From an uncultured Clostridia bacterium (GTDB lineage Bacteria > Bacillota > Clostridia > Oscillospirales > Oscillospiraceae): DNA of 64,000 bases. The stretch lies in assembly GCA_947307255.1 (NCBI GenBank), contig CAMZIO010000001.1, positions 88,721 to 152,720 of the forward strand, read 5' to 3'. Below the pieces are notes generated by a model that was not told the DNA's origin, searched no databases, and worked only from the letters and a program-made list of their open reading frames with translations. The first letter of the stretch is position 1; each line of letters opens with the position of its first letter. A program made the translations under genes and the position numbers. Positions 1 to 64,000 of the stretch are shown here, one piece after another.

Positions 1-120
1 GGTCCCTATGCCATCTTCAACTGGCTGATGCCCGTCATGAACATCGTTCTGGCCTACCTCGGCCTGACCGTTGCTGATATGAACAACGTCCGCCTTGCCA
101 AGAAGAAGGCCGCCAAGTAA
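1..120 (+). CDS. C-terminal end of a membrane protein (partial)
   Basis: The first 120 bases are an open frame ending in TAA that encodes 39 residues: a hydrophobic stretch (FNWLMPVMNIVLAYLGLTVA) and then a short basic tail rich in lysine. This looks like the last transmembrane helix and cytoplasmic tail of a polytopic membrane protein, possibly a transporter. It ends 18 bp before the racemase gene, so the two are probably co-transcribed and the missing part may move an amino acid used by the racemase (inference). The family cannot be named from this fragment. Confidence 0.6.
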   Translation, partial: GPYAIFNWLMPVMNIVLAYLGLTVADMNNVRLAKKKAAK

Positions 121-138
121 GGAATAAGGAAAGAATCA

Positions 139-1236
139 ATGAATAGCTTTAAAGATCAGTATCCCCAGTTGGAGATCGATCTTGACAAGCTGAAAGAGAA
201 TCTGGCAGCGCTCATTGAGCGCTGCCATGATTCGCTTGTTGAGATCGTTCCCGTCGTGAAGGGAGGCAACAGCCTGCCGGAGATCGCGCGCGTCTTCGAA
301 AAGTGCGGGGTCAAATATATGGCCACCTCGCGCGTCGACCAGCTGCGTACACTCAAGGATGCCGGCATCCGGACGCCGCTGATGCTGATCCGCATCCCGA
401 TGCTCTCTGAGCTGGAGAGCGTGGTTGCTTACTCAGAGGCGAGCCTGCAGAGCGATATTACGGTGATCCGTGCGATCGACGAAGAGGCGAAGCGCCAGGG
501 GAAGATCCACAACGTGATATTGATGATCGACCTCGGTGATCTGCGCGAGGGCTTCTGGGACGCGGAAGAGCTCGTGCGCGCCGCAGTGGAGATCGAAAAG
601 GAACGCAAGGGGCTGCATCTGCTGGGCGTCGGCGTCAACCTGAGTTGCTACGGCTCGGTTAAGCCGAGCAAGCGCAATATGCAGGGCCTGGCCAGCCTGA
701 GCGCCGACGTGGAGCAGGCCATCGGTCGCAAGCTGGAATACGTCAGCGGCGGCGCGTCGACCTCTGTTCCCATGGTGCTCGACGGGACGATGCCTTACCG
801 CGTGAATATGCTGCGCGTGGGTGAGTTCGTGCTTACCGGCCAGATTTACGGCTGCTGCCCGGACTTCACGCATAAGGACGCCTTTACGCTCAGGGCGGAG
901 GTTGTGGAGTGCCGCGAGAAGCCCAGCCTTCCCGTCGGCGAGCTGACGGTCGACGCCTTTGGCAGAGTGCGCGAATACGTGGACCGCGGCATTCGCCGCC
1001 GCGCCATCGTGGATATCGGCCGCGTGGACTATGGCGACTGTGAGGATATCAAGCCCCGAAGGAAGGGCGTGGAGGTGCTGGGTGCCTCGTCCGACCACAC
1101 GCTGCTCGACGTGCATGACGTCGAGGGGGAGCTGAAGGTGGGCGATATCCTGGAATTCGACGTGAATTACGCCTCCACGGTCTATTTGACCGGCTCTCGC
1201 AGCGTACACGTTACGTTTAAAAGCAAAGAAGCGTAA
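139..1236 (+). CDS. alanine/ornithine racemase family PLP-dependent enzyme
   Basis: This 365-residue protein has the fold-type III PLP racemase layout: an N-terminal TIM barrel with the probable PLP lysine K41 in VPVVKGGNS and a C-terminal beta domain. It lacks the usual KANAYGHG motif of cell-wall alanine racemase. It resembles the ornithine/broad-range racemase branch found in amino-acid-fermenting Clostridia, where the enzyme interconverts L and D forms of ornithine or alanine. The start has a GGAATAAGGA-type ribosome site, and the gene is the last of its operon, followed by a terminator. The substrate cannot be decided from sequence alone. Confidence 0.75.
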   Translation: MNSFKDQYPQLEIDLDKLKENLAALIERCHDSLVEIVPVVKGGNSLPEIARVFEKCGVKYMATSRVDQLRTLKDAGIRTPLMLIRIPMLSELESVVAYSEASLQSDITVIRAIDEEAKRQGKIHNVILMIDLGDLREGFWDAEELVRAAVEIEKERKGLHLLGVGVNLSCYGSVKPSKRNMQGLASLSADVEQAIGRKLEYVSGGASTSVPMVLDGTMPYRVNMLRVGEFVLTGQIYGCCPDFTHKDAFTLRAEVVECREKPSLPVGELTVDAFGRVREYVDRGIRRRAIVDIGRVDYGDCEDIKPRRKGVEVLGASSDHTLLDVHDVEGELKVGDILEFDVNYASTVYLTGSRSVHVTFKSKEA

Positions 1237-1567
1237 AAAATTCCCCGGTTGGCCGGGGGTGTTCATAAGACGGTTTTGAAAGACAGACTGATTTGGACGC
1301 CTGGCTGACAGGTTTGGGTACAAAAGAGGAAGATGATTTGCACGGTCGGGTGCAGATCATCTTTCTTTTTTCAAAGAGCAGTTGAAAAGCGCCTCCTCCA
1401 GGGAAGAGACGCTTTATTTCCGTTATTCCTTTGCGTATAGCCGCCATACGTTTCGCCGATGGAAGCTAACGTGGCTGGTTCGTTTTTGCTGCCTTGAAAG
1501 GCGATGATTGTAATCTCTTCAAAGAGACGGTACGCTGCGAAGGCTCGCCCGACTCCGTTATTGGCAC
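1237..1567. other. intergenic region with two hairpins, no gene seen
   Basis: This 331-bp gap separates convergent genes. It holds a GC-rich hairpin (CCCCGG/CCGGGG, about 1243-1259) just after the racemase stop and a strong terminator at 1331-1370. From about 1385 to 1567 I find no convincing gene on either strand; short open frames there lack ribosome sites and recognisable motifs. Confidence 0.6.
1331..1371 (+). terminator. rho-independent terminator after the racemase operon
   Basis: A perfect 13-bp stem (AGATGATTTGCAC pairing with GTGCAGATCATCT) with a 6-nt loop is followed directly by TTTCTTTTTT on the plus strand. Confidence 0.85.
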
Positions 1568-2194
1568 TCAGAATATCTGCCCCGGGAGCTCCAGCTTCTC
1601 CTTTTTCGGGAAGGCTTTGTCGAACGCCTCCACATCGGCGTCATCCACGTAGTAGCCCGCCGGCGTCTGGTAGACGCCGGTGATACCGTCAAGGTAGCCG
1701 GGGATCAGCTCCTTGCAGAGGAAAAAGGAATCGTCCGCGCCCTCCGGCAGGTCGTGATACCGGATACCGAAGTTCCGGGCATAGGCAAACCCGCTCTTGC
1801 CGTAAAAGCCGATGTTGCCCTCAAACAGAACCGCGCCGAAGCCCATCGCCGCCGCTTTCTCCAGACAAAAGTCCAGCAGCTTTTTGCCGTAGCCCTGGCG
1901 CTTTCGCTCCGGCGTGATGCAGATCGGCCCCATGGTCAGAATCGGGATCACCCGACCGTCGTCGGCATTGATCACCGTTTTCATGAACATATTCTGCCCG
2001 ATCAGGCGACCGTCCTGCTCCATCACAAAGTCCAGCTCCTTCACGAAAGCCGGATCGTCCCGGAGTACATGGATTACGTAGTGCTCGCTGCAGCCCGGGC
2101 GGTAGACGTTCCAGAAGGATTCTCTGACGAGGTTTTCAACCGCGCTGCAATCTTTATGCTCTTCCGGGCGAATCGTATAATCATTTTCGTTCAT
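1568..2194 (-). CDS. GNAT family N-acetyltransferase
   Basis: The 208-residue protein has a GNAT fold. The acetyl-CoA binding motif is visible as ITPERKRQGYGKKLLDF (around residues 93-109), preceded by the ILTMGPICI strand. The N-terminal region (YTIRPEEHKDCSAVENLVRESF) is typical of bacterial stand-alone GNATs related to YhbS. The substrate is unknown. The start codon has an AAGGATAAAAAACG ribosome site and overlaps the end of the upstream PAP2 gene by 14 bp, so the two are co-translated. Confidence 0.8.
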   Translation of the reverse strand: MNENDYTIRPEEHKDCSAVENLVRESFWNVYRPGCSEHYVIHVLRDDPAFVKELDFVMEQDGRLIGQNMFMKTVINADDGRVIPILTMGPICITPERKRQGYGKKLLDFCLEKAAAMGFGAVLFEGNIGFYGKSGFAYARNFGIRYHDLPEGADDSFFLCKELIPGYLDGITGVYQTPAGYYVDDADVEAFDKAFPKKEKLELPGQIF

Positions 2195-2846
2195 CGTTTT
2201 TTATCCTTTCCAACATCGCTGCGTACAGATTCAGCAGCATAATGCTCAGCAGGATTCCGCCGAGAATATCCGTAAGCCAATGTACGCCGGAAATCAGCCT
2301 CCCGACGACCGTGATGGCGATGATTGCAGCGCAAATGGCTCGCAGCACCGCGCAGAGGGTTTTGCGCTTCCCGTACTTGCCGACAAGCGGGATGGCGCTG
2401 CCCATAATCACGCACACCAGCATCGTATGCGAGGACGGAAAAGAGACCTCCGGGCGGCTGCTTCCGGGCATGATGATCGGCCTATGGTTCACAACCGCAA
2501 GTTCAAAGAGAACGTAGAGTCCGATCAGAATGAGATACAGCACGCCAAGCGCAAGGAGCTCTCTGTCAACCTGAAGGATGCTTCTTCGCTTGACCCACTG
2601 GACCAGCCCCGCCATGGCAAACAGGAGCGCCGTGCCAATGGCTGCGACGCCAAGCCAGTCTGTGATCGCATACCAAAGCGTGTGGACGCCGATTTGTTCA
2701 AAGACGAACCGGTTTAAATGCGACAGCCCGATCCGCGTTTCCTCCGGGCCGATTGCCTGCACGTCGACGGTTTTCACCAGAACGATCAGCACCGCAAACA
2801 GCAGCCCGCTGATCCCGGCAGTAAACACATATTTCTTTTGGTTCAT
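2181..2846 (-). CDS. PAP2 superfamily membrane phosphatase
   Basis: An integral membrane protein with several hydrophobic helices and the lipid phosphatase signature. The motifs are PSSHTM (middle motif, catalytic His) and GRLISGVHWLTDILGG (last motif, with the second catalytic His and Asp). The first motif is atypical: NHRPII stands in place of KxxxxxxRP. Such enzymes dephosphorylate phosphatidate, undecaprenyl pyrophosphate or similar lipids at the membrane surface. I prefer the ATG at 2846 because AAAGGATG lies 7 nt upstream; the open frame extends to 2879. Confidence 0.8.
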   Translation of the reverse strand: MNQKKYVFTAGISGLLFAVLIVLVKTVDVQAIGPEETRIGLSHLNRFVFEQIGVHTLWYAITDWLGVAAIGTALLFAMAGLVQWVKRRSILQVDRELLALGVLYLILIGLYVLFELAVVNHRPIIMPGSSRPEVSFPSSHTMLVCVIMGSAIPLVGKYGKRKTLCAVLRAICAAIIAITVVGRLISGVHWLTDILGGILLSIMLLNLYAAMLERIKNDERK

Positions 2847-2950
2847 CAGTATCATCCTTTCAAAATCACTTGCCTGCAAGCAGATTCATTTTATGATTTC
2901 GTGGATGAAACCGCAAGAAACGCTCCTTCACGCGGCCGATACGGCCCGTG

Positions 2951-3553
2951 TCATTTGCTTTTCAGCAGCAAAAAACCTTTGATGAGCAGGATGCACAGGC
3001 AGAAAAACCCGGCATAGGGCTGCCTTGCCAGAACAAAAAGCGCGGTGCCGAGGATCGACAGCGCCATTCCGGTTACCAGACGGTGCTTGATCCAGTCCGG
3101 CTTGTCAAGACTGCTGAACGCGACCGTAAACAGCCCGTTGAGCACGGTCAGCCCAAGCGTTATGACGAACACGATCCACAGCCATCTGCTGATAGCCAAA
3201 GTAAACAGGGAGACAGAGGCGGCAGAGCCGCTCCCGACGTGTCCGAAGACGGGAAGAAACAGCAGCAGGACGGTCAGGAAGTCCAGAATGCCGCACAGGA
3301 GGGCAGTTTGTTTCTTTACGGATTCCTTCTTGTCCTGCTCGGCCAGCGTAACGATCTCTTCCGTGCCGATCAGTTCATCGATCGTGATGTGAAAATGCTT
3401 TGCAATTGCTTTCAGAGAATCGATGCTGGGGTATCCTCTGCCGGATTCCCACTTGGAGATTGCAGTCCGGGAGACGAAGAGCTTCACCGCCAATTCCTCC
3501 TGCGTCAGCCCTTCGTCTGCGCGCAGCTTCTGTAGTTTTTTGTGAAATTCCAT
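2951..3553 (-). CDS. XRE-type transcriptional regulator with C-terminal membrane domain
   Basis: Residues 1-62 form a Cro/C1-type helix-turn-helix (LTQEELAVKLFVSRTAISKWESGRGYPSIDSL). Residues 80-200 contain about four hydrophobic segments. This layout, a HTH followed by membrane helices, is common in Firmicutes regulators that probably sense an envelope signal. The target genes are unknown; neighbours on both sides are unrelated small accessory genes. Confidence 0.8.
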   Translation of the reverse strand: MEFHKKLQKLRADEGLTQEELAVKLFVSRTAISKWESGRGYPSIDSLKAIAKHFHITIDELIGTEEIVTLAEQDKKESVKKQTALLCGILDFLTVLLLFLPVFGHVGSGSAASVSLFTLAISRWLWIVFVITLGLTVLNGLFTVAFSSLDKPDWIKHRLVTGMALSILGTALFVLARQPYAGFFCLCILLIKGFLLLKSK

Positions 3554-3598
3554 TTCAGGTCATCCCGCTTTCCATAGTAAAACGCGCCGATTGCACGA

Positions 3599-4150
3599 TC
3601 ATCCCTTCAGTTCCAGACGCATGAGTACAAGCTCCTGCCATCCGTTCACTCGGGAACGAAAGCCCATCGGGTTTCTGCCATACTCCACAAAGCCCACGCT
3701 CTTGTAAAGGGCAAGGGCGTTTTTGTTCTCCGCCACCGCCTCCAGCTCAAGCTGTGTATAGCCTGCAGCGCGGGCGCATTCGATGCAGGCTTCTGTCAAA
3801 GCCCGCCCAATGCCAAGCCCCCAAAAGACTTTGTCAACGCTGATGCCGAACTCGGCGCGGTGCCTTACCTTCTCCTTCAGCCCGACGTGTGCGATTCCGG
3901 CTGTTCCGACGGCCTGACCAGCCACCTCCGCAATGATCTCGATCTCATCTGCACTTTCCGCTTTATTCTTTAGAAAGGCTGCTTCCTGCTCCGGGGTCAA
4001 GCTGTTTTCGTCCGGATAGGAGAGCAGATAATCCGTCTGGCTGTGGGTCAGATTGAAGATATCGAATACCGCCTTCCCGTCCGCCGCCGTGCCGTTTCGC
4101 AGGAGGCATTCCCGACCGTCCTTCAAGCGAATTGTTTTTTGATATTTCAT
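3599..4150 (-). CDS. GNAT family N-acetyltransferase
   Basis: A 183-residue acetyltransferase of the RimI/YhhY type. The N-terminus reads TIRLKDGRECLLRNGTAADG. The acetyl-CoA loop is FWGLGIGRALTEACI (about residues 108-122), followed by QLELEAVAENKNALALYKSVGF, the typical final strands of protein or small-molecule GNATs. The gene starts 14 bp after the RsgA gene ends and has a GGAGGG ribosome site, so it is probably translated from the same message. Confidence 0.85.
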   Translation of the reverse strand: MKYQKTIRLKDGRECLLRNGTAADGKAVFDIFNLTHSQTDYLLSYPDENSLTPEQEAAFLKNKAESADEIEIIAEVAGQAVGTAGIAHVGLKEKVRHRAEFGISVDKVFWGLGIGRALTEACIECARAAGYTQLELEAVAENKNALALYKSVGFVEYGRNPMGFRSRVNGWQELVLMRLELKG

Positions 4151-4163
4151 AACCGAGCCTCCC

Positions 4164-5204
4164 TCACTTTTTTCTTGGGATTTGTCTTGTTAATTTGGCA
4201 ATCTGTTTGAATTTTTTCTCTTTTGCCGTCCGATAGGCGTCGGCATCCTCGAACCAGGCGTTTTCCGCGCACAGTTTTTGATAGGACAGGAGCCGGGCTT
4301 CGGACAGCTCGCCCCGCTCCAGCGATGCCCGAACGGCGCAGCCGGGTTCCGTCCGATGAGTACAGTCCTTGAAACGGCAGCGCGCAGCCAGCGCATCGAC
4401 GTCCGCAAAGGCGGCGGAAAGCCCTTCGCTTGCGTCCCATATGCCAAGCTCGCGCATACCGGGCGTATCGATCACTGTTGCGCCGCCGGGCAGCGCGATC
4501 AGTTCCCGGTGCGTGGTAGTATGCCGACCTTTGTCATCTCCCCGCAAGCCATTCGTCTTCTGCCGGTCCTCTCCCAACAAAGCATTGGTCAGCGTGGATT
4601 TTCCCACGCCGGAGGAGCCGACGAATGCAAGCGTTTTTCCTTCTGCCAGATAAGGGGCGATCGACTGACAGCCGTCCCTCTCCAAGGCGGAGACCGTGAT
4701 GATATCGACTCCCGTCGCAACGCCTTGCACCAAAGCGAGCTTTGCCGGCAGATCGTCGCAGAGGTCGGCCTTCGTCAGCAGGACAACCGGCACCGCACCG
4801 CTGTCCCAGGCAACGGACAGATAGCGTTCCAGCCGACGGAGATTGAAGTCGTTATTCAGCGCCATACATAGAAATACGGTATCCACATTCGCGGCAACGA
4901 TCTGCTCCGTTTTTGCACTGCCCGCCGCCTTGCGGAGAAAAACGCTTTTCCTCGGCAGTACCCTATGAATCACCGCCATATCGCCGCCGGTCAGATCTGC
5001 CATCACGTAATCGCCAACGGCAGGGAAGTCCGACGCGGTTTTTGCATCATACTGAAACCGGCCCGACACCCGCGCCTGCCGCGTCCCCGACGGGCTGACG
5101 ATCTGATACAGACCTTTTTCCTGCTGGATGACGCGGCAAAAGGACAGACCCGGATATTCGCTGCAAAACGCCTCGTATCCAGGCGGTATGCTTTTCCAAT
5201 ACAT
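4164..5204 (-). CDS. rsgA: ribosome small subunit-dependent GTPase A
   Basis: This circularly permuted GTPase assists late 30S subunit maturation. The 346 residues show the N-terminal OB fold, then G4 (TKAD, 144-147), G1 (GSSGVGKS, 196-203) and G3 (DTPG, 246-249) in permuted order. A C-terminal zinc knuckle follows (CRFKDCTHRTEPGCAVR). The length fits the family. This is the longer YloQ/RsgA-like form often found as a second copy in Clostridia, so a canonical rsgA elsewhere in the genome is possible. The start has a GAGGTG ribosome site. Confidence 0.9.
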   Translation of the reverse strand: MYWKSIPPGYEAFCSEYPGLSFCRVIQQEKGLYQIVSPSGTRQARVSGRFQYDAKTASDFPAVGDYVMADLTGGDMAVIHRVLPRKSVFLRKAAGSAKTEQIVAANVDTVFLCMALNNDFNLRRLERYLSVAWDSGAVPVVLLTKADLCDDLPAKLALVQGVATGVDIITVSALERDGCQSIAPYLAEGKTLAFVGSSGVGKSTLTNALLGEDRQKTNGLRGDDKGRHTTTHRELIALPGGATVIDTPGMRELGIWDASEGLSAAFADVDALAARCRFKDCTHRTEPGCAVRASLERGELSEARLLSYQKLCAENAWFEDADAYRTAKEKKFKQIAKLTRQIPRKK

Positions 5205-5207
5205 CTT

Positions 5208-5810
5208 TCACACCTCGTTTTTTCTGATCCAGTCGTCCAAAAAATGCATCTGCTCTTTCGTGTGAAACCAGTGCTCACCATTTGCCATCACGGTCAGAGC
5301 GGCACGGTGCCTTTCGGCAAAGGAACGCACCGTCTCATAGCTCGTCAAGTTGTCGTTTTCTCCGTAAAGGATCCGCGTCGGCACATTCCAGCCGACGGGG
5401 TGGCTTCGCACATAGCAAAGATAATCCCAGGACAGTTCCGCGCCGAAATCGGTGCGGATCACGCCGTTGGCTTTCAGCGCATCCTCCGTTACATTTGCCC
5501 GCAGCATCATATCGCAGATCAGCTTTTCCATATCGACGATGGGCGAAATAAAGTATGCCTTGCGGAGCATACCGTCGATCCCGGCATTCATGCTGAAAAA
5601 AGCGCCGATGCTGTTGGCAATCAGAACGATGTTTTCATATTCGCTTTTCAACTTTTCTGCTGCGGCGTAAATCTCCGCACCGGTTTCCCAGGGTGTAAAG
5701 GTCTGATAGTCCAGACCGAAAACCTCGCAATCGGGAAACAGCGGCTGATAGTGCGCGCACTCCGCGGCACTGCCGCCTTTCCCGTGAATGTATAATACCA
5801 AATCCTTCAT
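5208..5810 (-). CDS. alpha/beta-hydrolase-like serine hydrolase
   Basis: A 200-residue protein beginning LVLYIHGKGGSAAE, the oxyanion strand-loop of alpha/beta hydrolases. A nucleophile elbow-like ANSIGA follows at about residues 64-69, then an acidic residue in YGENDNL and a histidine in GEHWFH near the C-terminus. The GxSxG elbow is degenerate (N-S-I-G). It may be an esterase or a homologue of RBBP9/YdeN-like hydrolases. It ends 3 bp before rsgA, and its start overlaps the preceding gene by 4 bp. Confidence 0.7.
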   Translation of the reverse strand: MKDLVLYIHGKGGSAAECAHYQPLFPDCEVFGLDYQTFTPWETGAEIYAAAEKLKSEYENIVLIANSIGAFFSMNAGIDGMLRKAYFISPIVDMEKLICDMMLRANVTEDALKANGVIRTDFGAELSWDYLCYVRSHPVGWNVPTRILYGENDNLTSYETVRSFAERHRAALTVMANGEHWFHTKEQMHFLDDWIRKNEV

Positions 5811-6319
5811 AAGTCATCTCTTCCTGTCCGGATGAAGTGTCCTTCCTGAATTGCAGCAAATGTTGCCACCGTACAGACGAGAGGTGCGCTGTATTCCAAC
5901 GCTGCGGCCGGCAGCGTCAGCGGCAGAACGAACAGCAGAATGCCCGTAACCTTATTCATCACCGTATGCATGGCGACAAACCTTTTTTGAATCACATAGC
6001 CGGATATCATGTTTATCATTTTGATCAGCGCAATGAGAACGATCCAAATCCATAACCACAACGGAACGGCAAGGCTGGGCAGCAGCTTCCACAGGCATAC
6101 CGCGACAAGCACAAAATCGGCGGTGGTATCCAGCTTCGCGCCGAGCTCGCTGACCGTGCCGGTTTTTCGCGCCACAGGTCCGTCGATCATATCGGTGAAT
6201 CCCGCAGCAAGGTACAAAACGAAAAACGATAGGGAAAAAGCCGGACAGAACAGTAAGGCGACGCTGCACAGAATGCGCGTACCGGTGATGAGATTGGCCA
6301 ACCCTGCCTTGGCATTCAT
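5807..6319 (-). CDS. CDP-alcohol phosphatidyltransferase family protein
   Basis: A polytopic membrane enzyme of 170 residues with the full CDP-alcohol signature DG(x2)AR(x8)G(x3)D(x3)D: D46-G47, A50-R51, G60, D64 and D68. The family transfers a phosphoalcohol to CDP-diacylglycerol to make phospholipids such as phosphatidylglycerol phosphate. The sequence is shorter and more divergent than PgsA, so the acceptor alcohol is uncertain. The start has an AAGGAG ribosome site; the stop overlaps the hydrolase start by 4 bp. Confidence 0.8.
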   Translation of the reverse strand: MNAKAGLANLITGTRILCSVALLFCPAFSLSFFVLYLAAGFTDMIDGPVARKTGTVSELGAKLDTTADFVLVAVCLWKLLPSLAVPLWLWIWIVLIALIKMINMISGYVIQKRFVAMHTVMNKVTGILLFVLPLTLPAAALEYSAPLVCTVATFAAIQEGHFIRTGRDDL

Positions 6320-6322
6320 ACT

Positions 6323-6790
6323 TTATTGCTCCTTCTTCAGGCAGGCCGTCACGAAATCGATGGGGATATCCATCCGGGCGGCCGTCTCCTCTGCCGACAA
6401 GCCCTGCTCCATAAAGCGGAGAATCACCGCGTCAAGCTTTTCCCCGACCTCAATGATATGCCCGTCCGGGTCATAGAAACGGACGACGCGCTGGCCCCAG
6501 CGGTGCTCAAACAGCGGATGTATATGGCAGATATCAAACTGTTTCAGACGCTCGCAGAAAGCGTCTATATCCTCTTCTTCAAAATAGAGCTCTCCCGCGT
6601 TGTGCGGCAAAACGACGTTGTCCGTTCGGATAAATGACGTCCATGTATCAAGGGCCTGCAGTACAAGTCCGCCGTCCAGGGTAACGTTCGCGCCAAAGTC
6701 CGCGACAACCTTCATCCCCAGCACATCATGATAGAATTGCCTGCTTTTCTCCATGTCCGATACTGCGATCAGTGTGCTTGTATATTTCAT
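6323..6790 (-). CDS. VOC family (glyoxalase/bleomycin-resistance fold) protein
   Basis: The 155 residues form paired beta-alpha-beta units: MKYTSTLIAVSDMEKSRQFYHDVLGMKVV at the N-terminus and RVVRFYDPDGHIIEVGE at about residues 104-120. The D-P-D-G-H-x-I-E string is the standard VOC metal-ligand motif. A short C-terminal extension (MDIPIDFVTACLKKEQ) looks helical and is unusual for the family. The function could be antibiotic sequestration, isomerase or lyase activity. It lies 3 bp from the CDP-alcohol transferase gene. Confidence 0.8.
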   Translation of the reverse strand: MKYTSTLIAVSDMEKSRQFYHDVLGMKVVADFGANVTLDGGLVLQALDTWTSFIRTDNVVLPHNAGELYFEEEDIDAFCERLKQFDICHIHPLFEHRWGQRVVRFYDPDGHIIEVGEKLDAVILRFMEQGLSAEETAARMDIPIDFVTACLKKEQ

Positions 6791-6797
6791 TTCCGGC

Positions 6798-6990
6798 TTA
6801 GACCTCTTTTAACGGCACCCAGATGCCGCTCTCATAATCCGGCGACCGGGGATCTCCCGCGGAGTACACCTCCAGCGTCGCCATATCGTTCGCCTGACGT
6901 TTTTTTCCCGCCGTCGGGAACCATTCCTGCCAGACATAGGTATTCAGCGTTTGAAGGGAATCCGGCATGACGCCTTTTGCGGTAAACGCC
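6798..6990 (-). pseudogene. remnant of a GyrI-like effector-binding domain protein
   Basis: The minus strand encodes SLQTLNTYVWQEWFPTAG and then a tail ending YESGIWVPLKEV. This matches the last part of the effector-binding (GyrI-like/Rob C-terminal) domain usual in AraC/MerR-type regulators. Upstream the frame runs into low-quality sequence (MRQNDSACRIAG...), with no start region of such a protein. I read it as the 3' remnant of a regulator gene whose front was lost. A 97-residue open frame covers it, to 7091. Confidence 0.55.
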
Positions 6991-7118
6991 GCCCGACTGC
7001 TCGTGGGGGAGGCGGACAATCCAAACCCCTCCGACACCGCGCCGCCCTCCGCCGGCCCGGCAATCCGGCAGGCAGAGTCGTTTTGCCTCAAGCATCGGCG
7101 CAGTCCGGCGAATCAAAT

Positions 7119-7868
7119 TCAGTGAAGACCTTCCGCGCAAGCGCGTGCGCAGCTTCCGTTTCTGCTGACCGCAGGCAGCGGACCGGGGGGTTCCTTCTGC
7201 GCCGGCTTTTCCGCACGAGGGAAAGCCGATTGACACCAGGCAAATAAAACGGAGAACGCCCGATCGAAATCAAATCCATCCGGCAGTTCCGCCAACTCCA
7301 GCACCTGCCGATCCTCCGCCGAAACCGCTTCCTTGAGTGCCTCCTTCGTGAGGATAAAGCGACCGCTCTCCAGATAGTGCAGATTCTGCATCAGAAAAAA
7401 CACGCCTTTGCAGGTGCCGCGAAACGCCGCGGCATTTCTCTCCCGGTCGGCGTGGATATAGCGATGGCAAAGCTCGTGATACAGATTCCCCAGGCTTAGC
7501 TTGACATAGTTGACTTCGTCCTCCCGTGTCGCAGAGGGAAGATAGTCCGTCAACACGCCGAACAGGTCTTTCGTCGTATGGCGAAGCTGGCAGAGCTCCA
7601 GGGGATTCCAGCGAAGCAGCTCGCCCTGGCCGCAGATAAACCCGCAGGACTTCTCATAGAAACCAATCGTATTCAGAATCTCCCGATACCGATCCATGTC
7701 CTGAATCCATAGCCGATCCAGGATCACCATCACGTCAATATCGCTGTTTTCGTTGGCTTCCCCGCGCAGATAGCTGCCCTGAAGGCCAACGTACAGCAGA
7801 CGCGCTCCGAAGACCGCGCGGCAGTTCGAGATCAGGGAATTGATATAACTGTCCAGATCAAGTATCAT
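7119..7868 (-). CDS. nucleotidyltransferase-fold protein (aminoglycoside-type)
   Basis: The motif GLQGSYLRGEANENSDIDVMV (about residues 28-48) is the GS(x)nDxD signature of the polymerase-beta nucleotidyltransferase superfamily, as in streptomycin/kanamycin adenylyltransferases. A helical C-terminal region follows. The last ~25 residues (AEKPAQKEPPGPLPAVSRNGSC...) are proline-rich and look like read-through into the degraded sequence next door. The stop overlaps nothing, whereas the start overlaps the TetR gene stop by 4 bp. Drug resistance is a guess from the family. Confidence 0.7.
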   Translation of the reverse strand: MILDLDSYINSLISNCRAVFGARLLYVGLQGSYLRGEANENSDIDVMVILDRLWIQDMDRYREILNTIGFYEKSCGFICGQGELLRWNPLELCQLRHTTKDLFGVLTDYLPSATREDEVNYVKLSLGNLYHELCHRYIHADRERNAAAFRGTCKGVFFLMQNLHYLESGRFILTKEALKEAVSAEDRQVLELAELPDGFDFDRAFSVLFAWCQSAFPRAEKPAQKEPPGPLPAVSRNGSCARACAEGLH

Positions 7869-8461
7869 GCTTTCACTCCATAGACACGAACAAAATGCCG
7901 GCTGAACGCTTCCGCCTGCGCCATGGCCTCTTCCGCTTTCTCCGGCTCGCGGTCGCTGAGGTGGATGAGCGCCGAGATCGGCGCGGTGTAGGCGAAGGCC
8001 AGCATCGCGGGATCGTCCCGGCGCAGGAGTCCCTTGCCCATCATGCCCGCGAAGATCTGCGTGAACATATCCTTCAGACCCGTGAGAAAATACTTCGTCG
8101 CCAGATCCCGCGCGCGGTCATCACGAAATTGCTCGATGGAAAGCAGCTTGCGGGACTTCACAACCTTTTCGTCGTGAATCGTGAAGCTTACCATCTGCAT
8201 CGTCATGCCCACCAGCCCATCCAAAGAATCCGGTACGGGAGGCAGGCGCTCTGAAGAGCCGAACCGCGCCTCGTAATAGGCGATCAGTTCGTCCAAGAGT
8301 GTATTCCAAATCTCCTCTTTGCTCTCGAAATGGCGGTACATGGCGGATTTCACAAGACCGAGAGATTCTGACAGCTCACGGATATTTGTGCCGGCATAAC
8401 CGTTTTGAGAAAACATCTCCAAAGCCGCCGCAAGTATTTTTTCCTTTGTATCCTTCGCCAT
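7865..8461 (-). CDS. TetR/AcrR family transcriptional regulator
   Basis: The 198 residues begin with a TetR DNA-binding domain: KEKILAAALEMFSQNGYAGTNIRELSESLGLVKSAMYRHFESKEEIW (residues 6-52). A helical ligand domain follows. Upstream lies a perfect palindrome overlapping a consensus promoter (see 8482-8528), so autorepression is very likely. It is translationally coupled (ATGA) to the nucleotidyltransferase gene, suggesting a drug-responsive two-gene operon (inference). Confidence 0.9.
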   Translation of the reverse strand: MAKDTKEKILAAALEMFSQNGYAGTNIRELSESLGLVKSAMYRHFESKEEIWNTLLDELIAYYEARFGSSERLPPVPDSLDGLVGMTMQMVSFTIHDEKVVKSRKLLSIEQFRDDRARDLATKYFLTGLKDMFTQIFAGMMGKGLLRRDDPAMLAFAYTAPISALIHLSDREPEKAEEAMAQAEAFSRHFVRVYGVKA

Positions 8462-8481
8462 AAAACACCTCGTAAAAAATT

Positions 8482-8528
8482 GTGATCGTTCGTTCTCGTA
8501 TTATAGAGAACGAACGATCACGTGTCAA
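8482..8528 (-). promoter_or_regulatory. sigma-A promoter with overlapping palindromic TetR operator
   Basis: On the minus strand TTGACA (8523-8528) and TATAAT (8500-8505) are 17 bp apart. A long palindrome, GTGATCGTTCGTTCTC...GAGAACGAACGATCAC, spans about 8482-8521, covering the spacer and -10. This is the layout expected of an autoregulated tetR promoter. Confidence 0.88.
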
Positions 8529-8537
8529 GTATTTTAC

Positions 8538-8566
8538 GACGTCCCCCGTTTACCGGGGGACTTTTT
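8538..8566. terminator. GC-rich hairpin between ECF-S gene and tetR promoter
   Basis: GTCCCCCG-TTTA-CCGGGGGAC forms an 8-9 bp stem, followed by TTTTT on the plus strand. It lies between the end of the ECF-S gene and the tetR promoter and probably insulates them. The U-run favours plus-strand termination, though no plus-strand gene ends here. Confidence 0.5.
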
Positions 8567-8575
8567 GCGCGTTTT

Positions 8576-9079
8576 TTATTCCTTGAACGCTTTCTTGAGC
8601 GCCGGAACGATCACCAGGGCGAGACAGCCGCCGATCAGAGCGGTAACGATCTGCGGCCAGGAGAACTGCAGCGCAACGGGGGCGGGGAGCTTGCTCATCG
8701 GAATGAGCAGCTTGACGATCACGACGAACAGCACCGCAAACTTGCACAGCGCGCCCACCACGACGGAGACGATGCCGCCGGCATTGCCCTTGACGGACTT
8801 GCTCAGCGCGCAGAGAATCAGTACGTACACCAGATTGCCCAGCGCGATTGCCGGGGCAAGCCAGATCTGCGGCGCGATGCCGAGCAGATAGGCAAAGAAC
8901 GGGGAAACGATCGCAACGATGGAAGCGCTCGCGGGACCGCAGAACAGCGCCGCTACGGCAAGCACCAGGTTCACGCAGGAGCCGGTGATAAACTGGTTGC
9001 CCAGCGGCTTGGTAGCCGCCTGCAGCGCAACGAGCAGCGCAATCAGAATCGCGGTACGGGTCAGATTTTTAGTATTCAT
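8576..9079 (-). CDS. ECF transporter S component
   Basis: A hydrophobic 167-residue protein with about six membrane segments. It begins MNTKNLTRTAILIALLVALQAATKPLG, the typical N-terminus of substrate-binding S components of energy-coupling factor vitamin transporters. Such proteins capture a vitamin or metal and share an ATPase/T module encoded elsewhere. The substrate is not determinable here. It is transcribed divergently from the Crp/Fnr gene, whose product may control it. Confidence 0.8.
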   Translation of the reverse strand: MNTKNLTRTAILIALLVALQAATKPLGNQFITGSCVNLVLAVAALFCGPASASIVAIVSPFFAYLLGIAPQIWLAPAIALGNLVYVLILCALSKSVKGNAGGIVSVVVGALCKFAVLFVVIVKLLIPMSKLPAPVALQFSWPQIVTALIGGCLALVIVPALKKAFKE

Positions 9080-9135
9080 TGAGAAAACCTCCTTGCAAAA
9101 TTCACCTTACTATACTATACTGTGGTCAATCATTC

Positions 9136-9153
9136 TGTTGCAAATGCAACAAA
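9136..9153. promoter_or_regulatory. palindromic site upstream of the Crp/Fnr gene
   Basis: GTTGCAAATGCAAC (centre about 9144) is a perfect dyad in the divergent ECF-S/Crp intergenic region, 14 bp upstream of the crp-like start. It could be the binding site of the regulator itself (inference). Confidence 0.45.
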
Positions 9154-9164
9154 AGGAGAAAAAG

Positions 9165-9857
9165 ATGGACAACTATTTGCTGCTGCTGGAGCGTATGCCG
9201 ATTTTTGCCGGTTTACGCGGGGAAGAAATTGCGGCGCTGTGCCGTGCCGTCCGATGCCACAGTGCATACTATGAAAAGGGAAACGTGATCTGGCATCGGG
9301 ACGACCGCGTTAACTCCGCCGGGATCGTGCTGCGCGGCTGCGTGCAGGCGGAGCGCAACGGCGCAGACGGGACGCTGCATATCGTGGCACGCCACGGCGT
9401 GGGCGCCTTGTTTGGGGACGTACTGATGTCGTCGCGGCTGCAAAAAAGCCCGGTGGACGTTGTTGCCGCACAGGACAGCGAGGTGCTGTTCCTGCCGCTG
9501 GCGCGCATCATGCAGGACCTGGACGTGAGCGGCGGGGAAGCGGTGGTGCGCTTCCGACTGAACCTGCTTGCGGAGATTTCGGATAAGTACTGGGCGCTTT
9601 ACCGGCGGCTGAACTATCTGAGCGCGGGAACGATGCGCGCACGGATCGCGCAGTATCTGCTGCAAATGCGCGACGAGTGCGGCAGCGACAGCTTTTTGCT
9701 GCCGCTTACGCGCGAAAACATAGCCTCGGAGCTGGGGGTCAACCGCAGCGCGCTGTGCCGCGAGCTGGGGAAGATGCAGCGCGAGGGACTGCTTGCGGTC
9801 AAGCAAAAGCACTTTACGATACGCAATGCTTCTGCCTTGGAGCAGTTGGCCGGATAA
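9165..9857 (+). CDS. Crp/Fnr family transcriptional regulator
   Basis: The product has 230 residues from the ATG at 9165, which is preceded by AAAAGGAG. An N-terminal cyclic-nucleotide-binding beta barrel (PIFAGLRGEEIAAL, GNVIWHRDD, GALFGDVLM) is followed by a helix-turn-helix near the C-terminus (TRENIASELGVNRSALCRELGKM). There is no Fnr-like cysteine cluster, so it is not an obvious oxygen sensor. It is probably a regulator of the neighbouring ECF-S gene or the downstream cysE. Confidence 0.85.
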   Translation: MDNYLLLLERMPIFAGLRGEEIAALCRAVRCHSAYYEKGNVIWHRDDRVNSAGIVLRGCVQAERNGADGTLHIVARHGVGALFGDVLMSSRLQKSPVDVVAAQDSEVLFLPLARIMQDLDVSGGEAVVRFRLNLLAEISDKYWALYRRLNYLSAGTMRARIAQYLLQMRDECGSDSFLLPLTRENIASELGVNRSALCRELGKMQREGLLAVKQKHFTIRNASALEQLAG

Positions 9858-9941
9858 TGGATGTTGCAATCCGGCGGGAATGGGATTATGATAAACGCAG
9901 CTTTTTTGGCAAAGACGGCTTTGCGACAAGGGGGATAGAAT

Positions 9942-10847
9942 ATGGATAAGGAAAAACGAAGCGCGGTCATTCGCGCCACAGCGAATAGAGTAGCAGACAA
10001 TTACCGCGCGTGCGAGGTCCCGATGTACGGCGACGCGCTGCGTCTGCCCAGCCGCGAGGCGATCATCGAGATCATCCGCGATTTTCAAAAGCTGCTGTTT
10101 CCGGTTTACTATGGGGACAGGGATTTGCTCAAGCTGCCGCCGGAGCAATACAGCGCACTGCTGATGGAGCATATCTGCGACAAGCTGACCCGTCAGATTG
10201 CGCTGACGATGGAGGAAAGCCCGGAGAATGCGGCGCACGCCGGCGAGGTTTGCAACGAGCTGATCGCCTGCCTGCCACAGATCCAGACGACGCTGATGAA
10301 GGACCTGTTTGCCAACTTTGACGGGGACCCCGCCGCGTACAGTATGGAGGAGGTCATTCTGTCCTATCCCGGCTTTTTTGCCATTTTTATCTATCGCATT
10401 GCGCACGAGCTGTACGTGCGCAAGGTGGCGATGATCCCGCGTATCATGACGGAGTTTGCCCACTCACAAACGGGGATCGACATCAACCCCGGCGCGACGA
10501 TCGGGGACTACTTTTTCATCGACCACGGCACCGGCATCGTCGTCGGCGAGACGACGATCATCGGCAATCACGTCAAAATGTATCAAGGCGCGACACTCGG
10601 CGCGCTTTCGCCGGCGGGACTGCGCCCGGCGCCCGGCGAGCGCCGCCATCCCAAGGTCGGCAACAACGTAACGATCTACGCCGGGTCCACGCTGCTCGGC
10701 GGTGCGACGGAGATCGGGGACAACGTGGTCATCGGCGGTAACGCCTTTTTGACCTCCTCGGTCGAGGCAAACACCACCGTCAGCATCAAAAAGCCGGAGA
10801 TGACCTTTCGCGGCAAGCGCAGACCGCGGGAGGATGCGGAAAACTGA
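9942..10847 (+). CDS. cysE: serine O-acetyltransferase (EpsC/CysE type)
   Basis: Serine acetyltransferase makes O-acetylserine for cysteine synthesis. The 301-residue protein has an N-terminal helical domain and a C-terminal left-handed hexapeptide repeat: GIDINPGATIGDYFFIDHGT, VVGETTIIGNHVKMYQGATLG, then a VGNNVTIYAG...IGDNVVIGGNA series. The catalytic His is in the DHGTG segment. The length and N-terminal domain fit the EpsC-like long form common in Clostridia. The start has a GGGGG ribosome site. Confidence 0.9.
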   Translation: MDKEKRSAVIRATANRVADNYRACEVPMYGDALRLPSREAIIEIIRDFQKLLFPVYYGDRDLLKLPPEQYSALLMEHICDKLTRQIALTMEESPENAAHAGEVCNELIACLPQIQTTLMKDLFANFDGDPAAYSMEEVILSYPGFFAIFIYRIAHELYVRKVAMIPRIMTEFAHSQTGIDINPGATIGDYFFIDHGTGIVVGETTIIGNHVKMYQGATLGALSPAGLRPAPGERRHPKVGNNVTIYAGSTLLGGATEIGDNVVIGGNAFLTSSVEANTTVSIKKPEMTFRGKRRPREDAEN

Positions 10848-10899
10848 GGGCGCGCCTGTTGTGTTTCACAGAGCAGCTGCATACTCCAAAATGCATAAA

Positions 10900-10940
10900 A
10901 CAAAAGCCTTGAAACCAACGGTTTCAAGGCTTTTTTGCGC
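10900..10940 (+). terminator. rho-independent terminator after cysE
   Basis: AAAAGCCTTGAAACC-AAC-GGTTTCAAGGCTTTTTTG forms a perfect 15-bp stem with a U-run on the plus strand. It can act in both directions because the minus-strand GNAT gene ends nearby. Confidence 0.9.
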
Positions 10941-10997
10941 AGGAATACGCAGAGGCGGAAAATCACGGTGAGAGCGCCGGAAAAAGAGTTCTGCGGC

Positions 10998-11492
10998 TCA
11001 TTGTGCGAAACGGGGAGATGACGATTTCTTTTCATAAAATACCAGCGTCATTTTTTCGTTGACGACCTCGGTTTTTCCCGTTTTTTCATAGCCGAGTTTT
11101 TCATATAGATGGCAATTACCCGCTTCTTCCAGAATGGTGTCAAGAAACCATCTTTCAATGCCGGGATGCAGACGCTCGATTTCCAGCAGTGCAGCTTGTG
11201 CAATGCCTTTGCCCTGATACTGAGGAAGAACACACAGAGCGGAAATCCGTCCGAGCCTGTTCTCCTCATCTGTATGAATCCTCACCGCGCCGACGGCGGT
11301 ATCGTCCAGCATAAAAATGTAGCCGATGGTACCGGCCCTCGTATACTTGTGAAAAACCGTCGCTTTGCTTTCCAGATATGGATTTGAGCTGTCATCACGG
11401 TACTTTTCATACAATGGCAGGAAGGCCGCCCGTTGTATTGCGAATACAGAATCAGTATCGTGCGCCCGAAAGCGTGAAACCTTAATATGCAT
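10998..11492 (-). CDS. GNAT family N-acetyltransferase
   Basis: Translation from the ATG at 11492 (GGAG ribosome site) gives MHIKVSRFRAHDTDSVFAIQ and a 164-residue GNAT. The acetyl-CoA loop is LPQYQGKGIAQAALLEIE, followed by WFLDTILEEAGNCHLYEKLGYEKTG. The substrate is unknown. It stands alone between two terminators. Confidence 0.8.
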   Translation of the reverse strand: MHIKVSRFRAHDTDSVFAIQRAAFLPLYEKYRDDSSNPYLESKATVFHKYTRAGTIGYIFMLDDTAVGAVRIHTDEENRLGRISALCVLPQYQGKGIAQAALLEIERLHPGIERWFLDTILEEAGNCHLYEKLGYEKTGKTEVVNEKMTLVFYEKKSSSPRFAQ

Positions 11493-11536
11493 AGCTTTGC
11501 TCCCTCGTCGATCCCGGTTTGACAAAACGATTATAA

Positions 11537-11577
11537 AGGAAAATCCTTGAATCCCAACGGATCCAAGGATTTTCCTT
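11537..11577 (-). terminator. hairpin terminator downstream of the tRNA-Ser genes
   Basis: AAGGAAAATCCTTG-(ATT...)-CAAGGATTTTCCTT is a 14-bp stem with flanking T/A runs. It follows tRNA-Ser(GCT) on the minus strand and probably ends that transcript. Confidence 0.8.
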
Positions 11578-11580
11578 TGT

Positions 11581-11674
11581 TGGCGCGGAAGAGAGGATTT
11601 GAACCTCCGCGGCGCTTTTTACACGCCCTACTCCCTTAGCAGGGGAGCCCCTTCGGCCTCTTGGGTACTTCCGC
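11581..11674 (-). tRNA. tRNA-Ser(GCT)
   Basis: The acceptor stem GCGGAAG/CTTCCGC closes a cloverleaf with anticodon loop CTGCTAA (anticodon GCT), a long variable arm typical of serine tRNAs and a GGTTCAAATCC T-loop. The 3' CCA is encoded. Confidence 0.95.
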
Positions 11675-11701
11675 AAGCCGAAATTAAAAATGTGAATCGT
11701 T

Positions 11702-11789
11702 TGGCGGAGAGAGTGGGATTCGAACCCACGGATGCTTTCACATCGCCGGTTTTCAAGACCGGTGCCTTCAACCGCTCGGCCATCTCTCC
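11702..11789 (-). tRNA. tRNA-Ser(TGA)
   Basis: The acceptor stem GGAGAGA/TCTCTCC, anticodon loop CTTGAAA (anticodon TGA), long variable arm and T-loop GGTTCGAATCC identify a serine tRNA. CCA is encoded. It is 27 bp from tRNA-Ser(GCT) and probably co-transcribed. Confidence 0.95.
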
Positions 11790-11943
11790 GTGTTGAAAAC
11801 CCTGCGACGGTCCTCCAAACGCAAGTGATATATTACCACATACGGTGAGCGCTTGTCAACTGAAAAAGTGAAAAAATGGAGATTCTTTTGCGCGACGAAA
11901 GAAGAGCGCCCGCCGCGGCGGACGCTTTCTTTTGGGCGCTTGA

Positions 11944-12153
11944 TCATTCCATGCCGACGACCCGGTAGCCGGCGGCCTCTACCGCGGCGCGGAGCGCGGC
12001 GCCCTCCACCGACGGATCCGCCGTAACGGTGGCGGTTTTGGCGGAAAGATCCACCGTTGCGCTGACGCCCGGCAGTGCGTTGAGCGCTTTTTCCACTGCG
12101 GCGGAGCAATGGGTGCACATCATGCCCTCGATGGTTAAGGTGTGTGTTTTCAT
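11944..12153 (-). CDS. heavy-metal-associated (CopZ-like) domain protein
   Basis: A 69-residue single HMA domain: TLTIEGMMCTHCSAAVEKALNALPGV carries the metal-binding CxxC (C13, C16) and the fold ends with EAAGYRVV. Such proteins carry Cu(I) or a similar soft metal to P-type ATPases. No ATPase gene is adjacent. The ribosome site is GAAAGGATG. Confidence 0.85.
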   Translation of the reverse strand: MKTHTLTIEGMMCTHCSAAVEKALNALPGVSATVDLSAKTATVTADPSVEGAALRAAVEAAGYRVVGME

Positions 12154-12214
12154 TTGGCATCATCCTTTCAAGCATTATCTCTGCAGCCAGCTTAGCACAC
12201 GGCGGGCGGGAAAG

Positions 12215-12571
12215 TCAACGCTTATCGCCGGCGTGGAACAAAAACGCCATCAAAACCCCGAATACCACCGCCGCGGCAATTCCGCCGGCAGTGGCGCTCA
12301 GCCCACCGGTCAGCACGCCCAGCCAGCCCTTTTCCGCCACCGCCTTCTCCACGCCCTTGGCCAGCGAATGACCGAAGCCAAGCAGGGGAACGGTCGCGCC
12401 TGCGCCGCCCCAGCGCACGATCCTGTCGTAAAGGCCGATCGCGGAGAGAAACACGCCTGCGACCACGTAGCTGGTCAGAATGCGCGCGGGGGTAAGCTTC
12501 GTCTTATCAATCAAAATCTGCCCGATCGCGCAGAGAACGCCGCCGCAGACGAACGCCTGGAAATACTCCAC
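12215..12571 (-). CDS. spoVAE: stage V sporulation protein AE
   Basis: A 118-residue membrane protein matching SpoVAE: MEYFQAFVCGGVLCAIGQILIDKTKLTPARILTSYV and then VPLLGFGHSLAKGVEKAVAEKGWLGVLTGG. SpoVA proteins form the dipicolinic acid channel of the spore inner membrane and are made in the forespore under sigma-G. It starts (GTG) directly after the spoVAD stop with a GGAGG site. This proves a sporulating ancestry for the host. Confidence 0.92.
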   Translation of the reverse strand: MEYFQAFVCGGVLCAIGQILIDKTKLTPARILTSYVVAGVFLSAIGLYDRIVRWGGAGATVPLLGFGHSLAKGVEKAVAEKGWLGVLTGGLSATAGGIAAAVVFGVLMAFLFHAGDKR

Positions 12572-12976
12572 TCAGGTATCCTCCTTTCCGGCGGCGAGAA
12601 TCACGGCGTGGCAAATGCCCGGCACGCTCTCGCCCTGGCATGAGGAGACCGGAGAGAGCAGCGCGCCCGTGGGAGCAAAGACGATGCGCCGCCATTTACC
12701 CTCGCGCATACCGCGCAGCAGATAGCCGTTGAGCACCGCCGCCGAGCATCCGCAGCCGCTGCCGCCGCAGTGCATATCCTGCTCTCGCAGGTCAAAAAGC
12801 AGCAAGCCGCAATCGTAATAGTTCCTGCGCATATCGAGGCCGTCGCGAGCAAAGAGGTCCACCAGAATATCGTGTCCCAGCCTGCCCAAATCACCGGTAA
12901 AAATGGCGTCATAGTCGGCCGGAGACGTGCCCGTATCCCGAAACAGGGTGCGCAGCGTGTGATACGCGGCGGGGGA
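12572..12976 (-). pseudogene. spoVAD: C-terminal part of SpoVAD, interrupted at the prophage junction
   Basis: The encoded segment PAAYHTLRTLFRDTGTSPADYDAIFTGDLG through CGCSAAVLNGYLL, FAPTGALLSPVSSCQGES and VPGICHAVIL matches the last ~130 residues of SpoVAD, a ~340-residue thiolase-fold protein that binds dipicolinic acid. Homology stops at the P-A-A-Y segment (12971-12976). Beyond it the frame reads ITSS and then unrelated MCVKVIVFFYCPI, which is phage-side sequence. The N-terminal two thirds are absent from the window. The gene appears split by integration rather than worn away, because the remaining part has no stops or frameshifts and keeps its motifs. Confidence 0.85.
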
Positions 12977-13047
12977 AGATGTAATTATAGGACAATAAAA
13001 GAATACGATGACTTTTACACACATTCATTGACTAGAAAACACACGAT

Positions 13048-13078
13048 CGTTCTGCGCGCACACAGCTTGTGCAGAACG
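13048..13078. repeat. inverted repeat near the left prophage junction
   Basis: CGTTCTGC and GCAGAACG flank an inner GCACA-CAGCT-TGTGC repeat. The nested dyad can form a long hairpin or bind a dimeric protein. It lies about 75 bp inside the prophage, in a gene-free stretch (13025-13301), where recombinase or excisionase arm sites are often found. Confidence 0.5.
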
Positions 13079-13172
13079 GAAGTTTCTTATAAAAACGAGC
13101 ACACGTACCACTAAAATAAACTCCGCTCAGAACGCGATTAAATGCGTCTGAAGGGAATCTGGCGAAAAAGAA

Positions 13173-13225
13173 AAGGCAGGTCATGAGACGTATAATCTCA
13201 TGCCTGCCTTAAACTTTTCGCACTT
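13173..13225 (-). terminator. terminator at the end of the late phage operon
   Basis: AAGGCAGG-T-CATGAGA / TCTCATG-CCTGCCTT forms a long stem (13174-13210). On the minus strand it is followed by TTCTTTTTC. It lies downstream of the last phage gene and would stop the very long late transcript before spoVAD. Confidence 0.85.
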
Positions 13226-13301
13226 TTAGACAACTTTCATTTTTTTGCGAAACACACACCCAAAGTCTCACAAAAAATGTCAAATGAAACCCCTCAAATA
13301 C

Positions 13302-13658
13302 CTAACCGCCAAAATGAAGTACAGCGGAAATAACGCCCGTTGCGATCAACGTGCACACCGCTGAAATGATGGCGACTTTTATAGAGTTCACATTCTTTGC
13401 AACCTGCTGATAAGGCTGGTTTGCTGTCTCATTCACCTTTTCGGAAAGCTTGCTGACCTGCTCGTTCGTGTCGTTTACCTTACCCTCGATCGTACCGACT
13501 CTGTTTGCGATTACTTCAACAGAGGATGCGATCTGATAGATCGCTTTCTGCTCCTTCTGCATCTCCTTCATATCCGCTTCCAGATCGTTGATACGATGAG
13601 TGTTTGATTTTGACCGTTGCTCTGTCTCGATCAGCAAAGTCTTTTCCTGTTCTGTCAT
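13302..13658 (-). CDS. XhlA-like/holin-associated protein
   Basis: A 118-residue protein that is mostly coiled coil (residues 8-85, with regular I/V/L heptads around MKEMQKEQKAIYQIASSVEVI and KVNDTNEQVSKLSEKVNE). It ends in a single transmembrane helix (VAIISAVCTLIATGVISAVL). This layout matches hemolysin XhlA-type proteins encoded beside holins in Bacillus and Clostridium phages, which help place the lysis pore. The ribosome site is AAAGGAGG. It is the last gene of the operon. Confidence 0.7.
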   Translation of the reverse strand: MTEQEKTLLIETEQRSKSNTHRINDLEADMKEMQKEQKAIYQIASSVEVIANRVGTIEGKVNDTNEQVSKLSEKVNETANQPYQQVAKNVNSIKVAIISAVCTLIATGVISAVLHFGG

Positions 13659-13679
13659 CAGAAAGAACCTCCTTTGGTT

Positions 13680-14036
13680 TTAGTTCTCTACCTTTGATTC
13701 CACAACAGAGGCGATTGCTTTATTGCTCTCAAGAATCTCCTTCATGTCTGCCAGCGCATCATCCACATAGCTGCAAAACAGCTGGAACGGGATGACATTG
13801 GCAAGCCATGGCATCCGCTCGCAGAATTCGGAGTATACTATTGAGAGTTTTAACTTGCCGGTGCCAGAGCCGAAATCGCGTTCAGCTAACAGCACCGCCT
13901 GCAGAAGCCAGCCTTTGATCTGTTCGTACTGCTCCTGCTTGCTCTGTTTACAAAACTTGGTTACCTTGATAACCGCCGCGCTTACGACGATTAGCGCGAA
14001 CACTATCTGGTACCAGTACTCTACGATAAAATTCAT
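13680..14036 (-). CDS. putative holin (single N-terminal membrane helix)
   Basis: The 118 residues start with one membrane helix (VEYWYQIVFALIVVSAAVIKV) followed by a basic segment (KFCKQSKQEQYEQIKGWLLQAVLLAERDFGSGTGKLKLSIVYSEF). The latter matches the LL-H family phage holin pattern (WLLxAVxxAExxxGxGxGKxKxxxVxxxF). It probably makes the membrane lesion that releases the endolysin. It lies between the XhlA-like gene and other lysis genes. Confidence 0.8.
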   Translation of the reverse strand: MNFIVEYWYQIVFALIVVSAAVIKVTKFCKQSKQEQYEQIKGWLLQAVLLAERDFGSGTGKLKLSIVYSEFCERMPWLANVIPFQLFCSYVDDALADMKEILESNKAIASVVESKVEN

Positions 14037-14047
14037 AGGTGCTCCTT

Positions 14048-14386
14048 TCAGATAGCCGGACTCTGCCAGCTGTCGTCCACAAACTCCGCGAACCCGTTTG
14101 CCTTGGCAGCGTCATAGGTAATATGCCCATCCGTATGATCAGATTTCGCCATGTTTAAATAACACGAACACACTGTTCCATGCGCAGTCCACGGCAAACC
14201 AACCATAGCACTGATCCAAGGCAGTGATCCGACGTACCCCTCGTGCACACAATAGAACGCGAGAAGTAAACCTCCCACTGTTACCACCCATAGCAGCTGA
14301 CGAATGTCGGAAATCAGCTGTTTGGAGTAATCTATTTTCCTTTTCTTCCTATTGGCAACACGTCTGCCATTTTTAGCAGTGTTCAT
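14048..14386 (-). CDS. small phage membrane protein in the lysis cluster
   Basis: A 112-residue protein with a basic N-terminus (NGRRVANRKKRKIDYSK), two hydrophobic segments (LLWVVTVGGLLLAFYCV; SLPWISAMVGLPWTA) and a polar C-terminal tail. It lies between the endolysin and holin-like genes and may be a second holin component. I do not recognise a named family. Confidence 0.55.
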   Translation of the reverse strand: MNTAKNGRRVANRKKRKIDYSKQLISDIRQLLWVVTVGGLLLAFYCVHEGYVGSLPWISAMVGLPWTAHGTVCSCYLNMAKSDHTDGHITYDAAKANGFAEFVDDSWQSPAI

Positions 14387-14392
14387 GGCACA

Positions 14393-15742
14393 TCACGCCT
14401 TGCCAAGCCAGCGTGCAAAGCGGTAGAAGAGACTGGCGATTTGTTCGCGCGTGGTCGTGTCGCGCCACGCATACATGGTATTACCGTCTTCGTCTTTGCC
14501 GACACCATTAAACATACCGATGCCAACAGCCCAATCTCTTGCATCCTTGCTCCAAGCAGCAGGAAGCCCACCCTGCAATTCCTTGCGGTACATTTCCATG
14601 TACTCTTTCCACTGTTCGTAACTCTGTTCGTAACTCATTTCTTCATCCTCCTTCGCTTCCAGCCGCGCATTCACGTCGGCTGCGATCTTCGGGTGCAGTG
14701 AGTACAGATACGCTCCGGGGCACGCCTTATTCGCAAACCAACGATGTACGGTCATATTCTGCTTGTTTGTCTGCCCGATCAGGCTCTTGTCACCTTGCCA
14801 CAGAAGCTTGGGGATGTGGTTGCGCTGACAGATATCCACAAGCAAACTGATCAGGGATCGATATGCTTTATCTGAAACGTGCCATCCTGTCTCGGCGCCG
14901 CCGTCGTTCGCCACCTCGATCGTGATCGCGCGATTGTCGTTGGAACTGGAAGATGTGCACCACGAACGGTTCGCCTCTTCCACATAAAGCCCGATACGCC
15001 CATCGGAATCGATGCCGTAGTTGCTGCTCGCCCTCATGCTCTTGTTCTGGAACAGCTGGCCGCACCTCTCCACGCTCAGATTACCCGCCATACAGTGGAT
15101 GCTCACCGTGTCGATGATGTGCGTCCGCTTGCCGGAGTGATTGGGGGAGAGGATCACCACGTCGGCCAGTGCGCTGTTCTCACCGCTTGCGGCAGCTTTC
15201 TGCTCAGCGACCTTCTGCTCGGCCGCGTTTTTTGCCGCAACTGCTTCAGCAGAATACTTGTCATAGTATTGCTGCCCGTAAGAAGCACGCTTTCTTTGCA
15301 CGGCATCGCTCTGATCTCTCGGCTTTTCAAATTGCAGCAGGATCAGGTCGGACGCCTCGCGCACAGACTTGGCGTTCGTCAGCTTCGTTGCCAGACCGTA
15401 CGCTCTTAGCTCTCCAAGCAGATATTCCATCTGCATGGTCAGGTCGCCAATAGACGTGCCTCTTTTCCGCGCAAAATTGTAAAGGTCGCGTTTCCGCGAC
15501 CAGTACGTCCATTGCGCAAGGCCGTAACCGGCCTTGTCGTAGATGAAGTTTTTATAGGTACCTTTATCAACCGCCTGCGTATAGGTATCATCAGTATACC
15601 CAAGCGACCGCTCAAATGTGTTCTGCAGGCTCTTGGGATTCAGTCCGCTCTCTGCAAAAAGATTCCCCATCAAACCCGCGACGCCGAAATCATTCAGACC
15701 AGCAGATTTCAAATAGCGCCAGATTTTTTCGTCGGCGTTCAT
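14393..15742 (-). CDS. endolysin with phage-tail-lysozyme and amidase domains
   Basis: It has three modules. The first ~125 residues (KIWRYLKSAGLNDFGVAGLMGNLFAESGLNP ... YGLAQWTYWSRKRDL) form a phage tail-lysozyme-like domain with the catalytic Glu in AESG. Residues ~200-365 form an N-acetylmuramoyl-L-alanine amidase_2 domain with zinc ligands in VSIHCMAG and HRWFANKACPG. The C-terminal ~75 residues (DARDWAVGIGMFNGV...TTREQIASLFYRFARWLG) resemble an SLH-like wall-anchoring repeat. The start at 15742 is 8 nt after GAGGAGG. The protein cleaves both glycan and stem peptide of peptidoglycan at lysis. Confidence 0.88.
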   Translation of the reverse strand: MNADEKIWRYLKSAGLNDFGVAGLMGNLFAESGLNPKSLQNTFERSLGYTDDTYTQAVDKGTYKNFIYDKAGYGLAQWTYWSRKRDLYNFARKRGTSIGDLTMQMEYLLGELRAYGLATKLTNAKSVREASDLILLQFEKPRDQSDAVQRKRASYGQQYYDKYSAEAVAAKNAAEQKVAEQKAAASGENSALADVVILSPNHSGKRTHIIDTVSIHCMAGNLSVERCGQLFQNKSMRASSNYGIDSDGRIGLYVEEANRSWCTSSSSNDNRAITIEVANDGGAETGWHVSDKAYRSLISLLVDICQRNHIPKLLWQGDKSLIGQTNKQNMTVHRWFANKACPGAYLYSLHPKIAADVNARLEAKEDEEMSYEQSYEQWKEYMEMYRKELQGGLPAAWSKDARDWAVGIGMFNGVGKDEDGNTMYAWRDTTTREQIASLFYRFARWLGKA

Positions 15743-15778
15743 GCGAGCCACCTCCTCGATAAAAGCATTGTTTTATAA

Positions 15779-16204
15779 TCAGACAATCTTGTAATGCGGC
15801 TTCTCTTCGCCGAAAAACCAATAACGAAGATAATCGTCAAACACGATTGCCACGACAGATAAGCCAACCCACGCAAAATAGAACGGTAGACAGACTTGCC
15901 CCAAAATGTTAAGATGGGGTCCAGAATAATCCCAGACTCCCAGCTTCAACCATATATTCACGATAACGCCGGTGATAAACTCAAGGCAGGTCACCAACGT
16001 TCCGCCGATTAAGGCTTGCCACACGATTCCTAATTCCCACGGGAAAAGCTCGTTGATTAAACCAATAGAAACAAAGCACAGTCCACCGAGAATAAACATG
16101 GATGGATGACTGTGCCCACGCCAAAGCATCTCAATGCCGACATAAATTGCGCCACCGATAACAGCGAGCACGAGCAGCTTGAGACATATCTTTAGCCGCT
16201 TCAT
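15779..16204 (-). CDS. putative ABC-transporter type IV-like membrane protein
   Basis: A 141-residue polytopic membrane protein with four to five helices. Motifs such as GLINELFPWELGIVWQALIGGTLVTCLEFITGVIVN and LGVWDYSGPHLNILGQVCLPFYFAW match the CmpB-like 'putative ABC-transporter type IV' family. In phages this family is often encoded next to the endolysin. Its phage role is unknown; it may be a holin-like or superinfection-exclusion factor. Confidence 0.75.
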   Translation of the reverse strand: MKRLKICLKLLVLAVIGGAIYVGIEMLWRGHSHPSMFILGGLCFVSIGLINELFPWELGIVWQALIGGTLVTCLEFITGVIVNIWLKLGVWDYSGPHLNILGQVCLPFYFAWVGLSVVAIVFDDYLRYWFFGEEKPHYKIV

Positions 16205-16205
16205 A

Positions 16206-16775
16206 TTAGTTGCTGAGCTTTGCCATGATAGCGTTCATCTGAGCCTGTGCAACAGCAAGCTTTGCGTTCATCTCAGACAGATACGGTTCAGGCAGAGTCA
16301 TACCATATGTGACAGCGGAGATTTCTTCAGCGCCGTCTAAAGACTGTACATACGCCTTTAGAGCGTTGTGATAAGTGGTCTGGGTTGTAATAAGTGTTTG
16401 CGCCGCAATGTAGATTTGGGCAATTTCAGTGGCTGTGTAGATACGGCAGACGCCACCATCCGATTGATACGGGAACTCTGTACCGCAAAGTTCAACGACG
16501 CGGAACAGGTTTGCGATATTTGCTTGGTCTTCGATGCTAAGATTAAAATGAACAGCCCCCTGTGTCAGTTCCAAATCAATACCGGCAACAATGATGGCAT
16601 TGCAACTCTTGGAGATTTCTGCAATCTTTGCTGCCTTGATAACAGCAAGAGAGTCATCCTCTCCGACAATCTCAACTACGTCCTCCATCGTGACCCAGTC
16701 GCGTTCGACGGCCTTCAAAAGACCATTCATGTCGATAACGCCAGACTGGTACATAGCTTTCAGTTTTTCTTTCAT
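16206..16775 (-). CDS. phage tail-region protein with XkdX-like N-terminus
   Basis: The 189 residues start MKEKLKAMYQSGVIDMNGLLKAVERDWVT, similar to the short XkdX-type proteins at the end of phage tail modules. The rest, including VTYGMTLPEPYLSEMNAKLAVAQAQMNAIM, looks helical. No enzymatic motif is visible. It lies between the host-binding genes and the lysis genes. Confidence 0.55.
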   Translation of the reverse strand: MKEKLKAMYQSGVIDMNGLLKAVERDWVTMEDVVEIVGEDDSLAVIKAAKIAEISKSCNAIIVAGIDLELTQGAVHFNLSIEDQANIANLFRVVELCGTEFPYQSDGGVCRIYTATEIAQIYIAAQTLITTQTTYHNALKAYVQSLDGAEEISAVTYGMTLPEPYLSEMNAKLAVAQAQMNAIMAKLSN

Positions 16776-16778
16776 CGG

Positions 16779-17048
16779 TTACACCTCCAGCGCAGAAAGA
16801 ATCAATTCGTCAACGAGGTCGCGCTGATGGGCAACCAAAGCACCACCGTCACATTTGGCAACGACTACGGTGTCAGCACCTTCGATGTCAGAATGACCTA
16901 CGAGATTGTAGGGCGTGCTTCTAAAGGCGACGCCGATAGCTTCGTCTTTAGTGGTCGGGGCGAAGCTGCCACTCTCAGTAATTTTGATGTACAGAACAGA
17001 GTCGGCCATACCAAGCTCGGTTCCGTCCAGTGTGATAATTCGATACAT
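16779..17048 (-). CDS. small phage protein, function unknown
   Basis: An 89-residue acidic protein, probably a beta sheet (MYRIITLDGTELGMADSVLYIKITESGSF, DTVVVAKCDGGALVAHQRD). It starts right after the preceding stop (TAAATG) with an AAAGGAGG site, so it is translationally coupled to the 17049 gene. Nothing identifies a function. The position in the host-recognition block suggests a tail-fibre accessory. Confidence 0.55.
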   Translation of the reverse strand: MYRIITLDGTELGMADSVLYIKITESGSFAPTTKDEAIGVAFRSTPYNLVGHSDIEGADTVVVAKCDGGALVAHQRDLVDELILSALEV

Positions 17049-17450
17049 TTAAGCGACCTCCTTTGCTCCTACCAGCTTTGCGATGTGTCGGAGCGTATCA
17101 ATATCGGCATTGAAGAAATCGTTGTTCCACAGCCAGAAGTCTGCGTACTCGATGCGCTTGTACGGCTGACAAGTGTGGTCATCCCAGACCTTGTCCCACC
17201 GGTTCTGATAGTTCGCATCGCGCTTGGCAAGCGTCTTTTGTATGGCTTGTGTCAGCTTCCCACGGAGCATACCTGCACCGTCATCGTCACGAGCAAAGAA
17301 CTGATGTGCGTTCTCACTCGTTACAACACAGAGCAGCTTGCCATCGTGGAAGATATACCCACCATTTTCTTCACATACAGTCATAGCGGGAAGATTTACC
17401 TCACCGCAAATTGCTTTGCCCTTGAAGCGTCTATGCACAACGTATTTCAT
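17049..17450 (-). CDS. tail-fibre region protein of unknown function
   Basis: The 133-residue protein begins MKYVVHRRFKGKAICGEVNLPAM. Its first ~70 residues are similar to the 21652-21885 product: both have NLPAMT-C..., a short beta section and SENAHQFF/SHIAHQYF. The C-terminal half is rich in aromatic and charged residues (WDDHTCQPYKRIEYADFWLWNNDFF). No known motif was seen. The ribosome site is GAGGAAAAAAGG. Confidence 0.6.
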   Translation of the reverse strand: MKYVVHRRFKGKAICGEVNLPAMTVCEENGGYIFHDGKLLCVVTSENAHQFFARDDDGAGMLRGKLTQAIQKTLAKRDANYQNRWDKVWDDHTCQPYKRIEYADFWLWNNDFFNADIDTLRHIAKLVGAKEVA

Positions 17451-17467
17451 CCTTTTTTCCTCTTTCT

Positions 17468-17611
17468 CTAAAAGTTTTCAATTCGCTCCGGCGAGAAGCC
17501 GAAAATCGAATAAAAAAGCCTACACAACCGAAGCACACGCTTGTGATCATCGTAGGACTCGAAGTATGCGAGCATTCCGTTTACGGAAGTCCAGAGGTCG
17601 TCGTATGACAT
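17468..17611 (-). CDS. small phage ORF (47 residues)
   Basis: This short frame encodes MSYDDLWTSVNGMLAYFESYDDHKRVLRLCRLFYSIFGFSPERIENF. Its ATG is preceded by GGAGAA 1-6 nt upstream of the start region. It fills the gap between the 683-residue fibre gene and the 17049 gene and is in the operon direction. The composition (helical, aromatic) is protein-like, but there is no recognisable family. Confidence 0.5.
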   Translation of the reverse strand: MSYDDLWTSVNGMLAYFESYDDHKRVLRLCRLFYSIFGFSPERIENF

Positions 17612-17657
17612 TTCTCCATGATTTCTTTGGCGTCTCGGTCAGACTGTTGATGCAGGA

Positions 17658-19709
17658 TTAGACGCGGAAAGCCGGGGCGACGCCACTGGAAAGCCATGCG
17701 TAGTCACCGTACCCGCTGCCGTTCGCGTTCACAGTGCAGAAGCCGGCGTCGTCGTCGTAATAAGGAGAACGCACCCACCACCAAGCAATGACACTTGTTG
17801 CGCTGTGACGGTATTTCACCTTCGAATTTCCAGCAGAGTAATAAGCATACTGCGCCTGATAGTTCTTTTCTGCAGAGTTCGCATAGTTGCTGTGTATGCC
17901 GAAAATCTCATACTCAGCCAGCAACGGAAGGTAGTCCACTGATGTAGTGACATTGGATGCTCTATTTGTGCCGCCGCCCGTGTTATCCGTGTAGATAGTC
18001 ATAGGCTGCATCACAGCACGGAGGTCAGACGGAAGCGCCGCCATCAAGGTGTTTGCAACAGGGTTGGTCGCAGTCGTAGCGGTAGCATCTCCATTGTTCG
18101 TATTCGTTGAACCAAGTACGTCATAGCGAAGGTCACAGCCCTTCCAACCACCAGAGTTGGTGTTAGAACTATGGTTCATATTGAAATACTTGGTGCCATT
18201 GGCGTAGCTGTTACCATATCCACCGTCAATGAGGCAGATATCCGTGCCACCGCTCAGCGCAGTCTTGAACGTACCAAAGTCAATACCGGTCGCACCGTTG
18301 TGGTTAAAACCGATGATGTAAACGTAGTAAGTGCCACTCACAGACTGCGTGCCAACAGTACCACTCACAGCGACAGCCTTACGGTCACCGACCGCCCAGT
18401 AGCTTGCGCCTGTTCCAGAAACACTGTGGATAGCCGCCCAAGAGTTATCGTTCAGCGTAGCAAGAATAAACTCAGCCTTGACCGTAACAGTTTTGCTTGC
18501 AGGCGCGGTATAGTTCGTACCAGCAGTACAACTCACAGTGATAGTGGCTTCACCGTTTGTCTGATTGACATGAGAAACGGTGACTGTAGTCCCGCTACGA
18601 GTAACAGTGGCAACTCCTGCCGCGCTGGAAGAAACGCTCAATGTGCCATCGTAGTTACCGCCGATAGTGAATGTATCAGTGAGCGTAGTCAGGTTAAGCG
18701 TAATGCTTGTCTTGCTCACAGTCAGCGTACCGGTTGCCTTGCCAATAGACCACGAGACATTCTTGGCGGTAGTTGTTCCATCAGACCAGCGATAGTCGGT
18801 CTTTGGCGTGAACGAAGCAGTATAACTGCCTGCGTTCGTACCGGAAGTTGTACCGCCAATCGTCATATAAGTCGTGTTATAATTGCTCCAACTCGGAGAC
18901 TGAGAAGACTTATTGTAGGTCAGTGTACCACTCTGGGCTGGTACGCTCGCAATCGTAATACGGTTTGCTGTACCAGTCGTCCGCTGAGACGTAGAGGCGT
19001 TGATGCCGCCGTCCGTGGTCTCTGGGAAGAAGGCAATGTAATACTTCGTTCCGTTCGTCAGACCGGTAATCGTCAACGGTGTGCTGGAATATTGGTTGCG
19101 TGTCGTGACCTTTAGCGTATAAACGGCGCTTGAATCATCCTTGCTGGTAGGGTAGCTGCCGCTCTTCACAACAATTGTGGTGCTTGCCCACGATGCCAGA
19201 GTCACGCCATCGGCAGAGATAGAAGCAGAAGGGTCAGTCCACTTAACGGTCATCTTACCGTTGCCTGCTTCAGAAGAAGCACTCATGCCGGTAACATTCC
19301 AGCTTGTGATGCCTGCAACTTGAACGGTCGGAATCGCATTGAATTCGTCATCCGTGCTGTCAGTGTAGGCATTTGCAGTTGTGTAGGGGAAGAACTTATA
19401 GTAATACTTCGTTCCGTTGGACAGACCACTGTCACAGAAGTAAGTATTCTTATAAGCGTCTCGTGTTTTACTATCGAGAACGATAGTGCCGTCGCGACGG
19501 CTTGTAGGCGCGGAGCCTGCCTTACGAACAAGCAGGGTGCCGCCCCAAGCAGCAATCGTAGAACCTGCCACAACGAGGTCATCGGGGTCAGTCCACTTCA
19601 CATAGACTTTTCCAGAAGAAACCTGCGTGGTAATACCGGAGACAGCCGCAAGTGTCAGACCACCACTGCCTGAACCTGCGCCGCCGGGGAAGTTAGATAA
19701 AATAGGCAT
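17658..19709 (-). CDS. tail fibre/receptor-binding protein with Ig-like domains and DUF6273-like tip
   Basis: The 683 residues begin with a glycine-rich leader. Two fibronectin-III-like repeats follow (around residues 20-130 and 130-245; each has a KWTDP strand and a GLxNGTKYYxxFFP strand). Next come MBG/Big_2-type Ig-like domains (GTLTYNKSSQSPSWSNYN; TLSVSSSAAGVATVTRSG) and a C-terminal domain with WWWVRSPYYDDDAGFCTVN and a final GVAPAFRV. The latter pattern (WW-RSP ... G-V-PAF) marks DUF6273, a C-type-lectin-like ligand fold seen at the tips of phage and surface proteins. It probably binds the host surface. The ribosome site is GGAGTGG. Confidence 0.8.
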   Translation of the reverse strand: MPILSNFPGGAGSGSGGLTLAAVSGITTQVSSGKVYVKWTDPDDLVVAGSTIAAWGGTLLVRKAGSAPTSRRDGTIVLDSKTRDAYKNTYFCDSGLSNGTKYYYKFFPYTTANAYTDSTDDEFNAIPTVQVAGITSWNVTGMSASSEAGNGKMTVKWTDPSASISADGVTLASWASTTIVVKSGSYPTSKDDSSAVYTLKVTTRNQYSSTPLTITGLTNGTKYYIAFFPETTDGGINASTSQRTTGTANRITIASVPAQSGTLTYNKSSQSPSWSNYNTTYMTIGGTTSGTNAGSYTASFTPKTDYRWSDGTTTAKNVSWSIGKATGTLTVSKTSITLNLTTLTDTFTIGGNYDGTLSVSSSAAGVATVTRSGTTVTVSHVNQTNGEATITVSCTAGTNYTAPASKTVTVKAEFILATLNDNSWAAIHSVSGTGASYWAVGDRKAVAVSGTVGTQSVSGTYYVYIIGFNHNGATGIDFGTFKTALSGGTDICLIDGGYGNSYANGTKYFNMNHSSNTNSGGWKGCDLRYDVLGSTNTNNGDATATTATNPVANTLMAALPSDLRAVMQPMTIYTDNTGGGTNRASNVTTSVDYLPLLAEYEIFGIHSNYANSAEKNYQAQYAYYSAGNSKVKYRHSATSVIAWWWVRSPYYDDDAGFCTVNANGSGYGDYAWLSSGVAPAFRV

Positions 19710-19736
19710 TTTACCACTCCGTTTCTATTTTCCTTC

Positions 19737-20321
19737 TTATGCATCATACGGACTGATTCCGTCCGGATAGTCAAGGGCGTAAACTTCAATAACATACGTC
19801 CCGTCTATCGTTCGAGAGTTTGTACTGTTGTATCGCTTGTAAATATTTACCACCCCATCAGGGGTAATAGAGTAACCAAAAACACCGTAGCCCGTCGTAC
19901 CGACATTTTGTGACCAGACAGAAACATCTGAACAGTAATGAGTGATTTTCAGCGAACCGGTATAATTAGATGTTGCGCCCCTTGCCGCATAGAGATTAAC
20001 AAAAAACGCATCTGAGCCATAGAAATATCCAGCGCGCTTCCCGGCCTTATCTCGAACGCGCACATAGATTATTTTTTTGCTAGTCCATGCCGCTGGACCA
20101 ATACTGAGTGTGGTCGCGGGGATGGCGGCAGTAGAGGTGATGTTGTATAAGGTCAGTTCCTGAGACCCAAGAAGCGTCCAACCTCGTGCGGCGCCAGTGA
20201 TTAACTGACCGCTTTTGTCCAACGCAGTATATCCGTTAGCCAAAACCTCTGGCGTTACTGTTACCACAGAGGTATCGATGAGTACGGTCCCGTCAGATAA
20301 TTGTACTTTGTTGTTTGCCAT
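19737..20321 (-). CDS. tail fibre-associated protein
   Basis: It begins MANNKVQLSDGTVLIDTSVVTVTPEVLANGYTALDKSGQLITG, the N-terminal motif shared with the next upstream gene. It then has a beta-rich region of about 140 residues. The start at 20321 is placed after AAGGAGCG rather than at the frame's first codon (20330). The shared N-terminal module probably attaches different tips to the same baseplate site (inference). Confidence 0.7.
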   Translation of the reverse strand: MANNKVQLSDGTVLIDTSVVTVTPEVLANGYTALDKSGQLITGAARGWTLLGSQELTLYNITSTAAIPATTLSIGPAAWTSKKIIYVRVRDKAGKRAGYFYGSDAFFVNLYAARGATSNYTGSLKITHYCSDVSVWSQNVGTTGYGVFGYSITPDGVVNIYKRYNSTNSRTIDGTYVIEVYALDYPDGISPYDA

Positions 20322-20335
20322 TCTCGTCACGCTCC

Positions 20336-20929
20336 TTAACCGATGGTGACAGTTTTACCTCCAGCAGCATTGTCGGAATAGGCAACGGGGATTGCCGCAA
20401 CGGTCACCTGAGCAATGTAGTTGTATCCCTGCGTTGTATTGGGTGTAACTACCTGCTGCGCGAAGGTTGGCGTCACGCTCTTTGTTTCTGCGTTGACCTC
20501 TTCCGTGCCGGACATGCTGCCTTCCACGCCAAGAATCGTAATGCCCTGGCGGATGTTTTCCGCGACGATCTTCGCCTGTTCGGTTGACGCGATGCCAACC
20601 CTTCCGGAACCGTCATGATAACCCTGCGGTACGACATACTCGCCATCCTTCGTGGCAATGTTGCCAGACACAGCACCACGGTTCGGCATAGAACCTGTAA
20701 CCTTAACACCATTGACATACGCTGTCTTGCCGGTAAGAATTTCCGCAGCAGCTGCATTGGCATCGCTGGTGTCCGCATCATAAGTATTTGTACCCGTGAT
20801 CTGTGCGCCGCTCTTGTCATGTGCAGTGACATTCTTTGCAAGCTTGTCCGGGGTAATAGTATCCTGAGTAAGGTCAATCAGTACGGTGCCATCACTCAGG
20901 ACGATCTTGTTGTTGTAAGTGTTAGGCAT
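20336..20929 (-). CDS. tail fibre protein with repeated attachment motif
   Basis: The 197 residues start MPNTYNNKIVLSDGTVLIDLTQDTITPDKLAKNVTAHDKSGAQITG, paralogous to the 19737-20321 gene. A DADTSDANAAAAEILTGKTAYVNGVKVTGSMPNRGAVSGNI segment, common in clostridial phage tail fibres, follows. The ribosome site is AGGAGG. This is a structural protein of the host-contact end of the tail. Confidence 0.75.
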   Translation of the reverse strand: MPNTYNNKIVLSDGTVLIDLTQDTITPDKLAKNVTAHDKSGAQITGTNTYDADTSDANAAAAEILTGKTAYVNGVKVTGSMPNRGAVSGNIATKDGEYVVPQGYHDGSGRVGIASTEQAKIVAENIRQGITILGVEGSMSGTEEVNAETKSVTPTFAQQVVTPNTTQGYNYIAQVTVAAIPVAYSDNAAGGKTVTIG

Positions 20930-20933
20930 ACTT

Positions 20934-21590
20934 TTATCCTCCTATAATCACAGTGTTGCCCCCGGAATCATTTCCGGTGACATAAACGGGAATTTCCTTG
21001 ACTTCAATATTTCGATCCAGGTATTTTTGTGATGTCTGCATCATAATGTCCGCGCCGATCTTCGGCGTGATGGTATACAATCCATCAAAAGCTGGAAGGT
21101 CTTGCCATGAGGCGTCCCCGTCCTGATTGCTGTTTTTCATAAGCACCTGACCAACGGTGCCGCCAGAAGGCATTTGGCTTCCAGAACCGGAGCTGACCGC
21201 CTTCCATACCGAATCGTCGCTGTCAAAATAGTAGAGAGCGCCGCTGACCATCCCAGGCTCTGACCCGCTGTAGATATAAACAGTGCCTTCGTCGACCATC
21301 TCATCCTTTGAAGACACCACGTCAATCGCAGCCACGTCTTTAATTGCTTCCTCTAAATCGGCCTTGGTTGCAATGTCTTTCGGTCGCAACCGAGTTTCCA
21401 CGCCGTCATTGAAATACCGCAGCATATCGGCGGTAATCGCAGTTACAGGAGCGCGCATACCTCCACCAGATCCGTTATCAAAGTCAAAGAAGACATGTCC
21501 GGTATCCGTGCAGTAGTACATATGCCCGCCATGTATTTCATGCGGGAGATTTCTTTCCTCACCGAACAAGAGCTTAAACGTCAAGTACAT
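20934..21590 (-). CDS. phage tail/baseplate protein
   Basis: A protein of about 218 residues. The N-terminal section (FKLLFGEERNLPHEIHGGHMYYCTDTGHVFFDF) resembles short beta-hairpin modules repeated in tail-fibre proteins of Firmicutes phages. A glycine/serine-rich linker follows (SSGSGSQMPSGGTVGQVLMKNSNQDGDASW), of the type used in fibre shafts. The C-terminus ends VTGNDSGGNTVIIGG, like the neighbouring fibre gene (AAGGKTVTIG). The start could be the ATG at 21590 or the GTG at 21593. Confidence 0.65.
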   Translation of the reverse strand: MYLTFKLLFGEERNLPHEIHGGHMYYCTDTGHVFFDFDNGSGGGMRAPVTAITADMLRYFNDGVETRLRPKDIATKADLEEAIKDVAAIDVVSSKDEMVDEGTVYIYSGSEPGMVSGALYYFDSDDSVWKAVSSGSGSQMPSGGTVGQVLMKNSNQDGDASWQDLPAFDGLYTITPKIGADIMMQTSQKYLDRNIEVKEIPVYVTGNDSGGNTVIIGG

Positions 21591-21611
21591 CACCCCTTTC
21601 CGAATATTGAT

Positions 21612-21639
21612 AAGAGCGACTGATCACTCAGTCGCTCCT
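21612..21639 (-). terminator. intercistronic hairpin in the fibre gene block
   Basis: GAGCGACTGA-TCAC-TCAGTCGCTC is a perfect 10-bp inverted repeat between the 21652 gene and the 20934 gene. On the minus strand it is followed by TTA and no long U-run, so it may be an attenuator or RNA-processing site rather than a full terminator. Confidence 0.6.
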
Positions 21640-21651
21640 TGAATAAAAGAA

Positions 21652-21885
21652 CTATTTGCTTGTAGTTAAACCATAAAGATTGGCGCAAGACCTAACGAAA
21701 ACGTTGCAGAAGCACCATATCACACCCACGCCATCCGCAAAGGCTTGGGTTATCTCCGCCAAAAAGTATTGATGCGCAATATGACTCGTACTCACGCATA
21801 TTGCATTACCGTTATAGTAAATAACATTACCAGCTCCACTGCAGTCTGTCATAGCTGGAAGATTTACATTCCCGCTTATCGACAC
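21652..21885 (-). pseudogene. truncated paralogue of the 17049-17450 gene
   Basis: The frame encodes SISGNVNLPAMTDCSGAGNVIYYNGN and SHIAHQYFLAEITQAF, aligned with residues ~14-75 of the 17049 product. The expected start is disturbed: a good GGAGG site is followed by ATG AGA TAA, and the homologous frame (DKEGVSISG...) lies one base out. It is either read from a GTG at 21885 or disabled by a single-base indel. The C-terminal half of the paralogue is missing and replaced by GVIWCFCNVFVRSCANLYGL. Confidence 0.5.
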
Positions 21886-21910
21886 ACCTTCTTTATCTCA
21901 TAGCCTCCGT

Positions 21911-22315
21911 TCAGCCAAGCAGCACAATGTCAACAGGAATGTCCATGTCCGGTAGTTCGCCGTCTGCCGCGATTGTAAGACTCCCAGCCTGCTGCCCTAT
22001 GATGGCTAATTGAGCCTCGCGCGCAGCCTGCCGCTGCTCATATGTCGCACTTTGCGCAACGGCAATCTCCCCATTCTGGTCTGCTTTTAAACCGGACACA
22101 CTGATTGTTTGCGTAAACGGAGCCTCTACTCCAGCCCAGCCACTTTGCAGTAAAGTCGCTGAAATATGCCCACTCATGTCCGCCTTGCCACCAAGCGCCG
22201 CGTCGATCTTATGCATGTTGGAGTTAGTCGCCCCCGCGACTTCTCTGCGCCAAGTTTGAAACCTAACAGAGGCGTCATCTGTTACATACAGATTGTAATT
22301 ACTTGTTGTTGCCAT
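21911..22315 (-). CDS. phage tail protein, probable fibre-attachment component
   Basis: The 134 residues begin MATTSNYNLYVTDDASVRFQTWRREVAGATNSNMHKIDAALG, a motif common near the start of Siphoviridae tail-fibre genes (the 'N-NMxKID' helix). A short beta region and a helical segment with YEQRQAAREAQLAIIGQQAG follow. The ribosome site is AAAGGCGG. It probably links tip and fibre. Confidence 0.65.
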   Translation of the reverse strand: MATTSNYNLYVTDDASVRFQTWRREVAGATNSNMHKIDAALGGKADMSGHISATLLQSGWAGVEAPFTQTISVSGLKADQNGEIAVAQSATYEQRQAAREAQLAIIGQQAGSLTIAADGELPDMDIPVDIVLLG

Positions 22316-22342
22316 TTGATGCCGCCTTTCTACTCTATCTGT

Positions 22343-22681
22343 TTAAAACGTACCGCATTCAAGCGCCGCCAAGACAGTACTGTCAATATCGTCCTGCGTT
22401 GAAAACGATGCGCTTTTATAGAACGTTGCAACATTTGTATCCGGATCAACCACTACATCTGTCACTGCGTTACCATCCCCGACAACTGCAATGCCACCAA
22501 CACCGAGAATCGTCGCGGGATCTGCGGCTTCCCATTCTGTCGGCTGCCCGTATGCATCGACGGCCTTGATAACAGCAATATTTCCGACTGACGCCCTTGT
22601 GATGCCAAGATCAAAAAAGCGCACAATCGTTGTATCGGTTTTCGCTTTGATAGTAGGCGACAATACTTTTGCATGAATCAT
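22343..22681 (-). CDS. phage baseplate/tail protein of unknown function
   Basis: About 112 residues from the ATG at 22681 (CAGGAGGACGGCGT site): MIHAKVLSPTIKAKTDTTIVRFFDLGITRASVGNIAVIKAVDAYGQPTEWEAAD. A beta-rich product, no known motif. The start overlaps the stop of the previous gene (22678), so translation is coupled. Confidence 0.6.
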   Translation of the reverse strand: MIHAKVLSPTIKAKTDTTIVRFFDLGITRASVGNIAVIKAVDAYGQPTEWEAADPATILGVGGIAVVGDGNAVTDVVVDPDTNVATFYKSASFSTQDDIDSTVLAALECGTF

Positions 22682-23010
22682 ACGCCGTCCTCCTGGAACA
22701 ACGTCCATCTCATGAGCATCTCAACAGGAGCGATTTCAAGATCGTCACCATTCGTAAGCGTTGGCCTGATATCCATCCAAAAGATGTATCCTTCCCGGAA
22801 CTTCGTGGTATCCTCTCTCGACCACGGAATGTAAATCGTATCGCCCGAACGCTGCACATCGCCGGTTCCGTCTGATTTCCAAACGCACTTCTTGACCGGC
22901 ACCCCGTTCTTTTGCTGCCCAAATACGATTTCAATATGGTCAATATCTCCCCAATAATCTGAGATACCTTCAAGCAAAACGGGCAAATGGGTTTTGACTA
23001 GCGATTTCAT
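22678..23010 (-). CDS. phage tail protein (beta-rich, unknown)
   Basis: Translation from the ATG at 23010, 6 nt after GGAGG, gives MKSLVKTHLPVLLEGISDYWGDIDHIEIVFGQQKNG and a beta-rich end (IFWMDIRPTLTNGDDLEIAPVEMLMRWTLFQE). Its size, composition and position match the small proteins seen between the tail tip and fibre genes in many clostridial siphophages. The biochemical role is unknown. Confidence 0.6.
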   Translation of the reverse strand: MKSLVKTHLPVLLEGISDYWGDIDHIEIVFGQQKNGVPVKKCVWKSDGTGDVQRSGDTIYIPWSREDTTKFREGYIFWMDIRPTLTNGDDLEIAPVEMLMRWTLFQEDGV

Positions 23011-23032
23011 GTCAACCCTCCATTCATTCATA

Positions 23033-23062
23033 AAGCCCGCAGGGATGTCCCTGCGGGCTTGT
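23033..23062 (-). terminator. strong intercistronic hairpin
   Basis: AAGCCCGCAGGGA-TG-TCCCTGCGGGCTT is a 13-bp GC-rich inverted repeat directly between two fibre-region genes. On the minus strand it ends in CTTT, so partial termination is likely. Confidence 0.7.
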
Positions 23063-23087
23063 ATTATTAAGTTTTATTCACGTATGT

Positions 23088-23588
23088 TTAAAGAATAATA
23101 ATGTCTGCATCCCCAAGCGTCATATTGTCGTATGCCGAGAGACTGCTGTCGTCCATATCGCTCAGCAACCGATAACGCCAAAGTGTCGTTCCGCCGATAT
23201 TCACGTCGATTACCATACCGCTCTTGATTTCAGTCCGGGACGTCAGTACAGCATTGACCACCATGTCGCTTGCAGCTTTTGTAATCTGCTTGATATGTGT
23301 GTTCGTATCGCCATCAAGCGTAATGGCGGAATCTATCTTCGCAGTCTGCTTTACATGATTACTGATAGCATCTTCGGGGATAGAAATAATAAGCCTGTTG
23401 TCAACCCTAATGGACGTACGGAAGGGAAGAGAGTATATCGTGATATCTCCGCCAACCTGCTTGTCGCAAATATAAACATTATAATTGCCAGGTAATCCGC
23501 ACTGTCTACTTAGATAAATATCAAACTCTTGATTGGTGCCTTCCGCGCTCTGATATTCGTCTACGAAAATATCAAACTGTTTCGGCAT
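23088..23588 (-). CDS. phage structural protein, function unknown
   Basis: A 166-residue beta-rich protein (MPKQFDIFVDEYQSAEGTNQEFDIYLSRQCGLPGNYNVYI...). It has repeated hydrophobic/polar alternation and a central ISIPEDAISNHVKQTAKI segment. No catalytic motif was seen. The AAGGAG site is about 10 nt before the start. It is followed by a hairpin at 23033. Confidence 0.6.
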   Translation of the reverse strand: MPKQFDIFVDEYQSAEGTNQEFDIYLSRQCGLPGNYNVYICDKQVGGDITIYSLPFRTSIRVDNRLIISIPEDAISNHVKQTAKIDSAITLDGDTNTHIKQITKAASDMVVNAVLTSRTEIKSGMVIDVNIGGTTLWRYRLLSDMDDSSLSAYDNMTLGDADIIIL

Positions 23589-23602
23589 GCATCACCAACT
23601 CC

Positions 23603-24001
23603 TTACGGGTTGCTCACCCGCAGCTGCAGGTCTCCCTGATTGATCGTCAGCGTAGTGCCGGACGTGATATTTCGTTGCGGATCAAGAGCACCATACATCA
23701 GCAAGTTGCCGTTTGTCGCCGCGTCATAAACAACAAAATGCGTCGCATTACCCCAGTTCGCTGTTGCTTCAGGGAAATTGACAGATGCGCTGTTTGCAAC
23801 AACACCGTCGTTCGGCGTACCAAGTTTTCCAGAAAGCGAGATACGCGCATACGCTCCACCGCTCGGCTCACTTACGCCAGTGCCGTCTGCATTCGGCGCC
23901 GTCTTGCTCAGACCGAGATAATATGTTGTCGGAATGGCAGGGCTTGTCTTTGTCTTAAAAACGTTGCCCGCCACCAGATTCAGAAAATAGGTAGTGTTCA
24001 T
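23603..24001 (-). CDS. phage tail fibre-region protein
   Basis: The 132 residues start MNTTYFLNLVAGNVFKTKTSPAIPTTYYLGLSKTAPNADGTGVSEPSGGAYARISL. This composition and the 'YLGLSxTxPxxxGxGVxEPxGGxYARxxL' pattern are common in phage proteins of the tail-fibre/adhesin region. It is a probable structural protein, copied with the fibre module. The ribosome site is AAAGGACGG. Confidence 0.7.
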   Translation of the reverse strand: MNTTYFLNLVAGNVFKTKTSPAIPTTYYLGLSKTAPNADGTGVSEPSGGAYARISLSGKLGTPNDGVVANSASVNFPEATANWGNATHFVVYDAATNGNLLMYGALDPQRNITSGTTLTINQGDLQLRVSNP

Positions 24002-24023
24002 TTATCTTCCGTCCTTTCGCTTA

Positions 24024-24419
24024 TCAGCCACGCGTAAACGGCTTGTTGATGTTATTGATAATGTTCATGATACCCTGCTTGGGGATCTCAACATCGCCGC
24101 CAGCATCACGAATCGTGATCTGATAAATAAACTTACCGGAAAGATCAACCGTGTCAGACGGGGAGAGCGTCACCTTCAGCACGTTGCTGGTAGAGTCAGC
24201 ACCCTGCGCCGCCGTCATCGCCTTGCTCACACGCGGCGCACCCGTCTTGTTGTTGTAACTCACGATGGAGAAATTCGCCGTGCAGCCGCCCACGTCAAAC
24301 GGAGAACCGTTCGCGTAGAAGTACACGTTGAACGAAAAGTTCTGCGTTTCTCCTCCGACAAAGTCGATGTCCGGCAATGTATATGGATTGTGGTCGCTGT
24401 ACTTCTGGTCATTACACAT
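24024..24419 (-). CDS. phage baseplate upper protein-like
   Basis: A 131-residue protein (MCNDQKYSDHNPYTLPDIDFVGGETQNFSFNVYFYANGSPFDVGGCTANFSIVSY). The 'FVGGETQxFxFxVY...GxPxDxxxCxxxFSI' pattern corresponds to an immunoglobulin-like domain found in phage baseplate upper proteins. It is followed by VDLSGKFIYQITIRDAGG. It probably forms part of the baseplate near the fibres. Confidence 0.65.
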   Translation of the reverse strand: MCNDQKYSDHNPYTLPDIDFVGGETQNFSFNVYFYANGSPFDVGGCTANFSIVSYNNKTGAPRVSKAMTAAQGADSTSNVLKVTLSPSDTVDLSGKFIYQITIRDAGGDVEIPKQGIMNIINNINKPFTRG

Positions 24420-24440
24420 AACCGTCGACCGCCTTTCTGT

Positions 24441-24620
24441 TTATTCTTTTACCTCAGACTTGGGAACCTCAGCAAACGCAACGCTCTGCAGCATTCTGCC
24501 GATCTCTTCCAGCATAACGATGCTGCCGCTCAGATTACCGAGATTCTCCTTGCCACACACAGTTACTCTGTTCAGTGCGCCAAGCACCGCGTCAAGGCGT
24601 TGTAATATTTCATTCTTCAT
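24441..24620 (-). CDS. small phage protein (59 residues)
   Basis: The short frame encodes MKNEILQRLDAVLGALNRVTVCGKENLGNLSGSIVMLEEIGRMLQSVAFAEV and so on. Its start has a very good site (AAAGGAGAACACAA) and overlaps the stop of the tail-tip gene by 11 bp, so it is translationally coupled. The predicted helical, small protein resembles the short 'hypothetical' proteins after tail-tip genes in related phages. The role is unknown. Confidence 0.7.
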   Translation of the reverse strand: MKNEILQRLDAVLGALNRVTVCGKENLGNLSGSIVMLEEIGRMLQSVAFAEVPKSEVKE

Positions 24621-27600
24621 TTGTGTTCTCCTTTAATTTCCGTTCGAGTTCTGTGACCCGATTATTCAGTTCCTGTATCAACATTGTGTTCAATGGAATA
24701 AGGTTTTCATATCGAATGCCATATGTGTATTCTCCGGTAGGATTATTCTCGCTGTCCAGAATATCCATCTTGCACCATCCAGCAAAGTCTTTTGAATCAA
24801 TATTGTGCTTGGCAAGGCACTCTTCCATATCTTGCGCGATCATGCCAATATGGAATCTATCGCTTTGACCGTTCTTAAACTTGTATCTGCAAGGCTTTAA
24901 GTCAAGCAAAAACTGACGATACTTTGACAGGTCGTAATCAATTTCTTTTTTTACATTTCGGTCAGAAGAATAAATCACATTTCCGTCAGTAGCCCATACT
25001 GTCGGGCCGATTTTTGCGGCTTGGGAGTCAAGTTGGAGTCTTGTGTTGTATGTGCTTGAAATATAAACATTGCCAGCAGAGGATAACTGTAACCCACCAT
25101 AATAAGAAGACAGCGACACACCATATCCGGTAGATGTGCCAGAAAGAGACATTGCGCCAACAGCAGTGCTCTGATTGATTAACAGTTCAACAGTAGCGCC
25201 TCTAAGCCTACCGGCTGTTACACTCCCGCTGTCAATTTGTGTTTGAATTGAATCAGCCGCAGCGATTGCTGCATCCGCATCGCTTGACGCAGAATTTGCA
25301 ACAGATAATGCGGTGCTAGCATTCGACGAAGCGCTTGAGATCGTATTTTGCGTACTGGTGTCAAGCGAGGAAAATGAAATAGACCCACCGTTAATAGTAA
25401 CGTTTCCATTACTGTCAACTTTAAATTTGTTGTTAACATTTAACCCTTTGAGATTGAGATACTCGGCATCAAATTTCCCCGCCTCTTTTGACATCATGTC
25501 TTTTACTGTCGTACCGTTTCTATATTTAAACTCAGTCGCAGTAACGCTTCCGTCAAACGAGCCGCTGGCACCACTTAGCTCACCTTTAAATGTACCAGTT
25601 GCAGCATTCAGCGCTCCAGAGAACGTACCATCTGTTGCGTACACAGTGCCCTTGAAATAAGCATTGCCGTCGCGCACGTCCAGAAAGAAATTTGTGTTCG
25701 CAGGCATATGATCAGATTGCACGACAATGTCACCATTGCTGTCAACGAACGACGGTGTCACAGTCGTACCATCAACCGTATATAAACTGCCGGTTCCGCC
25801 AAGGACACCGTACTTCGGGTCAAGAATAATCTTGCCGCCGCCATCCTTCTGCAGCACGAATGTCGAGTTGTTCAGCCATGCGCCGGTGCTGTCCACCTTG
25901 AACTGCATCACACCGGTCGGATTGCCCTGTGCATCAAGCTTCGGATTCTCGATGATCAGGTTGTTCGCAACGATAAGTTTGCCGCCGATCACCTCCGCAT
26001 TCACACCGAAGTATTCGCCAACGCCTTCCGTATTAAAATACCCGATCGCCAACTTGGCAGTCTGCCAATTGTTGTCCGACATGGCGATCATGCCGTCCGT
26101 CATACGAAGCTCGATGTTCTTGCGCTTATTTGGCGCATCATCATTTGAAAAGATACGGATACCGCTGCCGTCAATCACAACGTTCTGATCCCGTGCAGCC
26201 TTAATCGCGTTTGCCGCCGCGTCAAGGGATGAGCTTAAAAACTTCGATACCGTGTCGGTCTGCTTGGTGGTCTGCCCGTAAATATATTTGTTCGCTTCAA
26301 ACGTGCGGCTGGTGGAGTACGATTTCTCGATCACGTCTTTGAGCGTGTTTACAGCATCGTGTCGTTTGAAGCGGTTAGAAAACAGGAGGGAGAAATTGTT
26401 CTCATTATCAAAGTCCAATTCGATCTCGATCGCAATCGGCGTGATAACCTTATCGTCACCAATCCGGAGATGCACCGCGCTGCCAAGCTCAAGCCTGTTG
26501 CGGAACGGGGCAAACTCCTTTGTGAACAGAAAGTTCGCGCTGTCCACGCTGAACTCATAGGTCGGTGTGGCCTTGTCGCTCAGCACTTCGACGCCATAGT
26601 CGAACAGCTCGGACTCAACGGAGTACTCCTGAAAATCACTGACGCTGAACGTCACATATGCCTTGCCGGTCGCAACCAAGACACTGATCTGCGTTCCAAG
26701 ATACTCCGTCAGCTCATTCTGCGTCACGCCGGCAATATCGCCGGTAACGCTTCCGTTCAGCGTGCCGGAAATCGTAACCGTCCCGCTGGTCGCCGCCGTC
26801 TCGCCGAGCACAACAGATCCGAGATAGACGCTCATCACGAATTTCGTTCCGTTCACTTCGACCGTGCTGCGGATAATATCTCCGGCCAGTATGTCGCCCA
26901 TGTTGAACTTGCCGCCGGCGATCATGTACATCGTCTTGTTGAACTGCGTAACGTCGACGCGCTGGATAGAAGATCCAGCAACCGAGACCGTCTTGCCGTC
27001 TACGTCTACACTCTCGCCAGAACGGCGTTCCATAAACCCGGCCGAAACAAACGTGCCGTCGCTTAAATCCTGCTCGATAAAGTATCTTGAAAGCTCCTGA
27101 TACTCTGCTTCTGTGAAATACTTCTTCGGGTTGAGCGTATTAACGATCGACTCGATCTGCGACTTGTAAGAATTCTCGCCCTCGATCTGTTCCGTCAGGA
27201 CGTCAATCTCATTTTGCTTCGCTGCGATCTGCGTCTGTTTCGCAGCAATTTGCTCGTTGATCTGATTCAACTGCTGCTGCAGCGCAGCCCGTCCGGCTGC
27301 AGTATCGTTCGCCATTTGCTGCACGATGATGCTCTGCTGATTGATCAGTCCGGTCAGCTCGTTTTCCAGTTCAGTCAACTCAGCCTGCTTTGTATAGCGT
27401 TCCGACGTTGCGCTGGAACGCAGTGCTACAAGAGATTTGTAGACCGTTTGATTGTCCAGCACAGCTCTTTGCCAAGCATCATACTTTTCTGCAAGCTCAC
27501 CGGAGATATCTCCGTTGGCAATGAAATACGACAGATCGTAAATGAATTGCGACCCGGTCGGGTTGACGTTCTGCACCGTCATGTCATCAGCGCCAGACGG

Positions 27601-28305
27601 ACGGATCGCCGTTACCAACTCATCCGTCAGCTCCTTGATTCCTAGCTGTTCCACCAGATTATCAAAGTCCAGATAGATCGGCAGGATCGTTCTGCGCTCA
27701 TCTGCATCGTAAACGTTCACCTTTTTTGTGTACGGATCAAACACGAAGACACATCGGAATTTTTCCGAAATGTCACCGTACATCAGCGTCAGCACCGCGC
27801 CGCTGTACTCGTCAAAAGTACGGTAACGGCCGAGCAGGGAAGGGGAGACGTAGCCGACAGACCAATCCGTCGCCTCTTCCAGGATCCGACCAAGCACCGT
27901 GTCTTCGGTGTCTGCCGGATTGTAGAAGTTGAACGTACCTTCCTCGATGAAGAACTGCTTGTTATCCAGCTCCCGCTCGATGGAGTATCCCTTCACATCT
28001 TTGCTTGCGGAAACGCCGTCCATCGTTTCCTGCGGCTCAGAGAGAACGTAAATGCCGTAGTGTTCGGTATAGACGATCCGGTGCCCGACCACCTTGTCGT
28101 ACAGCGGATTAACACTGCCGTCGGTCAGCCGGCTAGCCACCTGGAAACTGATCTCGCTCGGCTCGCTCAGCTTGATGTTGAGCTTCAATCCGCTGACACC
28201 GGGAATCGTCCCATACCGCTTGCCGCTTTTGGCTTGGAGCATCAGCTCCGGATATTCAATACGCCCGTCTTTGTCGAACGCGATTTGAGAATAATTCAGA
28301 TACAT
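24610..28305 (-). CDS. tail-tip protein (endopeptidase-like) with C-terminal S74 chaperone
   Basis: A 1231-residue protein. The N-terminal ~280 residues (LKLNIKLSEPSEISFQVAS ... YGIYVLSEPQETMDG) form the baseplate hub-like Prophage_tail domain. A coiled coil follows (about 290-400, AELTELENELTGLINQQS...). A long central beta region follows, then repeated G-T-F-S-G/FKG motifs and a collagen-like shaft. The last ~115 residues carry the intramolecular chaperone S74 signature SSDRNVKKEIDYDLSKY (Ser-Lys dyad), which trims itself after trimerisation. It forms the tail spike/hub. Confidence 0.85.
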   Translation of the reverse strand: MYLNYSQIAFDKDGRIEYPELMLQAKSGKRYGTIPGVSGLKLNIKLSEPSEISFQVASRLTDGSVNPLYDKVVGHRIVYTEHYGIYVLSEPQETMDGVSASKDVKGYSIERELDNKQFFIEEGTFNFYNPADTEDTVLGRILEEATDWSVGYVSPSLLGRYRTFDEYSGAVLTLMYGDISEKFRCVFVFDPYTKKVNVYDADERRTILPIYLDFDNLVEQLGIKELTDELVTAIRPSGADDMTVQNVNPTGSQFIYDLSYFIANGDISGELAEKYDAWQRAVLDNQTVYKSLVALRSSATSERYTKQAELTELENELTGLINQQSIIVQQMANDTAAGRAALQQQLNQINEQIAAKQTQIAAKQNEIDVLTEQIEGENSYKSQIESIVNTLNPKKYFTEAEYQELSRYFIEQDLSDGTFVSAGFMERRSGESVDVDGKTVSVAGSSIQRVDVTQFNKTMYMIAGGKFNMGDILAGDIIRSTVEVNGTKFVMSVYLGSVVLGETAATSGTVTISGTLNGSVTGDIAGVTQNELTEYLGTQISVLVATGKAYVTFSVSDFQEYSVESELFDYGVEVLSDKATPTYEFSVDSANFLFTKEFAPFRNRLELGSAVHLRIGDDKVITPIAIEIELDFDNENNFSLLFSNRFKRHDAVNTLKDVIEKSYSTSRTFEANKYIYGQTTKQTDTVSKFLSSSLDAAANAIKAARDQNVVIDGSGIRIFSNDDAPNKRKNIELRMTDGMIAMSDNNWQTAKLAIGYFNTEGVGEYFGVNAEVIGGKLIVANNLIIENPKLDAQGNPTGVMQFKVDSTGAWLNNSTFVLQKDGGGKIILDPKYGVLGGTGSLYTVDGTTVTPSFVDSNGDIVVQSDHMPANTNFFLDVRDGNAYFKGTVYATDGTFSGALNAATGTFKGELSGASGSFDGSVTATEFKYRNGTTVKDMMSKEAGKFDAEYLNLKGLNVNNKFKVDSNGNVTINGGSISFSSLDTSTQNTISSASSNASTALSVANSASSDADAAIAAADSIQTQIDSGSVTAGRLRGATVELLINQSTAVGAMSLSGTSTGYGVSLSSYYGGLQLSSAGNVYISSTYNTRLQLDSQAAKIGPTVWATDGNVIYSSDRNVKKEIDYDLSKYRQFLLDLKPCRYKFKNGQSDRFHIGMIAQDMEECLAKHNIDSKDFAGWCKMDILDSENNPTGEYTYGIRYENLIPLNTMLIQELNNRVTELERKLKENTNEE

Positions 28306-28317
28306 TCCGTGCCCCCT

Positions 28318-29112
28318 TTATCCGGCCACATTGTACAGGAACCGTCCGGAAATCATGATGCTGCCATCTCCTGTCACGACCAGCTCGTTGTCTCCTTGAA
28401 CAAAGCGGGGGAACGTCATGTTAAATCCTTGGTAAAAGTCATGATTCTCGTTGTCGTAAATCATGCCGTTGTTGCAATCCACATAGAATTCGGAATAGGA
28501 GGGAAGGTTCTCGATCTTAAACTCTCTCCCGCCGTCGCTATTGTTCACAATACTAACGCTTTCCGGGCTGCTGCCGTTGGCGGTGAATGTGATCTTCGGG
28601 CGGAGATACTCATGGCAGGAACCATCATTCCGGAACAGAATGGACGTTTCGCCGTTGACGGTTTCCGTATATTCGAACGGATAACCGTATGCATACGGAC
28701 AGTCACACCGCACCACAGCCTCGAACGCATAAGGAAGCCATCCGTGATGGATCGGCGTCAGCTGTGTGATGAGGCAGCGGAACTGGCAGTGTTCCAGGTC
28801 GGGCTGGTCAATAGACAGCCACTGATAGTCCTGATGCCCCAGGAGCCACAAACTCAATTCCTCCATATCAAACCTGTCAAATGACTTTTCTAACGATCCA
28901 AATACTAATGTAAACTCTAGGGGTGTTGCGTGGTAGTTTACACCGTAGTGAATTGGCTGTATGCGATTAAGTAAACGAGTTTCCACGACCGAGGCTTTTG
29001 TGCCAAAACTAACTGGCTTTTGACCCTGGCCACCAAAATCATATAAATAAACGCCATACATATCAGATGAAACTCCGGCAAATGTAAAGCTGTAGGAGTC
29101 AAACAAGGTCAA
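28318..29112 (-). CDS. distal tail protein (Dit)
   Basis: A 264-residue protein of the SPP1/T5 Dit type: TLFDSYSFTFAGVSSDMYGVYLYDFGG, then YHATPLEFTLVFGS, DMEELSLWLLGHQDYQWLSIDQPDL and FRCLITQLTPIHHGWLPYAFEAVVRCDCPYAYG. Dit forms the hexameric ring joining tail tube and tip. The start appears to be TTG at 29112 with a GGAGG site that lies inside the 3' end of the GIY-YIG gene. Confidence 0.85.
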   Translation of the reverse strand: MTLFDSYSFTFAGVSSDMYGVYLYDFGGQGQKPVSFGTKASVVETRLLNRIQPIHYGVNYHATPLEFTLVFGSLEKSFDRFDMEELSLWLLGHQDYQWLSIDQPDLEHCQFRCLITQLTPIHHGWLPYAFEAVVRCDCPYAYGYPFEYTETVNGETSILFRNDGSCHEYLRPKITFTANGSSPESVSIVNNSDGGREFKIENLPSYSEFYVDCNNGMIYDNENHDFYQGFNMTFPRFVQGDNELVVTGDGSIMISGRFLYNVAG

Positions 29113-29918
29113 GCCACCTCCAAATCTTTACAGTATCTAAAATGTAATCCATGAATGCTTTTTAATCGTCCCCTACAACACGTACTCACATTGCTTGGGA
29201 ATAACCCAAAATGATCAGCTGCGATTTTAATGCTATCAAAAACATCGCCAGTGTCTAAACATATGACAGAACGACAGGCGGACACATATGCCCTCGAACG
29301 ACAGCTATTAGCGTCGTCTATTAGTTGAGCAACCTGATCTTCACTCATACAAATATAATCTGAATAATTAGCCCACGTGAGGCGTTCACCATTCAATTCG
29401 CCAGCGCTGTGAACTCTTCTTTTGCAACATTTACGTATGCTACTCGGGTCAACGCAAAATTTGCTACCAGCAACTACAGCATCCCTGAAGATTTCTTTGG
29501 TATTAAGACAGATTATTTTTGTAGACTTTCCTCCACCATGTATCGCGCACCATCTCTTTACAGCAATGCTATCCTTACGTTTGTGTTCTTCGCCTTTTGG
29601 AACGCCTTTATTACACCCAAGAACTCCGTCGCCACCGAGAGTTTTATTGTATCCAGAGTTATACGTATCAAGTTTATCTATCCAATACAATTCCCGTTCG
29701 TTTAGTAATTCAATCGGGCATTCTTCTATAATAGAGAAGACAAACGACACCTCTCCATACTTATCCCAGGCGTACTGCAGGTGCTTATTATAATGCGATC
29801 CATTACGCAGCTCACTCTTGTGTTGAATGAATCTACTTTTGATATGTCGACTTTGTCCAACATAAATCTTTCCACTAACAAGGTTCTCAATTTTGTATAT
29901 TCCACTTGTATCGCACAC
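29109..29918 (-). CDS. free-standing GIY-YIG homing endonuclease
   Basis: The N-terminal 90 residues hold the GIY-YIG nuclease (GIYKIENLVSGKIYVGQSRHIKSRF with the catalytic Arg, and later ELYWIDKLDTYNSGYNKTLGG). Two copies of a DNA-binding NUMOD1-like repeat follow (KIICLNTKEIF...SSIRKCCKRR and VICLDTGDVF...SNVSTCCRGR). The gene lies between the tape measure and Dit genes, where most phages have neither gene nor gap, and no group I core is seen around it. It probably cuts an intruder-free allele of this locus and spreads by repair. The start is GTG at 29918. Confidence 0.9.
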   Translation of the reverse strand: MCDTSGIYKIENLVSGKIYVGQSRHIKSRFIQHKSELRNGSHYNKHLQYAWDKYGEVSFVFSIIEECPIELLNERELYWIDKLDTYNSGYNKTLGGDGVLGCNKGVPKGEEHKRKDSIAVKRWCAIHGGGKSTKIICLNTKEIFRDAVVAGSKFCVDPSSIRKCCKRRVHSAGELNGERLTWANYSDYICMSEDQVAQLIDDANSCRSRAYVSACRSVICLDTGDVFDSIKIAADHFGLFPSNVSTCCRGRLKSIHGLHFRYCKDLEVA

Positions 29919-29988
29919 AAACAGTCACCTCTTTTCCCACATAGCAGATGGGGGAGGCAAACGCCCCCCCCCAATCATGTAAATTGTT

Positions 29989-32900
29989 TTATTTTCTGAT
30001 TCCGAGATACCGCAGTACCTCGTTTGCCTGATCGCGTTTGATCTGGCTGATCTGCTCGACCGCGCCGTCGTCCGCGCCGTACACGAATATGTCACCGAAG
30101 TTGATATTCGGCGCAAGTGCGGCAGCAGCAGCCATCGGACTTTTCAGTGTCCCGACCCCGGCTCCGGCCATCCCGGCAGACTGCGGTTCAATCTTCTCGC
30201 GCAGCAGAGAGATGAATTCCAGCGCCTCGAACATAATACCCTTGGCCTGGTTGGAGATCACAGGCTCGCCCTTTTGAAGCTTCGCCATGATCTCGTTCTC
30301 TTTGGCTGTTCCTCCACCAGCAATTCCGCCACGATGGTAGACTGCATAGTAAAGGTTCTTACCGATATTAGACGGGTTCAGGAGATCTTTGATTATTTTC
30401 CAAATACCGGTTGCAGAATCGTAACTGACCTCAACACCATACTGAGCTAACATCGCAGCTTTCTCCGCAGCTTGACGGTGAAGGTCGTCGTTTGTAGCCT
30501 TTGAATTCGATCTGCTCCACTGCCCCGAAAGACGCTGCATCTCTGCGATGATTGCCTGAACCATCGCTTTGTTCGAAGCACTTCCATCCCAATTACCTGC
30601 TTCGCCGACAGTGAGATTCATACCGCCACTCTGCGCTGCAGCAATGTCGGCGCTGATGCCGCCCTTACCAATGGCTGCGACATAGCTGCCATATCGCTGC
30701 GCGGCAGCAAGACAGTTTTCCCACGCTTCCGTTATCTCATCGTTAAGCACAGAACCGTACTGGTAGTTCCAGTCAATCAGCTCGTCGTACAGAGTATCCC
30801 AATGGCTTTCGATATAATCAATCGCCATGTCATATAATTTCTGATAGGAGGAAATCGTATCTTCCAGAGTCTTGATCTCTTCATCTTTCTCTGCGTCATA
30901 CATTTCCTTCATCTTGTCGAGAGACTCTTCCTGCGCAGAAATTGCATGCTCCGTCTGCTCGTTGTCCAGATCTTCCTGCATCTGCGCAAGCTCCTCAAGA
31001 AGCTTCGCACGTCTTGCCTGCGATTCGCGGCTGTTGTCGAGGGACAACGCATCGATCTGCGCCTGCAGCTTCGCGATCTCCTTGATACGCTGAGCAACCT
31101 TCTTCTGGTAATCGCTCTCTTCCTTCGTGGCATTGAGCGACTCCTTCTTGAGGTCGATCAGATCTCCGAACTGATCCTTCAGATCTTCCAGCGCATCGAT
31201 CTCATCCTGGATACGCTGCTTGAGCATATCCATGACATACTTGAGAATGTCGCCGGTGCCTTTCTCCATATTTTTGAGTTCTTCAAGTGCTTCTCCGGCA
31301 ACATGCCCGACGCCGTTGATGGCAGCTCTGGCCATTGCACGAATACCATTGATGTTATGGAGCGCAGCGGCGTACTGCTGATCATTCAGTCCGAGCATCT
31401 TAAGATTCGCGTATACAAGATCCCACGTCGCATTAGCAGTATCCTGCGTTGCGTACAGTAACTCGTTGAGGCTTTCAACGCTGTCATCCTGCATGGCAAG
31501 ACGCAGCCGTTCAACATAGGACATTGCCGTGTCAAGCGCAAGCTCTTCCGTCTTCGCGGCGATAACCTTGTTGATGCTATCCTCGTTGATAACAAGCAAG
31601 CCATTCTCATCAGTCAGGTACTGCATATACTGCGCACCGAGACCGACGATCTCCTGGAATGTATCAACCGAAATAAAACCGCCATTTGCAGCAAACTCGT
31701 CTGCCGCTTTATGCAGCGTGCTGTACACATTCTGGATCGCGTCAACAGCGCCGGAAGCATTCGTCACGATCTCCTTGAGCGTGTCGATCATCGCAACCTT
31801 GGCAGAGTTCGCAGCCTTGCCAAGCTCCTGCCAGGTGTCGGTACCCTCCTGATTCTCTTTGTTCAGATCCTCAAGATCTTTGATCAGTGCCTCAGCGGCC
31901 TTGCGCAGCTCGTTCGTCTCTTCGGTGTTCTTGCCGTAAAGCTCGTTGATGTGTTCCTTATTGCGGATGAACAACTCATCGCTCTTCGCGCTGTATTCCA
32001 CAGAGAAGCCCATCCCGCGCAGATCAGCAACACCGCTTGAAATATCCTTGCGACGCAGCGCTTGCAGACGTTCGAGGGACTTCTGCTCCTCGCTGTACGC
32101 AGTGAGGATCGCGTGGTAAAGGTTGGCCTTCTTTTCAAGATCCTTCTCTTCCTCAATCGCAAAGTTCAGATCTTCTTTGTGAATGCGAATGCGTGAAAGC
32201 CTTTCCAATTCTTCACGGTACCGTTCGATCTCAGCCGTGTAAAGCTCAAGATCCTTTGCGGCAGATTTTGAACCGCTCTTGCTGCCGGAACCACCGCCAC
32301 CACTCGGAATCACAACTTTAGGAGCAACAATCGTGTCAGGTATTGCAGCCGAAAACTCTTCTTTGGCAATATTTTGATATTGCGCCATCGCGCGCATTGC
32401 GTTACCGTACGCAGACGATTTCCTGTCAAGCCCAGCAGTGCTATCCTTGATTGCTTGTACAGACTTGATAGCGCCGAGTGCGCGCTGACTTGCATTTGCA
32501 GCAGCCGCCTGCGCGTAAAGCGCGCTGATAGAGTCCTTGGTAGCGGTGGTAAAGTCCATCGTCGCCAATTTAGCATAGACTTGTTGTTTACGATATGCCT
32601 CAAGCGCGCCTAACGCATCCTTGCTAGCGCCTGCCGCTGCAAGCTTAGCAGATACCTCTTCCCATGTTGCATCGGTGAGACCCATCGAAGCAGCCTGTGC
32701 CTCAAGTCTATTCGCTGTGAGTGTCTGTTCAACAAGAGCCTCCGCGTTGACGACGCCCATGTTTTCGAGCATCGCTTTTGTTGCGTCCGCATTTTCTTCG
32801 GTTACGCCATTGAGAGCATCTCGTATCTTGCCATTGCTGTTTACCCAGTTCTCAGCAAGTTTATTTGATGCCGCTCTTACATCGTCGATTGTTGACTTCG

Positions 32901-35900
32901 TGTCGGAAAGAACCCTTTTGAAATCCTCCCAACCCTCGGTATCGCCATACACCTCTTCTAGAGATTGTAACTTTTGTGCGGATACAAATCCGTTCTTTTC
33001 GTAATCGCTTATCGCTCCGGATATGGAATCAAAATTCTTTTCAACTTCAGCCAGCTTTTCAAGCTGATCTACAGTATCCTTTAACGACCCTGCAGACTCC
33101 TCGCTCGCTCTACCAACCCCATCGAAATATTCAATTAAGGATTCTTTTGAAATATGCTCTGTGTCATAACCAATTCGCTCAAGATACTCGGTGAACTCTT
33201 TTACCTTTTCATCGGTGAATCCACCATCTTCGAAGAATCTGTTAAATACGCGGTTAAATACACCAGCCCTATCGTTTACAAGATCAATTGAGTCAATAAG
33301 TTCGTTCACACGAGCGATTTCGTCTGCGTTCCCGTCCTCATCGAACATCAGGTTCCCACGAAGATCAATTAACTCTCTTCGCTTTTCAGCCAACTCACCG
33401 AGAATTCTAATTCTTTTTTTCAAATTCTCAGAATCATTGTAGTCGGCAATGAGATTAGTAACGCCAGCTGATCCATTATAATTTTTAACTGTTTCCTTAC
33501 TACCGCGTGCTTTTATCGTTTTTGTCAGATCTTGGTCAAGATAACTGCGCGCATCATCTTTTGCTTTGGCAGCAATCGTTTTACGAGATTCATCTGCAAG
33601 CTTTTCTTCGAGCTCGATCTGATCTTCCAATAGTTCATTTTCTTCTTTTAGCTTACGTAACTCATCTTGTTCGACGATATTTAACCCGCTGTCAGAACTA
33701 GCTATTGCAGTGAGTTCTTTAATCCTGTCAGCAGTCTTTTCATACTCAGAGCGCAGACTCTCCAATGACTTCTTCTGCTCTTCGTAGTTCTCTTTTGCCC
33801 TTTCGACCGACGGGTTCATTTCGTCAATCGCGTTCTTATAAAACTTTACAATGCTGATAACTGCACCGACCGCAGCGACAACGCTTGCGGCTATAGCAAC
33901 AAATTGTCCGGCGCTAATCCCGATACCAGCAACTACCTCGGAGAAAGTCATTAACCCGCCGTTCAATAATGCAATCGCGGTAGGTAGCACCTGTACAGCA
34001 CTAACGAAACCAGACACCGCTGTCACGATCTTAGGCAACGCAGCTACGATGCCTCCAATAGCAAGACCAGCAATTACAGTCTTTAAACCGCCGACAACGT
34101 TGATCAGTTTCGCAAGCGCCTCCACCAGTGAGAGGATATGTCTACCTATATCGATTACAGTATTAACGAAGCCTTTATCAACAAGAGTTTGCGACAGGCT
34201 CTCAAATGCCGCCTTAAACTGATTGACGTGCGCCTGGACAGTGTCCATATAGATACCGTATGCATCCGTTAACGCACCGGCGCTATTTGACATTTCATCC
34301 ATAGCGCCAGACGCTTCCTTAAACTGCCCAACAAGTGAATAAAACACAGCCTGCTGCCTCGTACCAGAAATAGCGGTAGCAAGACCAGCTTGTTCCATGC
34401 TCGTCAGGTTGTCCCAGACTTTAGCGATATCTGCTATGATATCGTAAGTACTCCTGAACTCACCTGTCGCCGTCTTCAGTGTAACATTTGCCTTAGTAAG
34501 ACCGTTAACAAGCTCCTCATACTTTGCATCGCTCTCGAACGATTCACCCAGTTCATCAAGCTCGTTCTTTGTGTTACGCAATCTGGCGGCAATCGTACGA
34601 AGACCGGTAGAAGATTTTGAAGCATTTTGAATCGTCGTATTTGCGGCTGTCAGCAATGCAACAGACTGTTCGAATGTGTTTCCCGCTGCTGCCAGCGCAG
34701 ACGAAGCATTGTTCATGCCTTCGGCAATCTGGCTAACGCTGATCGGGAAGTTGTTGCCGGTTGTGACAAGCTTATCCATAATTGACTCGATGTCGGAAAC
34801 ATCAGCGCCAAAAGCTTTGATGATTGCCGTAATTGCATTCTGCGCATCCTGCACGTCGATATCGCCGACATTCTGCAGCATCGCGGTATACTCCGCAAGT
34901 ATACTGGATTCGCTCGTGCTATAACCGAGTCGCGCGAACGTCGTTGCACTGTCGGTGAAATCTTTAATAGAAGACCCGATTCGCTGCGCAGCCCTGCCGG
35001 CGTTCTTTGCGAATTCTGCCATCTCTTTGTTGCTTGCCCGCGTGACGATCTGCATCTGCGCCATGGCATTGTCAAGCTCGATGCTTGCACTGATCATTTG
35101 TCTGATGCCGCGAATAACACCCATGAATACACGAGAAGCAGAGAACCAAATACCGAATCTTGCGGCAGCCTTCTGTAAGCGTTGCGTTAGCGTTAGGGTA
35201 AGGTCCCCATTGGTTTTGAGCACAATGTTGGTATCGCTCAGCGCTTTGTTATAAAGCCTTGTGGCGCTTTCAAGTTTCCTTGCAGACTCATCACTTTTAT
35301 CGTAATTTCGCCGTGCTTTTTCTAGCGCTACGTAGTGCTCCTGGAGCCTGCTTATCGCGTCTTTACTGCTTTGGTTTGTGCTGTTCCTTACGTGAGCCCA
35401 ATCCTTTTCGGCTTTCGCGTTTTTCTTGACCGCGATTTCGTAGTCCGCGAGTATTTTTGCATCCCGTGCGTCTGTAACCTTAAGAGGTTCTTTTACGGCA
35501 AGATTCTTGAACTCGACCATAGCGGATTTTACACGTTCAAGATATGTCACAAGATTTTCAGAACCAACAGGCGGGTTCGTCATATTCTGTATTGTTTCTG
35601 AAAGGTTGCTGCCACGCTGTCCGAAACTATCGATGATAGAATCGAGTCCTTTGACAAATGTATCAAGCCTATCCCTTGAATCAGTTCCATGAAGCGTTTC
35701 GTTACCATCAAGCAAGTTATGCAGCTCAGTAGACAGCTTTCGAACCTGATCGATCGTTACGCTACCGACACTCTCGCGAAGCTCCTGCTTCATTGTAGCA
35801 GCGCCGGTTGTCACATTATGGAGATGCTTTACAATGTCTTGAGTAGACAACCCAAGCGTCTTCATTGCGCTATCCCAATTACCGGTCTGCCTATCCGTCT

Positions 35901-36978
35901 CTAAAAGAACATCGCGCAATACTTTCAGCGAATTTGTAAACTCGTTAACTCCCGCAGCGTTCACACCCATATTCGTGCGAGACATTGCCGCAATCAGATT
36001 GCCGCCAGAAATGTTATCTACTTCGCGAACCGCATTGGCGACTTGCTTGAGCATGTCGCCGCTCGCTGCGTTCCTGGAGGATTTCTTTTTCTCGCCACCA
36101 CTGGAGTGTTTCGTTGCAGATTTTGTGGCATCTTCCAGCGCTTCAGACTCTTTTTCAAGCTTACCAGTAAGCTCTACAGACTTAAGGATCTTGGCCTGCT
36201 CAGCCTTTGCCGCGGCCTCAACCTGGCCTGCGTGTTCTTTGTATTCGTCGTTAAGCGCGCCTACGCTTTCCGCTTCACCCTTTGCACCGTCACGCAGCGT
36301 CCCAAGAAGATTAGCAAATCTCGACGCTGTGTCAACACTATCCTTCGGGATCTCAGGAAAGATTCCAAACTTCGAGTCGGGGGTAACAATCTTCAGCTCC
36401 TGCGCCCTTTCCAGAAGAGGAATGACATTGTTCCATAAAGACTGCGCATCTTTTGCAATACGTTCCGCACCGGCAAAGCTTGATACACGGTTAAGCCGAT
36501 CCTCCAACTTCTTGAGCGCCGACTCGTATGTCTGCGCTTCCTGTGCGGCAACGGCAAGCATACTGTTATCCGTGCTGTTTGCATTGCTCTTCCAGACAGC
36601 AGTCTTGGAGATTCTGGAAACTGCCGTATACGCATCGCCAAGCTCGCGCACGTAATCTCTAACACGCTCGACATAGACACCCAAAGCTTGCGCGCCTGTG
36701 TCCGCGTCGTTAAAGTTCAGGTTCATGCTGAAGTTCTTGTTGTTTATCTCGCTGACGGCCTTGCTGATATCATGCAGCGGACGCACAGCAGCAGAAGCCG
36801 ACTCGCTGATTTCCCTGAGCAGAGAAGAAAGTGCCTTGCCGCCGTCTTCTACACCAAAATCTAATTTTACCTTCGGTGGATTATCGTTGATTCTCTTAAC
36901 AAGATTGGCTATACCTTTTTGAAATTCGTCATAACTGGCCTCTGTATCCACGCCGACTGTTAACAGAAAATCAGCCAT
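29989..36978 (-). CDS. tail tape measure protein
   Basis: At 2329 residues it is the longest phage protein. The N-terminus (MADFLLTVGVDTEASYDEFQKGIANLVKRIN) is typical. The TP901-type tape-measure core lies around residues 630-1000 (ASIELDNAMAQMQIVTRASNKEMAEFAK, ... LGYSTSESSILAEYTAMLQNVGDIDVQDAQNAITAII), then hydrophobic helices around residues 1000-1080 (IVKFYKNAIDE region) and long coiled coils. Its length sets the tail length; at about 1.5 angstrom per residue it predicts a very long tail of roughly 350 nm (inference). The ribosome site region holds a terminator-like hairpin upstream (37007). Confidence 0.9.
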   Translation of the reverse strand: MADFLLTVGVDTEASYDEFQKGIANLVKRINDNPPKVKLDFGVEDGGKALSSLLREISESASAAVRPLHDISKAVSEINNKNFSMNLNFNDADTGAQALGVYVERVRDYVRELGDAYTAVSRISKTAVWKSNANSTDNSMLAVAAQEAQTYESALKKLEDRLNRVSSFAGAERIAKDAQSLWNNVIPLLERAQELKIVTPDSKFGIFPEIPKDSVDTASRFANLLGTLRDGAKGEAESVGALNDEYKEHAGQVEAAAKAEQAKILKSVELTGKLEKESEALEDATKSATKHSSGGEKKKSSRNAASGDMLKQVANAVREVDNISGGNLIAAMSRTNMGVNAAGVNEFTNSLKVLRDVLLETDRQTGNWDSAMKTLGLSTQDIVKHLHNVTTGAATMKQELRESVGSVTIDQVRKLSTELHNLLDGNETLHGTDSRDRLDTFVKGLDSIIDSFGQRGSNLSETIQNMTNPPVGSENLVTYLERVKSAMVEFKNLAVKEPLKVTDARDAKILADYEIAVKKNAKAEKDWAHVRNSTNQSSKDAISRLQEHYVALEKARRNYDKSDESARKLESATRLYNKALSDTNIVLKTNGDLTLTLTQRLQKAAARFGIWFSASRVFMGVIRGIRQMISASIELDNAMAQMQIVTRASNKEMAEFAKNAGRAAQRIGSSIKDFTDSATTFARLGYSTSESSILAEYTAMLQNVGDIDVQDAQNAITAIIKAFGADVSDIESIMDKLVTTGNNFPISVSQIAEGMNNASSALAAAGNTFEQSVALLTAANTTIQNASKSSTGLRTIAARLRNTKNELDELGESFESDAKYEELVNGLTKANVTLKTATGEFRSTYDIIADIAKVWDNLTSMEQAGLATAISGTRQQAVFYSLVGQFKEASGAMDEMSNSAGALTDAYGIYMDTVQAHVNQFKAAFESLSQTLVDKGFVNTVIDIGRHILSLVEALAKLINVVGGLKTVIAGLAIGGIVAALPKIVTAVSGFVSAVQVLPTAIALLNGGLMTFSEVVAGIGISAGQFVAIAASVVAAVGAVISIVKFYKNAIDEMNPSVERAKENYEEQKKSLESLRSEYEKTADRIKELTAIASSDSGLNIVEQDELRKLKEENELLEDQIELEEKLADESRKTIAAKAKDDARSYLDQDLTKTIKARGSKETVKNYNGSAGVTNLIADYNDSENLKKRIRILGELAEKRRELIDLRGNLMFDEDGNADEIARVNELIDSIDLVNDRAGVFNRVFNRFFEDGGFTDEKVKEFTEYLERIGYDTEHISKESLIEYFDGVGRASEESAGSLKDTVDQLEKLAEVEKNFDSISGAISDYEKNGFVSAQKLQSLEEVYGDTEGWEDFKRVLSDTKSTIDDVRAASNKLAENWVNSNGKIRDALNGVTEENADATKAMLENMGVVNAEALVEQTLTANRLEAQAASMGLTDATWEEVSAKLAAAGASKDALGALEAYRKQQVYAKLATMDFTTATKDSISALYAQAAAANASQRALGAIKSVQAIKDSTAGLDRKSSAYGNAMRAMAQYQNIAKEEFSAAIPDTIVAPKVVIPSGGGGSGSKSGSKSAAKDLELYTAEIERYREELERLSRIRIHKEDLNFAIEEEKDLEKKANLYHAILTAYSEEQKSLERLQALRRKDISSGVADLRGMGFSVEYSAKSDELFIRNKEHINELYGKNTEETNELRKAAEALIKDLEDLNKENQEGTDTWQELGKAANSAKVAMIDTLKEIVTNASGAVDAIQNVYSTLHKAADEFAANGGFISVDTFQEIVGLGAQYMQYLTDENGLLVINEDSINKVIAAKTEELALDTAMSYVERLRLAMQDDSVESLNELLYATQDTANATWDLVYANLKMLGLNDQQYAAALHNINGIRAMARAAINGVGHVAGEALEELKNMEKGTGDILKYVMDMLKQRIQDEIDALEDLKDQFGDLIDLKKESLNATKEESDYQKKVAQRIKEIAKLQAQIDALSLDNSRESQARRAKLLEELAQMQEDLDNEQTEHAISAQEESLDKMKEMYDAEKDEEIKTLEDTISSYQKLYDMAIDYIESHWDTLYDELIDWNYQYGSVLNDEITEAWENCLAAAQRYGSYVAAIGKGGISADIAAAQSGGMNLTVGEAGNWDGSASNKAMVQAIIAEMQRLSGQWSRSNSKATNDDLHRQAAEKAAMLAQYGVEVSYDSATGIWKIIKDLLNPSNIGKNLYYAVYHRGGIAGGGTAKENEIMAKLQKGEPVISNQAKGIMFEALEFISLLREKIEPQSAGMAGAGVGTLKSPMAAAAALAPNINFGDIFVYGADDGAVEQISQIKRDQANEVLRYLGIRK

Positions 36979-37006
36979 ATAATGTTCTCACCATCCTTTA
37001 TAAAGA

Positions 37007-37041
37007 AAAGGATTGGCGAGAGCCAATCCTTAATCACCGTT
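37007..37041 (-). terminator. rho-independent terminator-like hairpin before the tape measure gene
   Basis: AAGGATTGGC-GAGA-GCCAATCCTT is a 10-bp stem beginning at the stop codon of the preceding gene. On the minus strand it is followed by TTTTCTTT. It lies in front of the tape measure gene and would lower its transcription relative to the upstream genes. Confidence 0.8.
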
Positions 37042-37641
37042 TTTTATAAATTCATTGTATTTCCGATACGACGTTCCGCGAATGGAATCAATATCGTCAC
37101 CGAGTATTGTGATATCGATCACGTTATAGTCTGATGCGTAATTCCCTTCAAAATCGATGACCGCCTGTTCCATGAAGTGGGCACCAGGAATGATCGTATT
37201 GCTAACGCGTAACTTTTTGTTTACCGTCTCAAAAATCTGTGCCATAACATGATCAACGCCAGAGTTGTAAAGCTCCGCTAAGTCAACAGTGTAATATTCC
37301 TTATGCGTCGACATCGATTCGCCGAGAACGTCTTCGAAATAAACCCTGACAAAATACCTACCATCACCGACTTTTGTTACTGGCGTAACATGAACGCTTG
37401 AAGCAAGCTTCTCAGCAAGTCGTTCCGGTATTGGGCTTGATTCGATTTCTCTGATCAACACATCTGCGAATTTAAACCCAGCTTCCTCGGCGCTATGCAC
37501 ATTCTTCATATCGCGCGGCATAGGTGTCTTACCTGTCATGTAGTCGTCCATGATCCTGCTGACACGATTGCGTTGCTCTTTGCTTTCTACGTGTGCCTTT
37601 GCCTTTTTCATGATGGAATCCCAGTTGATAGTACCGGCCAT
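37030..37641 (-). CDS. tail assembly chaperone-region protein
   Basis: A 203-residue protein (MAGTINWDSIMKKAKAHVESKEQRNRVSRIMDDYMTG...). It has a beta-rich centre (VGDGRYFVRVYFEDVLGESMSTHKEYYTVDLAELYNSGVDHV) and no known catalytic motif. It occupies the slot directly upstream of the tape measure gene, where the second tail assembly chaperone is normally found. I do not see a clear frameshift link to the previous gene. Confidence 0.55.
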   Translation of the reverse strand: MAGTINWDSIMKKAKAHVESKEQRNRVSRIMDDYMTGKTPMPRDMKNVHSAEEAGFKFADVLIREIESSPIPERLAEKLASSVHVTPVTKVGDGRYFVRVYFEDVLGESMSTHKEYYTVDLAELYNSGVDHVMAQIFETVNKKLRVSNTIIPGAHFMEQAVIDFEGNYASDYNVIDITILGDDIDSIRGTSYRKYNEFIKNGD

Positions 37642-37642
37642 C

Positions 37643-38251
37643 TCAATCAGCTTCCTTTACGGTTCCAGCGGTGTTTCGACTTTCCAGATACGCCTTCATC
37701 AGTTTCCCTTCATCGATCCCGTTTCCAGAGACAGAGCGCATGACTGCCTTTACCGTATCGGAATCGAGATCGCCAAAAATCGGTTCAAGCTTCTTCTCCA
37801 TCTCCTCGAGTGAACGGAAGAGATCTTCAATATTCTTCGTAATCTTTTCTACGTTGGACTGCGCCATATAATCTACCTTATCATTGATACCGCGCATAAT
37901 GCTCTTAAATTGAGACTCATCAACGACGGCAACAATGCTTTCAATCAAATCAGTACACGCAACAATAAAGTCGTACCGCTTCTCAATGTTAGAAGGCAGC
38001 GTGAAGTTTGCATACCGCTCAAGGATATTGCATTTGATCGCATAATCCATTACCTCAGGGAGGTACACGCCGTCATCGGAGAAACAAAGCTTTGACACGT
38101 TGTCGACAAACTTCATCATCTCAACGAGTGAGAGTCTCTTCGTAATAACAAACGGGACGCCGTTCCACTCAGCGGTGCACTCGTTTTTATAAGTTGTGTT
38201 TTCAATCGCTTTTTCCAGCGCATTGATGGACACTCTCTTTGCCTTTGCCAT
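37643..38251 (-). CDS. probable tail assembly chaperone
   Basis: Start at 38251, 8 nt after AAAAGGAGG. The ~202-residue protein (MAKAKRVSINALEKAIENTTYKNECTAEWNGVPFVITKRLSLVEMMKFVDNV...) matches the pattern of tail assembly chaperones of long-tailed phages: a beta N-terminus (EWNGVPFVITKRLS) and a helical rest. These bind the tape measure and are not in the virion. It is one base from the next gene start. Confidence 0.6.
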   Translation of the reverse strand: MAKAKRVSINALEKAIENTTYKNECTAEWNGVPFVITKRLSLVEMMKFVDNVSKLCFSDDGVYLPEVMDYAIKCNILERYANFTLPSNIEKRYDFIVACTDLIESIVAVVDESQFKSIMRGINDKVDYMAQSNVEKITKNIEDLFRSLEEMEKKLEPIFGDLDSDTVKAVMRSVSGNGIDEGKLMKAYLESRNTAGTVKEAD

Positions 38252-38266
38252 AGTCAAATCCTCCTT

Positions 38267-38737
38267 TTATTCCATGTCCAGTCTTTTGATATATAGTTCC
38301 GTTCTGGGATGATCCACATCAATCCTGCATTCCATAATCAGCTTCACGATATGCATGCAGTCATCATCCACGATCATGCCGCTCTCGACCAGCCCGTCCA
38401 GCACAAACTTCGGCGTCGAATTGTCGATGTCGTGTCGTCTGTTTGTCGGATAGTAAATGATCTGGTGCACTTCGCACCGGTCGATGCGCAGGTTAGCATA
38501 ACCTTGCTCTGCTACGAACCACCGAATGAAATCCTTCCATCTCTGTTTCAGCGCGTTCATCATCGCTCTTCGCATGATCATCCATGTATTGATACTTTCG
38601 TGATAAGGGTGGGCGATAGGCTTCTTTGTCGCCCTTGTGTGGATCGAAAAATAATAATCCTCATATCTTGCCAGCACGTCGTTGTCGATCACCAGCTTGA
38701 TTACGTTCTTTTTGTTCTTTATACTCACCATCTCCAT
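38267..38737 (-). CDS. RusA-type Holliday junction resolvase
   Basis: The C-terminal half shows the RusA signature RRHDIDNSTPKFVLDGLVESGMIVDDD, with the catalytic aspartates (D-x-D-N and the later DD). The ~156-residue length is near the family's 120-140 residues. It cleaves branched DNA during recombination or packaging. It sits between tail genes rather than in a replication block, which is unusual (see findings). The start is uncertain among ATGs at 38737 and 38731. Confidence 0.8.
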   Translation of the reverse strand: MEMVSIKNKKNVIKLVIDNDVLARYEDYYFSIHTRATKKPIAHPYHESINTWMIMRRAMMNALKQRWKDFIRWFVAEQGYANLRIDRCEVHQIIYYPTNRRHDIDNSTPKFVLDGLVESGMIVDDDCMHIVKLIMECRIDVDHPRTELYIKRLDME

Positions 38738-38763
38738 TTGCAAAGGACATTACTGTCCTAAGC

Positions 38764-38802
38764 AAAAATGGCTGCACCTCACGAAGAGATGCAGCCATTG
38801 CT
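38764..38802 (-). terminator. terminator-like hairpin before the rusA-like gene
   Basis: On the minus strand AATGGCTGCATCTC-TTCGT-GAGGTGCAGCCATT pairs along its full length and is followed by TTTTTGC. It separates the 38808 gene from the RusA-like gene. Confidence 0.75.
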
Positions 38803-38807
38803 TACGA

Positions 38808-39002
38808 TCATTCGCCTTCCTGTTCCTGCGAAGCGATTGCCTCGCCGGACATCTCAGACTCCTGGATCGCCTTCAGATACTCTACGCCATGCTCCGGGCA
38901 GCAGGCAACATCCTGCCACCTAAACACGTTGTCTTTATAGAGCGTCGCACAGGTTTGGTACTGTCTGCCACAAACGCGGCAGACCTTCGTTACACGAGGC
39001 AT
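38808..39002 (-). CDS. small zinc-binding phage protein
   Basis: A 64-residue protein with CRVCGRQYQTC near the N-terminus and CCPEHG, i.e. C-x2-C ... C-C-x2-H, which should hold one zinc. An acidic tail follows. It lies just after the major tail protein gene. No obvious ribosome site is seen, so it may be coupled to the upstream gene. The role is unknown. Confidence 0.6.
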   Translation of the reverse strand: MPRVTKVCRVCGRQYQTCATLYKDNVFRWQDVACCPEHGVEYLKAIQESEMSGEAIASQEQEGE

Positions 39003-39011
39003 ACGAATGAA

Positions 39012-39815
39012 TTAGGCGGCGTCCTCAGCATCCACACCGAAGATGGTGTAAGTCCACAGAACACCGGCGGAACCGAGACCGCAAGAGCTACCAGCCAGAG
39101 ACTCAGCCTCAAAATTATGCACGCTCTGGTTGTCGCCCATCTCGAAGCTGAACTCACCATTAAAGTCAGCCTTGGGAATCAGGATCTGGATACGATACAC
39201 ATTCGCGCACTTGTCCTCACCGATAGCGTCAATATACAGCGTGGCCTTGCCGGAGTACTGATCGCTCATATTCTCCAGCACGCTGGCATTGATATTGCGC
39301 TTGTAATAGACAACAATCTCAGTGCCCTTTGCAACGTCAGTGTTAAACTTGAGAGCCTTAGTGCCGGAGGCATAAGTGAACTTTCCAGCGGCAACGGTCG
39401 TAGCCTGTTCGAGCTTGTCGCCAATAGTGCCATCCTGATTGCGGATATACAGAGCATCGATTTCAGCGCCAGTGGTGCCAATAGCCTTAAAGCTGGTGTT
39501 AACAGTGTTGCCGTCACCAACGGTCAGATAGTCGGTCCACATGACCTGAGCAATCTTGTCCTCAAACTGACCACCGGTCTGCATCTCGAGCAGGCCGCCG
39601 GAAATCAGACCGTTGGTACCGCTAATGGTAACAGCCTTGTTGCGCTTCAGCGTATTCAGCTTGCGACCCTGCTTACCGGTGATATCGGTCTTCTCCTGAG
39701 TCTGAGAAATCGTGGTGTTCTGCAGCTCATCCAGCGTAAAGAGGTACTCGCTGCCGCCAACGGTAAACGCGGTAATGGTTTCAAGGCTGGTGATGGAAAT
39801 ATCGCCAACATTCAT
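39012..39815 (-). CDS. major tail (tube) protein
   Basis: The 267-residue beta-rich protein (MNVGDISITSLETITAFTVGGSEYLFTLDELQNTTISQTQEKTDITGKQGRKLNTLKRNKAVTISGTNGLISGGLLEMQTG) has the composition and position of the tail tube. The 'KTDITGKQGRKLNTLKRNKAVTxSGTNG' section recurs in clostridial phage tube proteins. An AGGAGG site gives strong translation. It forms the tail tube around the tape measure. Confidence 0.8.
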   Translation of the reverse strand: MNVGDISITSLETITAFTVGGSEYLFTLDELQNTTISQTQEKTDITGKQGRKLNTLKRNKAVTISGTNGLISGGLLEMQTGGQFEDKIAQVMWTDYLTVGDGNTVNTSFKAIGTTGAEIDALYIRNQDGTIGDKLEQATTVAAGKFTYASGTKALKFNTDVAKGTEIVVYYKRNINASVLENMSDQYSGKATLYIDAIGEDKCANVYRIQILIPKADFNGEFSFEMGDNQSVHNFEAESLAGSSCGLGSAGVLWTYTIFGVDAEDAA

Positions 39816-39832
39816 AGCTAATTCCTCCTATG

Positions 39833-40549
39833 TTATTTATTGTTGAGCCAGTTCAAATCATCCTGGCTCAGATCCTTGGTGCTGATCGTTCCCGAATACA
39901 CACCAAACATGCGGTTGTCGTAGTCAACCTTTTTGATTATCTGGCGAACACTCTCATTGAATTGAAATATGCTCAGTGTTCTCACACTATCAAAGTCGTA
40001 TTTGAATTGTTCAGTGTTCACCATTGCTATAATGAGGGATTCCAATTGAGAGTCCTTCATTCGTTTTTTATCGCGTGCCATCTTGATTCTGGCACGCTCC
40101 AGCAGATAAGCTTTTGCCTCTTCGTTCGCAGGGCGGCGGCGATTCTTTTCCAGATGGTGGATCTTCCGCAGTGTCGCGGCGATCTGCCAATAGACACCTT
40201 TGTCAATCCGAATGCCGTTCTCACCATCAATCAGCGCAAAGTCTCCGTTCTGGCCGTTGACACTCAAAGTGAATTTCTTCAAATCAAGGTCACCAAAAAG
40301 TAAACTCGTGTCTTGTTCCTGCAGCTCGCGAAAGAGCAATAGAAACAACTTGTAATCGCTGATTTTTGTAAAGTCGATCCCGGCATCATCCAATGGAACC
40401 ATCATGTCAATCGGACTTGCCGTCATGATATTGACAAGGCCATAGTAAGTATCTTCGTTGTCGATCACCTCGCCGACGCTTGGGATAACAACGCTGATCT
40501 TGTCTGTGACTGGAACACTCCTTTGATACAAAAGCTTTATGGAGGTCAA
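39833..40549 (-). CDS. phage tail/connector-region protein
   Basis: A 238-residue protein that begins (TTG) in overlap with the previous stop (TTGA) after GGGAGGG. It has a beta-strand pattern (ISVVIPSVGEVIDNEDTYYGLVNIMTASPIDMMVPLDDAGIDF) and an acidic/basic helical C-terminal half (ARIKMARDKKRMKDSQLESLIIAMVNTEQF). It resembles chaperone-like or baseplate proteins of Gram-positive phages but lacks a firm family marker. Confidence 0.6.
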   Translation of the reverse strand: MTSIKLLYQRSVPVTDKISVVIPSVGEVIDNEDTYYGLVNIMTASPIDMMVPLDDAGIDFTKISDYKLFLLLFRELQEQDTSLLFGDLDLKKFTLSVNGQNGDFALIDGENGIRIDKGVYWQIAATLRKIHHLEKNRRRPANEEAKAYLLERARIKMARDKKRMKDSQLESLIIAMVNTEQFKYDFDSVRTLSIFQFNESVRQIIKKVDYDNRMFGVYSGTISTKDLSQDDLNWLNNK

Positions 40550-41046
40550 ATACCCTCCCTGCGGTTAGCTGGCGTAGGCCGCTTCGGGTCATACTGTCTG
40601 TTGAAATCCTTCGCGGTAAACGTCATCATCTTGCCCTGATAATCCGTCATCGGAGCAAAACGTTTTGCAGCGAAAAAATTCAGTTCTCCGAGCCCGTAGA
40701 ACCTACTGCCGTTGATAACCTTGCATATCTCCGAACAAAGCTTATCCGTCCGCACACCGCCCTCCGGCAGACGGAGATTGCTTCTATGTGTAAATACCCA
40801 CACATAGATGGTCGGAATCAGAAACGTCTTGTCCAGCGACCGCTGGACGTCTACGTCAAAACAGATAAACGTCTTACCCGCCTGAACCGTTTCCGGTACA
40901 TATTCGCACGGGAATACCTGTGTGTAAGCAAGTGATGCAGCGTCTTCCATCTGAATATCCTCGTTCACCAGCTTTACGATTTCTTCATTCGTCAGAATGT
41001 CTTTCATCAGCTGATTCTTATAATCGAAGAACTCCTGAAGATTCAT
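40546..41046 (-). CDS. tail completion/minor structural protein
   Basis: Start at 41046 (AAGAAGGTG site 8 nt upstream; TAATG overlap with the preceding stop). The 166 residues (MNLQEFFDYKNQLMKDILTNEEIVKLVNED...) include a beta-sheet core (QVFPCEYVPETVQAGKTFICFDVDVQRS). They fit the small tail-completion/adaptor proteins that follow the connector genes. The exact role is not determined. Confidence 0.55.
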   Translation of the reverse strand: MNLQEFFDYKNQLMKDILTNEEIVKLVNEDIQMEDAASLAYTQVFPCEYVPETVQAGKTFICFDVDVQRSLDKTFLIPTIYVWVFTHRSNLRLPEGGVRTDKLCSEICKVINGSRFYGLGELNFFAAKRFAPMTDYQGKMMTFTAKDFNRQYDPKRPTPANRREGI

Positions 41047-42181
41047 TACAGCCACACCTTCTTTCCACCGATATCAGGCTTTGGCTCATTTGTCGGGTAA
41101 TCTTCCTCTCTGTTAAAGTGCTTGTAATAATCGGCAATACGCCGCTCAATATTATCGTTGTCCGTCGTCTGCACTTCCTGCAATACGAACTTGAATACGC
41201 CGCTGCCATTGTACGTACCGCCAAGCTTCAGCGGCTTGGTCAGCGCATAGGCTATCTGAATGGGGGAATCGGGATCGTCGATCAAAAAGCGGTTTTCTCT
41301 GTTGAGTTTCTTTGTCTCGTCGTTTCTCGCAATCGTCAGATAGATACGCGAGTCTCCTCTTGTAACAACAAAATGACGGTCTTCATATTCGCCAGTAAGG
41401 TCCGATTCGTTCGACTAGGTCGCTAACCCAGCCCAGCGCCATCACGCGCATCTCCGTGTTTCCACGAAGCGCAGACTATATCTTCACCATGTCGCCGTAC
41501 GGCGATTTAGGGTTCCCCATTTCGACACGCTTGTGTCTACTCCCACGTCCGGGATAGTCGTTGAACCTTCTCCTGTTCGGAGCTTGGCTGCTGATTGCCC
41601 AATCCACATTCTTTTTAAGCTGTCGCGCCCATCTCTATTTCAAAACCACGCTGTAGCGAATGTAGCTCTAAGGGGTTCCCAGCAATTAAGGGAATTCTTT
41701 TTGCATACCGTTTCCGGTATACCAAACTATTGCACATGTTAATGTGCTTTAATTTCGTTCCGTCCTCAACAATACACCACTGTTCGATGATCTCATCCTC
41801 GTCAGACACCCACCTGAGCAGGTGATTACACTGAACCATCTTTGCTCTGGCGTAGATGTTCGTGTTTGCATCGCGTTCTGTGATCAGCCAATAGTTGTCC
41901 ATCCAATGTACAAGACCGCCATGGACAATATCCTGCTCCGGCATGGAGTAGATCATCTTCTCGTTCAGGTTATCCGAATTGATGATCGCAAGCTCCTGCT
42001 GCAAAGGCTCTCTGTCACAAATGTTGTATCCGTGTGCAATGTCATAGATATCAACCGTCTGATATGACAGATTGTCCGGCAGCTTGTTTCGCAGCGTGCG
42101 AACCTCACGGTTATACTGCGTCATGCGCTTCGTATCGCCGCGTACGTTCGTCCGCTGTTGATAAAGATCCCACACGCTCAC
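41046..42181 (-). CDS. head-tail connector region protein, split by a group I intron
   Basis: Exon 1 is 42181-41752 and exon 2 is 41401-41046; together they give 786 nt and 261 residues. Unspliced, the frame stops shortly after the insertion point. Spliced, the junction reads ...CIVEDGTKYLTGEYEDRHFVV..., which joins smoothly into a beta-sheet protein with TIARNDETKKLNRENRFLIDD. The fold and slot suggest a head-closure or minor head protein. The start is GTG at 42181 after GGAGGTGGC and overlaps the upstream stop. Confidence 0.75.
41402..41751 (-). ncRNA. group I self-splicing intron 3 (no ORF), 350 nt
   Basis: The conserved group I core is visible on the minus strand. The P element AATTGCTGGG is at 41676-41688, the R element GTTCAACGACTATCCC at 41551-41566, and the S element GAAGATATAGTCT at 41473-41485; GACTA of R pairs with TAGTC of S (P7). 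The 5' exon ends ACGAAAT; P1 can form with GTTT inside the intron. A perfect GCACAT-TAAC-ATGTGC hairpin follows the 5' splice site. The 3' end is ...ATCGG before ACCTT. It has no endonuclease gene. Confidence 0.9.
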
Positions 42182-42528
42182 TGCGCCACCTCCGATCCAT
42201 GATCGGCGTACGCAGATTCCAGCTTATTGCAGATATTGATCGCTTTGAACACCTCGCGCTTTACATCTTTTACACTGCACCCCTGATTATCAATCAAGAA
42301 TTGGAGGATCGAGAGCAGCGCCATATACTGCGCGTTGTCATTCAATTGAGGCACAAGACTTTTACATCCAAGAAGCTCTGCCATAAGGCTCTCCATGTAA
42401 ACAGGGAGCGTGTCTTCTCCATTTTCCTTAATCGGGAGAATCTTGAAAAACTGATTAACAAGATTCTTAAAGTAACTGTGGAGAAGCTCATGAGAAACCG
42501 GAGTACCGTAATCTGCCATCTCTGTCAT
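42178..42528 (-). CDS. phage head-tail region protein (unknown)
   Basis: A 116-residue, mainly helical protein (MTEMADYGTPVSHELLHSYFKNLVNQFFKILPIKENGEDTLPVYMESLMAELLGCKS...). The length and fold resemble head-tail connector proteins of HK97-like phages. Both ends overlap neighbouring genes by 4 bp, showing tight co-translation. Confidence 0.6.
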   Translation of the reverse strand: MTEMADYGTPVSHELLHSYFKNLVNQFFKILPIKENGEDTLPVYMESLMAELLGCKSLVPQLNDNAQYMALLSILQFLIDNQGCSVKDVKREVFKAINICNKLESAYADHGSEVAQ

Positions 42529-42974
42529 AAATGCAAGTCAGACAGATCCCCGTGATTGTAACTATACTCTCGAACCATCTGCGTATAGTCCTTCTGCGCC
42601 TTTGCATATGCGTTCCCGACACGCATCAAAAGCTCAGCGGGGGAGTACTGTGTAAAGTCTTTTGTATTCAAAACGTTCTGTAGCAGTTCCTGCTGATACA
42701 CATACGGCTTGAGCCATTGGATCAGCATCCCCTCTGATACAATCTCAACGATCTCGTCCAGATCTTCCGGCGCTATGTCGACAAAAAACGTGCGTGTTTC
42801 GTCGTCACCCGTAGTGAACAGATCATACTTGCAATTCTTTCGAAACGCCGTAAGCGCTCGCTTCATGTAGTCGTCAACGATTTCTGAACGAACATCGTCG
42901 TCAATCTTTGCAAACTCGAATTCAGAGATCTTACTCAAAAACGCGCCCACAAAATAATCGTAAGGGATACCCAT
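42525..42974 (-). CDS. head-tail connector-like protein
   Basis: Start at 42974 after AAGGGGTGG. The 149 residues (MGIPYDYFVGAFLSKISEFEFAKIDDDVRSEIVDDYMKRALTAFRKNCKYDL) are helical, with an aromatic motif at both ends. Connector proteins of this size follow the major capsid gene in many Gram-positive siphophages. Function inferred from order. Confidence 0.6.
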   Translation of the reverse strand: MGIPYDYFVGAFLSKISEFEFAKIDDDVRSEIVDDYMKRALTAFRKNCKYDLFTTGDDETRTFFVDIAPEDLDEIVEIVSEGMLIQWLKPYVYQQELLQNVLNTKDFTQYSPAELLMRVGNAYAKAQKDYTQMVREYSYNHGDLSDLHL

Positions 42975-42986
42975 AAGAACCACCCC

Positions 42987-43532
42987 TTATTTTTCAATCA
43001 GCTCAACGCCAAGCGCTTCCTCAAGAGCGGCAATCGTCTTTCTGGAATCGATCTCGCCTGATGCAATCATCTCGCTCGCACGATAAGACAGAGACTTCTT
43101 CTGACCGTTGGACAGTTCGGAAATGATCTTCTTCAATTCAGCAGGAGACTTTTTGAATACATCGTCAAAGTCCTCCAGACTGAGTGCGTGCTTATAGAAC
43201 TGACGCACGCCAAGGAAATCGATTACCCAGCTGTCATCCTTGTCAAACATGAACCAGTTGTCGGAGAAGAAACGCTTGTGGGAACTCTTCGCATTTTTCA
43301 GCTCGCCGAGCTCCATCTCCTGCTCATCGCCGAATTCGTCCCAAACAAAACGCTCACCAGTACGGGAGCTCTTATAGATCAGTTTGCCTTGGAATCCGTT
43401 CTTGACAGAAATATACTGATTCATATCGACGTGTTTAGGCACGATCGGAGCGACGTCCTCAACGTTGACATCGGGCTTTTCAATAACAGCTTCATTCTTG
43501 CTGCTTGCAGCGCTTTTCTTTGTGTTAGCCAT
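42987..43532 (-). CDS. phage structural protein of unknown function
   Basis: A 181-residue protein (MANTKKSAASSKNEAVIEKPDVNVEDVAPIVPKHVDMNQYISVKNGFQGKLIYKS...). It has a basic, low-complexity N-terminus and a helical C-terminal half ending FKKSPAELKKIISELSNGQKKSLSYRASEMIASGEIDSRKTIAALEEALGVELIEK. The last part is found next to capsid genes in related phages; it may bind the capsid interior. The ribosome site is GAAAGGATT. Confidence 0.55.
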   Translation of the reverse strand: MANTKKSAASSKNEAVIEKPDVNVEDVAPIVPKHVDMNQYISVKNGFQGKLIYKSSRTGERFVWDEFGDEQEMELGELKNAKSSHKRFFSDNWFMFDKDDSWVIDFLGVRQFYKHALSLEDFDDVFKKSPAELKKIISELSNGQKKSLSYRASEMIASGEIDSRKTIAALEEALGVELIEK

Positions 43533-43554
43533 ACTTTATAAATCCTTTCATTCG

Positions 43555-43585
43555 AAGAGCCTGCGGGTTATTCCCGCAGGCTCAT
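43555..43585 (-). terminator. strong hairpin after the major capsid gene
   Basis: GAGCCTGCGGG-TTATT-CCCGCAGGCTC is an 11-bp perfect stem 26 nt after the capsid stop codon. It is not followed by a U-run on the minus strand, so it may stabilise the capsid mRNA end or reduce read-through to the connector genes. Confidence 0.65.
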
Positions 43586-43608
43586 AATTGTTACTTCAAA
43601 CTGACCGA

Positions 43609-46172
43609 TTACGCCATCTCATAGCGGCCGATACCGGCATTGCCGCCAGCCAGCACGATACCGAGACCGTAACGCTCAGCGTAGAAATCCGTTGTGTTCG
43701 ACATATATTGGTTTGGTGTTATTGTTTTATTGCCTCATCAAATGGCACCCCAGTGTAAACTCTGTTGAAAAGAGTCTTTGGATTGATTCCCTTAATATGA
43801 GCCCACTCTGTAAGATTGTGCGTCTCACCGTCGACCGTGTATACACGATTGCTTCTCCTGTTATTGGCCTGCGCAACGCCAGTAACCCATTCGCAATTCT
43901 CCGGGGAGTAACCCAAGTCATTGTCAACCCTATCAATGGAGGCATCGTCTCTATACCCGTTTTCCAAAGCCCATTTACGGAAAGCATCGTAATCGTGTTT
44001 CCACTCGTCACACATTTCAATACCGCGCCCGCCGTAGTCTTTATAAGCAACAGTGTTTTTGTTATAGCAACGCGCTTTCATGGAAGACCATATTCCGTAA
44101 AGCTTTGTTTTCGATTCCCCATGCGTACGCAATCTTGCGCCGGCCTCCTCGCGTTGGAGACACCCACACGACCGCTGCCTGCCTGAATGGAGATTGTCTG
44201 GGTTAACAGTGACTACGTTTCCACAATCGCAGACGCAGTCCCACATTACACGCCTACGTCCCGAACTAGATACACGATCCTCTCCGCGACCTGCGACTGT
44301 AAGCTTTCCAAATCTCATGCCGGTTAAATCATTTAATCTAGAAATTGTAACACCTTATTTCTTGTTTATTTACAAACCAAACCAAAAGCTCGCTAAGCTA
44401 TGTCGGTGCATAAGCACTCCTCTATGTTTCCATAGAGCGCAGACTATATCTTCACCCTGCGCGCAGGGTGCCCGCCATTTCGGCACGCTTGTGCCTACTC
44501 CCAACTCTGGGATAGTCGTTGAACCTTCCTTTGTTCAAGGCTTGGCTGCTGATCGTCCATTGAATCGACACTTAGGATTTGACCGTATGCCATCTGTATT
44601 TTTCTTTCTGCTTTCGCTGCGTTCACGCTTAGACATGTTTCATTCTTACGTTGTAGCAAATACAGCTTTAGGATTTTCCAGCAATTAAACGGGTTTCTTT
44701 TCGAACACATTGCTGTGAACGTGAGCTATAGATGTGCGGAATCACGCACATTCTAACTCCTGGGTAAAGTCAGCGTTGGTCATAGGATCGCCCATAATCA
44801 TGATGGGATCGCCCTCCCAGACGCACTTGATGGGCTTGTCATCGCCAGCGATAACGGTAATAACGTTATCATCCATCACAAACTCAGTGGAACCAACCTT
44901 GTGGCGCTGAGGAACAGCAACACAGGGAGTGCCATAGAACTTGCCGTAGTCCTTTTCTTTTGGTGTGTATTGTGTTTCGCATATGATTAAAGCCGGAGAG
45001 TGTTCCCCGGCTTTAGTGTTATTTTGTTGTTAACGCACGCTTTGGACTCAAAAAAACACAATACAACGAGACGCTACTCTCGCCAGCTCTTAAGAGCCTC
45101 AATCTTTCAATTGAGAGGAGACTATATCTTCATCCTAATAGGATGCCTACCACTTCGAGAGACCAAACGCTTGTCTCTCTACTCCCTTGCGGGATAGTCG
45201 TTGAACGTTCCGCTGTTCGCGGCTTCGCTGCTGATTGCCCGTTTTAACACGATACTTAGGATTTAACCATATATCATCTGTATTTTTCTTTTTGCTTTCG
45301 CAGCATTCACGCTTAGATTTATTTCATTCTTGCGTTGTAGCAAATACAGCTTTAGGGTTTCCCAGCAATTCGATAGGTTATTTATCATACATATTTCTAT
45401 ATACGGGAGCTATTTACAGCAAAATTGTAATCAACCCCATAGTATGGAGCTCGTCCTTCGCCTCGATGCTCTGGATGCTCTCCTTCAGATTGCGCAGCGC
45501 CTTCTTGGTGCCGATCAGGGTAGCGGTCTTGCCACCGGCAGCAGCCTCAACGTGAGCGATAACGTCAAGCAGAGCGTCCTCGTCATAGGCGCCAGCAGCG
45601 GGGAAGTAGGCGGTGCCACCCATCTGATCGGCAGTCGCGCCAACCCACAGGGTGTAGATGTCGTTGAGCAACTTCTGACGGAAGGACTCAGCGACCTTGT
45701 TGATCATCGCATTGAAATCAACACGGCCAGCAAGAACGCGATTGAGCTCCTCGTAGATGCGGACAACCTTCAGAGAGGTAGGAATGGGAGTCTCGCTGAC
45801 ACCACCGAGACGCTGACGACGAATGCCCTGAGTGCCCTCGGCCGCCTCAGCAACGACGAACAGGTTGTTATCCTCAACGACGAACAGATTCTGATCGCCA
45901 AGAGCGAGGTTGCGGAAATCAACGAGAGAGTTAAACATCTCGTCGCCCTGCAGACCCTCAACAACGGTACGGCTCAGAATCTCTTCAACCAGGGAGAAGA
46001 GACCATTGCACTTGCCGTCACGAATATCCTTGTAGTCCAGATAGGACTTGCCATTGTTGGCCTCGACAAGAGCCTGACGCAGAACGTCCTGGGACTGGGT
46101 GGTGGAATACTTCTCGACGTTGCCGTTATAGGCGTCAACGGCGAGCTTCACAATATCTTTCATATCAGCCAT
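43609..46172 (-). CDS. major capsid protein, interrupted by two group I introns
   Basis: The exons are 46172-45434, 44950-44756 and 43688-43609; they sum to 1014 nt and 337 residues, ending GNAGIGRYEMA. Joined, the first junction reads ...DELHTMGYYGKFYGTPCVAVPQ and the second ...NADFTQEYFYAERYGLGIVLAGG. Both match the expected HK97-like capsid pattern (G-x-x-G-x-x-GTP-V-PQ; EKPIK-like DDKPIKCVWEGD; a C-terminal YGLG). Unspliced, exon 1 ends in a stop six codons into the intron. Preceded by AAGGAGG. This is the shell protein; HK97-type cross-links cannot be judged here. Confidence 0.85.
43689..44755 (-). ncRNA. group I intron 2 (capsid gene) with HNH ORF, 1067 nt
   Basis: Core elements on the minus strand: P (TTTAATTGCTGGAAAATCC, 44673-44690), R (GTTCAACGACTATCCC, 44509-44524) and S (GAAGATATAGTCT, 44441-44453). 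The 5' exon ends CAGGAGT and can pair with GCTC in the intron (P1, U-G at the splice site). A TGTGCG-TGATTC-CGCACA hairpin follows. The 3' end is ...CACAACGG before ATTTC. The endonuclease gene lies between the S element and the 3' splice site. Confidence 0.88.
43719..44318 (-). CDS. intron-encoded HNH-like homing endonuclease
   Basis: A 199-residue protein. The N-terminal FGKLTVAGRGEDR motif and a zinc-like CVCDCGN...CGCLQ are followed by a catalytic region with YGGRGIEMCDEW, IDRVDNDLGYSPENCEWVT and QANNRRSNR. It is homologous along its length to the 49175 protein in the portal intron. A helical DNA-binding tail (EWAHIKGINPKTLFNRVYTG) follows. Homology with the paralogue continues upstream of the ATG (LNDLTGMRFGKL), so an unusual start further upstream is possible. 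It should cut intronless capsid alleles. Confidence 0.85.
   Translation of the reverse strand: MRFGKLTVAGRGEDRVSSSGRRRVMWDCVCDCGNVVTVNPDNLHSGRQRSCGCLQREEAGARLRTHGESKTKLYGIWSSMKARCYNKNTVAYKDYGGRGIEMCDEWKHDYDAFRKWALENGYRDDASIDRVDNDLGYSPENCEWVTGVAQANNRRSNRVYTVDGETHNLTEWAHIKGINPKTLFNRVYTGVPFDEAIKQ
44951..45433 (-). ncRNA. group I intron 1 (capsid gene), no ORF, 483 nt
   Basis: P element AATTGCTGGG at 45361-45370, R element GTTCAACGACTATCCC at 45191-45206 and S element GAAGATATAGTCT at about 45118-45131, all on the minus strand. The Q element GGGCAATCAGCAGCGAAGCC lies just upstream of R. The 5' exon ends ATGGGGT and pairs with GCTCCC in the intron (U-G at the junction). The 3' end is ...GAAAAGG before ACTAC. 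No endonuclease frame is present. Confidence 0.88.
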
Positions 46173-46197
46173 GGTATGTATCCTCCTTCGTTCTTAA

Positions 46198-46728
46198 TTA
46201 ACCGACAAGAATCACGTAGTAGGTGTAGCGACCCACAACGTCGATAGCAATGATCTTGCCGACAGCGGTGGAACCGTTGGTGGCCTCAGCAGCGACGTTC
46301 AGCTTGGTGCCGGCCTTCAGCTCGACAATATTGCCGATCTCGGGCTGCGCAAGGCCATCGAGGGCTTCCTTGGTGACAGAGAAGATGTCACCGTGATGCA
46401 GACGATAACCACGGCAGGGGCGACCGGCCTCGTTGATAAACTCGTCCAGGTTGCGCTTGCGCTCGTCATACATAAGCTCGGGGGAGGCGACCAGAACGAC
46501 CTCGTGCAGATTAGTGTTGGCAGCGGGAGCGGAACCGACAAAGATCTCACGCTCATAGTCAACAGTGTCGCCATTCTCGTGCGCCATCAGGTTCTCGACC
46601 TTCAGAACATTACCGTTCTCGATGGCAGTGGGGGTTTCACCGTCAGCGCCCATGTACTCAATGGACACAAGACCGGCACGGACATCAACACCGTACATAT
46701 TGTCGGTGCGGACAACAGCAAAACTCAT
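46198..46728 (-). CDS. capsid decoration-like protein
   Basis: A 176-residue beta-rich protein (MSFAVVRTDNMYGVDVRAGLVSIEYMGADGETPTAIENGNVLKVENL... and KAGTKLNVAAEATNGSTAVGKIIAIDVVGRYTYYVILVG). It lies between the scaffold and capsid genes, where decoration or head-stabilising proteins lie in HK97-like phages. It has a strong AAGGAGG site, as expected for a multi-copy virion protein. Confidence 0.65.
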   Translation of the reverse strand: MSFAVVRTDNMYGVDVRAGLVSIEYMGADGETPTAIENGNVLKVENLMAHENGDTVDYEREIFVGSAPAANTNLHEVVLVASPELMYDERKRNLDEFINEAGRPCRGYRLHHGDIFSVTKEALDGLAQPEIGNIVELKAGTKLNVAAEATNGSTAVGKIIAIDVVGRYTYYVILVG

Positions 46729-46748
46729 AGGTATATCCTCCTTGTAGA

Positions 46749-48287
46749 TTAGTTAGCTTCGATACCGTACTGTGCGAAGATGCCGCCGTACGGCTCATTG
46801 GAAATTTCATGTCTCTCAACCTTCAGCTTCGGCTGAGTTTCATCAAGAGAGAACTTTGCTTGGGGAGCCTGTCTACCGCGAATCGCATAGCACTTTTCCT
46901 CAAGCGTCTCAGTGTCATACTCGCTGCAGTTCTCACGCAGCTGCTCAAATGCCTCCACGCCTGCAAGATCGGCAAAACGGGAGAACACGGCTTCGCGCGC
47001 CGCATTGGCGGCAACGGACTCAGCGTCAGACTTGAACTGGCGAAGCTCGCCAAGCTCGGTGTTCATGGATTCGATCGTCTCAGAAGCCTCGTTGTACTTT
47101 GCTTCCCAGCCGGACGCATCCTTGATCTTCTGCTCCATCTGCTCGAACACGGTGGCAAACGGAGAAGGCTGCTCGCCCTCGTCGAATGCGACGATGGCGT
47201 ACTTCATACGCTTCTTGCTCTCAAAGTCGATCACAGCGTTGTCACCGTTCATTGCATAGGTGAAGCCATACAGCAGCCAATCGCTGCAATCCCAGCAATA
47301 GACCTCCTGCGCCTCAAGGTCGCAGTCAACATACCAATAACGAGAGCACTCGCCCCATTCTCTTTCCAGCGTCACCGCCTCCAGCGCATGAACAAGCTCG
47401 TTCGTCACGTTGCTGTTCAGCGCGAACTGATCCTCATTGGATCCATCGCCGGTTTCGTCCACCTGCGGATCCTGTGCCGCAGTCTTCATCTCTTCGAATT
47501 TCTGGGTAAGTTCCTCGATGGTATAGTCATCCAGAGAGAAGTCCAGACTCTCAATGTCGATGCCGTACTGTGCGGCAAGTTCATGTTTGTCCTGCAATTC
47601 TCTTCCTCCTTCCATCGAATAATTTTCTGGGTGTGTATTGTCATCCTCTTGCGAGGGGTTGACCGTTTGAAAACTTTCCTTTAAATCACGCATCATCTCG
47701 AAGTACTTCTCTTTGAAATCCTGCTCGGAGAACACCTGCAGTGCAGAGCTTTCAAAGCACGGTGTGACACCGATCAGGGCAAAAGCGGTAAACTCAAAAT
47801 CGTAGATGTGATAAACACCATCTACAAGTTCACCGTCCTTCACGGTGATCTCCATGGAGTGTGCAGTGACTCCGTCTTTCTTGATCTTCCGGTACGCCTC
47901 CTGGCGCTTCCACAGCAGAGCCTCGACGTACAGGTACTCGTGCTCTGTTCCATCCTCTTCCGTCACGGTGTCCCACCAGTATCTGGCTGACTCAGGAATG
48001 CATCCGACCGGCTGCGTTGAATTGACAAGCCGCAGCCCACCCTCGCTATCGCGCACGACCTCAACATCGTGCCCACCGAGCGTGTCTGTATCGCGGTCGT
48101 AATTACAAACCACCGGGCAACCGAACATTGTCTGGATACTACGTTCGAAAGCATCCTTGGAAATAGAGCTTCCGTTTCTGTTCAGCCCGTGATACGCAAC
48201 GCGCAGCACACCTTTATCAAAAGAGGAGTTCACCTCGCACAAATCGGTCAGAGATGATGCGTAAGTCATACTCATGACTTTTTCCAT
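46749..48287 (-). CDS. prohead protease fused to a scaffold domain
   Basis: Start at 48287 after AGGAGGTTGAG. The N-terminal ~200 residues show a herpes/HK97-like serine protease core (GLNRNGSSISKDAFERSI, FGCPVVCNYDRD, EALLWKRQEAYRKIKKDGVTAHSMEITV with the catalytic Ser, FEFTAFALIGVTPCFES). The C-terminal ~300 residues are acidic and helical (EQKIKDASGWEAKYNEASETIESMNTELGELRQFKSDAES), as expected for a scaffold. The fused form guides capsid assembly and then degrades itself. Confidence 0.8.
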   Translation of the reverse strand: MEKVMSMTYASSLTDLCEVNSSFDKGVLRVAYHGLNRNGSSISKDAFERSIQTMFGCPVVCNYDRDTDTLGGHDVEVVRDSEGGLRLVNSTQPVGCIPESARYWWDTVTEEDGTEHEYLYVEALLWKRQEAYRKIKKDGVTAHSMEITVKDGELVDGVYHIYDFEFTAFALIGVTPCFESSALQVFSEQDFKEKYFEMMRDLKESFQTVNPSQEDDNTHPENYSMEGGRELQDKHELAAQYGIDIESLDFSLDDYTIEELTQKFEEMKTAAQDPQVDETGDGSNEDQFALNSNVTNELVHALEAVTLEREWGECSRYWYVDCDLEAQEVYCWDCSDWLLYGFTYAMNGDNAVIDFESKKRMKYAIVAFDEGEQPSPFATVFEQMEQKIKDASGWEAKYNEASETIESMNTELGELRQFKSDAESVAANAAREAVFSRFADLAGVEAFEQLRENCSEYDTETLEEKCYAIRGRQAPQAKFSLDETQPKLKVERHEISNEPYGGIFAQYGIEAN

Positions 48288-48308
48288 CTCAACCTCCTGC
48301 ATATTTGC

Positions 48309-48512
48309 TCAACGCAGCGCAGGCCACGCAGAGCTGTATGAAAGCGTGTTCATCGAAATATGAATCACATCGTCCAGTGCAAAGCTCAGTCGCTCGTCAT
48401 TCACGAACACAGCGATGTTGTTTGCCGGATCTTCTTTCAATAAAACAAAACCCGCCCGGAGGAGCTTATCCTTCGAAGCGGTGTCAAAAACATATATGAA
48501 CTTGTCTCGCAT
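48309..48512 (-). CDS. small conserved phage protein downstream of the portal
   Basis: A 67-residue protein (MRDKFIYVFDTASKDKLLRAGFVLLKEDPANNIAVFVNDERLSFALDDVIHISMNTLSYS). Its start overlaps the portal stop by one base (ATGA). It is found at the same position in SPbeta-type and related phages, but the role is unknown. Confidence 0.6.
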   Translation of the reverse strand: MRDKFIYVFDTASKDKLLRAGFVLLKEDPANNIAVFVNDERLSFALDDVIHISMNTLSYSSAWPALR

Positions 48513-51044
48513 CAGGCGTCCTCCTGATTCTGCTCTCCACTCTCAGAGATCTCCCCAACCTCTTTCTTTGGAGCACCGCCTTCATCGGTCGCGCCCTTCT
48601 TCTCCAGCTCGTCCGAGCTCATCTGCGTCGAGCTTTGAATCGGCCGGAACAGATCCTGCAGACCAAGCACACGGCCTTCCAGGAAGCTCATGCAGTCAAG
48701 CTCAGCCTGTCCGATTCCCTGAGAAGCCGCGTAGGCAGAAATCGTGGGAAGACCATAGCTCGCCGCCTTCAGATAAGCGTCGCCCATCTCCTTACGGTTG
48801 AATGGAGACACGTCGAGGAATGTAACCTTAAAGTTCTTTCCGTAACTCTGATCCTGAATAATTCGGTTCAGTGCATCTTCGATGCTCTTCACTATGCCGA
48901 ATGTAATCGTCTGGTCTGCTTTGATCGAGAGCAACAGCGCGTTCGCTGACGCCTTTTCGTTGTTGAACAGCAGGGAAGATACACCTGCTGCCGTAAACAG
49001 GTTCTGCTCTGCCTTTGAGATCGTATCGACGTCGCCGTTGTTGGATCGCTCAAAGCTGATCTTCTGCAGATCCATCGGCGTAAGCACAGAGCCGATCTCA
49101 TCCGGAAGAACCGAATCGAGGTTCATCCAGAATTCTTTCCGTACGTTTGTCAGATATTGTGTGTGTTAATGATGTTACTTCGGTCCGGTCTTTAGCCGAC
49201 CGGTGAAAAAGATCTCTGCATCGTTTTTTCCGGACATGACGCGATTATGCAAAGTATCATAATTTATACCGGTGATTTTTGACCACTCGGCACATGTATG
49301 AGTTTCTCCGTTATGAGTAATGTAAATCGTATTCCTGCGATTATTCGCTTGTACAGACCTGGTCGTCCACCTGCAATTGCCAGGCTCGTACCCGCGATTC
49401 ACATCAATTCGATCGATAGTAAGATTATCGTCGTATCCATTAGAAAGCGCCCAACAACGAAACTCATCGAAATCATTCAACCATACGTCACAAACCGTAA
49501 TACCTCGTCCACCGTAATCTTGATAGTTCTGGTCCGTGTCGCTGCAGCACCGGCTCTTCATGCTGCACCATGTGTTATAAAGCCTTGTGTGTCTCCCAGC
49601 ATGCTTTGTTAGACGCGCAACACTCTTTTCGATGCGAGTGCATCCACACGAAGTCGAATTTCCATTTAACAGATTTTTTCTCAACACAGTAAGCTGATTT
49701 CCACAGCTGCATTGACAAAGCCACTCTTCTCCGCGCTCACCATTTGGATACCGATACTCTTTGCTGAATGCAACAGCTGTAAGCTTTCCAAACTGTCTTC
49801 CGGTTATATCTTGCTTTTTCATTTACCCATTCCTTTAGTTCTTCACACACAATTTTTAGGGACGCAACTCCCTCTGCGCTGTATAACAGCCACACGCTTT
49901 CGCGCGTGAGCAGATCATATCTTCGTCCTTTCGGACGCCCACCGCTTCGGGTGTCATTCACTTACACCCTACTCCCTCTCCGGGATGATCGTTGAACGTT
50001 CCGCTGTTCGCGGCTTCGCTGCTGATTGCCCAATCCATACAGTTTTCAAAACCATCACACTTCGGCTTGTTTCATCCGTATGTTGTGGTCTGTATGGCTC
50101 TAAGGGTTTTCCAGCAATTCAATGGGTTATTGTCCAAACGCATTTCTGCGTAAGTAGCCTAAGAATTAAGCTTTGTCCAGGTCTATCCCCCACGAACCAT
50201 CATCCTCCATGGGGATCTTCATTGCGATCATCGCATAGTTCTCAAGAGCAGTCTTCGCAAGCTTCAACTGCCGATAGTCTTCCAGATCATAAATCTCGCG
50301 CAGCACTCCGATAAACGGAGGAATCGCGTAATCCAGAATATCCGTATTGCACTTGATTGCAAAGGAGTACGGAGCGTCCAACTCGATCCAGCGAGTCCTG
50401 TGCTTTTCCTTCTTGAAGATCTCATATTTGCGTCTGAATTCAGGCGGGTAGAACTCCAAGAGAGACTCTCTCGTGGAAAAATACGAAAAGTCAAACGTGA
50501 CATTTGGCACGTTCCCCACGATACTGGAAATCTGGCAATAATCGCTCGGAAGCTGTTGGATGGTAATGTTGTCGTTTGTCATCCATACCGTTCCGTAGAA
50601 TACATCCTCACGCAGACACACTGTGAGGATCTTCGGCAGCTGTGTCTTAATATTCATCGCGGACAAAATATTGAGCACGCGGCGATAGTTATTGTTCACG
50701 ATTCGTGTGTTTGCCTTTTTCGGATCAATGCGATACGGTTCGACAATGTAGGCGAGATCGGAAAGCCCGACAAAGTACTGTATCAGTCTACGGAAATGCG
50801 GGCTTGCTCCATAGATGTAGATCACAGCCCTTCTGAGCTGCTTCTCGTATTTGTACGGGTTTGACAGATATCGCGCAATATCCGCCTTGTTATACAATGC
50901 GAATGTCGGAGTTGTGATGTTCCGGTTAAGATCTCTTGTAATCAGGCGGTTCAACACTGCGAACTTGTCAGACACTCTAATATACTTGCTGATGTCAGCG
51001 TCCTTATTCTTTTCAGAACCAGGGCGCTTGGGTTCCTGTTTCAT
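48512..51044 (-). CDS. portal protein, split by a group I intron
   Basis: Exon 1 is 51044-50169 and exon 2 is 49138-48512; they join in frame to 500 residues, the usual portal size. The junction reads ...DDGSWGIDLDKAKEFWMNLDSVLP.... The protein starts MKQEPKRPGSEKNKDADISKYIRVSDKFAVLNRLI. It holds portal-type segments (RRAVIYIYGASPHFRRLIQYFVG; the tunnel-loop region near FSYFSTRESLLEF). It lies directly after TerL and overlaps it by 32 bp. Portals form the dodecameric DNA gate. Confidence 0.85.
49139..50168 (-). ncRNA. group I intron 4 (portal gene) with HNH ORF, 1030 nt
   Basis: P element AATTGCTGGAAAACCC at 50104-50119, R element GTTCAACGATCATCCC at 49982-49997 and S element GAAGATATGATCT at 49912-49924. 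Here P7 is GATCA/TGATC, whereas the other three introns have GACTA/TAGTC, a compensatory change that supports the pairing. The 5' exon ends AAAGCT and P1 can form with AGGCT. The intron starts TAATTC, like T4 td, and ends ...CGTACGG before AAAGAATTC. Confidence 0.9.
49175..49822 (-). CDS. intron-encoded HNH-like homing endonuclease
   Basis: A 215-residue protein paralogous to the 43719 endonuclease: MKKQDITGRQFGKLTAVAF, a zinc-like CQCSCGN...CGCTR, RLYNTWCSMKSRC, YGGRGITVCDVW, TIDRIDVNRGYEPGNCRWTT, QANNRRN and a C-terminal helix motif EWSKITGINYDTLHNRV. It lies after the S element in the portal intron, within the P9 region. It is expected to cut intronless portal genes and drive intron homing. 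Confidence 0.88.
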   Translation of the reverse strand: MKKQDITGRQFGKLTAVAFSKEYRYPNGERGEEWLCQCSCGNQLTVLRKNLLNGNSTSCGCTRIEKSVARLTKHAGRHTRLYNTWCSMKSRCCSDTDQNYQDYGGRGITVCDVWLNDFDEFRCWALSNGYDDNLTIDRIDVNRGYEPGNCRWTTRSVQANNRRNTIYITHNGETHTCAEWSKITGINYDTLHNRVMSGKNDAEIFFTGRLKTGPK

Positions 51045-52803
51045 TTGTTTTGTTCACCGCCCTTCCGGTGTAGGATGGAGGCTTGATCACAAACATATCT
51101 GAGACTGGCGTCGACGAGCCATATCTCTTCCCAAGCTTGTTTTCAAGCTGTGTTGCCACATAATAATTATAAGAAAGACTGGAGTAGCGGTCTTTTCGCG
51201 CTCCAGATTTTTCGAATATCTTCACTTTGCCGCCGGACTCCTCGTGCTGCAGATTGACCAGTTCATCAATCAACAGTGTCGTGTTGATATACGGCAGCTT
51301 CAGCTGAATGCGCTCAGGCGGGTTCAGCGACGAATAACCTCTGCACTCGCTGAGTAATTCTTCTGCGTCATATTCATTCATCAATAGGCGAATGCGCCCG
51401 CTGCGAAATCCCTCGCGCAGCATAAACGCGCAGTCAGAATTGAACTGTGCACTTGCCTTGATCGACCAAATTACCTTATTTGCACCAGGAGTCGTACACC
51501 GCATCGCCATCTCCGTATTGTTGCAGCACGACAGAGCAGGATAGACGTCTCCTGTATCCTGGTCGACAATGTCCCTGGCAAGACAATCATAAACTCCAAG
51601 GCCTATGCCGTTCGTATCGAGCACAATATAGTCGCAGTTAAACTCTTCATACAATCTTCGTATGATCAGCGCCTGGTCTTCCGTGCGAAGCCCCTCACAG
51701 GATTCCGCGTAAACGATATTGCTTGTATATCGCCCGGCCTTTGTTGGCATCAACTGGTTAACAAAGATCGCTGTTGCGTCGTTGTTGTGTTTCTTGCTTG
51801 TCATCAACGCTATATCCGCAGACAGCAATCGCTTCTCTCCATTCTGCTTCGGCGGGATGCGCAATTGCTGTGAACCTGCAAGTTTAGACGACAGCCGGTC
51901 GGGGAGCATCGGATACTTGATCTTCCTGTTCTTCGATACAGAGTCAAACTCAAAGAACGCTCCGTCCGCAGAGCCGTAAAACTCTGCGCACATTTCCATG
52001 GAGAACTTGATATCTGAGTAGTCGCTCTCTGACATCTCGTCCGCAACAGTCTCCGGATCAAGCAACCCTTCACTGATCGACAGCTGATACGGAAATCCGC
52101 ATACAAACTGATGGCGCGACGGATCGACCATTGCCCGCAGCGTATCAACGCACTTCGTATAAGACCAGTGGTCTTTAAAGTACGCAGAACTGAGGTACAT
52201 CGTCAGGTTCTTTTCCTTCGCATACTCCGCTTTACGCTGCTCGTCCGTCAACTCTTCATATCGAGGCATTCTGCGAAGAGTGAGAAATTTGCGCAGGACG
52301 GTATCGATCGTATCTTTTGAGATCAATCGATACTCATCCAAAAGTAAGACGTGGCAGCGGTTGCCTCTTGCTGAGTCACTTGCTGTCACGACTTTGATAA
52401 CGCTGGTATTATTAAAGACAAGCTGAGCATTGGTCGCATTGATCTTCGTCTGCTTCTCGTCGATCTCCGCACACAGCTCCGGAGATAATGGTTTCAATTC
52501 CAGAATTACTTTTTCCAATACGTTGATTGCTTGCGATCGTCTGCCGGATGCAATACACACTTTAGTGCCAGGGTACAAGATGCATCTTGTCACGCAGTAG
52601 ATCGCGCTCAAGTATGTCTTACCAAGGCCGCGGCAGGCTATCAACACAAATGTTGTGCACCAAAACATCATCACGATCAGAATCTTCTGAAACCGTTTCA
52701 GCTTAATGTGCAGATAGTCTTCAACAAACTTATCCGGATTGTTTCTGTAAAAGGCACCCCAGTACGCAGCGCCCTCCATAACATTCTGATACCTGCTGTT
52801 CAC
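51013..52803 (-). CDS. terminase large subunit
   Basis: The 596 residues show an ATPase with Walker A ACRGLGKT (56-63) and Walker B HVLLLDE (151-157). The C-terminal RNase H-like nuclease has acidic residues in LLSADIALMTS and DYIVLDTNGIGLGVYD. Terminases translocate and cut phage DNA at the portal. The start overlaps the upstream gene by 4 bp (ATGA). The fold fits a large-genome siphophage terminase. Confidence 0.92.
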   Translation of the reverse strand: MNSRYQNVMEGAAYWGAFYRNNPDKFVEDYLHIKLKRFQKILIVMMFWCTTFVLIACRGLGKTYLSAIYCVTRCILYPGTKVCIASGRRSQAINVLEKVILELKPLSPELCAEIDEKQTKINATNAQLVFNNTSVIKVVTASDSARGNRCHVLLLDEYRLISKDTIDTVLRKFLTLRRMPRYEELTDEQRKAEYAKEKNLTMYLSSAYFKDHWSYTKCVDTLRAMVDPSRHQFVCGFPYQLSISEGLLDPETVADEMSESDYSDIKFSMEMCAEFYGSADGAFFEFDSVSKNRKIKYPMLPDRLSSKLAGSQQLRIPPKQNGEKRLLSADIALMTSKKHNNDATAIFVNQLMPTKAGRYTSNIVYAESCEGLRTEDQALIIRRLYEEFNCDYIVLDTNGIGLGVYDCLARDIVDQDTGDVYPALSCCNNTEMAMRCTTPGANKVIWSIKASAQFNSDCAFMLREGFRSGRIRLLMNEYDAEELLSECRGYSSLNPPERIQLKLPYINTTLLIDELVNLQHEESGGKVKIFEKSGARKDRYSSLSYNYYVATQLENKLGKRYGSSTPVSDMFVIKPPSYTGRAVNKTNETGTQAPWF

Positions 52804-53804
52804 GGATCATCACCCCCGCCGGGAGGTTCATCCAGCATAACTTCCGAAAAGAATGTCTCATCATCGTCGCCGTCGTACTCGGGCTTATCCACGCGCAGAC
52901 GCGCGATTTCATCCTCGTACATTTTGGCATACGCATTCTTCAAACCAAGCATCTTGCAAAGATGCCCCATCCAGATGAACACGTATTTTCTCAGGCCGTT
53001 CACGTCCTTCAGATCATCGTCGATCTCCGGAAGCGGCCGCTTTGTCTCGTAGCGGTACAGCCACACGCCAAGCGGCGTGTTTGACAGCTCAGCGTCCTGC
53101 GCGTCGTTCTTTGTCTGGGACGGCTTGATATTCAGGCTTCCGAGGGCATCCATCAGATTCTTTGTAGCCTTATCTGCAGCCTCACCTTTTGCGCCACTTT
53201 TCGCGATGATCATCTCGTTCAGGCACACCTGTTTGTAGAGCGCTTCCTGTACGTTTGATATATCGCCCAACCCGCTCGTCCACTTTTTGTACCGACGGTC
53301 AAGATCCTCGTAGATCTCTCTGTCATATCCACGTCCCCAAAAGTCGATAAGCTCCTGGTCGATCGGTTCCTCTTCTGTCTCGTCCTGTTCTTCCGAATAC
53401 ACTGGCGCTGGTTTGATGTGCGTCGCAGCGGCCCCATCAAAACTCCATAGCTCACCGGACTCTCTCAGTGTGTCATCGTAAGACTTGCCGGCGTAATTGA
53501 TTGCCGCAACACGTTGAAGGTATACAGAGGTCACAGAGCGATTCGATGCTTTCGCCGAAACCGAATCGAATAAGCGTTCGTTCCAATAGATGTCGAGCTT
53601 TCTGCAAATCTGATGCATAACTGCTTTTGGATCATCCGTCTCACGCATGTACTCGGCGTACATTTTGTCGACACAGTTCCGACATATCGGTATATAACCG
53701 ATCCCCTTGTAAGACGGAGCATAGCTGACAGGGAAGTTCCCTTTATATCTGCCGTACCCTATGCCGCATCTAGCGCACACAACGGTCTTGGCGCTGATGT
53801 CCAT
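52800..53804 (-). CDS. candidate terminase small subunit with zinc motif
   Basis: From the ATG at 53804 the 334 residues begin MDISAKTVVCARCGIGYGRYKGNFPVSYA...YIPICRNCVDKMY; CxxC...CxxC could bind one zinc. A helical remainder follows (DPKAVMHQICRKLDIYWNERLFDSVSAKASNRSVTS...). Position is the main argument: it overlaps TerL by 4 bp and follows the HU gene. It is longer than a typical TerS (130-180). The start is not certain; the open frame extends to 53903. Confidence 0.6.
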   Translation of the reverse strand: MDISAKTVVCARCGIGYGRYKGNFPVSYAPSYKGIGYIPICRNCVDKMYAEYMRETDDPKAVMHQICRKLDIYWNERLFDSVSAKASNRSVTSVYLQRVAAINYAGKSYDDTLRESGELWSFDGAAATHIKPAPVYSEEQDETEEEPIDQELIDFWGRGYDREIYEDLDRRYKKWTSGLGDISNVQEALYKQVCLNEMIIAKSGAKGEAADKATKNLMDALGSLNIKPSQTKNDAQDAELSNTPLGVWLYRYETKRPLPEIDDDLKDVNGLRKYVFIWMGHLCKMLGLKNAYAKMYEDEIARLRVDKPEYDGDDDETFFSEVMLDEPPGGGDDP

Positions 53805-53811
53805 TCCGGTG

Positions 53812-54276
53812 TTAGTCAAGTTCTTCACCGTCCTCCGCTCCGTACACAGGAAGCGGATCATAAATGTGCTGCTCCTCCAGCGACATCTGATAAAGCTTGG
53901 CAACCATCTTCAAATCGTCGCTTGCGTAAAAATGCGGATAATACTTTCCGCCAACGTCATATTTTTCATCTGTTTTTACGTCCTTCACTATACGCGGCTT
54001 ATGATATTTCAAAGAGAATCTTCCAAACCCACGAATGGATACATCCTCTCCGTTCTTCAGAGCCTCTTTGATAGAGTACAGGAGCATTTCAAAGATCGCC
54101 TCCACATCTTTTGCGTTATATAAAACGGCAGAGTCTGAACCCTGCGCGACAAACTGCTTCGTATTGCCGTCTTCGTCGGAAACAAAGAAAACCTTCTTCG
54201 GCGTCGATACGTACTTCCTCAAACCGTTTTCCCTGGCGGCGTTGGCAGCAGCTTTTACCAATTCTCTTTTATTCAT
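53812..54276 (-). CDS. HU-like DNA-binding protein with C-terminal extension
   Basis: The first ~110 residues match HU/IHF, with VSIRGFGRFSLKYHKPR (residues ~98-114) as the DNA-arm signature, preceded by KRELVKAAANAARENGL. The rest (~40 residues) is an acidic extension absent from host HU. SPbeta encodes a similar HU relative (YonN) near its RNA polymerase. It may shape the phage genome for packaging or transcription. The ribosome site is AAGGAATG. Confidence 0.85.
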   Translation of the reverse strand: MNKRELVKAAANAARENGLRKYVSTPKKVFFVSDEDGNTKQFVAQGSDSAVLYNAKDVEAIFEMLLYSIKEALKNGEDVSIRGFGRFSLKYHKPRIVKDVKTDEKYDVGGKYYPHFYASDDLKMVAKLYQMSLEEQHIYDPLPVYGAEDGEELD

Positions 54277-54298
54277 TTCATTCCTTCTCTTTCAGTTG

Positions 54299-55321
54299 TC
54301 AGACGCTTTCGAGACCTTTTTTCTCAGGGACTGAGATTTCTCCGTCCTTAAAATACATTCCGATCTCTTCGTCTGCGTCGATATCCTTGTATACGCGAAC
54401 CATATCAGAAGATTCCCACGACACGATACTCTGTATTACACCGTCAGGAATACCGGCATTGGCAAGGCTCGTTGTGAAATAGTGCCTCAGACTGTGTATA
54501 TAAGCAGCTTTGCCGGACAAAGCCGAAAACGTATTCGACCAGCTATTCACTGTCGAGATTGCAACATGCTCTTTCGGATTTGAAACAGCAGGGAAGAGCC
54601 ATACACTGTCGATCCCGCGCATCTCGCGATCTTTCATCCATAATTCAAAGTACGGACGGAATCTGTTTGCAAGCGTATAGCACTGCAGCATTTTACCGCC
54701 GCCACGACCTTTGGTTTTGATCGGATCACTTTTGTACAACGCTCCGTTGCATGTCAGCTTTGACTCGTCAAAGTCGGACACCTTAAACCGGCATAGCTCG
54801 GACTTGCGTCTTCCGCTGTACATACCAAGTGCAAGATAGCACGCCTTCTCATAATCCTTCTTTTCGATCAACTTGTTCAGCAGTGCTTCCAATTCTTCAT
54901 CTGACCATACGGTCTTTTCCCGCACAGGCTGATTCGCAGGATTCTCGACCTTCTTGATGATGTTCCGAAAATCCGGATACTCATCATCCAGTACATTTTC
55001 AATGTAGTTGCTCAGAGATGACAGTGCCGCCTTCAAACGCCGCACTCTTGCCGGACTGTTGTTGTTTGTGTTTAGTAACCAATTCTGATAGGCGATCACA
55101 TTTCTCTTTGTCCATTCGACAAACGGCTTGTTGTCGTTATGCTCCAAGCACCATACCCATGCAATCTGGATATCGTTCTGATACCCGAAGATCGTCATTT
55201 CGCTCCGCTGAACGGAACGAAGATAATCCAGGAAATCATTGAGAAGCTGTGTGTTATCACGGTTGACCTGCGCAAGCTTCTCTGCCGAGGTAATCGAATT
55301 CATTTGTGTTTCTCTGCCCAC
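54299..55321 (-). CDS. tyrosine recombinase (phage integrase family)
   Basis: The GTG at 55321 is 7 nt after GGAGG, so it is the likely start (MNSITSAEKL at 55303 is the alternative). The N-terminal SAM-like domain (LLNDFLDYLRSVQRSEMTIFGYQNDI) precedes the catalytic domain with Arg in GMYSGRRKSEL, H-x-x-R in HSLRHYFTTSL and the nucleophile Tyr in MVRVYKD. About 340 residues. It resembles XerC-like recombinases. It is not next to the left prophage end, so whether it integrates the phage is open. Confidence 0.88.
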   Translation of the reverse strand: MGRETQMNSITSAEKLAQVNRDNTQLLNDFLDYLRSVQRSEMTIFGYQNDIQIAWVWCLEHNDNKPFVEWTKRNVIAYQNWLLNTNNNSPARVRRLKAALSSLSNYIENVLDDEYPDFRNIIKKVENPANQPVREKTVWSDEELEALLNKLIEKKDYEKACYLALGMYSGRRKSELCRFKVSDFDESKLTCNGALYKSDPIKTKGRGGGKMLQCYTLANRFRPYFELWMKDREMRGIDSVWLFPAVSNPKEHVAISTVNSWSNTFSALSGKAAYIHSLRHYFTTSLANAGIPDGVIQSIVSWESSDMVRVYKDIDADEEIGMYFKDGEISVPEKKGLESV

Positions 55322-55340
55322 GCAAGCACCTCCTTTTACG

Positions 55341-55363
55341 CAGTCCATAATCTATCTGGACTG
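55341..55363. promoter_or_regulatory. inverted repeat upstream of the recombinase gene
   Basis: CAGTCC and GGACTG flank a 11-bp AT-rich spacer, 20-40 bp upstream of the recombinase start. It could be an operator or recombinase binding site. Confidence 0.35.
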
Positions 55364-55377
55364 AATGCAATGATATA

Positions 55378-55418
55378 GGCGGAGACATTGCTGTCCCCGC
55401 CTGCTTTTATTTTAATGG
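55378..55418. terminator. hairpin between metallophosphoesterase and recombinase genes
   Basis: AGGCGGAGACA-TTGC-TGTCCCCGCCT forms a near-perfect stem with CTTTTATTTT on the plus strand; on the minus strand it follows the phosphoesterase stop. It probably limits read-through between the two gene groups. Confidence 0.6.
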
Positions 55419-56597
55419 AATGTCGTATGTACAGATAACTCCGCTGTCGTCGCACACACACACGAGCTGTTGCGGGTGTCCATAAATACGCTGCCTGATG
55501 CAGTAGTCGTCCATTCCAATGAACGAACCAGCCATGATCGTCTTCACACCCTGCACTTCATCAATCCTGTTGTGGTGCAGATGCCCGGATAGTACAGCGT
55601 ACAGAGGGCGGCGCGCCATGGCCTGCAGTGCGGCGATCTTGGTCGCACCTGCGTCAAAGTCGCCATGTACACCGGCGTACACCTTGCCCCTGATATCGAG
55701 CAGGTACATCGTACTGTCGATCTTCTCACAGCCGCCGATAACAACGTTCTCAAAGTTCTGCAGCCGCGCCGACAGATACCAATCTACAAGATCATCCAAT
55801 CGTTCGTCGATGGGCGAATTCTCCTTCGTGTCAAGCCTGCTGTGGTTGCCGGCCACGCTAACAAATATGACCTTGCGGAAATGCGCGCTCAGTTCTGCTA
55901 AGAACTCGGCGATCAGCTCAGACACGCCCTTCACCTGCTCGATCGCGTTCTCGCGATTTGCGATCTGGATCGTTGGGTGGATGCGTCCGGAGATCGCGTC
56001 TCCGTTGCTGAACACATAGCAGTTTTCACTGCGGTGCCGCTCCGCAATAGAGATGATCCGGTCGAGATAATTCTTCATCATCTCACGGCATACCTCCGGG
56101 TTATATGTATTCCACGCGTTGTGAACATCGATCCCATAATGGATGTCATTCAATGAACAAAGCAGATCGTTATCCGACGGCTCTATGTATGTTCTCTCAT
56201 AGGAGAGTGAGGGGAGGTCTCCGGATCGTACGGCGGCCGTCAAGATCTCGTTTAGTTCCTCTTGACGGGAGCGTTCTCTCACAACCTTATTAAAAGCCGC
56301 CCGCATATCGTAGAACTTCTGGCGCTCCTTGCGAAGCTCCATCATCTTTGCCTCGATCTCCCGCACCTCGTCAGAGGCAGAGATCTGATCCATACGGCTC
56401 TCATCCAGCAGCTCGAGTGTGCGTCTACTGCCGTAAAACATTCTGCGCGCCACGTCGCTGGAATACGGCTGCCCGTACACCAACTCAGCGAGCTCCGAAT
56501 AATCAACATCTGCGAGAGTCTTATCAACAAGCTTTCCGTATATCAGCCGCCTGTGGAAATCAAATTTAGTTTCGTTTTCCTTTTGCTCGATTTGCAT
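55407..56597 (-). CDS. metallophosphoesterase with N-terminal DNA-binding-like region
   Basis: Start at 56597 after GGAAAGGAT (the frame extends to 56633). A calcineurin-like fold shows the metal motifs NDIHYGIDVH, NGDAISGRIH, VAGNHSR and LSGHLHHNR. The first ~130 residues include a helix-turn-helix-like section (SELAELVYGQPYSSDVARRMFYGSRRTLELL) and a coiled coil. Related phage enzymes act as nucleases or phosphodiesterases in DNA metabolism. It starts inside the 56566 gene. Confidence 0.8.
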   Translation of the reverse strand: MQIEQKENETKFDFHRRLIYGKLVDKTLADVDYSELAELVYGQPYSSDVARRMFYGSRRTLELLDESRMDQISASDEVREIEAKMMELRKERQKFYDMRAAFNKVVRERSRQEELNEILTAAVRSGDLPSLSYERTYIEPSDNDLLCSLNDIHYGIDVHNAWNTYNPEVCREMMKNYLDRIISIAERHRSENCYVFSNGDAISGRIHPTIQIANRENAIEQVKGVSELIAEFLAELSAHFRKVIFVSVAGNHSRLDTKENSPIDERLDDLVDWYLSARLQNFENVVIGGCEKIDSTMYLLDIRGKVYAGVHGDFDAGATKIAALQAMARRPLYAVLSGHLHHNRIDEVQGVKTIMAGSFIGMDDYCIRQRIYGHPQQLVCVCDDSGVICTYDIPLK

Positions 56598-56790
56598 GGT
56601 TCGTATCCTTTCCGTTGTTGGCGGTGACTGCACCCTGGCTGCGCGATCTGTTCAGAAACTTCATAACAGATGTCGTCTCCTCACAGTAATAACGGTGCCG
56701 CTTTGAGCGCTGCTTCATCGTTCTCACAATGTGGACATTCGGGAAGCGCTTGGCGATAATCTCTTTCTCACTTTTGCTGATAGCTATCAT
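56566..56790 (-). CDS. small basic phage protein
   Basis: A 74-residue protein starting MIAISKSEKEIIAKRFPNVHIVRTMKQRSKRHRYYCEE. The start of such proteins recurs in clostridial phages. It is very basic in its C-terminal half (NRAKGKRN) and could bind nucleic acid. The AAGGATG site is 5 nt upstream. The end overlaps the phosphoesterase gene by 32 bp. Confidence 0.55.
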   Translation of the reverse strand: MIAISKSEKEIIAKRFPNVHIVRTMKQRSKRHRYYCEETTSVMKFLNRSRSQGAVTANNGKDTNHANRAKGKRN

Positions 56791-56867
56791 TCAATCATCC
56801 TTTTCTTCAATATTGAAGGGGTCAAAATCATATATTCCCTTCATTAATAGCAACCCATCAAACACCT

Positions 56868-56898
56868 CAAAAACCCAGTAAAATCAACGGGTTTCGGG
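56868..56898 (-). terminator. terminator-like repeat element, copy 1
   Basis: On the minus strand GAAACCC-GTTGATTTTACT-GGGTTTTT forms a stem with a U-run. It follows the zinc-ribbon gene. A nearly identical element occurs at 61946-61975. Confidence 0.6.
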
Positions 56899-56933
56899 TT
56901 TAATTAAATGTCAACAAAACAATATAATTAACA

Positions 56934-57704
56934 TTACTGGGCGCGAACACGCCTGTTGTAACGCATCACAGCATTCACATGATTTTTCACCATGATCTCA
57001 GCCGCACAGGATCGACAGTACTTCTGCGGACGCCCAGCCCTGTCCGTCTCTGTTTTCGTTGTAATCCCGCAGTTTGCGCATTTGAAATACGGTTCTCCAT
57101 GGTACATCATATATTGGTATCCGAGATTCCTGAAATCGGAGATCTCAAGCGCCACGTCTCCATCCTCCGCAAACAGAACCTGCACGTTCGTGTTGTCAAC
57201 CTTTTTGGAAAACCGGATCATCCCACTACGGTACAGTGTGTTGTACATCAAACTCTGTCGCTTGATCGACGTGTTGATATTCGCCATACGCATGATATCC
57301 TTGTCCTCATTGTTTACCCAATGCGCCGGGTGTTTGCTAACGGAGTCACAGTACTTCGACAGACAGAGAAGCGTGAACGCCAACCTGCGTAACTGCTTCC
57401 CGTCCAGCGCATCAATCTTTGCCATCTCCGCTTTCGTTACGGTAACCTTTTCGATCATTACAGCGTCATACTTCAGTGCGCGCTGCATCGCCGCGTCCAA
57501 CGTATCCGACCACTTCGGGATGGAAGCGGTAGGATCGCACTGGATCAGAAAAGAATCCAGAACCTTGCGTGTCTCAGACTTAGACAGCCCGCTGTCTATG
57601 TAATATCTCGCCACTCGATACAGCGTCTCGAATGGCTTGCTTCCGAGCGAACGGGAGGAGATCATATCCTCCGCCCATTCGTGCTCATTCAAAACGATCG
57701 TCAT
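56934..57704 (-). CDS. phage protein with C-terminal zinc ribbon
   Basis: From the ATG at 57704 the 256 residues begin MTIVLNEHEWAEDMISSRSLGSKPFETLYRVARYYIDSGLSKSETRKVLDSFL. The helical body is followed by a zinc ribbon CANCGITTKTETDRAGRPQKYCRSC (C-x2-C, C-x2-C). It overlaps the RNA polymerase gene by 20 bp and is therefore co-translated with it, so a role with that polymerase is plausible (inference). The family is unnamed. Confidence 0.65.
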   Translation of the reverse strand: MTIVLNEHEWAEDMISSRSLGSKPFETLYRVARYYIDSGLSKSETRKVLDSFLIQCDPTASIPKWSDTLDAAMQRALKYDAVMIEKVTVTKAEMAKIDALDGKQLRRLAFTLLCLSKYCDSVSKHPAHWVNNEDKDIMRMANINTSIKRQSLMYNTLYRSGMIRFSKKVDNTNVQVLFAEDGDVALEISDFRNLGYQYMMYHGEPYFKCANCGITTKTETDRAGRPQKYCRSCAAEIMVKNHVNAVMRYNRRVRAQ

Positions 57705-60399
57705 ATGTAACACCAACCCTTTTTGTTCCGATGGAGAACCTCTCTCCGCAATATGTAATATCGCCGTAGCGATCAATAGAGGGATACGAAATCTCGTACC
57801 CATTTTTATCCAGCAGATTTTCGATGATCTCGCTGCCACACATATTCCACGCAAACCGCTTTGTGGAGCTCTTGGTGTAACACATATCAAGCACGATATT
57901 GCACAGCGCTGCGGCGTTTGGGCACGCGATGTCACAGTCTCGCCGGAACTCTTCGTTCATCGCTGCCAACGCAGCGGATGAATCCGCCTCATCTATCCGT
58001 TCATAGCTTGTATACGCGGCATATCCGATGACCCGCTTATTGTATTCTTCATACAAACGCTTGACAGCCTGGTACTGTCTCGGCGTGTATTCAGCGCGGC
58101 TCTTCATAAAACGGTAGTCGAAGTGCCCGTGCGAATTCTGCTTCCCAACGTATCCGTCGAACTCACGTTCAAACCTGCGGCAGATCTTGTTCATCACACA
58201 ATCTCCCATGCCAACAGGCATCCTGGATTTGTAGAATCTGATGAACTCGTTCTGCCGGTCCGACAGATTGTCGCTGCTCATGCCGATCATTTCTTGAACA
58301 CCAACGCCAAACTCACGCATCGAGTTCCGTTCTGTATTCTTGATGTACTTGTTGTACTGATTCATCAGCGACGGATAGATATAGCGCATGAAGTAAGGCT
58401 TCCTATCGGCAACGATCTTCCTGTACGGTTCTCCGGAAGCAGAAAATCTATCGTGCCAACTCCTCGGCATCGGTTTACACACAATCCCTTTTGCCCGGTC
58501 GATCGCGTTCTGCTGATAGAGTTGGCCACAGCGGATACGGTAGGCGAGCGCCTCGTATTCCTTTGAACCCTTCTCATAATGCGACTGAACTTCAAACATG
58601 CTCGTGATCCAATTCGTTGTCTGGCCGATATCGTTGCCAAAGCTTTCGATGTTTGCGCGAATGAAATCTCCTTCGGACGGAACGCACTTCTTCGCTTTTC
58701 GCTGCGCGCACATCAGGGCGGGCATTTCCTGGATCCTGTTTACAAGAATATTGTTGTCAGTCAGCATTACAATGTCGCCGTCCATATCAGCGCCGTTTAA
58801 TGCTGCCGTGATAGTATCCCAACCGTTCAGTATCGTGACTGTATTCATATACCGATACCAGTGTCGCGTGTCGTCGTTGTCTGCCACATGCACCAGTCGT
58901 ATATTGTTGTGACACGTCATCGGCGCACGGAAGCATGCGAGACGGTCAGCTCCAACGTTCGCCCAATACTCGTTGTAAATTTCTCCGGCTTTCAGAAGCC
59001 CGGTCTTCTCCAAACCGAACAGACTCTGACAGAGCAGATATGGATCTCCGCTGATGATGGAGTAATTGCCGTGTACGTTCAGCACGCCAACCTTCGCCTG
59101 ATTGATCCGGTTACGAATCAGCTGGTAGATACTGCTTTGCACGAACGGATCATCCAATACCCTTCGGTCGATCATGATCGCCTTAATGAAATCGTCCGGC
59201 AAACGCTCGACGTTGGACTCGTTTAACCCGCTGCCCTTCAAAAACAAAACTGTCTTTCTCCAGTCACCGCGCAGCACATCGCGGAACTCCTCCATGGTCG
59301 GGCGAATCAGTTCATCAATATCTTCGTCTGACAGATCGTAGCTTTGGATAAACTGGTAGTTCAGCGCTCGCTCGCTCTCAAGAACTTTCGGTGCAGTCTT
59401 CGTTACGCAGAACGTATAACCGTTGGATAGGGAAGTGGACACATAATCGTCACAGCTTTTGTAAGAGTCCCAAAGTTTCGCCATTGACGTAGTGAATATC
59501 GCCTCGACATTTCTGATATCCACATCGTTTCCCCATGCGTCGCGCACAATATAGGAACCAGCAACCTTGTCTGCAAACTCCAAAAAGTCAAAGGTAAACA
59601 TCATACCTTTCTCAAAAGAGAAGCGTGTATTGACGCCGCTGACTGTGTAGTCAAGCCCCAACTCCTCACTCCACCGCTCGGCGAGAGAGGGGAGCATCAA
59701 CCCGAATCCGTCCGACGCATCCATCGTTATCTTCTCGCCGCGCCGCAGCTCCATCACCGGTTCGCCTTCGCCCTCATCTGTCAGATACAGAATATCGGAC
59801 AAGAATTCCGTCTCTGCATCGTTGACGATCAGAATACCATTCGGTGTAGACACCGGGACGGATGCACTGCAAGCGAGCGCCCTGTACGCCTCCAGCTTTG
59901 CCGTTACCAGTTCTTTCGTAAGGTCTCTGCCGTTATCGATCCTGCGTTTCAGTTCGTCTGCAAGCCGATCGCTGACGAACACGATCGTGGAATTTTTGAT
60001 CCCACCGTTCGTGCCGAGTAGCCGCTTATACTTCACACCGTTGATCGAGAACCCACGGCAGGCACGGTGGTAATCCTTCTCCCGGTCGATGATCAGGCAC
60101 ATATAGTCAGGTTTGAACTGAATATCATCCAGCTGCCTGTAAAGTTTGCGTATCGTTCGCTTGTTCTGCGGGCTGTTCTTTTCCTTGCGCAGCTGTCGGA
60201 TCTGCGTCTTGATCTCCCGCGCCATGGCATCTGCGTCCGTGATGCCGTTTAGCTCATCGATCCAACGCAATACCTGGCTGTCGGCGAGCGAGATAACCTC
60301 GTCGTTCCTTCTCGCTTCGTCGATCGGCAGCGTCAGCTTCCAGCGTTCCTTGCGCAGCCGGCTCGTATGTATTTTGAATATGTATTTCTGGCACACCAA
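57685..60399 (-). CDS. YonO-like single-subunit RNA polymerase
   Basis: The 904-residue protein carries the double-psi-barrel catalytic motif DMDGD (residues 538-542) within TAALNGADMDGDIVMLTDNN. It also has the upstream lineages' blocks NVHGNYSIISGDPYLLCQSL and LACFRAPMTCHNN. These are the hallmarks of the two-barrel polymerases related to fungal QDE-1 RNA-dependent polymerase and to SPbeta YonO, which is a DNA-dependent RNA polymerase for phage late genes. Known members are 800-1000 residues, so this is full length. The start at 60399 is probably TTG/GTG. It likely transcribes the late genes. Confidence 0.85.
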   Translation of the reverse strand: MVCQKYIFKIHTSRLRKERWKLTLPIDEARRNDEVISLADSQVLRWIDELNGITDADAMAREIKTQIRQLRKEKNSPQNKRTIRKLYRQLDDIQFKPDYMCLIIDREKDYHRACRGFSINGVKYKRLLGTNGGIKNSTIVFVSDRLADELKRRIDNGRDLTKELVTAKLEAYRALACSASVPVSTPNGILIVNDAETEFLSDILYLTDEGEGEPVMELRRGEKITMDASDGFGLMLPSLAERWSEELGLDYTVSGVNTRFSFEKGMMFTFDFLEFADKVAGSYIVRDAWGNDVDIRNVEAIFTTSMAKLWDSYKSCDDYVSTSLSNGYTFCVTKTAPKVLESERALNYQFIQSYDLSDEDIDELIRPTMEEFRDVLRGDWRKTVLFLKGSGLNESNVERLPDDFIKAIMIDRRVLDDPFVQSSIYQLIRNRINQAKVGVLNVHGNYSIISGDPYLLCQSLFGLEKTGLLKAGEIYNEYWANVGADRLACFRAPMTCHNNIRLVHVADNDDTRHWYRYMNTVTILNGWDTITAALNGADMDGDIVMLTDNNILVNRIQEMPALMCAQRKAKKCVPSEGDFIRANIESFGNDIGQTTNWITSMFEVQSHYEKGSKEYEALAYRIRCGQLYQQNAIDRAKGIVCKPMPRSWHDRFSASGEPYRKIVADRKPYFMRYIYPSLMNQYNKYIKNTERNSMREFGVGVQEMIGMSSDNLSDRQNEFIRFYKSRMPVGMGDCVMNKICRRFEREFDGYVGKQNSHGHFDYRFMKSRAEYTPRQYQAVKRLYEEYNKRVIGYAAYTSYERIDEADSSAALAAMNEEFRRDCDIACPNAAALCNIVLDMCYTKSSTKRFAWNMCGSEIIENLLDKNGYEISYPSIDRYGDITYCGERFSIGTKRVGVTYDDRFE

Positions 60400-60417
60400 C
60401 TGCTTACTTATCGTCTT

Positions 60418-60606
60418 TCACTCCTCGTCGTAAAACTCTTTCAGATACTCAAACCACGCGGATCTGTACAGACTCCTTTTTGTCTCGATAACGTCAGACA
60501 AATGCTTTTCACACACCGGCTGTAGCTCGCGCCACTTATCGTCGTATATGGCGTTTGCCGCTGCACATCTGCCGTTCGCCGGACATGCCGCACACGTATT
60601 ACCCAA
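60418..60606 (-). CDS. small cysteine-rich phage protein
   Basis: A 62-residue protein MGNTCAACPANGRCAAANAIYDDKWRELQPVCEKHLSD...; the CxxC...C...C/H arrangement can hold a zinc ion. It overlaps the end of the helicase gene by 8 bp and lies 18 bp upstream of the polymerase. It could be an accessory factor. No family recognised. Confidence 0.6.
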   Translation of the reverse strand: MGNTCAACPANGRCAAANAIYDDKWRELQPVCEKHLSDVIETKRSLYRSAWFEYLKEFYDEE

Positions 60607-61837
60607 CAGAACTCCCCTCCTTACTAAACGAATCGATCCATTGCAGGAGGAGCTCTCTCATTCTTCTGCTGGGAACGTATATGTAGATCTCATGACCTTC
60701 CCGGATGCACGACCGCCATACCCACTGCACCATGACAGACAGAGCATACATATCTTCGTCGACCTCGATGCCGTGCTTCTGGTAAAACGTCTTGTCTCCC
60801 ACGTTCATGAAGATGTTGACCGGATATACCAGGTGGCTGCGGTTCTTATAATCGTTCGTCGCCTTCGCATTGAAGGGGAGGAACGAGTTCCAATACCCCT
60901 TGCCTCTGAGCTTCTGGAACGCAGATTTGTACGTGCCCCACATCCGCTTGTCCACATCAACGTCCCCCCAGATATGCTTGTAGTAATTCATAATGTTCTT
61001 CCGCAGCTGCTCAACGCCGGCCGGATTGCTTTCAAACCACGTCATCGATAGTGCGTACTTCTCTTCGCCGATGGCATTCAGCTTCGGGCTGTCCATCACA
61101 TGGATCATATCCTTCAGATTGGTTACGTACTCCGGCATATAACCTTCACCGTCACAGAATCTGAAAGTGCCTTCGCTGTCATGTGCAATGTTGACGAACT
61201 CATATGGGATATCGTAAATCTCCAAAAAGTGATGGATGCTCTGACCTTCAAAGAGGTATGTCAAGATGTACACATCCTTGAAGGACAAGATCAGCTCCGG
61301 CGGCAATACCCAGTAAAACAGCGTCTGGCTTTTGTCGTCTACGCGGATCAGTTCGCGCGATCGCAGCATCCAGAACAGATCGTGCAGCGCTTTCCCGTGA
61401 TAGTCGTGATTCACAATGCTGTACGTGCCGTTTTCCTCTTTGATGTATCCGGCGTCAATTGCCAGCTGGAGATCGTCTTCCGGGATATCATAGTTCTCCA
61501 GCACGTCCACATTCTCGTCGATGATCAGCGTGTAGCCTTGCGTACGGATGTCGTCCAGCATGTCCGGCGTGTAGGACTTGAATGCCTGATGGGTCGTGGC
61601 GATATTGTGACCATCGGCGATCAGAGCTGCGGTGTGCAGGTATTTCTTGAACTGATACTGTTTCAGTTTGTCGCTCGGCTCGATGAACCTGGCGCCCGGA
61701 CACCCTTTCTTGATCCGGGCAGCTTCGTCCAAATAGGGCGTGATGTAGATGAACTTTTCGCCGGGATGCTCGTTGATGTAGGTGATGGCGGCGCTGGACT
61801 TGCCGGCGCCCATGATACTGTCGCAGACTTTTACCAT
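60599..61837 (-). CDS. phage helicase-like ATPase
   Basis: A 412-residue P-loop NTPase with Walker A MGAGKSSAA (residues 9-17), a following KFIYITPYLDEAARIKKG segment (motif Ia-like), IATTHQAF, and a DExx box-like TLIIDENVDVL. A conserved C-terminal region (YALSVMVQWVWRSCIREGHEIYIYVPSRRMRELL) fits the later helicase motifs, although I cannot identify every one. It is the first gene after the early promoter and leader, so it is probably an early DNA-metabolism protein. Confidence 0.75.
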   Translation of the reverse strand: MVKVCDSIMGAGKSSAAITYINEHPGEKFIYITPYLDEAARIKKGCPGARFIEPSDKLKQYQFKKYLHTAALIADGHNIATTHQAFKSYTPDMLDDIRTQGYTLIIDENVDVLENYDIPEDDLQLAIDAGYIKEENGTYSIVNHDYHGKALHDLFWMLRSRELIRVDDKSQTLFYWVLPPELILSFKDVYILTYLFEGQSIHHFLEIYDIPYEFVNIAHDSEGTFRFCDGEGYMPEYVTNLKDMIHVMDSPKLNAIGEEKYALSMTWFESNPAGVEQLRKNIMNYYKHIWGDVDVDKRMWGTYKSAFQKLRGKGYWNSFLPFNAKATNDYKNRSHLVYPVNIFMNVGDKTFYQKHGIEVDEDMYALSVMVQWVWRSCIREGHEIYIYVPSRRMRELLLQWIDSFSKEGSSVG

Positions 61838-61839
61838 TA

Positions 61840-62304
61840 ACTCACTCCAATTTGTTTTGATTTTTGTATGTAGGAAGCTCCGCTTCCGGAAGCCTTGAAA
61901 CAGGGGAAAATCGATTTTGGAACCAAGTTGGTTCCAAAAGTTTTGGAAACCCCAGGAAAATCAACGGGTTTCGGGCGCGGCCTTAAAAGAGAATAGGAGA
62001 AGACATTTCTCTGGTATCCCAGAGACCGTTGCGTAAACGAAGCCTCTAATGGTCGACCAGAGTGTGACTGGCTCCGCCTATTGTTTCACGTTTGGCGGTT
62101 TATCCTTGCAACAGCACCGTGCCTGTCTCAACTAATGAACCTTTTCGCGCACGCTATCAGTACCGCGGCATCAACCATGACCGGACAAGCGACGTGCTCC
62201 GGATCGTATTCTTCGGGTCACGAGCCGATCGCCAAACGGAACATGATATAATTAACTTTTCTGAGCAATAAAAAAGTAAACTGCTTAATTAACATTACAA
62301 TTGA
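61840..62304 (-). promoter_or_regulatory. structured 5' leader of the early operon, no ORF
   Basis: The transcript from the 62305 promoter would have about 460 untranslated nt before the helicase start. It can fold several competing hairpins: TTTTGGAACC-aactt-GGTTCCAAAA (61915-61939), an overlapping TTCCAAAAcTTTTGGAA (61932-61948) and GAAACCC...GGGTTTC (61946-61972). It also holds distant complementary segments: CGTTTGGCG at 62082-62090 is complementary to CGCCAAACG at 62230-62238. This layout resembles an attenuator or riboswitch-like leader; I do not recognise a known class. No protein-coding frame is convincing. Confidence 0.6.
61946..61975 (-). repeat. terminator-like repeat element, copy 2
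   Basis: This copy shares AAAATCAACGGGTTTCGGG with 56879-56897 (plus strand) and forms a 7-bp stem (GAAACCC/GGGTTTC). It differs from copy 1 by lacking the U-run. Part of the early-operon leader. Confidence 0.6.
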
Positions 62305-62332
62305 ATTATAACATACTTTTTCGTTCTGTCAA
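62305..62332 (-). promoter_or_regulatory. strong sigma-A promoter of the early phage operon
   Basis: Minus-strand TTGACA (62327-62332) and TATAAT (62305-62310) are 16 bp apart, both perfect consensus hexamers. It drives the leader and the helicase/RNA polymerase block. Confidence 0.88.
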
Positions 62333-62605
62333 TAGTATCAACAGTGAATAAACTGTAAACGACCATTTAAAACGTTTCCTGTGTTTAAGTGGTGTCCCCA
62401 GACAGATCTGCAGGATGAAATCCAAAAGTAAAAGATGGCAGTACAACAACCTTTTGGGATTCTGGACTTTAAAAAACCATTGAAAACAAGTGATTGTAAA
62501 GGTTGCAAGATTTACCGGTTGGAGGAATTTTTTCGATGGGAGTGTGGTGAAGTGACTGTCTGGATTTCAGCACGGAACAGCACCAAAAATACCAAAACTA
62601 CGGCT

Positions 62606-62636
62606 CTATGTTGTATAGTGCGAAAAGACAACATAG
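62606..62636. repeat. 9-bp inverted repeat
   Basis: CTATGTTGT and ACAACATAG flank a 13-bp spacer. The size is in the range of recombinase core sites or operators; there is no matching repeat near the left prophage end. Confidence 0.5.
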
Positions 62637-62667
62637 CATTACACCCCAGCTACACCCCCGCCGCCGC

Positions 62668-62692
62668 TGAGCACCCCCTTGCGGTAAATGGT
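62668..62692. repeat. 25-bp direct repeat, copy 1
   Basis: TGAGCACCCCCTTGCGGTAA plus five more bases; the second copy at 63976-64000 differs at one position. The two copies flank the 62800 gene. Both follow a GCC/GGC-rich segment. Confidence 0.8.
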
Positions 62693-62713
62693 CAAGGATT
62701 GCAAAAATTTTTC

Positions 62714-62741
62714 TTGACAAATTGAAAATAGCCGCTATAAT
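62714..62741 (+). promoter_or_regulatory. sigma-A promoter of the 62800 gene
   Basis: TTGACA (62714-62719) and TATAAT (62736-62741) with a 16-bp spacer, about 60 bp before the start codon. Confidence 0.85.
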
Positions 62742-62799
62742 AAACAATAGCAAGCAACACAACGGCTTGCACAAAAATTCAGAAAAGAGGTATATCAAA

Positions 62800-63894
62800 A
62801 TGAAAGACAACAAGACAACCGCCCCCGCGACGGTCAACGGCTTGGACGTGCTGAAGCGTCAGCTTGAAACAGAAATAGCAAGCGGCGCAGACTATGGCAA
62901 GACCTTGCAAGACCTTGCAACCGCAATCGCGTATTCTGTTTTGAAAAAAGTTGCAGACCCCCAGCGCAAGGCGGGCAAGGCCGCCCCCGTCAAGACTTAC
63001 GCAACCGCCCCCAACGGTGAAACAAACAGTAACGACGGCGCTAAACATATTCAGACTTTGCGGCGCGGCATAGCGGGAGACCGCTCAAAGCTGGATAGCA
63101 TTGAATACGCCGCGGGCCGCGCATGGACAACCGCCTATAATGCAGACGGCGAGTTTGTACAGACGTTTAACGCCGCCGCTATGAAAGACTTTGACAAGCT
63201 GACGCAAAATCCCTTGTCTGATGGTATCGACCTTGTACAAGAGGCCGCCCTTGCAATCATGGAACAAGCCGCCGCCCATGGCGGCGCGTCCGGATGGTTA
63301 GACAAGCCCTATACCGCCCGCAGGCTTGACAAGCGCGTCGTTATTCGTTCAGACGATTCAGCCGCATGGAAAGAGACGGAGACAACTCCAATGCAAGAAG
63401 TTTACCGCGCCGTCCGTGCGCTCATTCAGCGCAACAAGGCCATTTCAATCGACCCCGCGAACGCATATACATACATTGAGACGGAAACAGACGGGGAACA
63501 GACTTTCCGCCGCTTGCCGCGTCTATATGACTTGGGGGCGTATAGTGTAGATTCAACCGAATTGTATACCGTGGACGGTGAGACTGTAACGGAGTTTGAC
63601 GCGCTTGTTGCGCGTATGAATCTAACCAGCAGACAAGCGCAAATTCTCCGCTTGCGTATGCAGGGGCACGGATACAAGGCCATTGCAACCGCACTTGGAA
63701 TAACCAAAAGACCCGTTATAACCGCTTGCGCGGCCATGCAGAAAAAGGCTATTGCAATAGGGCTTGCCCCTGCCGCCCCTGCCGCCCCTGCCGCCACGCA
63801 AGCCCCTGCCGCCCCTGCCGCCACGCAAACCCGCATGATAACTGAAAAAGAATGGCTACACCTCACCACGCGCGCACCGCTTGACATGGAATAA
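62800..63894 (+). CDS. putative sigma-like helix-turn-helix protein
   Basis: From the ATG at 62800 (AAAGAGG site) the 364 residues contain a helical N-terminal half. A sigma region 4-like helix-turn-helix follows: LTSRQAQILRLRMQGHGYKAIATALGITKRPVITACAAMQKKAI. A low-complexity Ala/Pro run (APAAPAAPAATQAPAAPAATQT) follows, encoded by CCTGCCGCC repeats, then a short tail. It is GC-rich, on the opposite strand to the phage genes, with its own promoter and terminator, and probably an accessory or mobile-element regulator. Confidence 0.65.
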   Translation: MKDNKTTAPATVNGLDVLKRQLETEIASGADYGKTLQDLATAIAYSVLKKVADPQRKAGKAAPVKTYATAPNGETNSNDGAKHIQTLRRGIAGDRSKLDSIEYAAGRAWTTAYNADGEFVQTFNAAAMKDFDKLTQNPLSDGIDLVQEAALAIMEQAAAHGGASGWLDKPYTARRLDKRVVIRSDDSAAWKETETTPMQEVYRAVRALIQRNKAISIDPANAYTYIETETDGEQTFRRLPRLYDLGAYSVDSTELYTVDGETVTEFDALVARMNLTSRQAQILRLRMQGHGYKAIATALGITKRPVITACAAMQKKAIAIGLAPAAPAAPAATQAPAAPAATQTRMITEKEWLHLTTRAPLDME

Positions 63895-63910
63895 ACCGGA
63901 ACGCACCACG

Positions 63911-63946
63911 CCGCCGCCCAATACGGGGCGGCGGTTTTCTTTTTTG
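63911..63946 (+). terminator. rho-independent terminator of the 62800 gene
   Basis: CCGCCGCCC and GGGCGGCGG form a 9-bp stem, followed by TTTTCTTTTTT. Confidence 0.9.
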
Positions 63947-63975
63947 GACGCGCCGCAAGCCCGCAGGGGCGGCGG

Positions 63976-64000
63976 TGAGCACCCCCTTGCGGTAAAGGGT
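63976..64000. repeat. 25-bp direct repeat, copy 2
   Basis: Same TGAGCACCCCCTTGCGGTAA sequence as 62668-62687, ending at the last base of the window. The repeat may recur before the next gene. Confidence 0.8.

What the first reader, a model, noticed from the sequence alone, without database searches (positions are those of the whole stretch)
12572..12980. Prophage splits spoVAD: possible excision-controlled sporulation gene
Seen: the end of SpoVAD (about the last 130 residues) is intact up to 12976, spoVAE follows at normal spacing, and phage sequence begins at the break. Known: SPbeta interrupts spsM and the skin element interrupts sigK in B. subtilis, and both genes are rebuilt by excision during sporulation. 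Inference: this element does the same to spoVAD. A twist is that spoVA genes are normally expressed in the forespore; excision there would change the genome passed to the spore, unlike skin, which is lost only in the mother cell. If so, the phage would lose its host copy or must reinsert on germination, or the host has a second spoVAD.
Basis: partly seen in the sequence, partly recalled or inferred. Interest (0 to 1): 0.85.

Follow-up and report, generated by a model that had tools for sequence, protein, structure and literature searches.

The report
Mobile elements splitting spore gene spoVAD
In this bacterium a large prophage sits inside spoVAD, a gene for making spores, and different mobile elements cut the same gene at the same codon in 23 other genomes; cutting the element out would rebuild the gene in frame, so spore formation in these bacteria likely depends on such excision, which has not been observed.

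Summary
The last 134 codons of spoVAD (12572-12973, minus strand) are intact, spoVAE follows directly, and phage DNA runs from the break to 64000, where the contig ends. The other half and a serine recombinase tied to this phage were not found in the 86%-complete assembly.

Relatives explain the break. In 8 of 400 family genomes, this one included, spoVAD is cut at the same proline codon of NNMGAAMA-P-AA; a recombinase scan adds 16 genomes. Both halves were found in 18 of these 24; a second complete spoVAD in 1, on the element itself. The cutters differ (prophage; by eye, conjugative-type and mobilizable-type elements, islands) but share one clade of large serine recombinases. Halves rejoin in frame in 16 of 16 genomes tested. 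The window's junction carries such an element's arm (21 of 24 bases).

So spoVAD is a recurrent, precise integration site, as spsM is for SPbeta. Restoration by excision at sporulation is likely but unproven; plain disruption is a serious rival. The earlier cases found in print sit, as far as stated there, in mother-cell genes; spoVAD is a forespore gene.

The parts
12572..12973 (-). 3' part of spoVAD (134 codons including the stop), from the conserved proline codon 12971-12973
   Evidence: Pfam PF07451 positions 202-328; codon placed
12215..12571 (-). spoVAE, directly downstream of the spoVAD part
   Evidence: TIGR02839 above its cut-off
12974..12999 (-). attachment-site arm of the element (attR-type junction), read TTTATTGTCCTATAATTACATCTTCC into the proline codon
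   Evidence: 19 of 22 and 17 of 22 positions match the two arms of the G203 element; 21 of 24; arm pattern found only here and in G203 among 400 genomes
12974..64000 (.). prophage, one end at spoVAD, other end beyond the contig
   Evidence: phage families; colinear with the 114.9-kb viral contig G068; contig ends at 64000
13302..14386 (-). three small ORFs at the lysis end; two have weak hemolysin/holin-type matches, the third none
14393..15751 (-). endolysin
   Evidence: phrog_20388, E 3.9e-119
29989..36978 (-). tail tape measure protein
   Evidence: phrog_4211
51013..52803 (-). terminase large subunit
   Evidence: phrog_2, E 2.2e-15; relatives
53812..54276 (-). HU-like DNA-binding protein
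   Evidence: PF00216
54299..55348 (-). tyrosine recombinase inside the phage; unlikely to be the integrase
   Evidence: PF00589; relative G068 carries both this gene and a serine recombinase
57685..60399 (-). RNA polymerase of the RdRP/YonO-like type (YonO name recalled)
   Evidence: PF05183; 37.7% identical to Enterocloster phage PMBT24, about 26% over half its length to SPbeta-type phages

Best explanation
A large prophage is joined to the 3' part of spoVAD at the codon where elements with one clade of large serine recombinases cut this gene in other genomes; it was likely inserted by such a recombinase, and excision at sporulation is predicted to rebuild spoVAD in frame. Shown: the window junction, its match to the arm of an independent spoVAD element, the same cut in 23 other genomes, open halves wherever read, in-frame joins in 16 of 16, and a recombinase gene on the C-terminal-half side pointing the same way in 21 of 21 other loci. 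Inferred: this phage's own recombinase and the N-terminal half lie beyond the contig end (the related phage G068 has its recombinase just outside the lysis end, which would place it there). Predicted, untested: a small DUF6870 protein encoded upstream of the recombinase sets the direction of recombination; excision happens before or in the forespore, where spoVAD is expressed; and the excised element stays in the spore and reinserts after germination, or is lost from part of the offspring.
For: Window junction. Same cut in 8 of 400 family genomes and in 16 of 18 genomes picked by their recombinase loci, 14 of them already known to have spoVAD beside it. Both halves in 18 of 24, second complete copy in 1 of 24. 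C-halves of 20 of the 22 genomes that have one, and of 2 viral contigs, were read: 22 of 22 open to a stop, 127-136 residues. N-halves: 20 of 20 open to the cut. Joins: 16 of 16 in frame without a stop, aligning over 327-358 columns with intact SpoVAD; proline codon identical on both sides in 14 of 16. Halves on one contig and strand in 4: 4.7 kb (G203), 6.6 kb (G456), 19.4 kb (G427), 34.0 kb (G453) apart. Joined arms palindromic: 13 of 16 at or above the 99.9% point of shuffles (14 of 22; mean 9.1), three below at 11-13. All 22 spoVAD-linked recombinases fall in one 26-member group of an 87-row tree; two of the other four come from genomes with split spoVAD. Orientation 21 of 21. SpoIVA in 7 of 8 and GPR in 7 of 8 split survey genomes.
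Against: No excised junction or circle was looked at in reads, and none is available. No N-half in this assembly; its serine recombinases lie on contigs C2 and C31 and are not tied to this phage. The window is the one case without a recombinase near the C-half. A related phage (G293) sits in a genome with full-length spoVAD, so the phage type as such is not tied to this site. Insertions look young. A DUF6870-like ORF also accompanies 43 of 61 other recombinases, and its predicted fold matches nothing solved. Promoter scan with five recalled patterns: sigma-G-like 0 of 23, sigma-E-like 0, sigma-K-like 1; sigma-F-like 2 of 23, which no shuffle reached (mean 0.03), but too few to lean on. Non-phage cargo such as an arg-like operon (L124) would be lost if excision in the forespore were final.
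Confidence: 0.55

Rival explanations
1. Plain disruption: spoVAD is only a handy integration site, harmless in growing cells. Lysogens cannot finish sporulation, and such insertions are purged over time.
For: Insertions look young. Durrant et al. report conserved genes that are common serine-recombinase targets, with enrichment in competence genes (passages of PMC10083194). No clear sporulation promoter signal.
Against: A recombinase group found, by record titles, in Oscillospiraceae, Lachnospiraceae and other Clostridia keeps this target, which would be poor if every lysogen lost its spores. Halves were open in each case read. One element carries a complete spoVAD (L125), as expected if losing SpoVAD costs something.
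Confidence: 0.3
2. Rescue copy: this phage carries its own complete spoVAD beyond the contig end, as the L125 element does.
For: L125 has two recombinase genes, then a complete spoVAD with a changed attachment site (MSPSSQST), then the left-over C-half; the N-half is on another contig of that genome.
Against: Only 1 of 24 split genomes has a second complete copy; none was found in G203 and G427, whose whole elements are in view.
Confidence: 0.08
3. The N-terminal half was deleted in this strain and the gene is dead.
For: No N-half found in G000, nor in G004, rated 100% complete.
Against: Contigs end inside the elements in both; the att junction is intact; 18 of 24 split genomes keep both halves.
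Confidence: 0.05
4. Assembly chimera that joined a host contig to a phage contig.
For: The assembly is fragmented and incomplete, and no reads were available.
Against: The join falls on the exact att codon, and the arm is 21 of 24 identical to that of an independent element.
Confidence: 0.02

Closest known systems
SPbeta prophage in spsM of Bacillus subtilis (SprA/SprB)
   Same: Large prophage inside a sporulation gene; large serine recombinase; in-frame rejoining; distantly related RNA polymerase gene. The profile of six spoVAD recombinases matches SprA/YokA along most of its length.
   Different: spsM excision is confined to the mother cell (passages of PMC4191935); spoVAD is a forespore gene; here excision is unobserved.
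gin element in gerE of Bacillus cereus
   Same: Non-phage element with serine recombinases in a sporulation gene (abstract and passages of PMC5595907), like the small spoVAD islands.
   Different: gerE acts in the mother cell; rearrangement there was shown in vivo and in vitro.
skin in sigK, vfbin in spoVFB, vrin in spoVR, yin in yabG
   Same: Elements that interrupt sporulation genes (passages).
   Different: skin, vfbin and vrin are described as sitting in mother-cell genes; that yabG is one is recalled. None is in spoVAD.
Enterocloster phages PMBT24 and CB457P1 group
   Same: 97- to 107-kb phages of a gut Clostridium-class host with the same type of RNA polymerase (37 to 38% identity).
   Different: Their integration sites were not examined here.

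Membership tests
Sporulation-gene intervening element (skin/SPbeta/gin kind) | Element interrupts a sporulation gene | tested here: met
   C-half of spoVAD joined to phage DNA at an att codon
Sporulation-gene intervening element (skin/SPbeta/gin kind) | Both gene halves kept, one at each end of the element | tested here: inconclusive
   Window: contig ends first. Other genomes: both halves found in 18 of 24; on one contig and strand in 4
Sporulation-gene intervening element (skin/SPbeta/gin kind) | Precise rejoining restores the reading frame | tested here: inconclusive
   Met in 16 of 16 other genomes joined; not testable in the window
Sporulation-gene intervening element (skin/SPbeta/gin kind) | Element encodes its own site-specific recombinase for that site | tested here: inconclusive
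   Other genomes: yes. Window: a tyrosine recombinase mid-phage, no relative of the spoVAD serine recombinases in the 51 kb seen
Sporulation-gene intervening element (skin/SPbeta/gin kind) | Excision during sporulation | not testable with these tools
   no reads or cultures
Large serine recombinase (the relatives' enzymes) | Resolvase domain, Recombinase domain, zinc ribbon | tested here: met
   L100:9838-11502 has PF00239, PF07508, PF13408 above cut-off; the others were compared by alignment only
SPbeta-type phage | YonO-like RNA polymerase plus gene order | tested here: inconclusive
   Polymerase about 26% identical over 54% of its length to SPbeta-type phages, 29.3% over 98% to Bacillus phage BUCT082; gene order not compared

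The most novel reading that the evidence does not exclude
spoVAD elements are the first gene-intervening elements that are excised in the spore-forming compartment itself: the forespore cuts the element out to make SpoVAD, carries it as a circle through dormancy, and reinserts it at germination, so a heritable genome is opened and closed once per spore cycle.
Probability: 0.27. Interest if true: 0.92.

Novelty: new variant of a known kind. Interest (0 to 1): 0.72.

Why it matters
In the known cases described as mother-cell genes, the rearranged genome dies with the mother cell, so the element is never lost from the lineage. A forespore gene as a target breaks that rule: the host must give up spores, carry a spare gene, or cut and restore a genome that is inherited. 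The spoVAD family gives many natural cases, including a 4.7-kb element, to test which of these happens. It would also bear on how gut Clostridia make transmissible spores.

Tried and rejected
Tyrosine recombinase 54299-55348 as the integrase: judged unlikely, because it lies mid-phage and the colinear phage G068 also has a serine recombinase at the expected end.

Serine recombinases elsewhere in G000: one on C2 and a broken frame near the end of C31, neither near spoVAD; the C2 enzyme gave no match to the G203 enzyme at E 1e-5.

Other broken spoVAD genes among the 21 genomes re-examined: 10 have partial matches ending elsewhere (contig ends or frame breaks, by coordinates) and were not counted; 3 had no match. 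Two genomes with very weak best matches (G025, G352) were not re-examined.

Viral contigs with the att arm: one hit (L284), a contig with tail-type ORFs and no match to SpoVAD, the recombinase or the window phage; judged chance. The first viral scan with one SpoVAD protein found no relative.

Promoter motifs ahead of DUF6870: not usable. DUF6870 fold search: no match at E 0.001. Excised form in L119: its recombinases lie upstream of deoB-like genes in a genome with an intact spoVAD, so a different target.

Papers: none in the held library has both spoVAD and serine recombinase, or DUF6870. spoVAD with prophage gave 8; of these I read passages of PMC6907783 (spoVA genes as cargo, not as target) and PMC3738446, the other six only as listed. 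One search listed 4 papers, of which I read passages of two (PMC4191935, PMC5595907). One search returned 6,277 papers; the 10 listed do not contain spoVAD. Searches listed 2 and 3 papers; of the two I saw only the listing. Many subscription papers are not in that library.

Full report
Observation. The minus-strand ORF 12572-13024 matches SpoVAD only from model position 202 to 328 (E 2.8e-49); spoVAE follows directly. Aligned with intact genes from relatives, the similarity starts at the proline of NNMGAAMA-P-AAY, codon 12971-12973. From there phage sequence runs to 64000: endolysin, tape measure and terminase, an HU-like protein, a tyrosine recombinase and an RdRP-family polymerase. The contig ends at 64000. 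The genome is a 1.66-Mb, 61-contig assembly, 86% complete, with no other SpoVAD match; its spoVAC-like gene is on another contig beside topoisomerase-like genes.

Same cut elsewhere. A search of 400 family genomes found SpoVAD matches in 354. I re-examined 21 genomes: those whose best match looked partial, plus some same-genus ones. Eight are cut at model positions 200-208: G000, G004, G139, G203, G261, G292, G336, G427; ten have partial matches that end elsewhere, three have none. Junction reading shows N-halves ending and C-halves beginning at the same proline codon. G203 and G427 hold both halves on one contig and strand, 4.7 and 19.4 kb apart. G203's contig is the same as JALCSB010000004.1, titled Intestinimonas sp. 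(same length and a 100% recombinase match).

The recombinase. The six other survey genomes with a C-half (G004, G203, G261, G292, G336, G427) each have a 555-597-residue large serine recombinase in the element (alignment A1, 45-53% identical to the first row). 15 of these 80 have spoVAD sequence within the fetched flanks of up to 10 kb (one is G203 itself). In IMG/VR 2 of 80 do. In a quick maximum-likelihood tree of 87 recombinases all 22 spoVAD-linked ones fall in a 26-member group (SH-aLRT 87; midpoint root).

No spare copy. I searched 18 of the genomes behind these 80 loci: the 14 with linked recombinases other than G203, and the 4 unlinked group members. Of the 14, 13 hold both an N-half ending at 203-207 and a C-half starting at 194-202, and G452 only a C-half. 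Of the 4 unlinked, G463 has both halves, G462 an N-half, G461 an intact gene, G460 no match. With the survey that makes 24 split genomes; both halves in 18; a further complete spoVAD in 1 (G457 = L125, on the element). Two C-half matches include a stop (G459, G451), but upstream of the proline, in the element arm: read from the proline, the C-halves of 20 of 22 genomes and of 2 viral contigs are open (22 of 22); those of G455 and G463 were not read. N-halves are open to the cut in 20 of 20.

Attachment site. In all 16 genomes for which I held both halves, joining them at the proline codon gives an open frame that aligns with an intact SpoVAD over 327-358 columns with 0-8 gaps. The proline codon is identical on both sides in 14 of 16, as expected of a short shared core; it differs in L110, whose N-half is inverted relative to its C-half, and in L115. 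The two element arms, brought together, are palindromic around the codon: 13 of 16 reach the 99.9% point of shuffles (14 of 22; shuffled mean 9.1), three do not (11, 12, 13).

The window's junction. Its arm matches the G203 arm in 21 of 24 bases; the next best window 24-mer has 17. A degenerate arm pattern occurs in 2 of 400 family genomes, only at these two junctions; the reversed control pattern gave no hit in the rows shown. This makes an assembly accident unlikely. The window differs from the 21 other loci that show both parts in having lysis genes, not the recombinase, on the C-half side. The colinear viral contig G068 (34 window ORFs matched) has its own serine recombinase just outside the lysis end, which on integration would put it at the far, N-half end. 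That is an inference; G068's enzyme is only 28% identical to G203's over 354 residues, and was not tied to spoVAD. Relatives of the window's terminase were found in 3 other of 400 family genomes: G293 has a full-length spoVAD, G080's spoVAD match stops at a contig end before the site, and G214 has a full-length match. So this phage type does not always use spoVAD.

Elements differ. G203 carries a chemoreceptor, a DUF6870 protein and the recombinase. By eye, without family scans: G261 has conjugation-type genes, L124 an argCJBD-like operon, G453 a relaxase-type gene and other cargo. L125 carries a complete SpoVAD with MSPSSQST at the site. A DUF6870-like ORF (own profile from seven seeds, four of them confirmed by Pfam) lies upstream of the recombinase in 23 of 26 group members but also in 43 of 61 others; its role as directionality factor is a guess from position and size. 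The 88-residue model (mean pLDDT 77) matched no solved fold at E 0.001.

Are the hosts spore formers? SpoIVA is found in 7 of 8 and GPR in 7 of 8 survey genomes with split spoVAD; the misses are G336 (68% complete) and G292 (97% complete). This was not tested in the other 16.

Timing and place. Five recalled promoter patterns were scanned ahead of 23 DUF6870-like ORFs: sigma-G 0, sigma-E 0, sigma-A 0, sigma-K 1 (chance level), sigma-F 2 (shuffled mean 0.03, reached by 0 of 200 shuffles). Two of 23 is too little to assign a compartment.

Age. In one search each of the six genera with a split gene also has species with full-length spoVAD. So insertions come and go, while the recombinase group persists. 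This speaks against old domestication in any one host, and fits either reversible insertion or repeated purging.

Literature. [quoted passage not shown] gin and yin are further cases. spoVAD is listed among sigma-G-dependent genes with important forespore functions (passage of PMC3738446). No paper listed by my searches treats spoVAD as an integration site, as far as titles, abstracts and the passages seen show.

Verdict. The cut is a real, recurrent serine-recombinase site in spoVAD. Regulated excision is the best single explanation of why a recombinase group keeps this target while both halves stay open and a second copy is rarely present, but plain disruption remains a serious rival.

Noticed in passing
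L125:4801-6351: Element carries a complete spoVAD with MSPSSQST instead of MAPAA at the att site, followed by the host's left-over C-half: a replacement copy that may be immune to the recombinase.
   Followed up: partly
L110:2195-8204: N-half of spoVAD (with a spoVAC-like ORF) is inverted relative to the C-half on one contig; inversion or assembly error.
   Followed up: no
L124:5259-9458: Arginine-biosynthesis-like operon (argC, J, B, D by eye) inside a spoVAD-splitting element.
   Followed up: no
window 43719-44318 and 49175-49822: Two ~200-aa ORFs, HNH-like by eye, that match the same place of G068, where the terminase match begins only at residue 91; relatives may carry an intron in the terminase gene.
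   Followed up: no
window 29109-29918: ORF that looks like a GIY-YIG homing endonuclease (by eye) between tail genes.
   Followed up: no
window 57685-60399: 904-aa single-chain RNA polymerase of the RdRP family, near HU-like and tyrosine recombinase genes.
   Followed up: partly
L038 (G004 contig 42): G004 is rated 100% complete, yet the N-half of its spoVAD was not found in the assembly.
   Followed up: no
L119:2776-6281: Two tandem recombinase ORFs of the spoVAD group's kind in a genome with intact spoVAD, upstream of deoB-like genes: a possible switch of target.
   Followed up: partly
window 11581-11789: Two tRNA-Ser genes just outside the spoVA genes; not the attachment site here.
   Followed up: no
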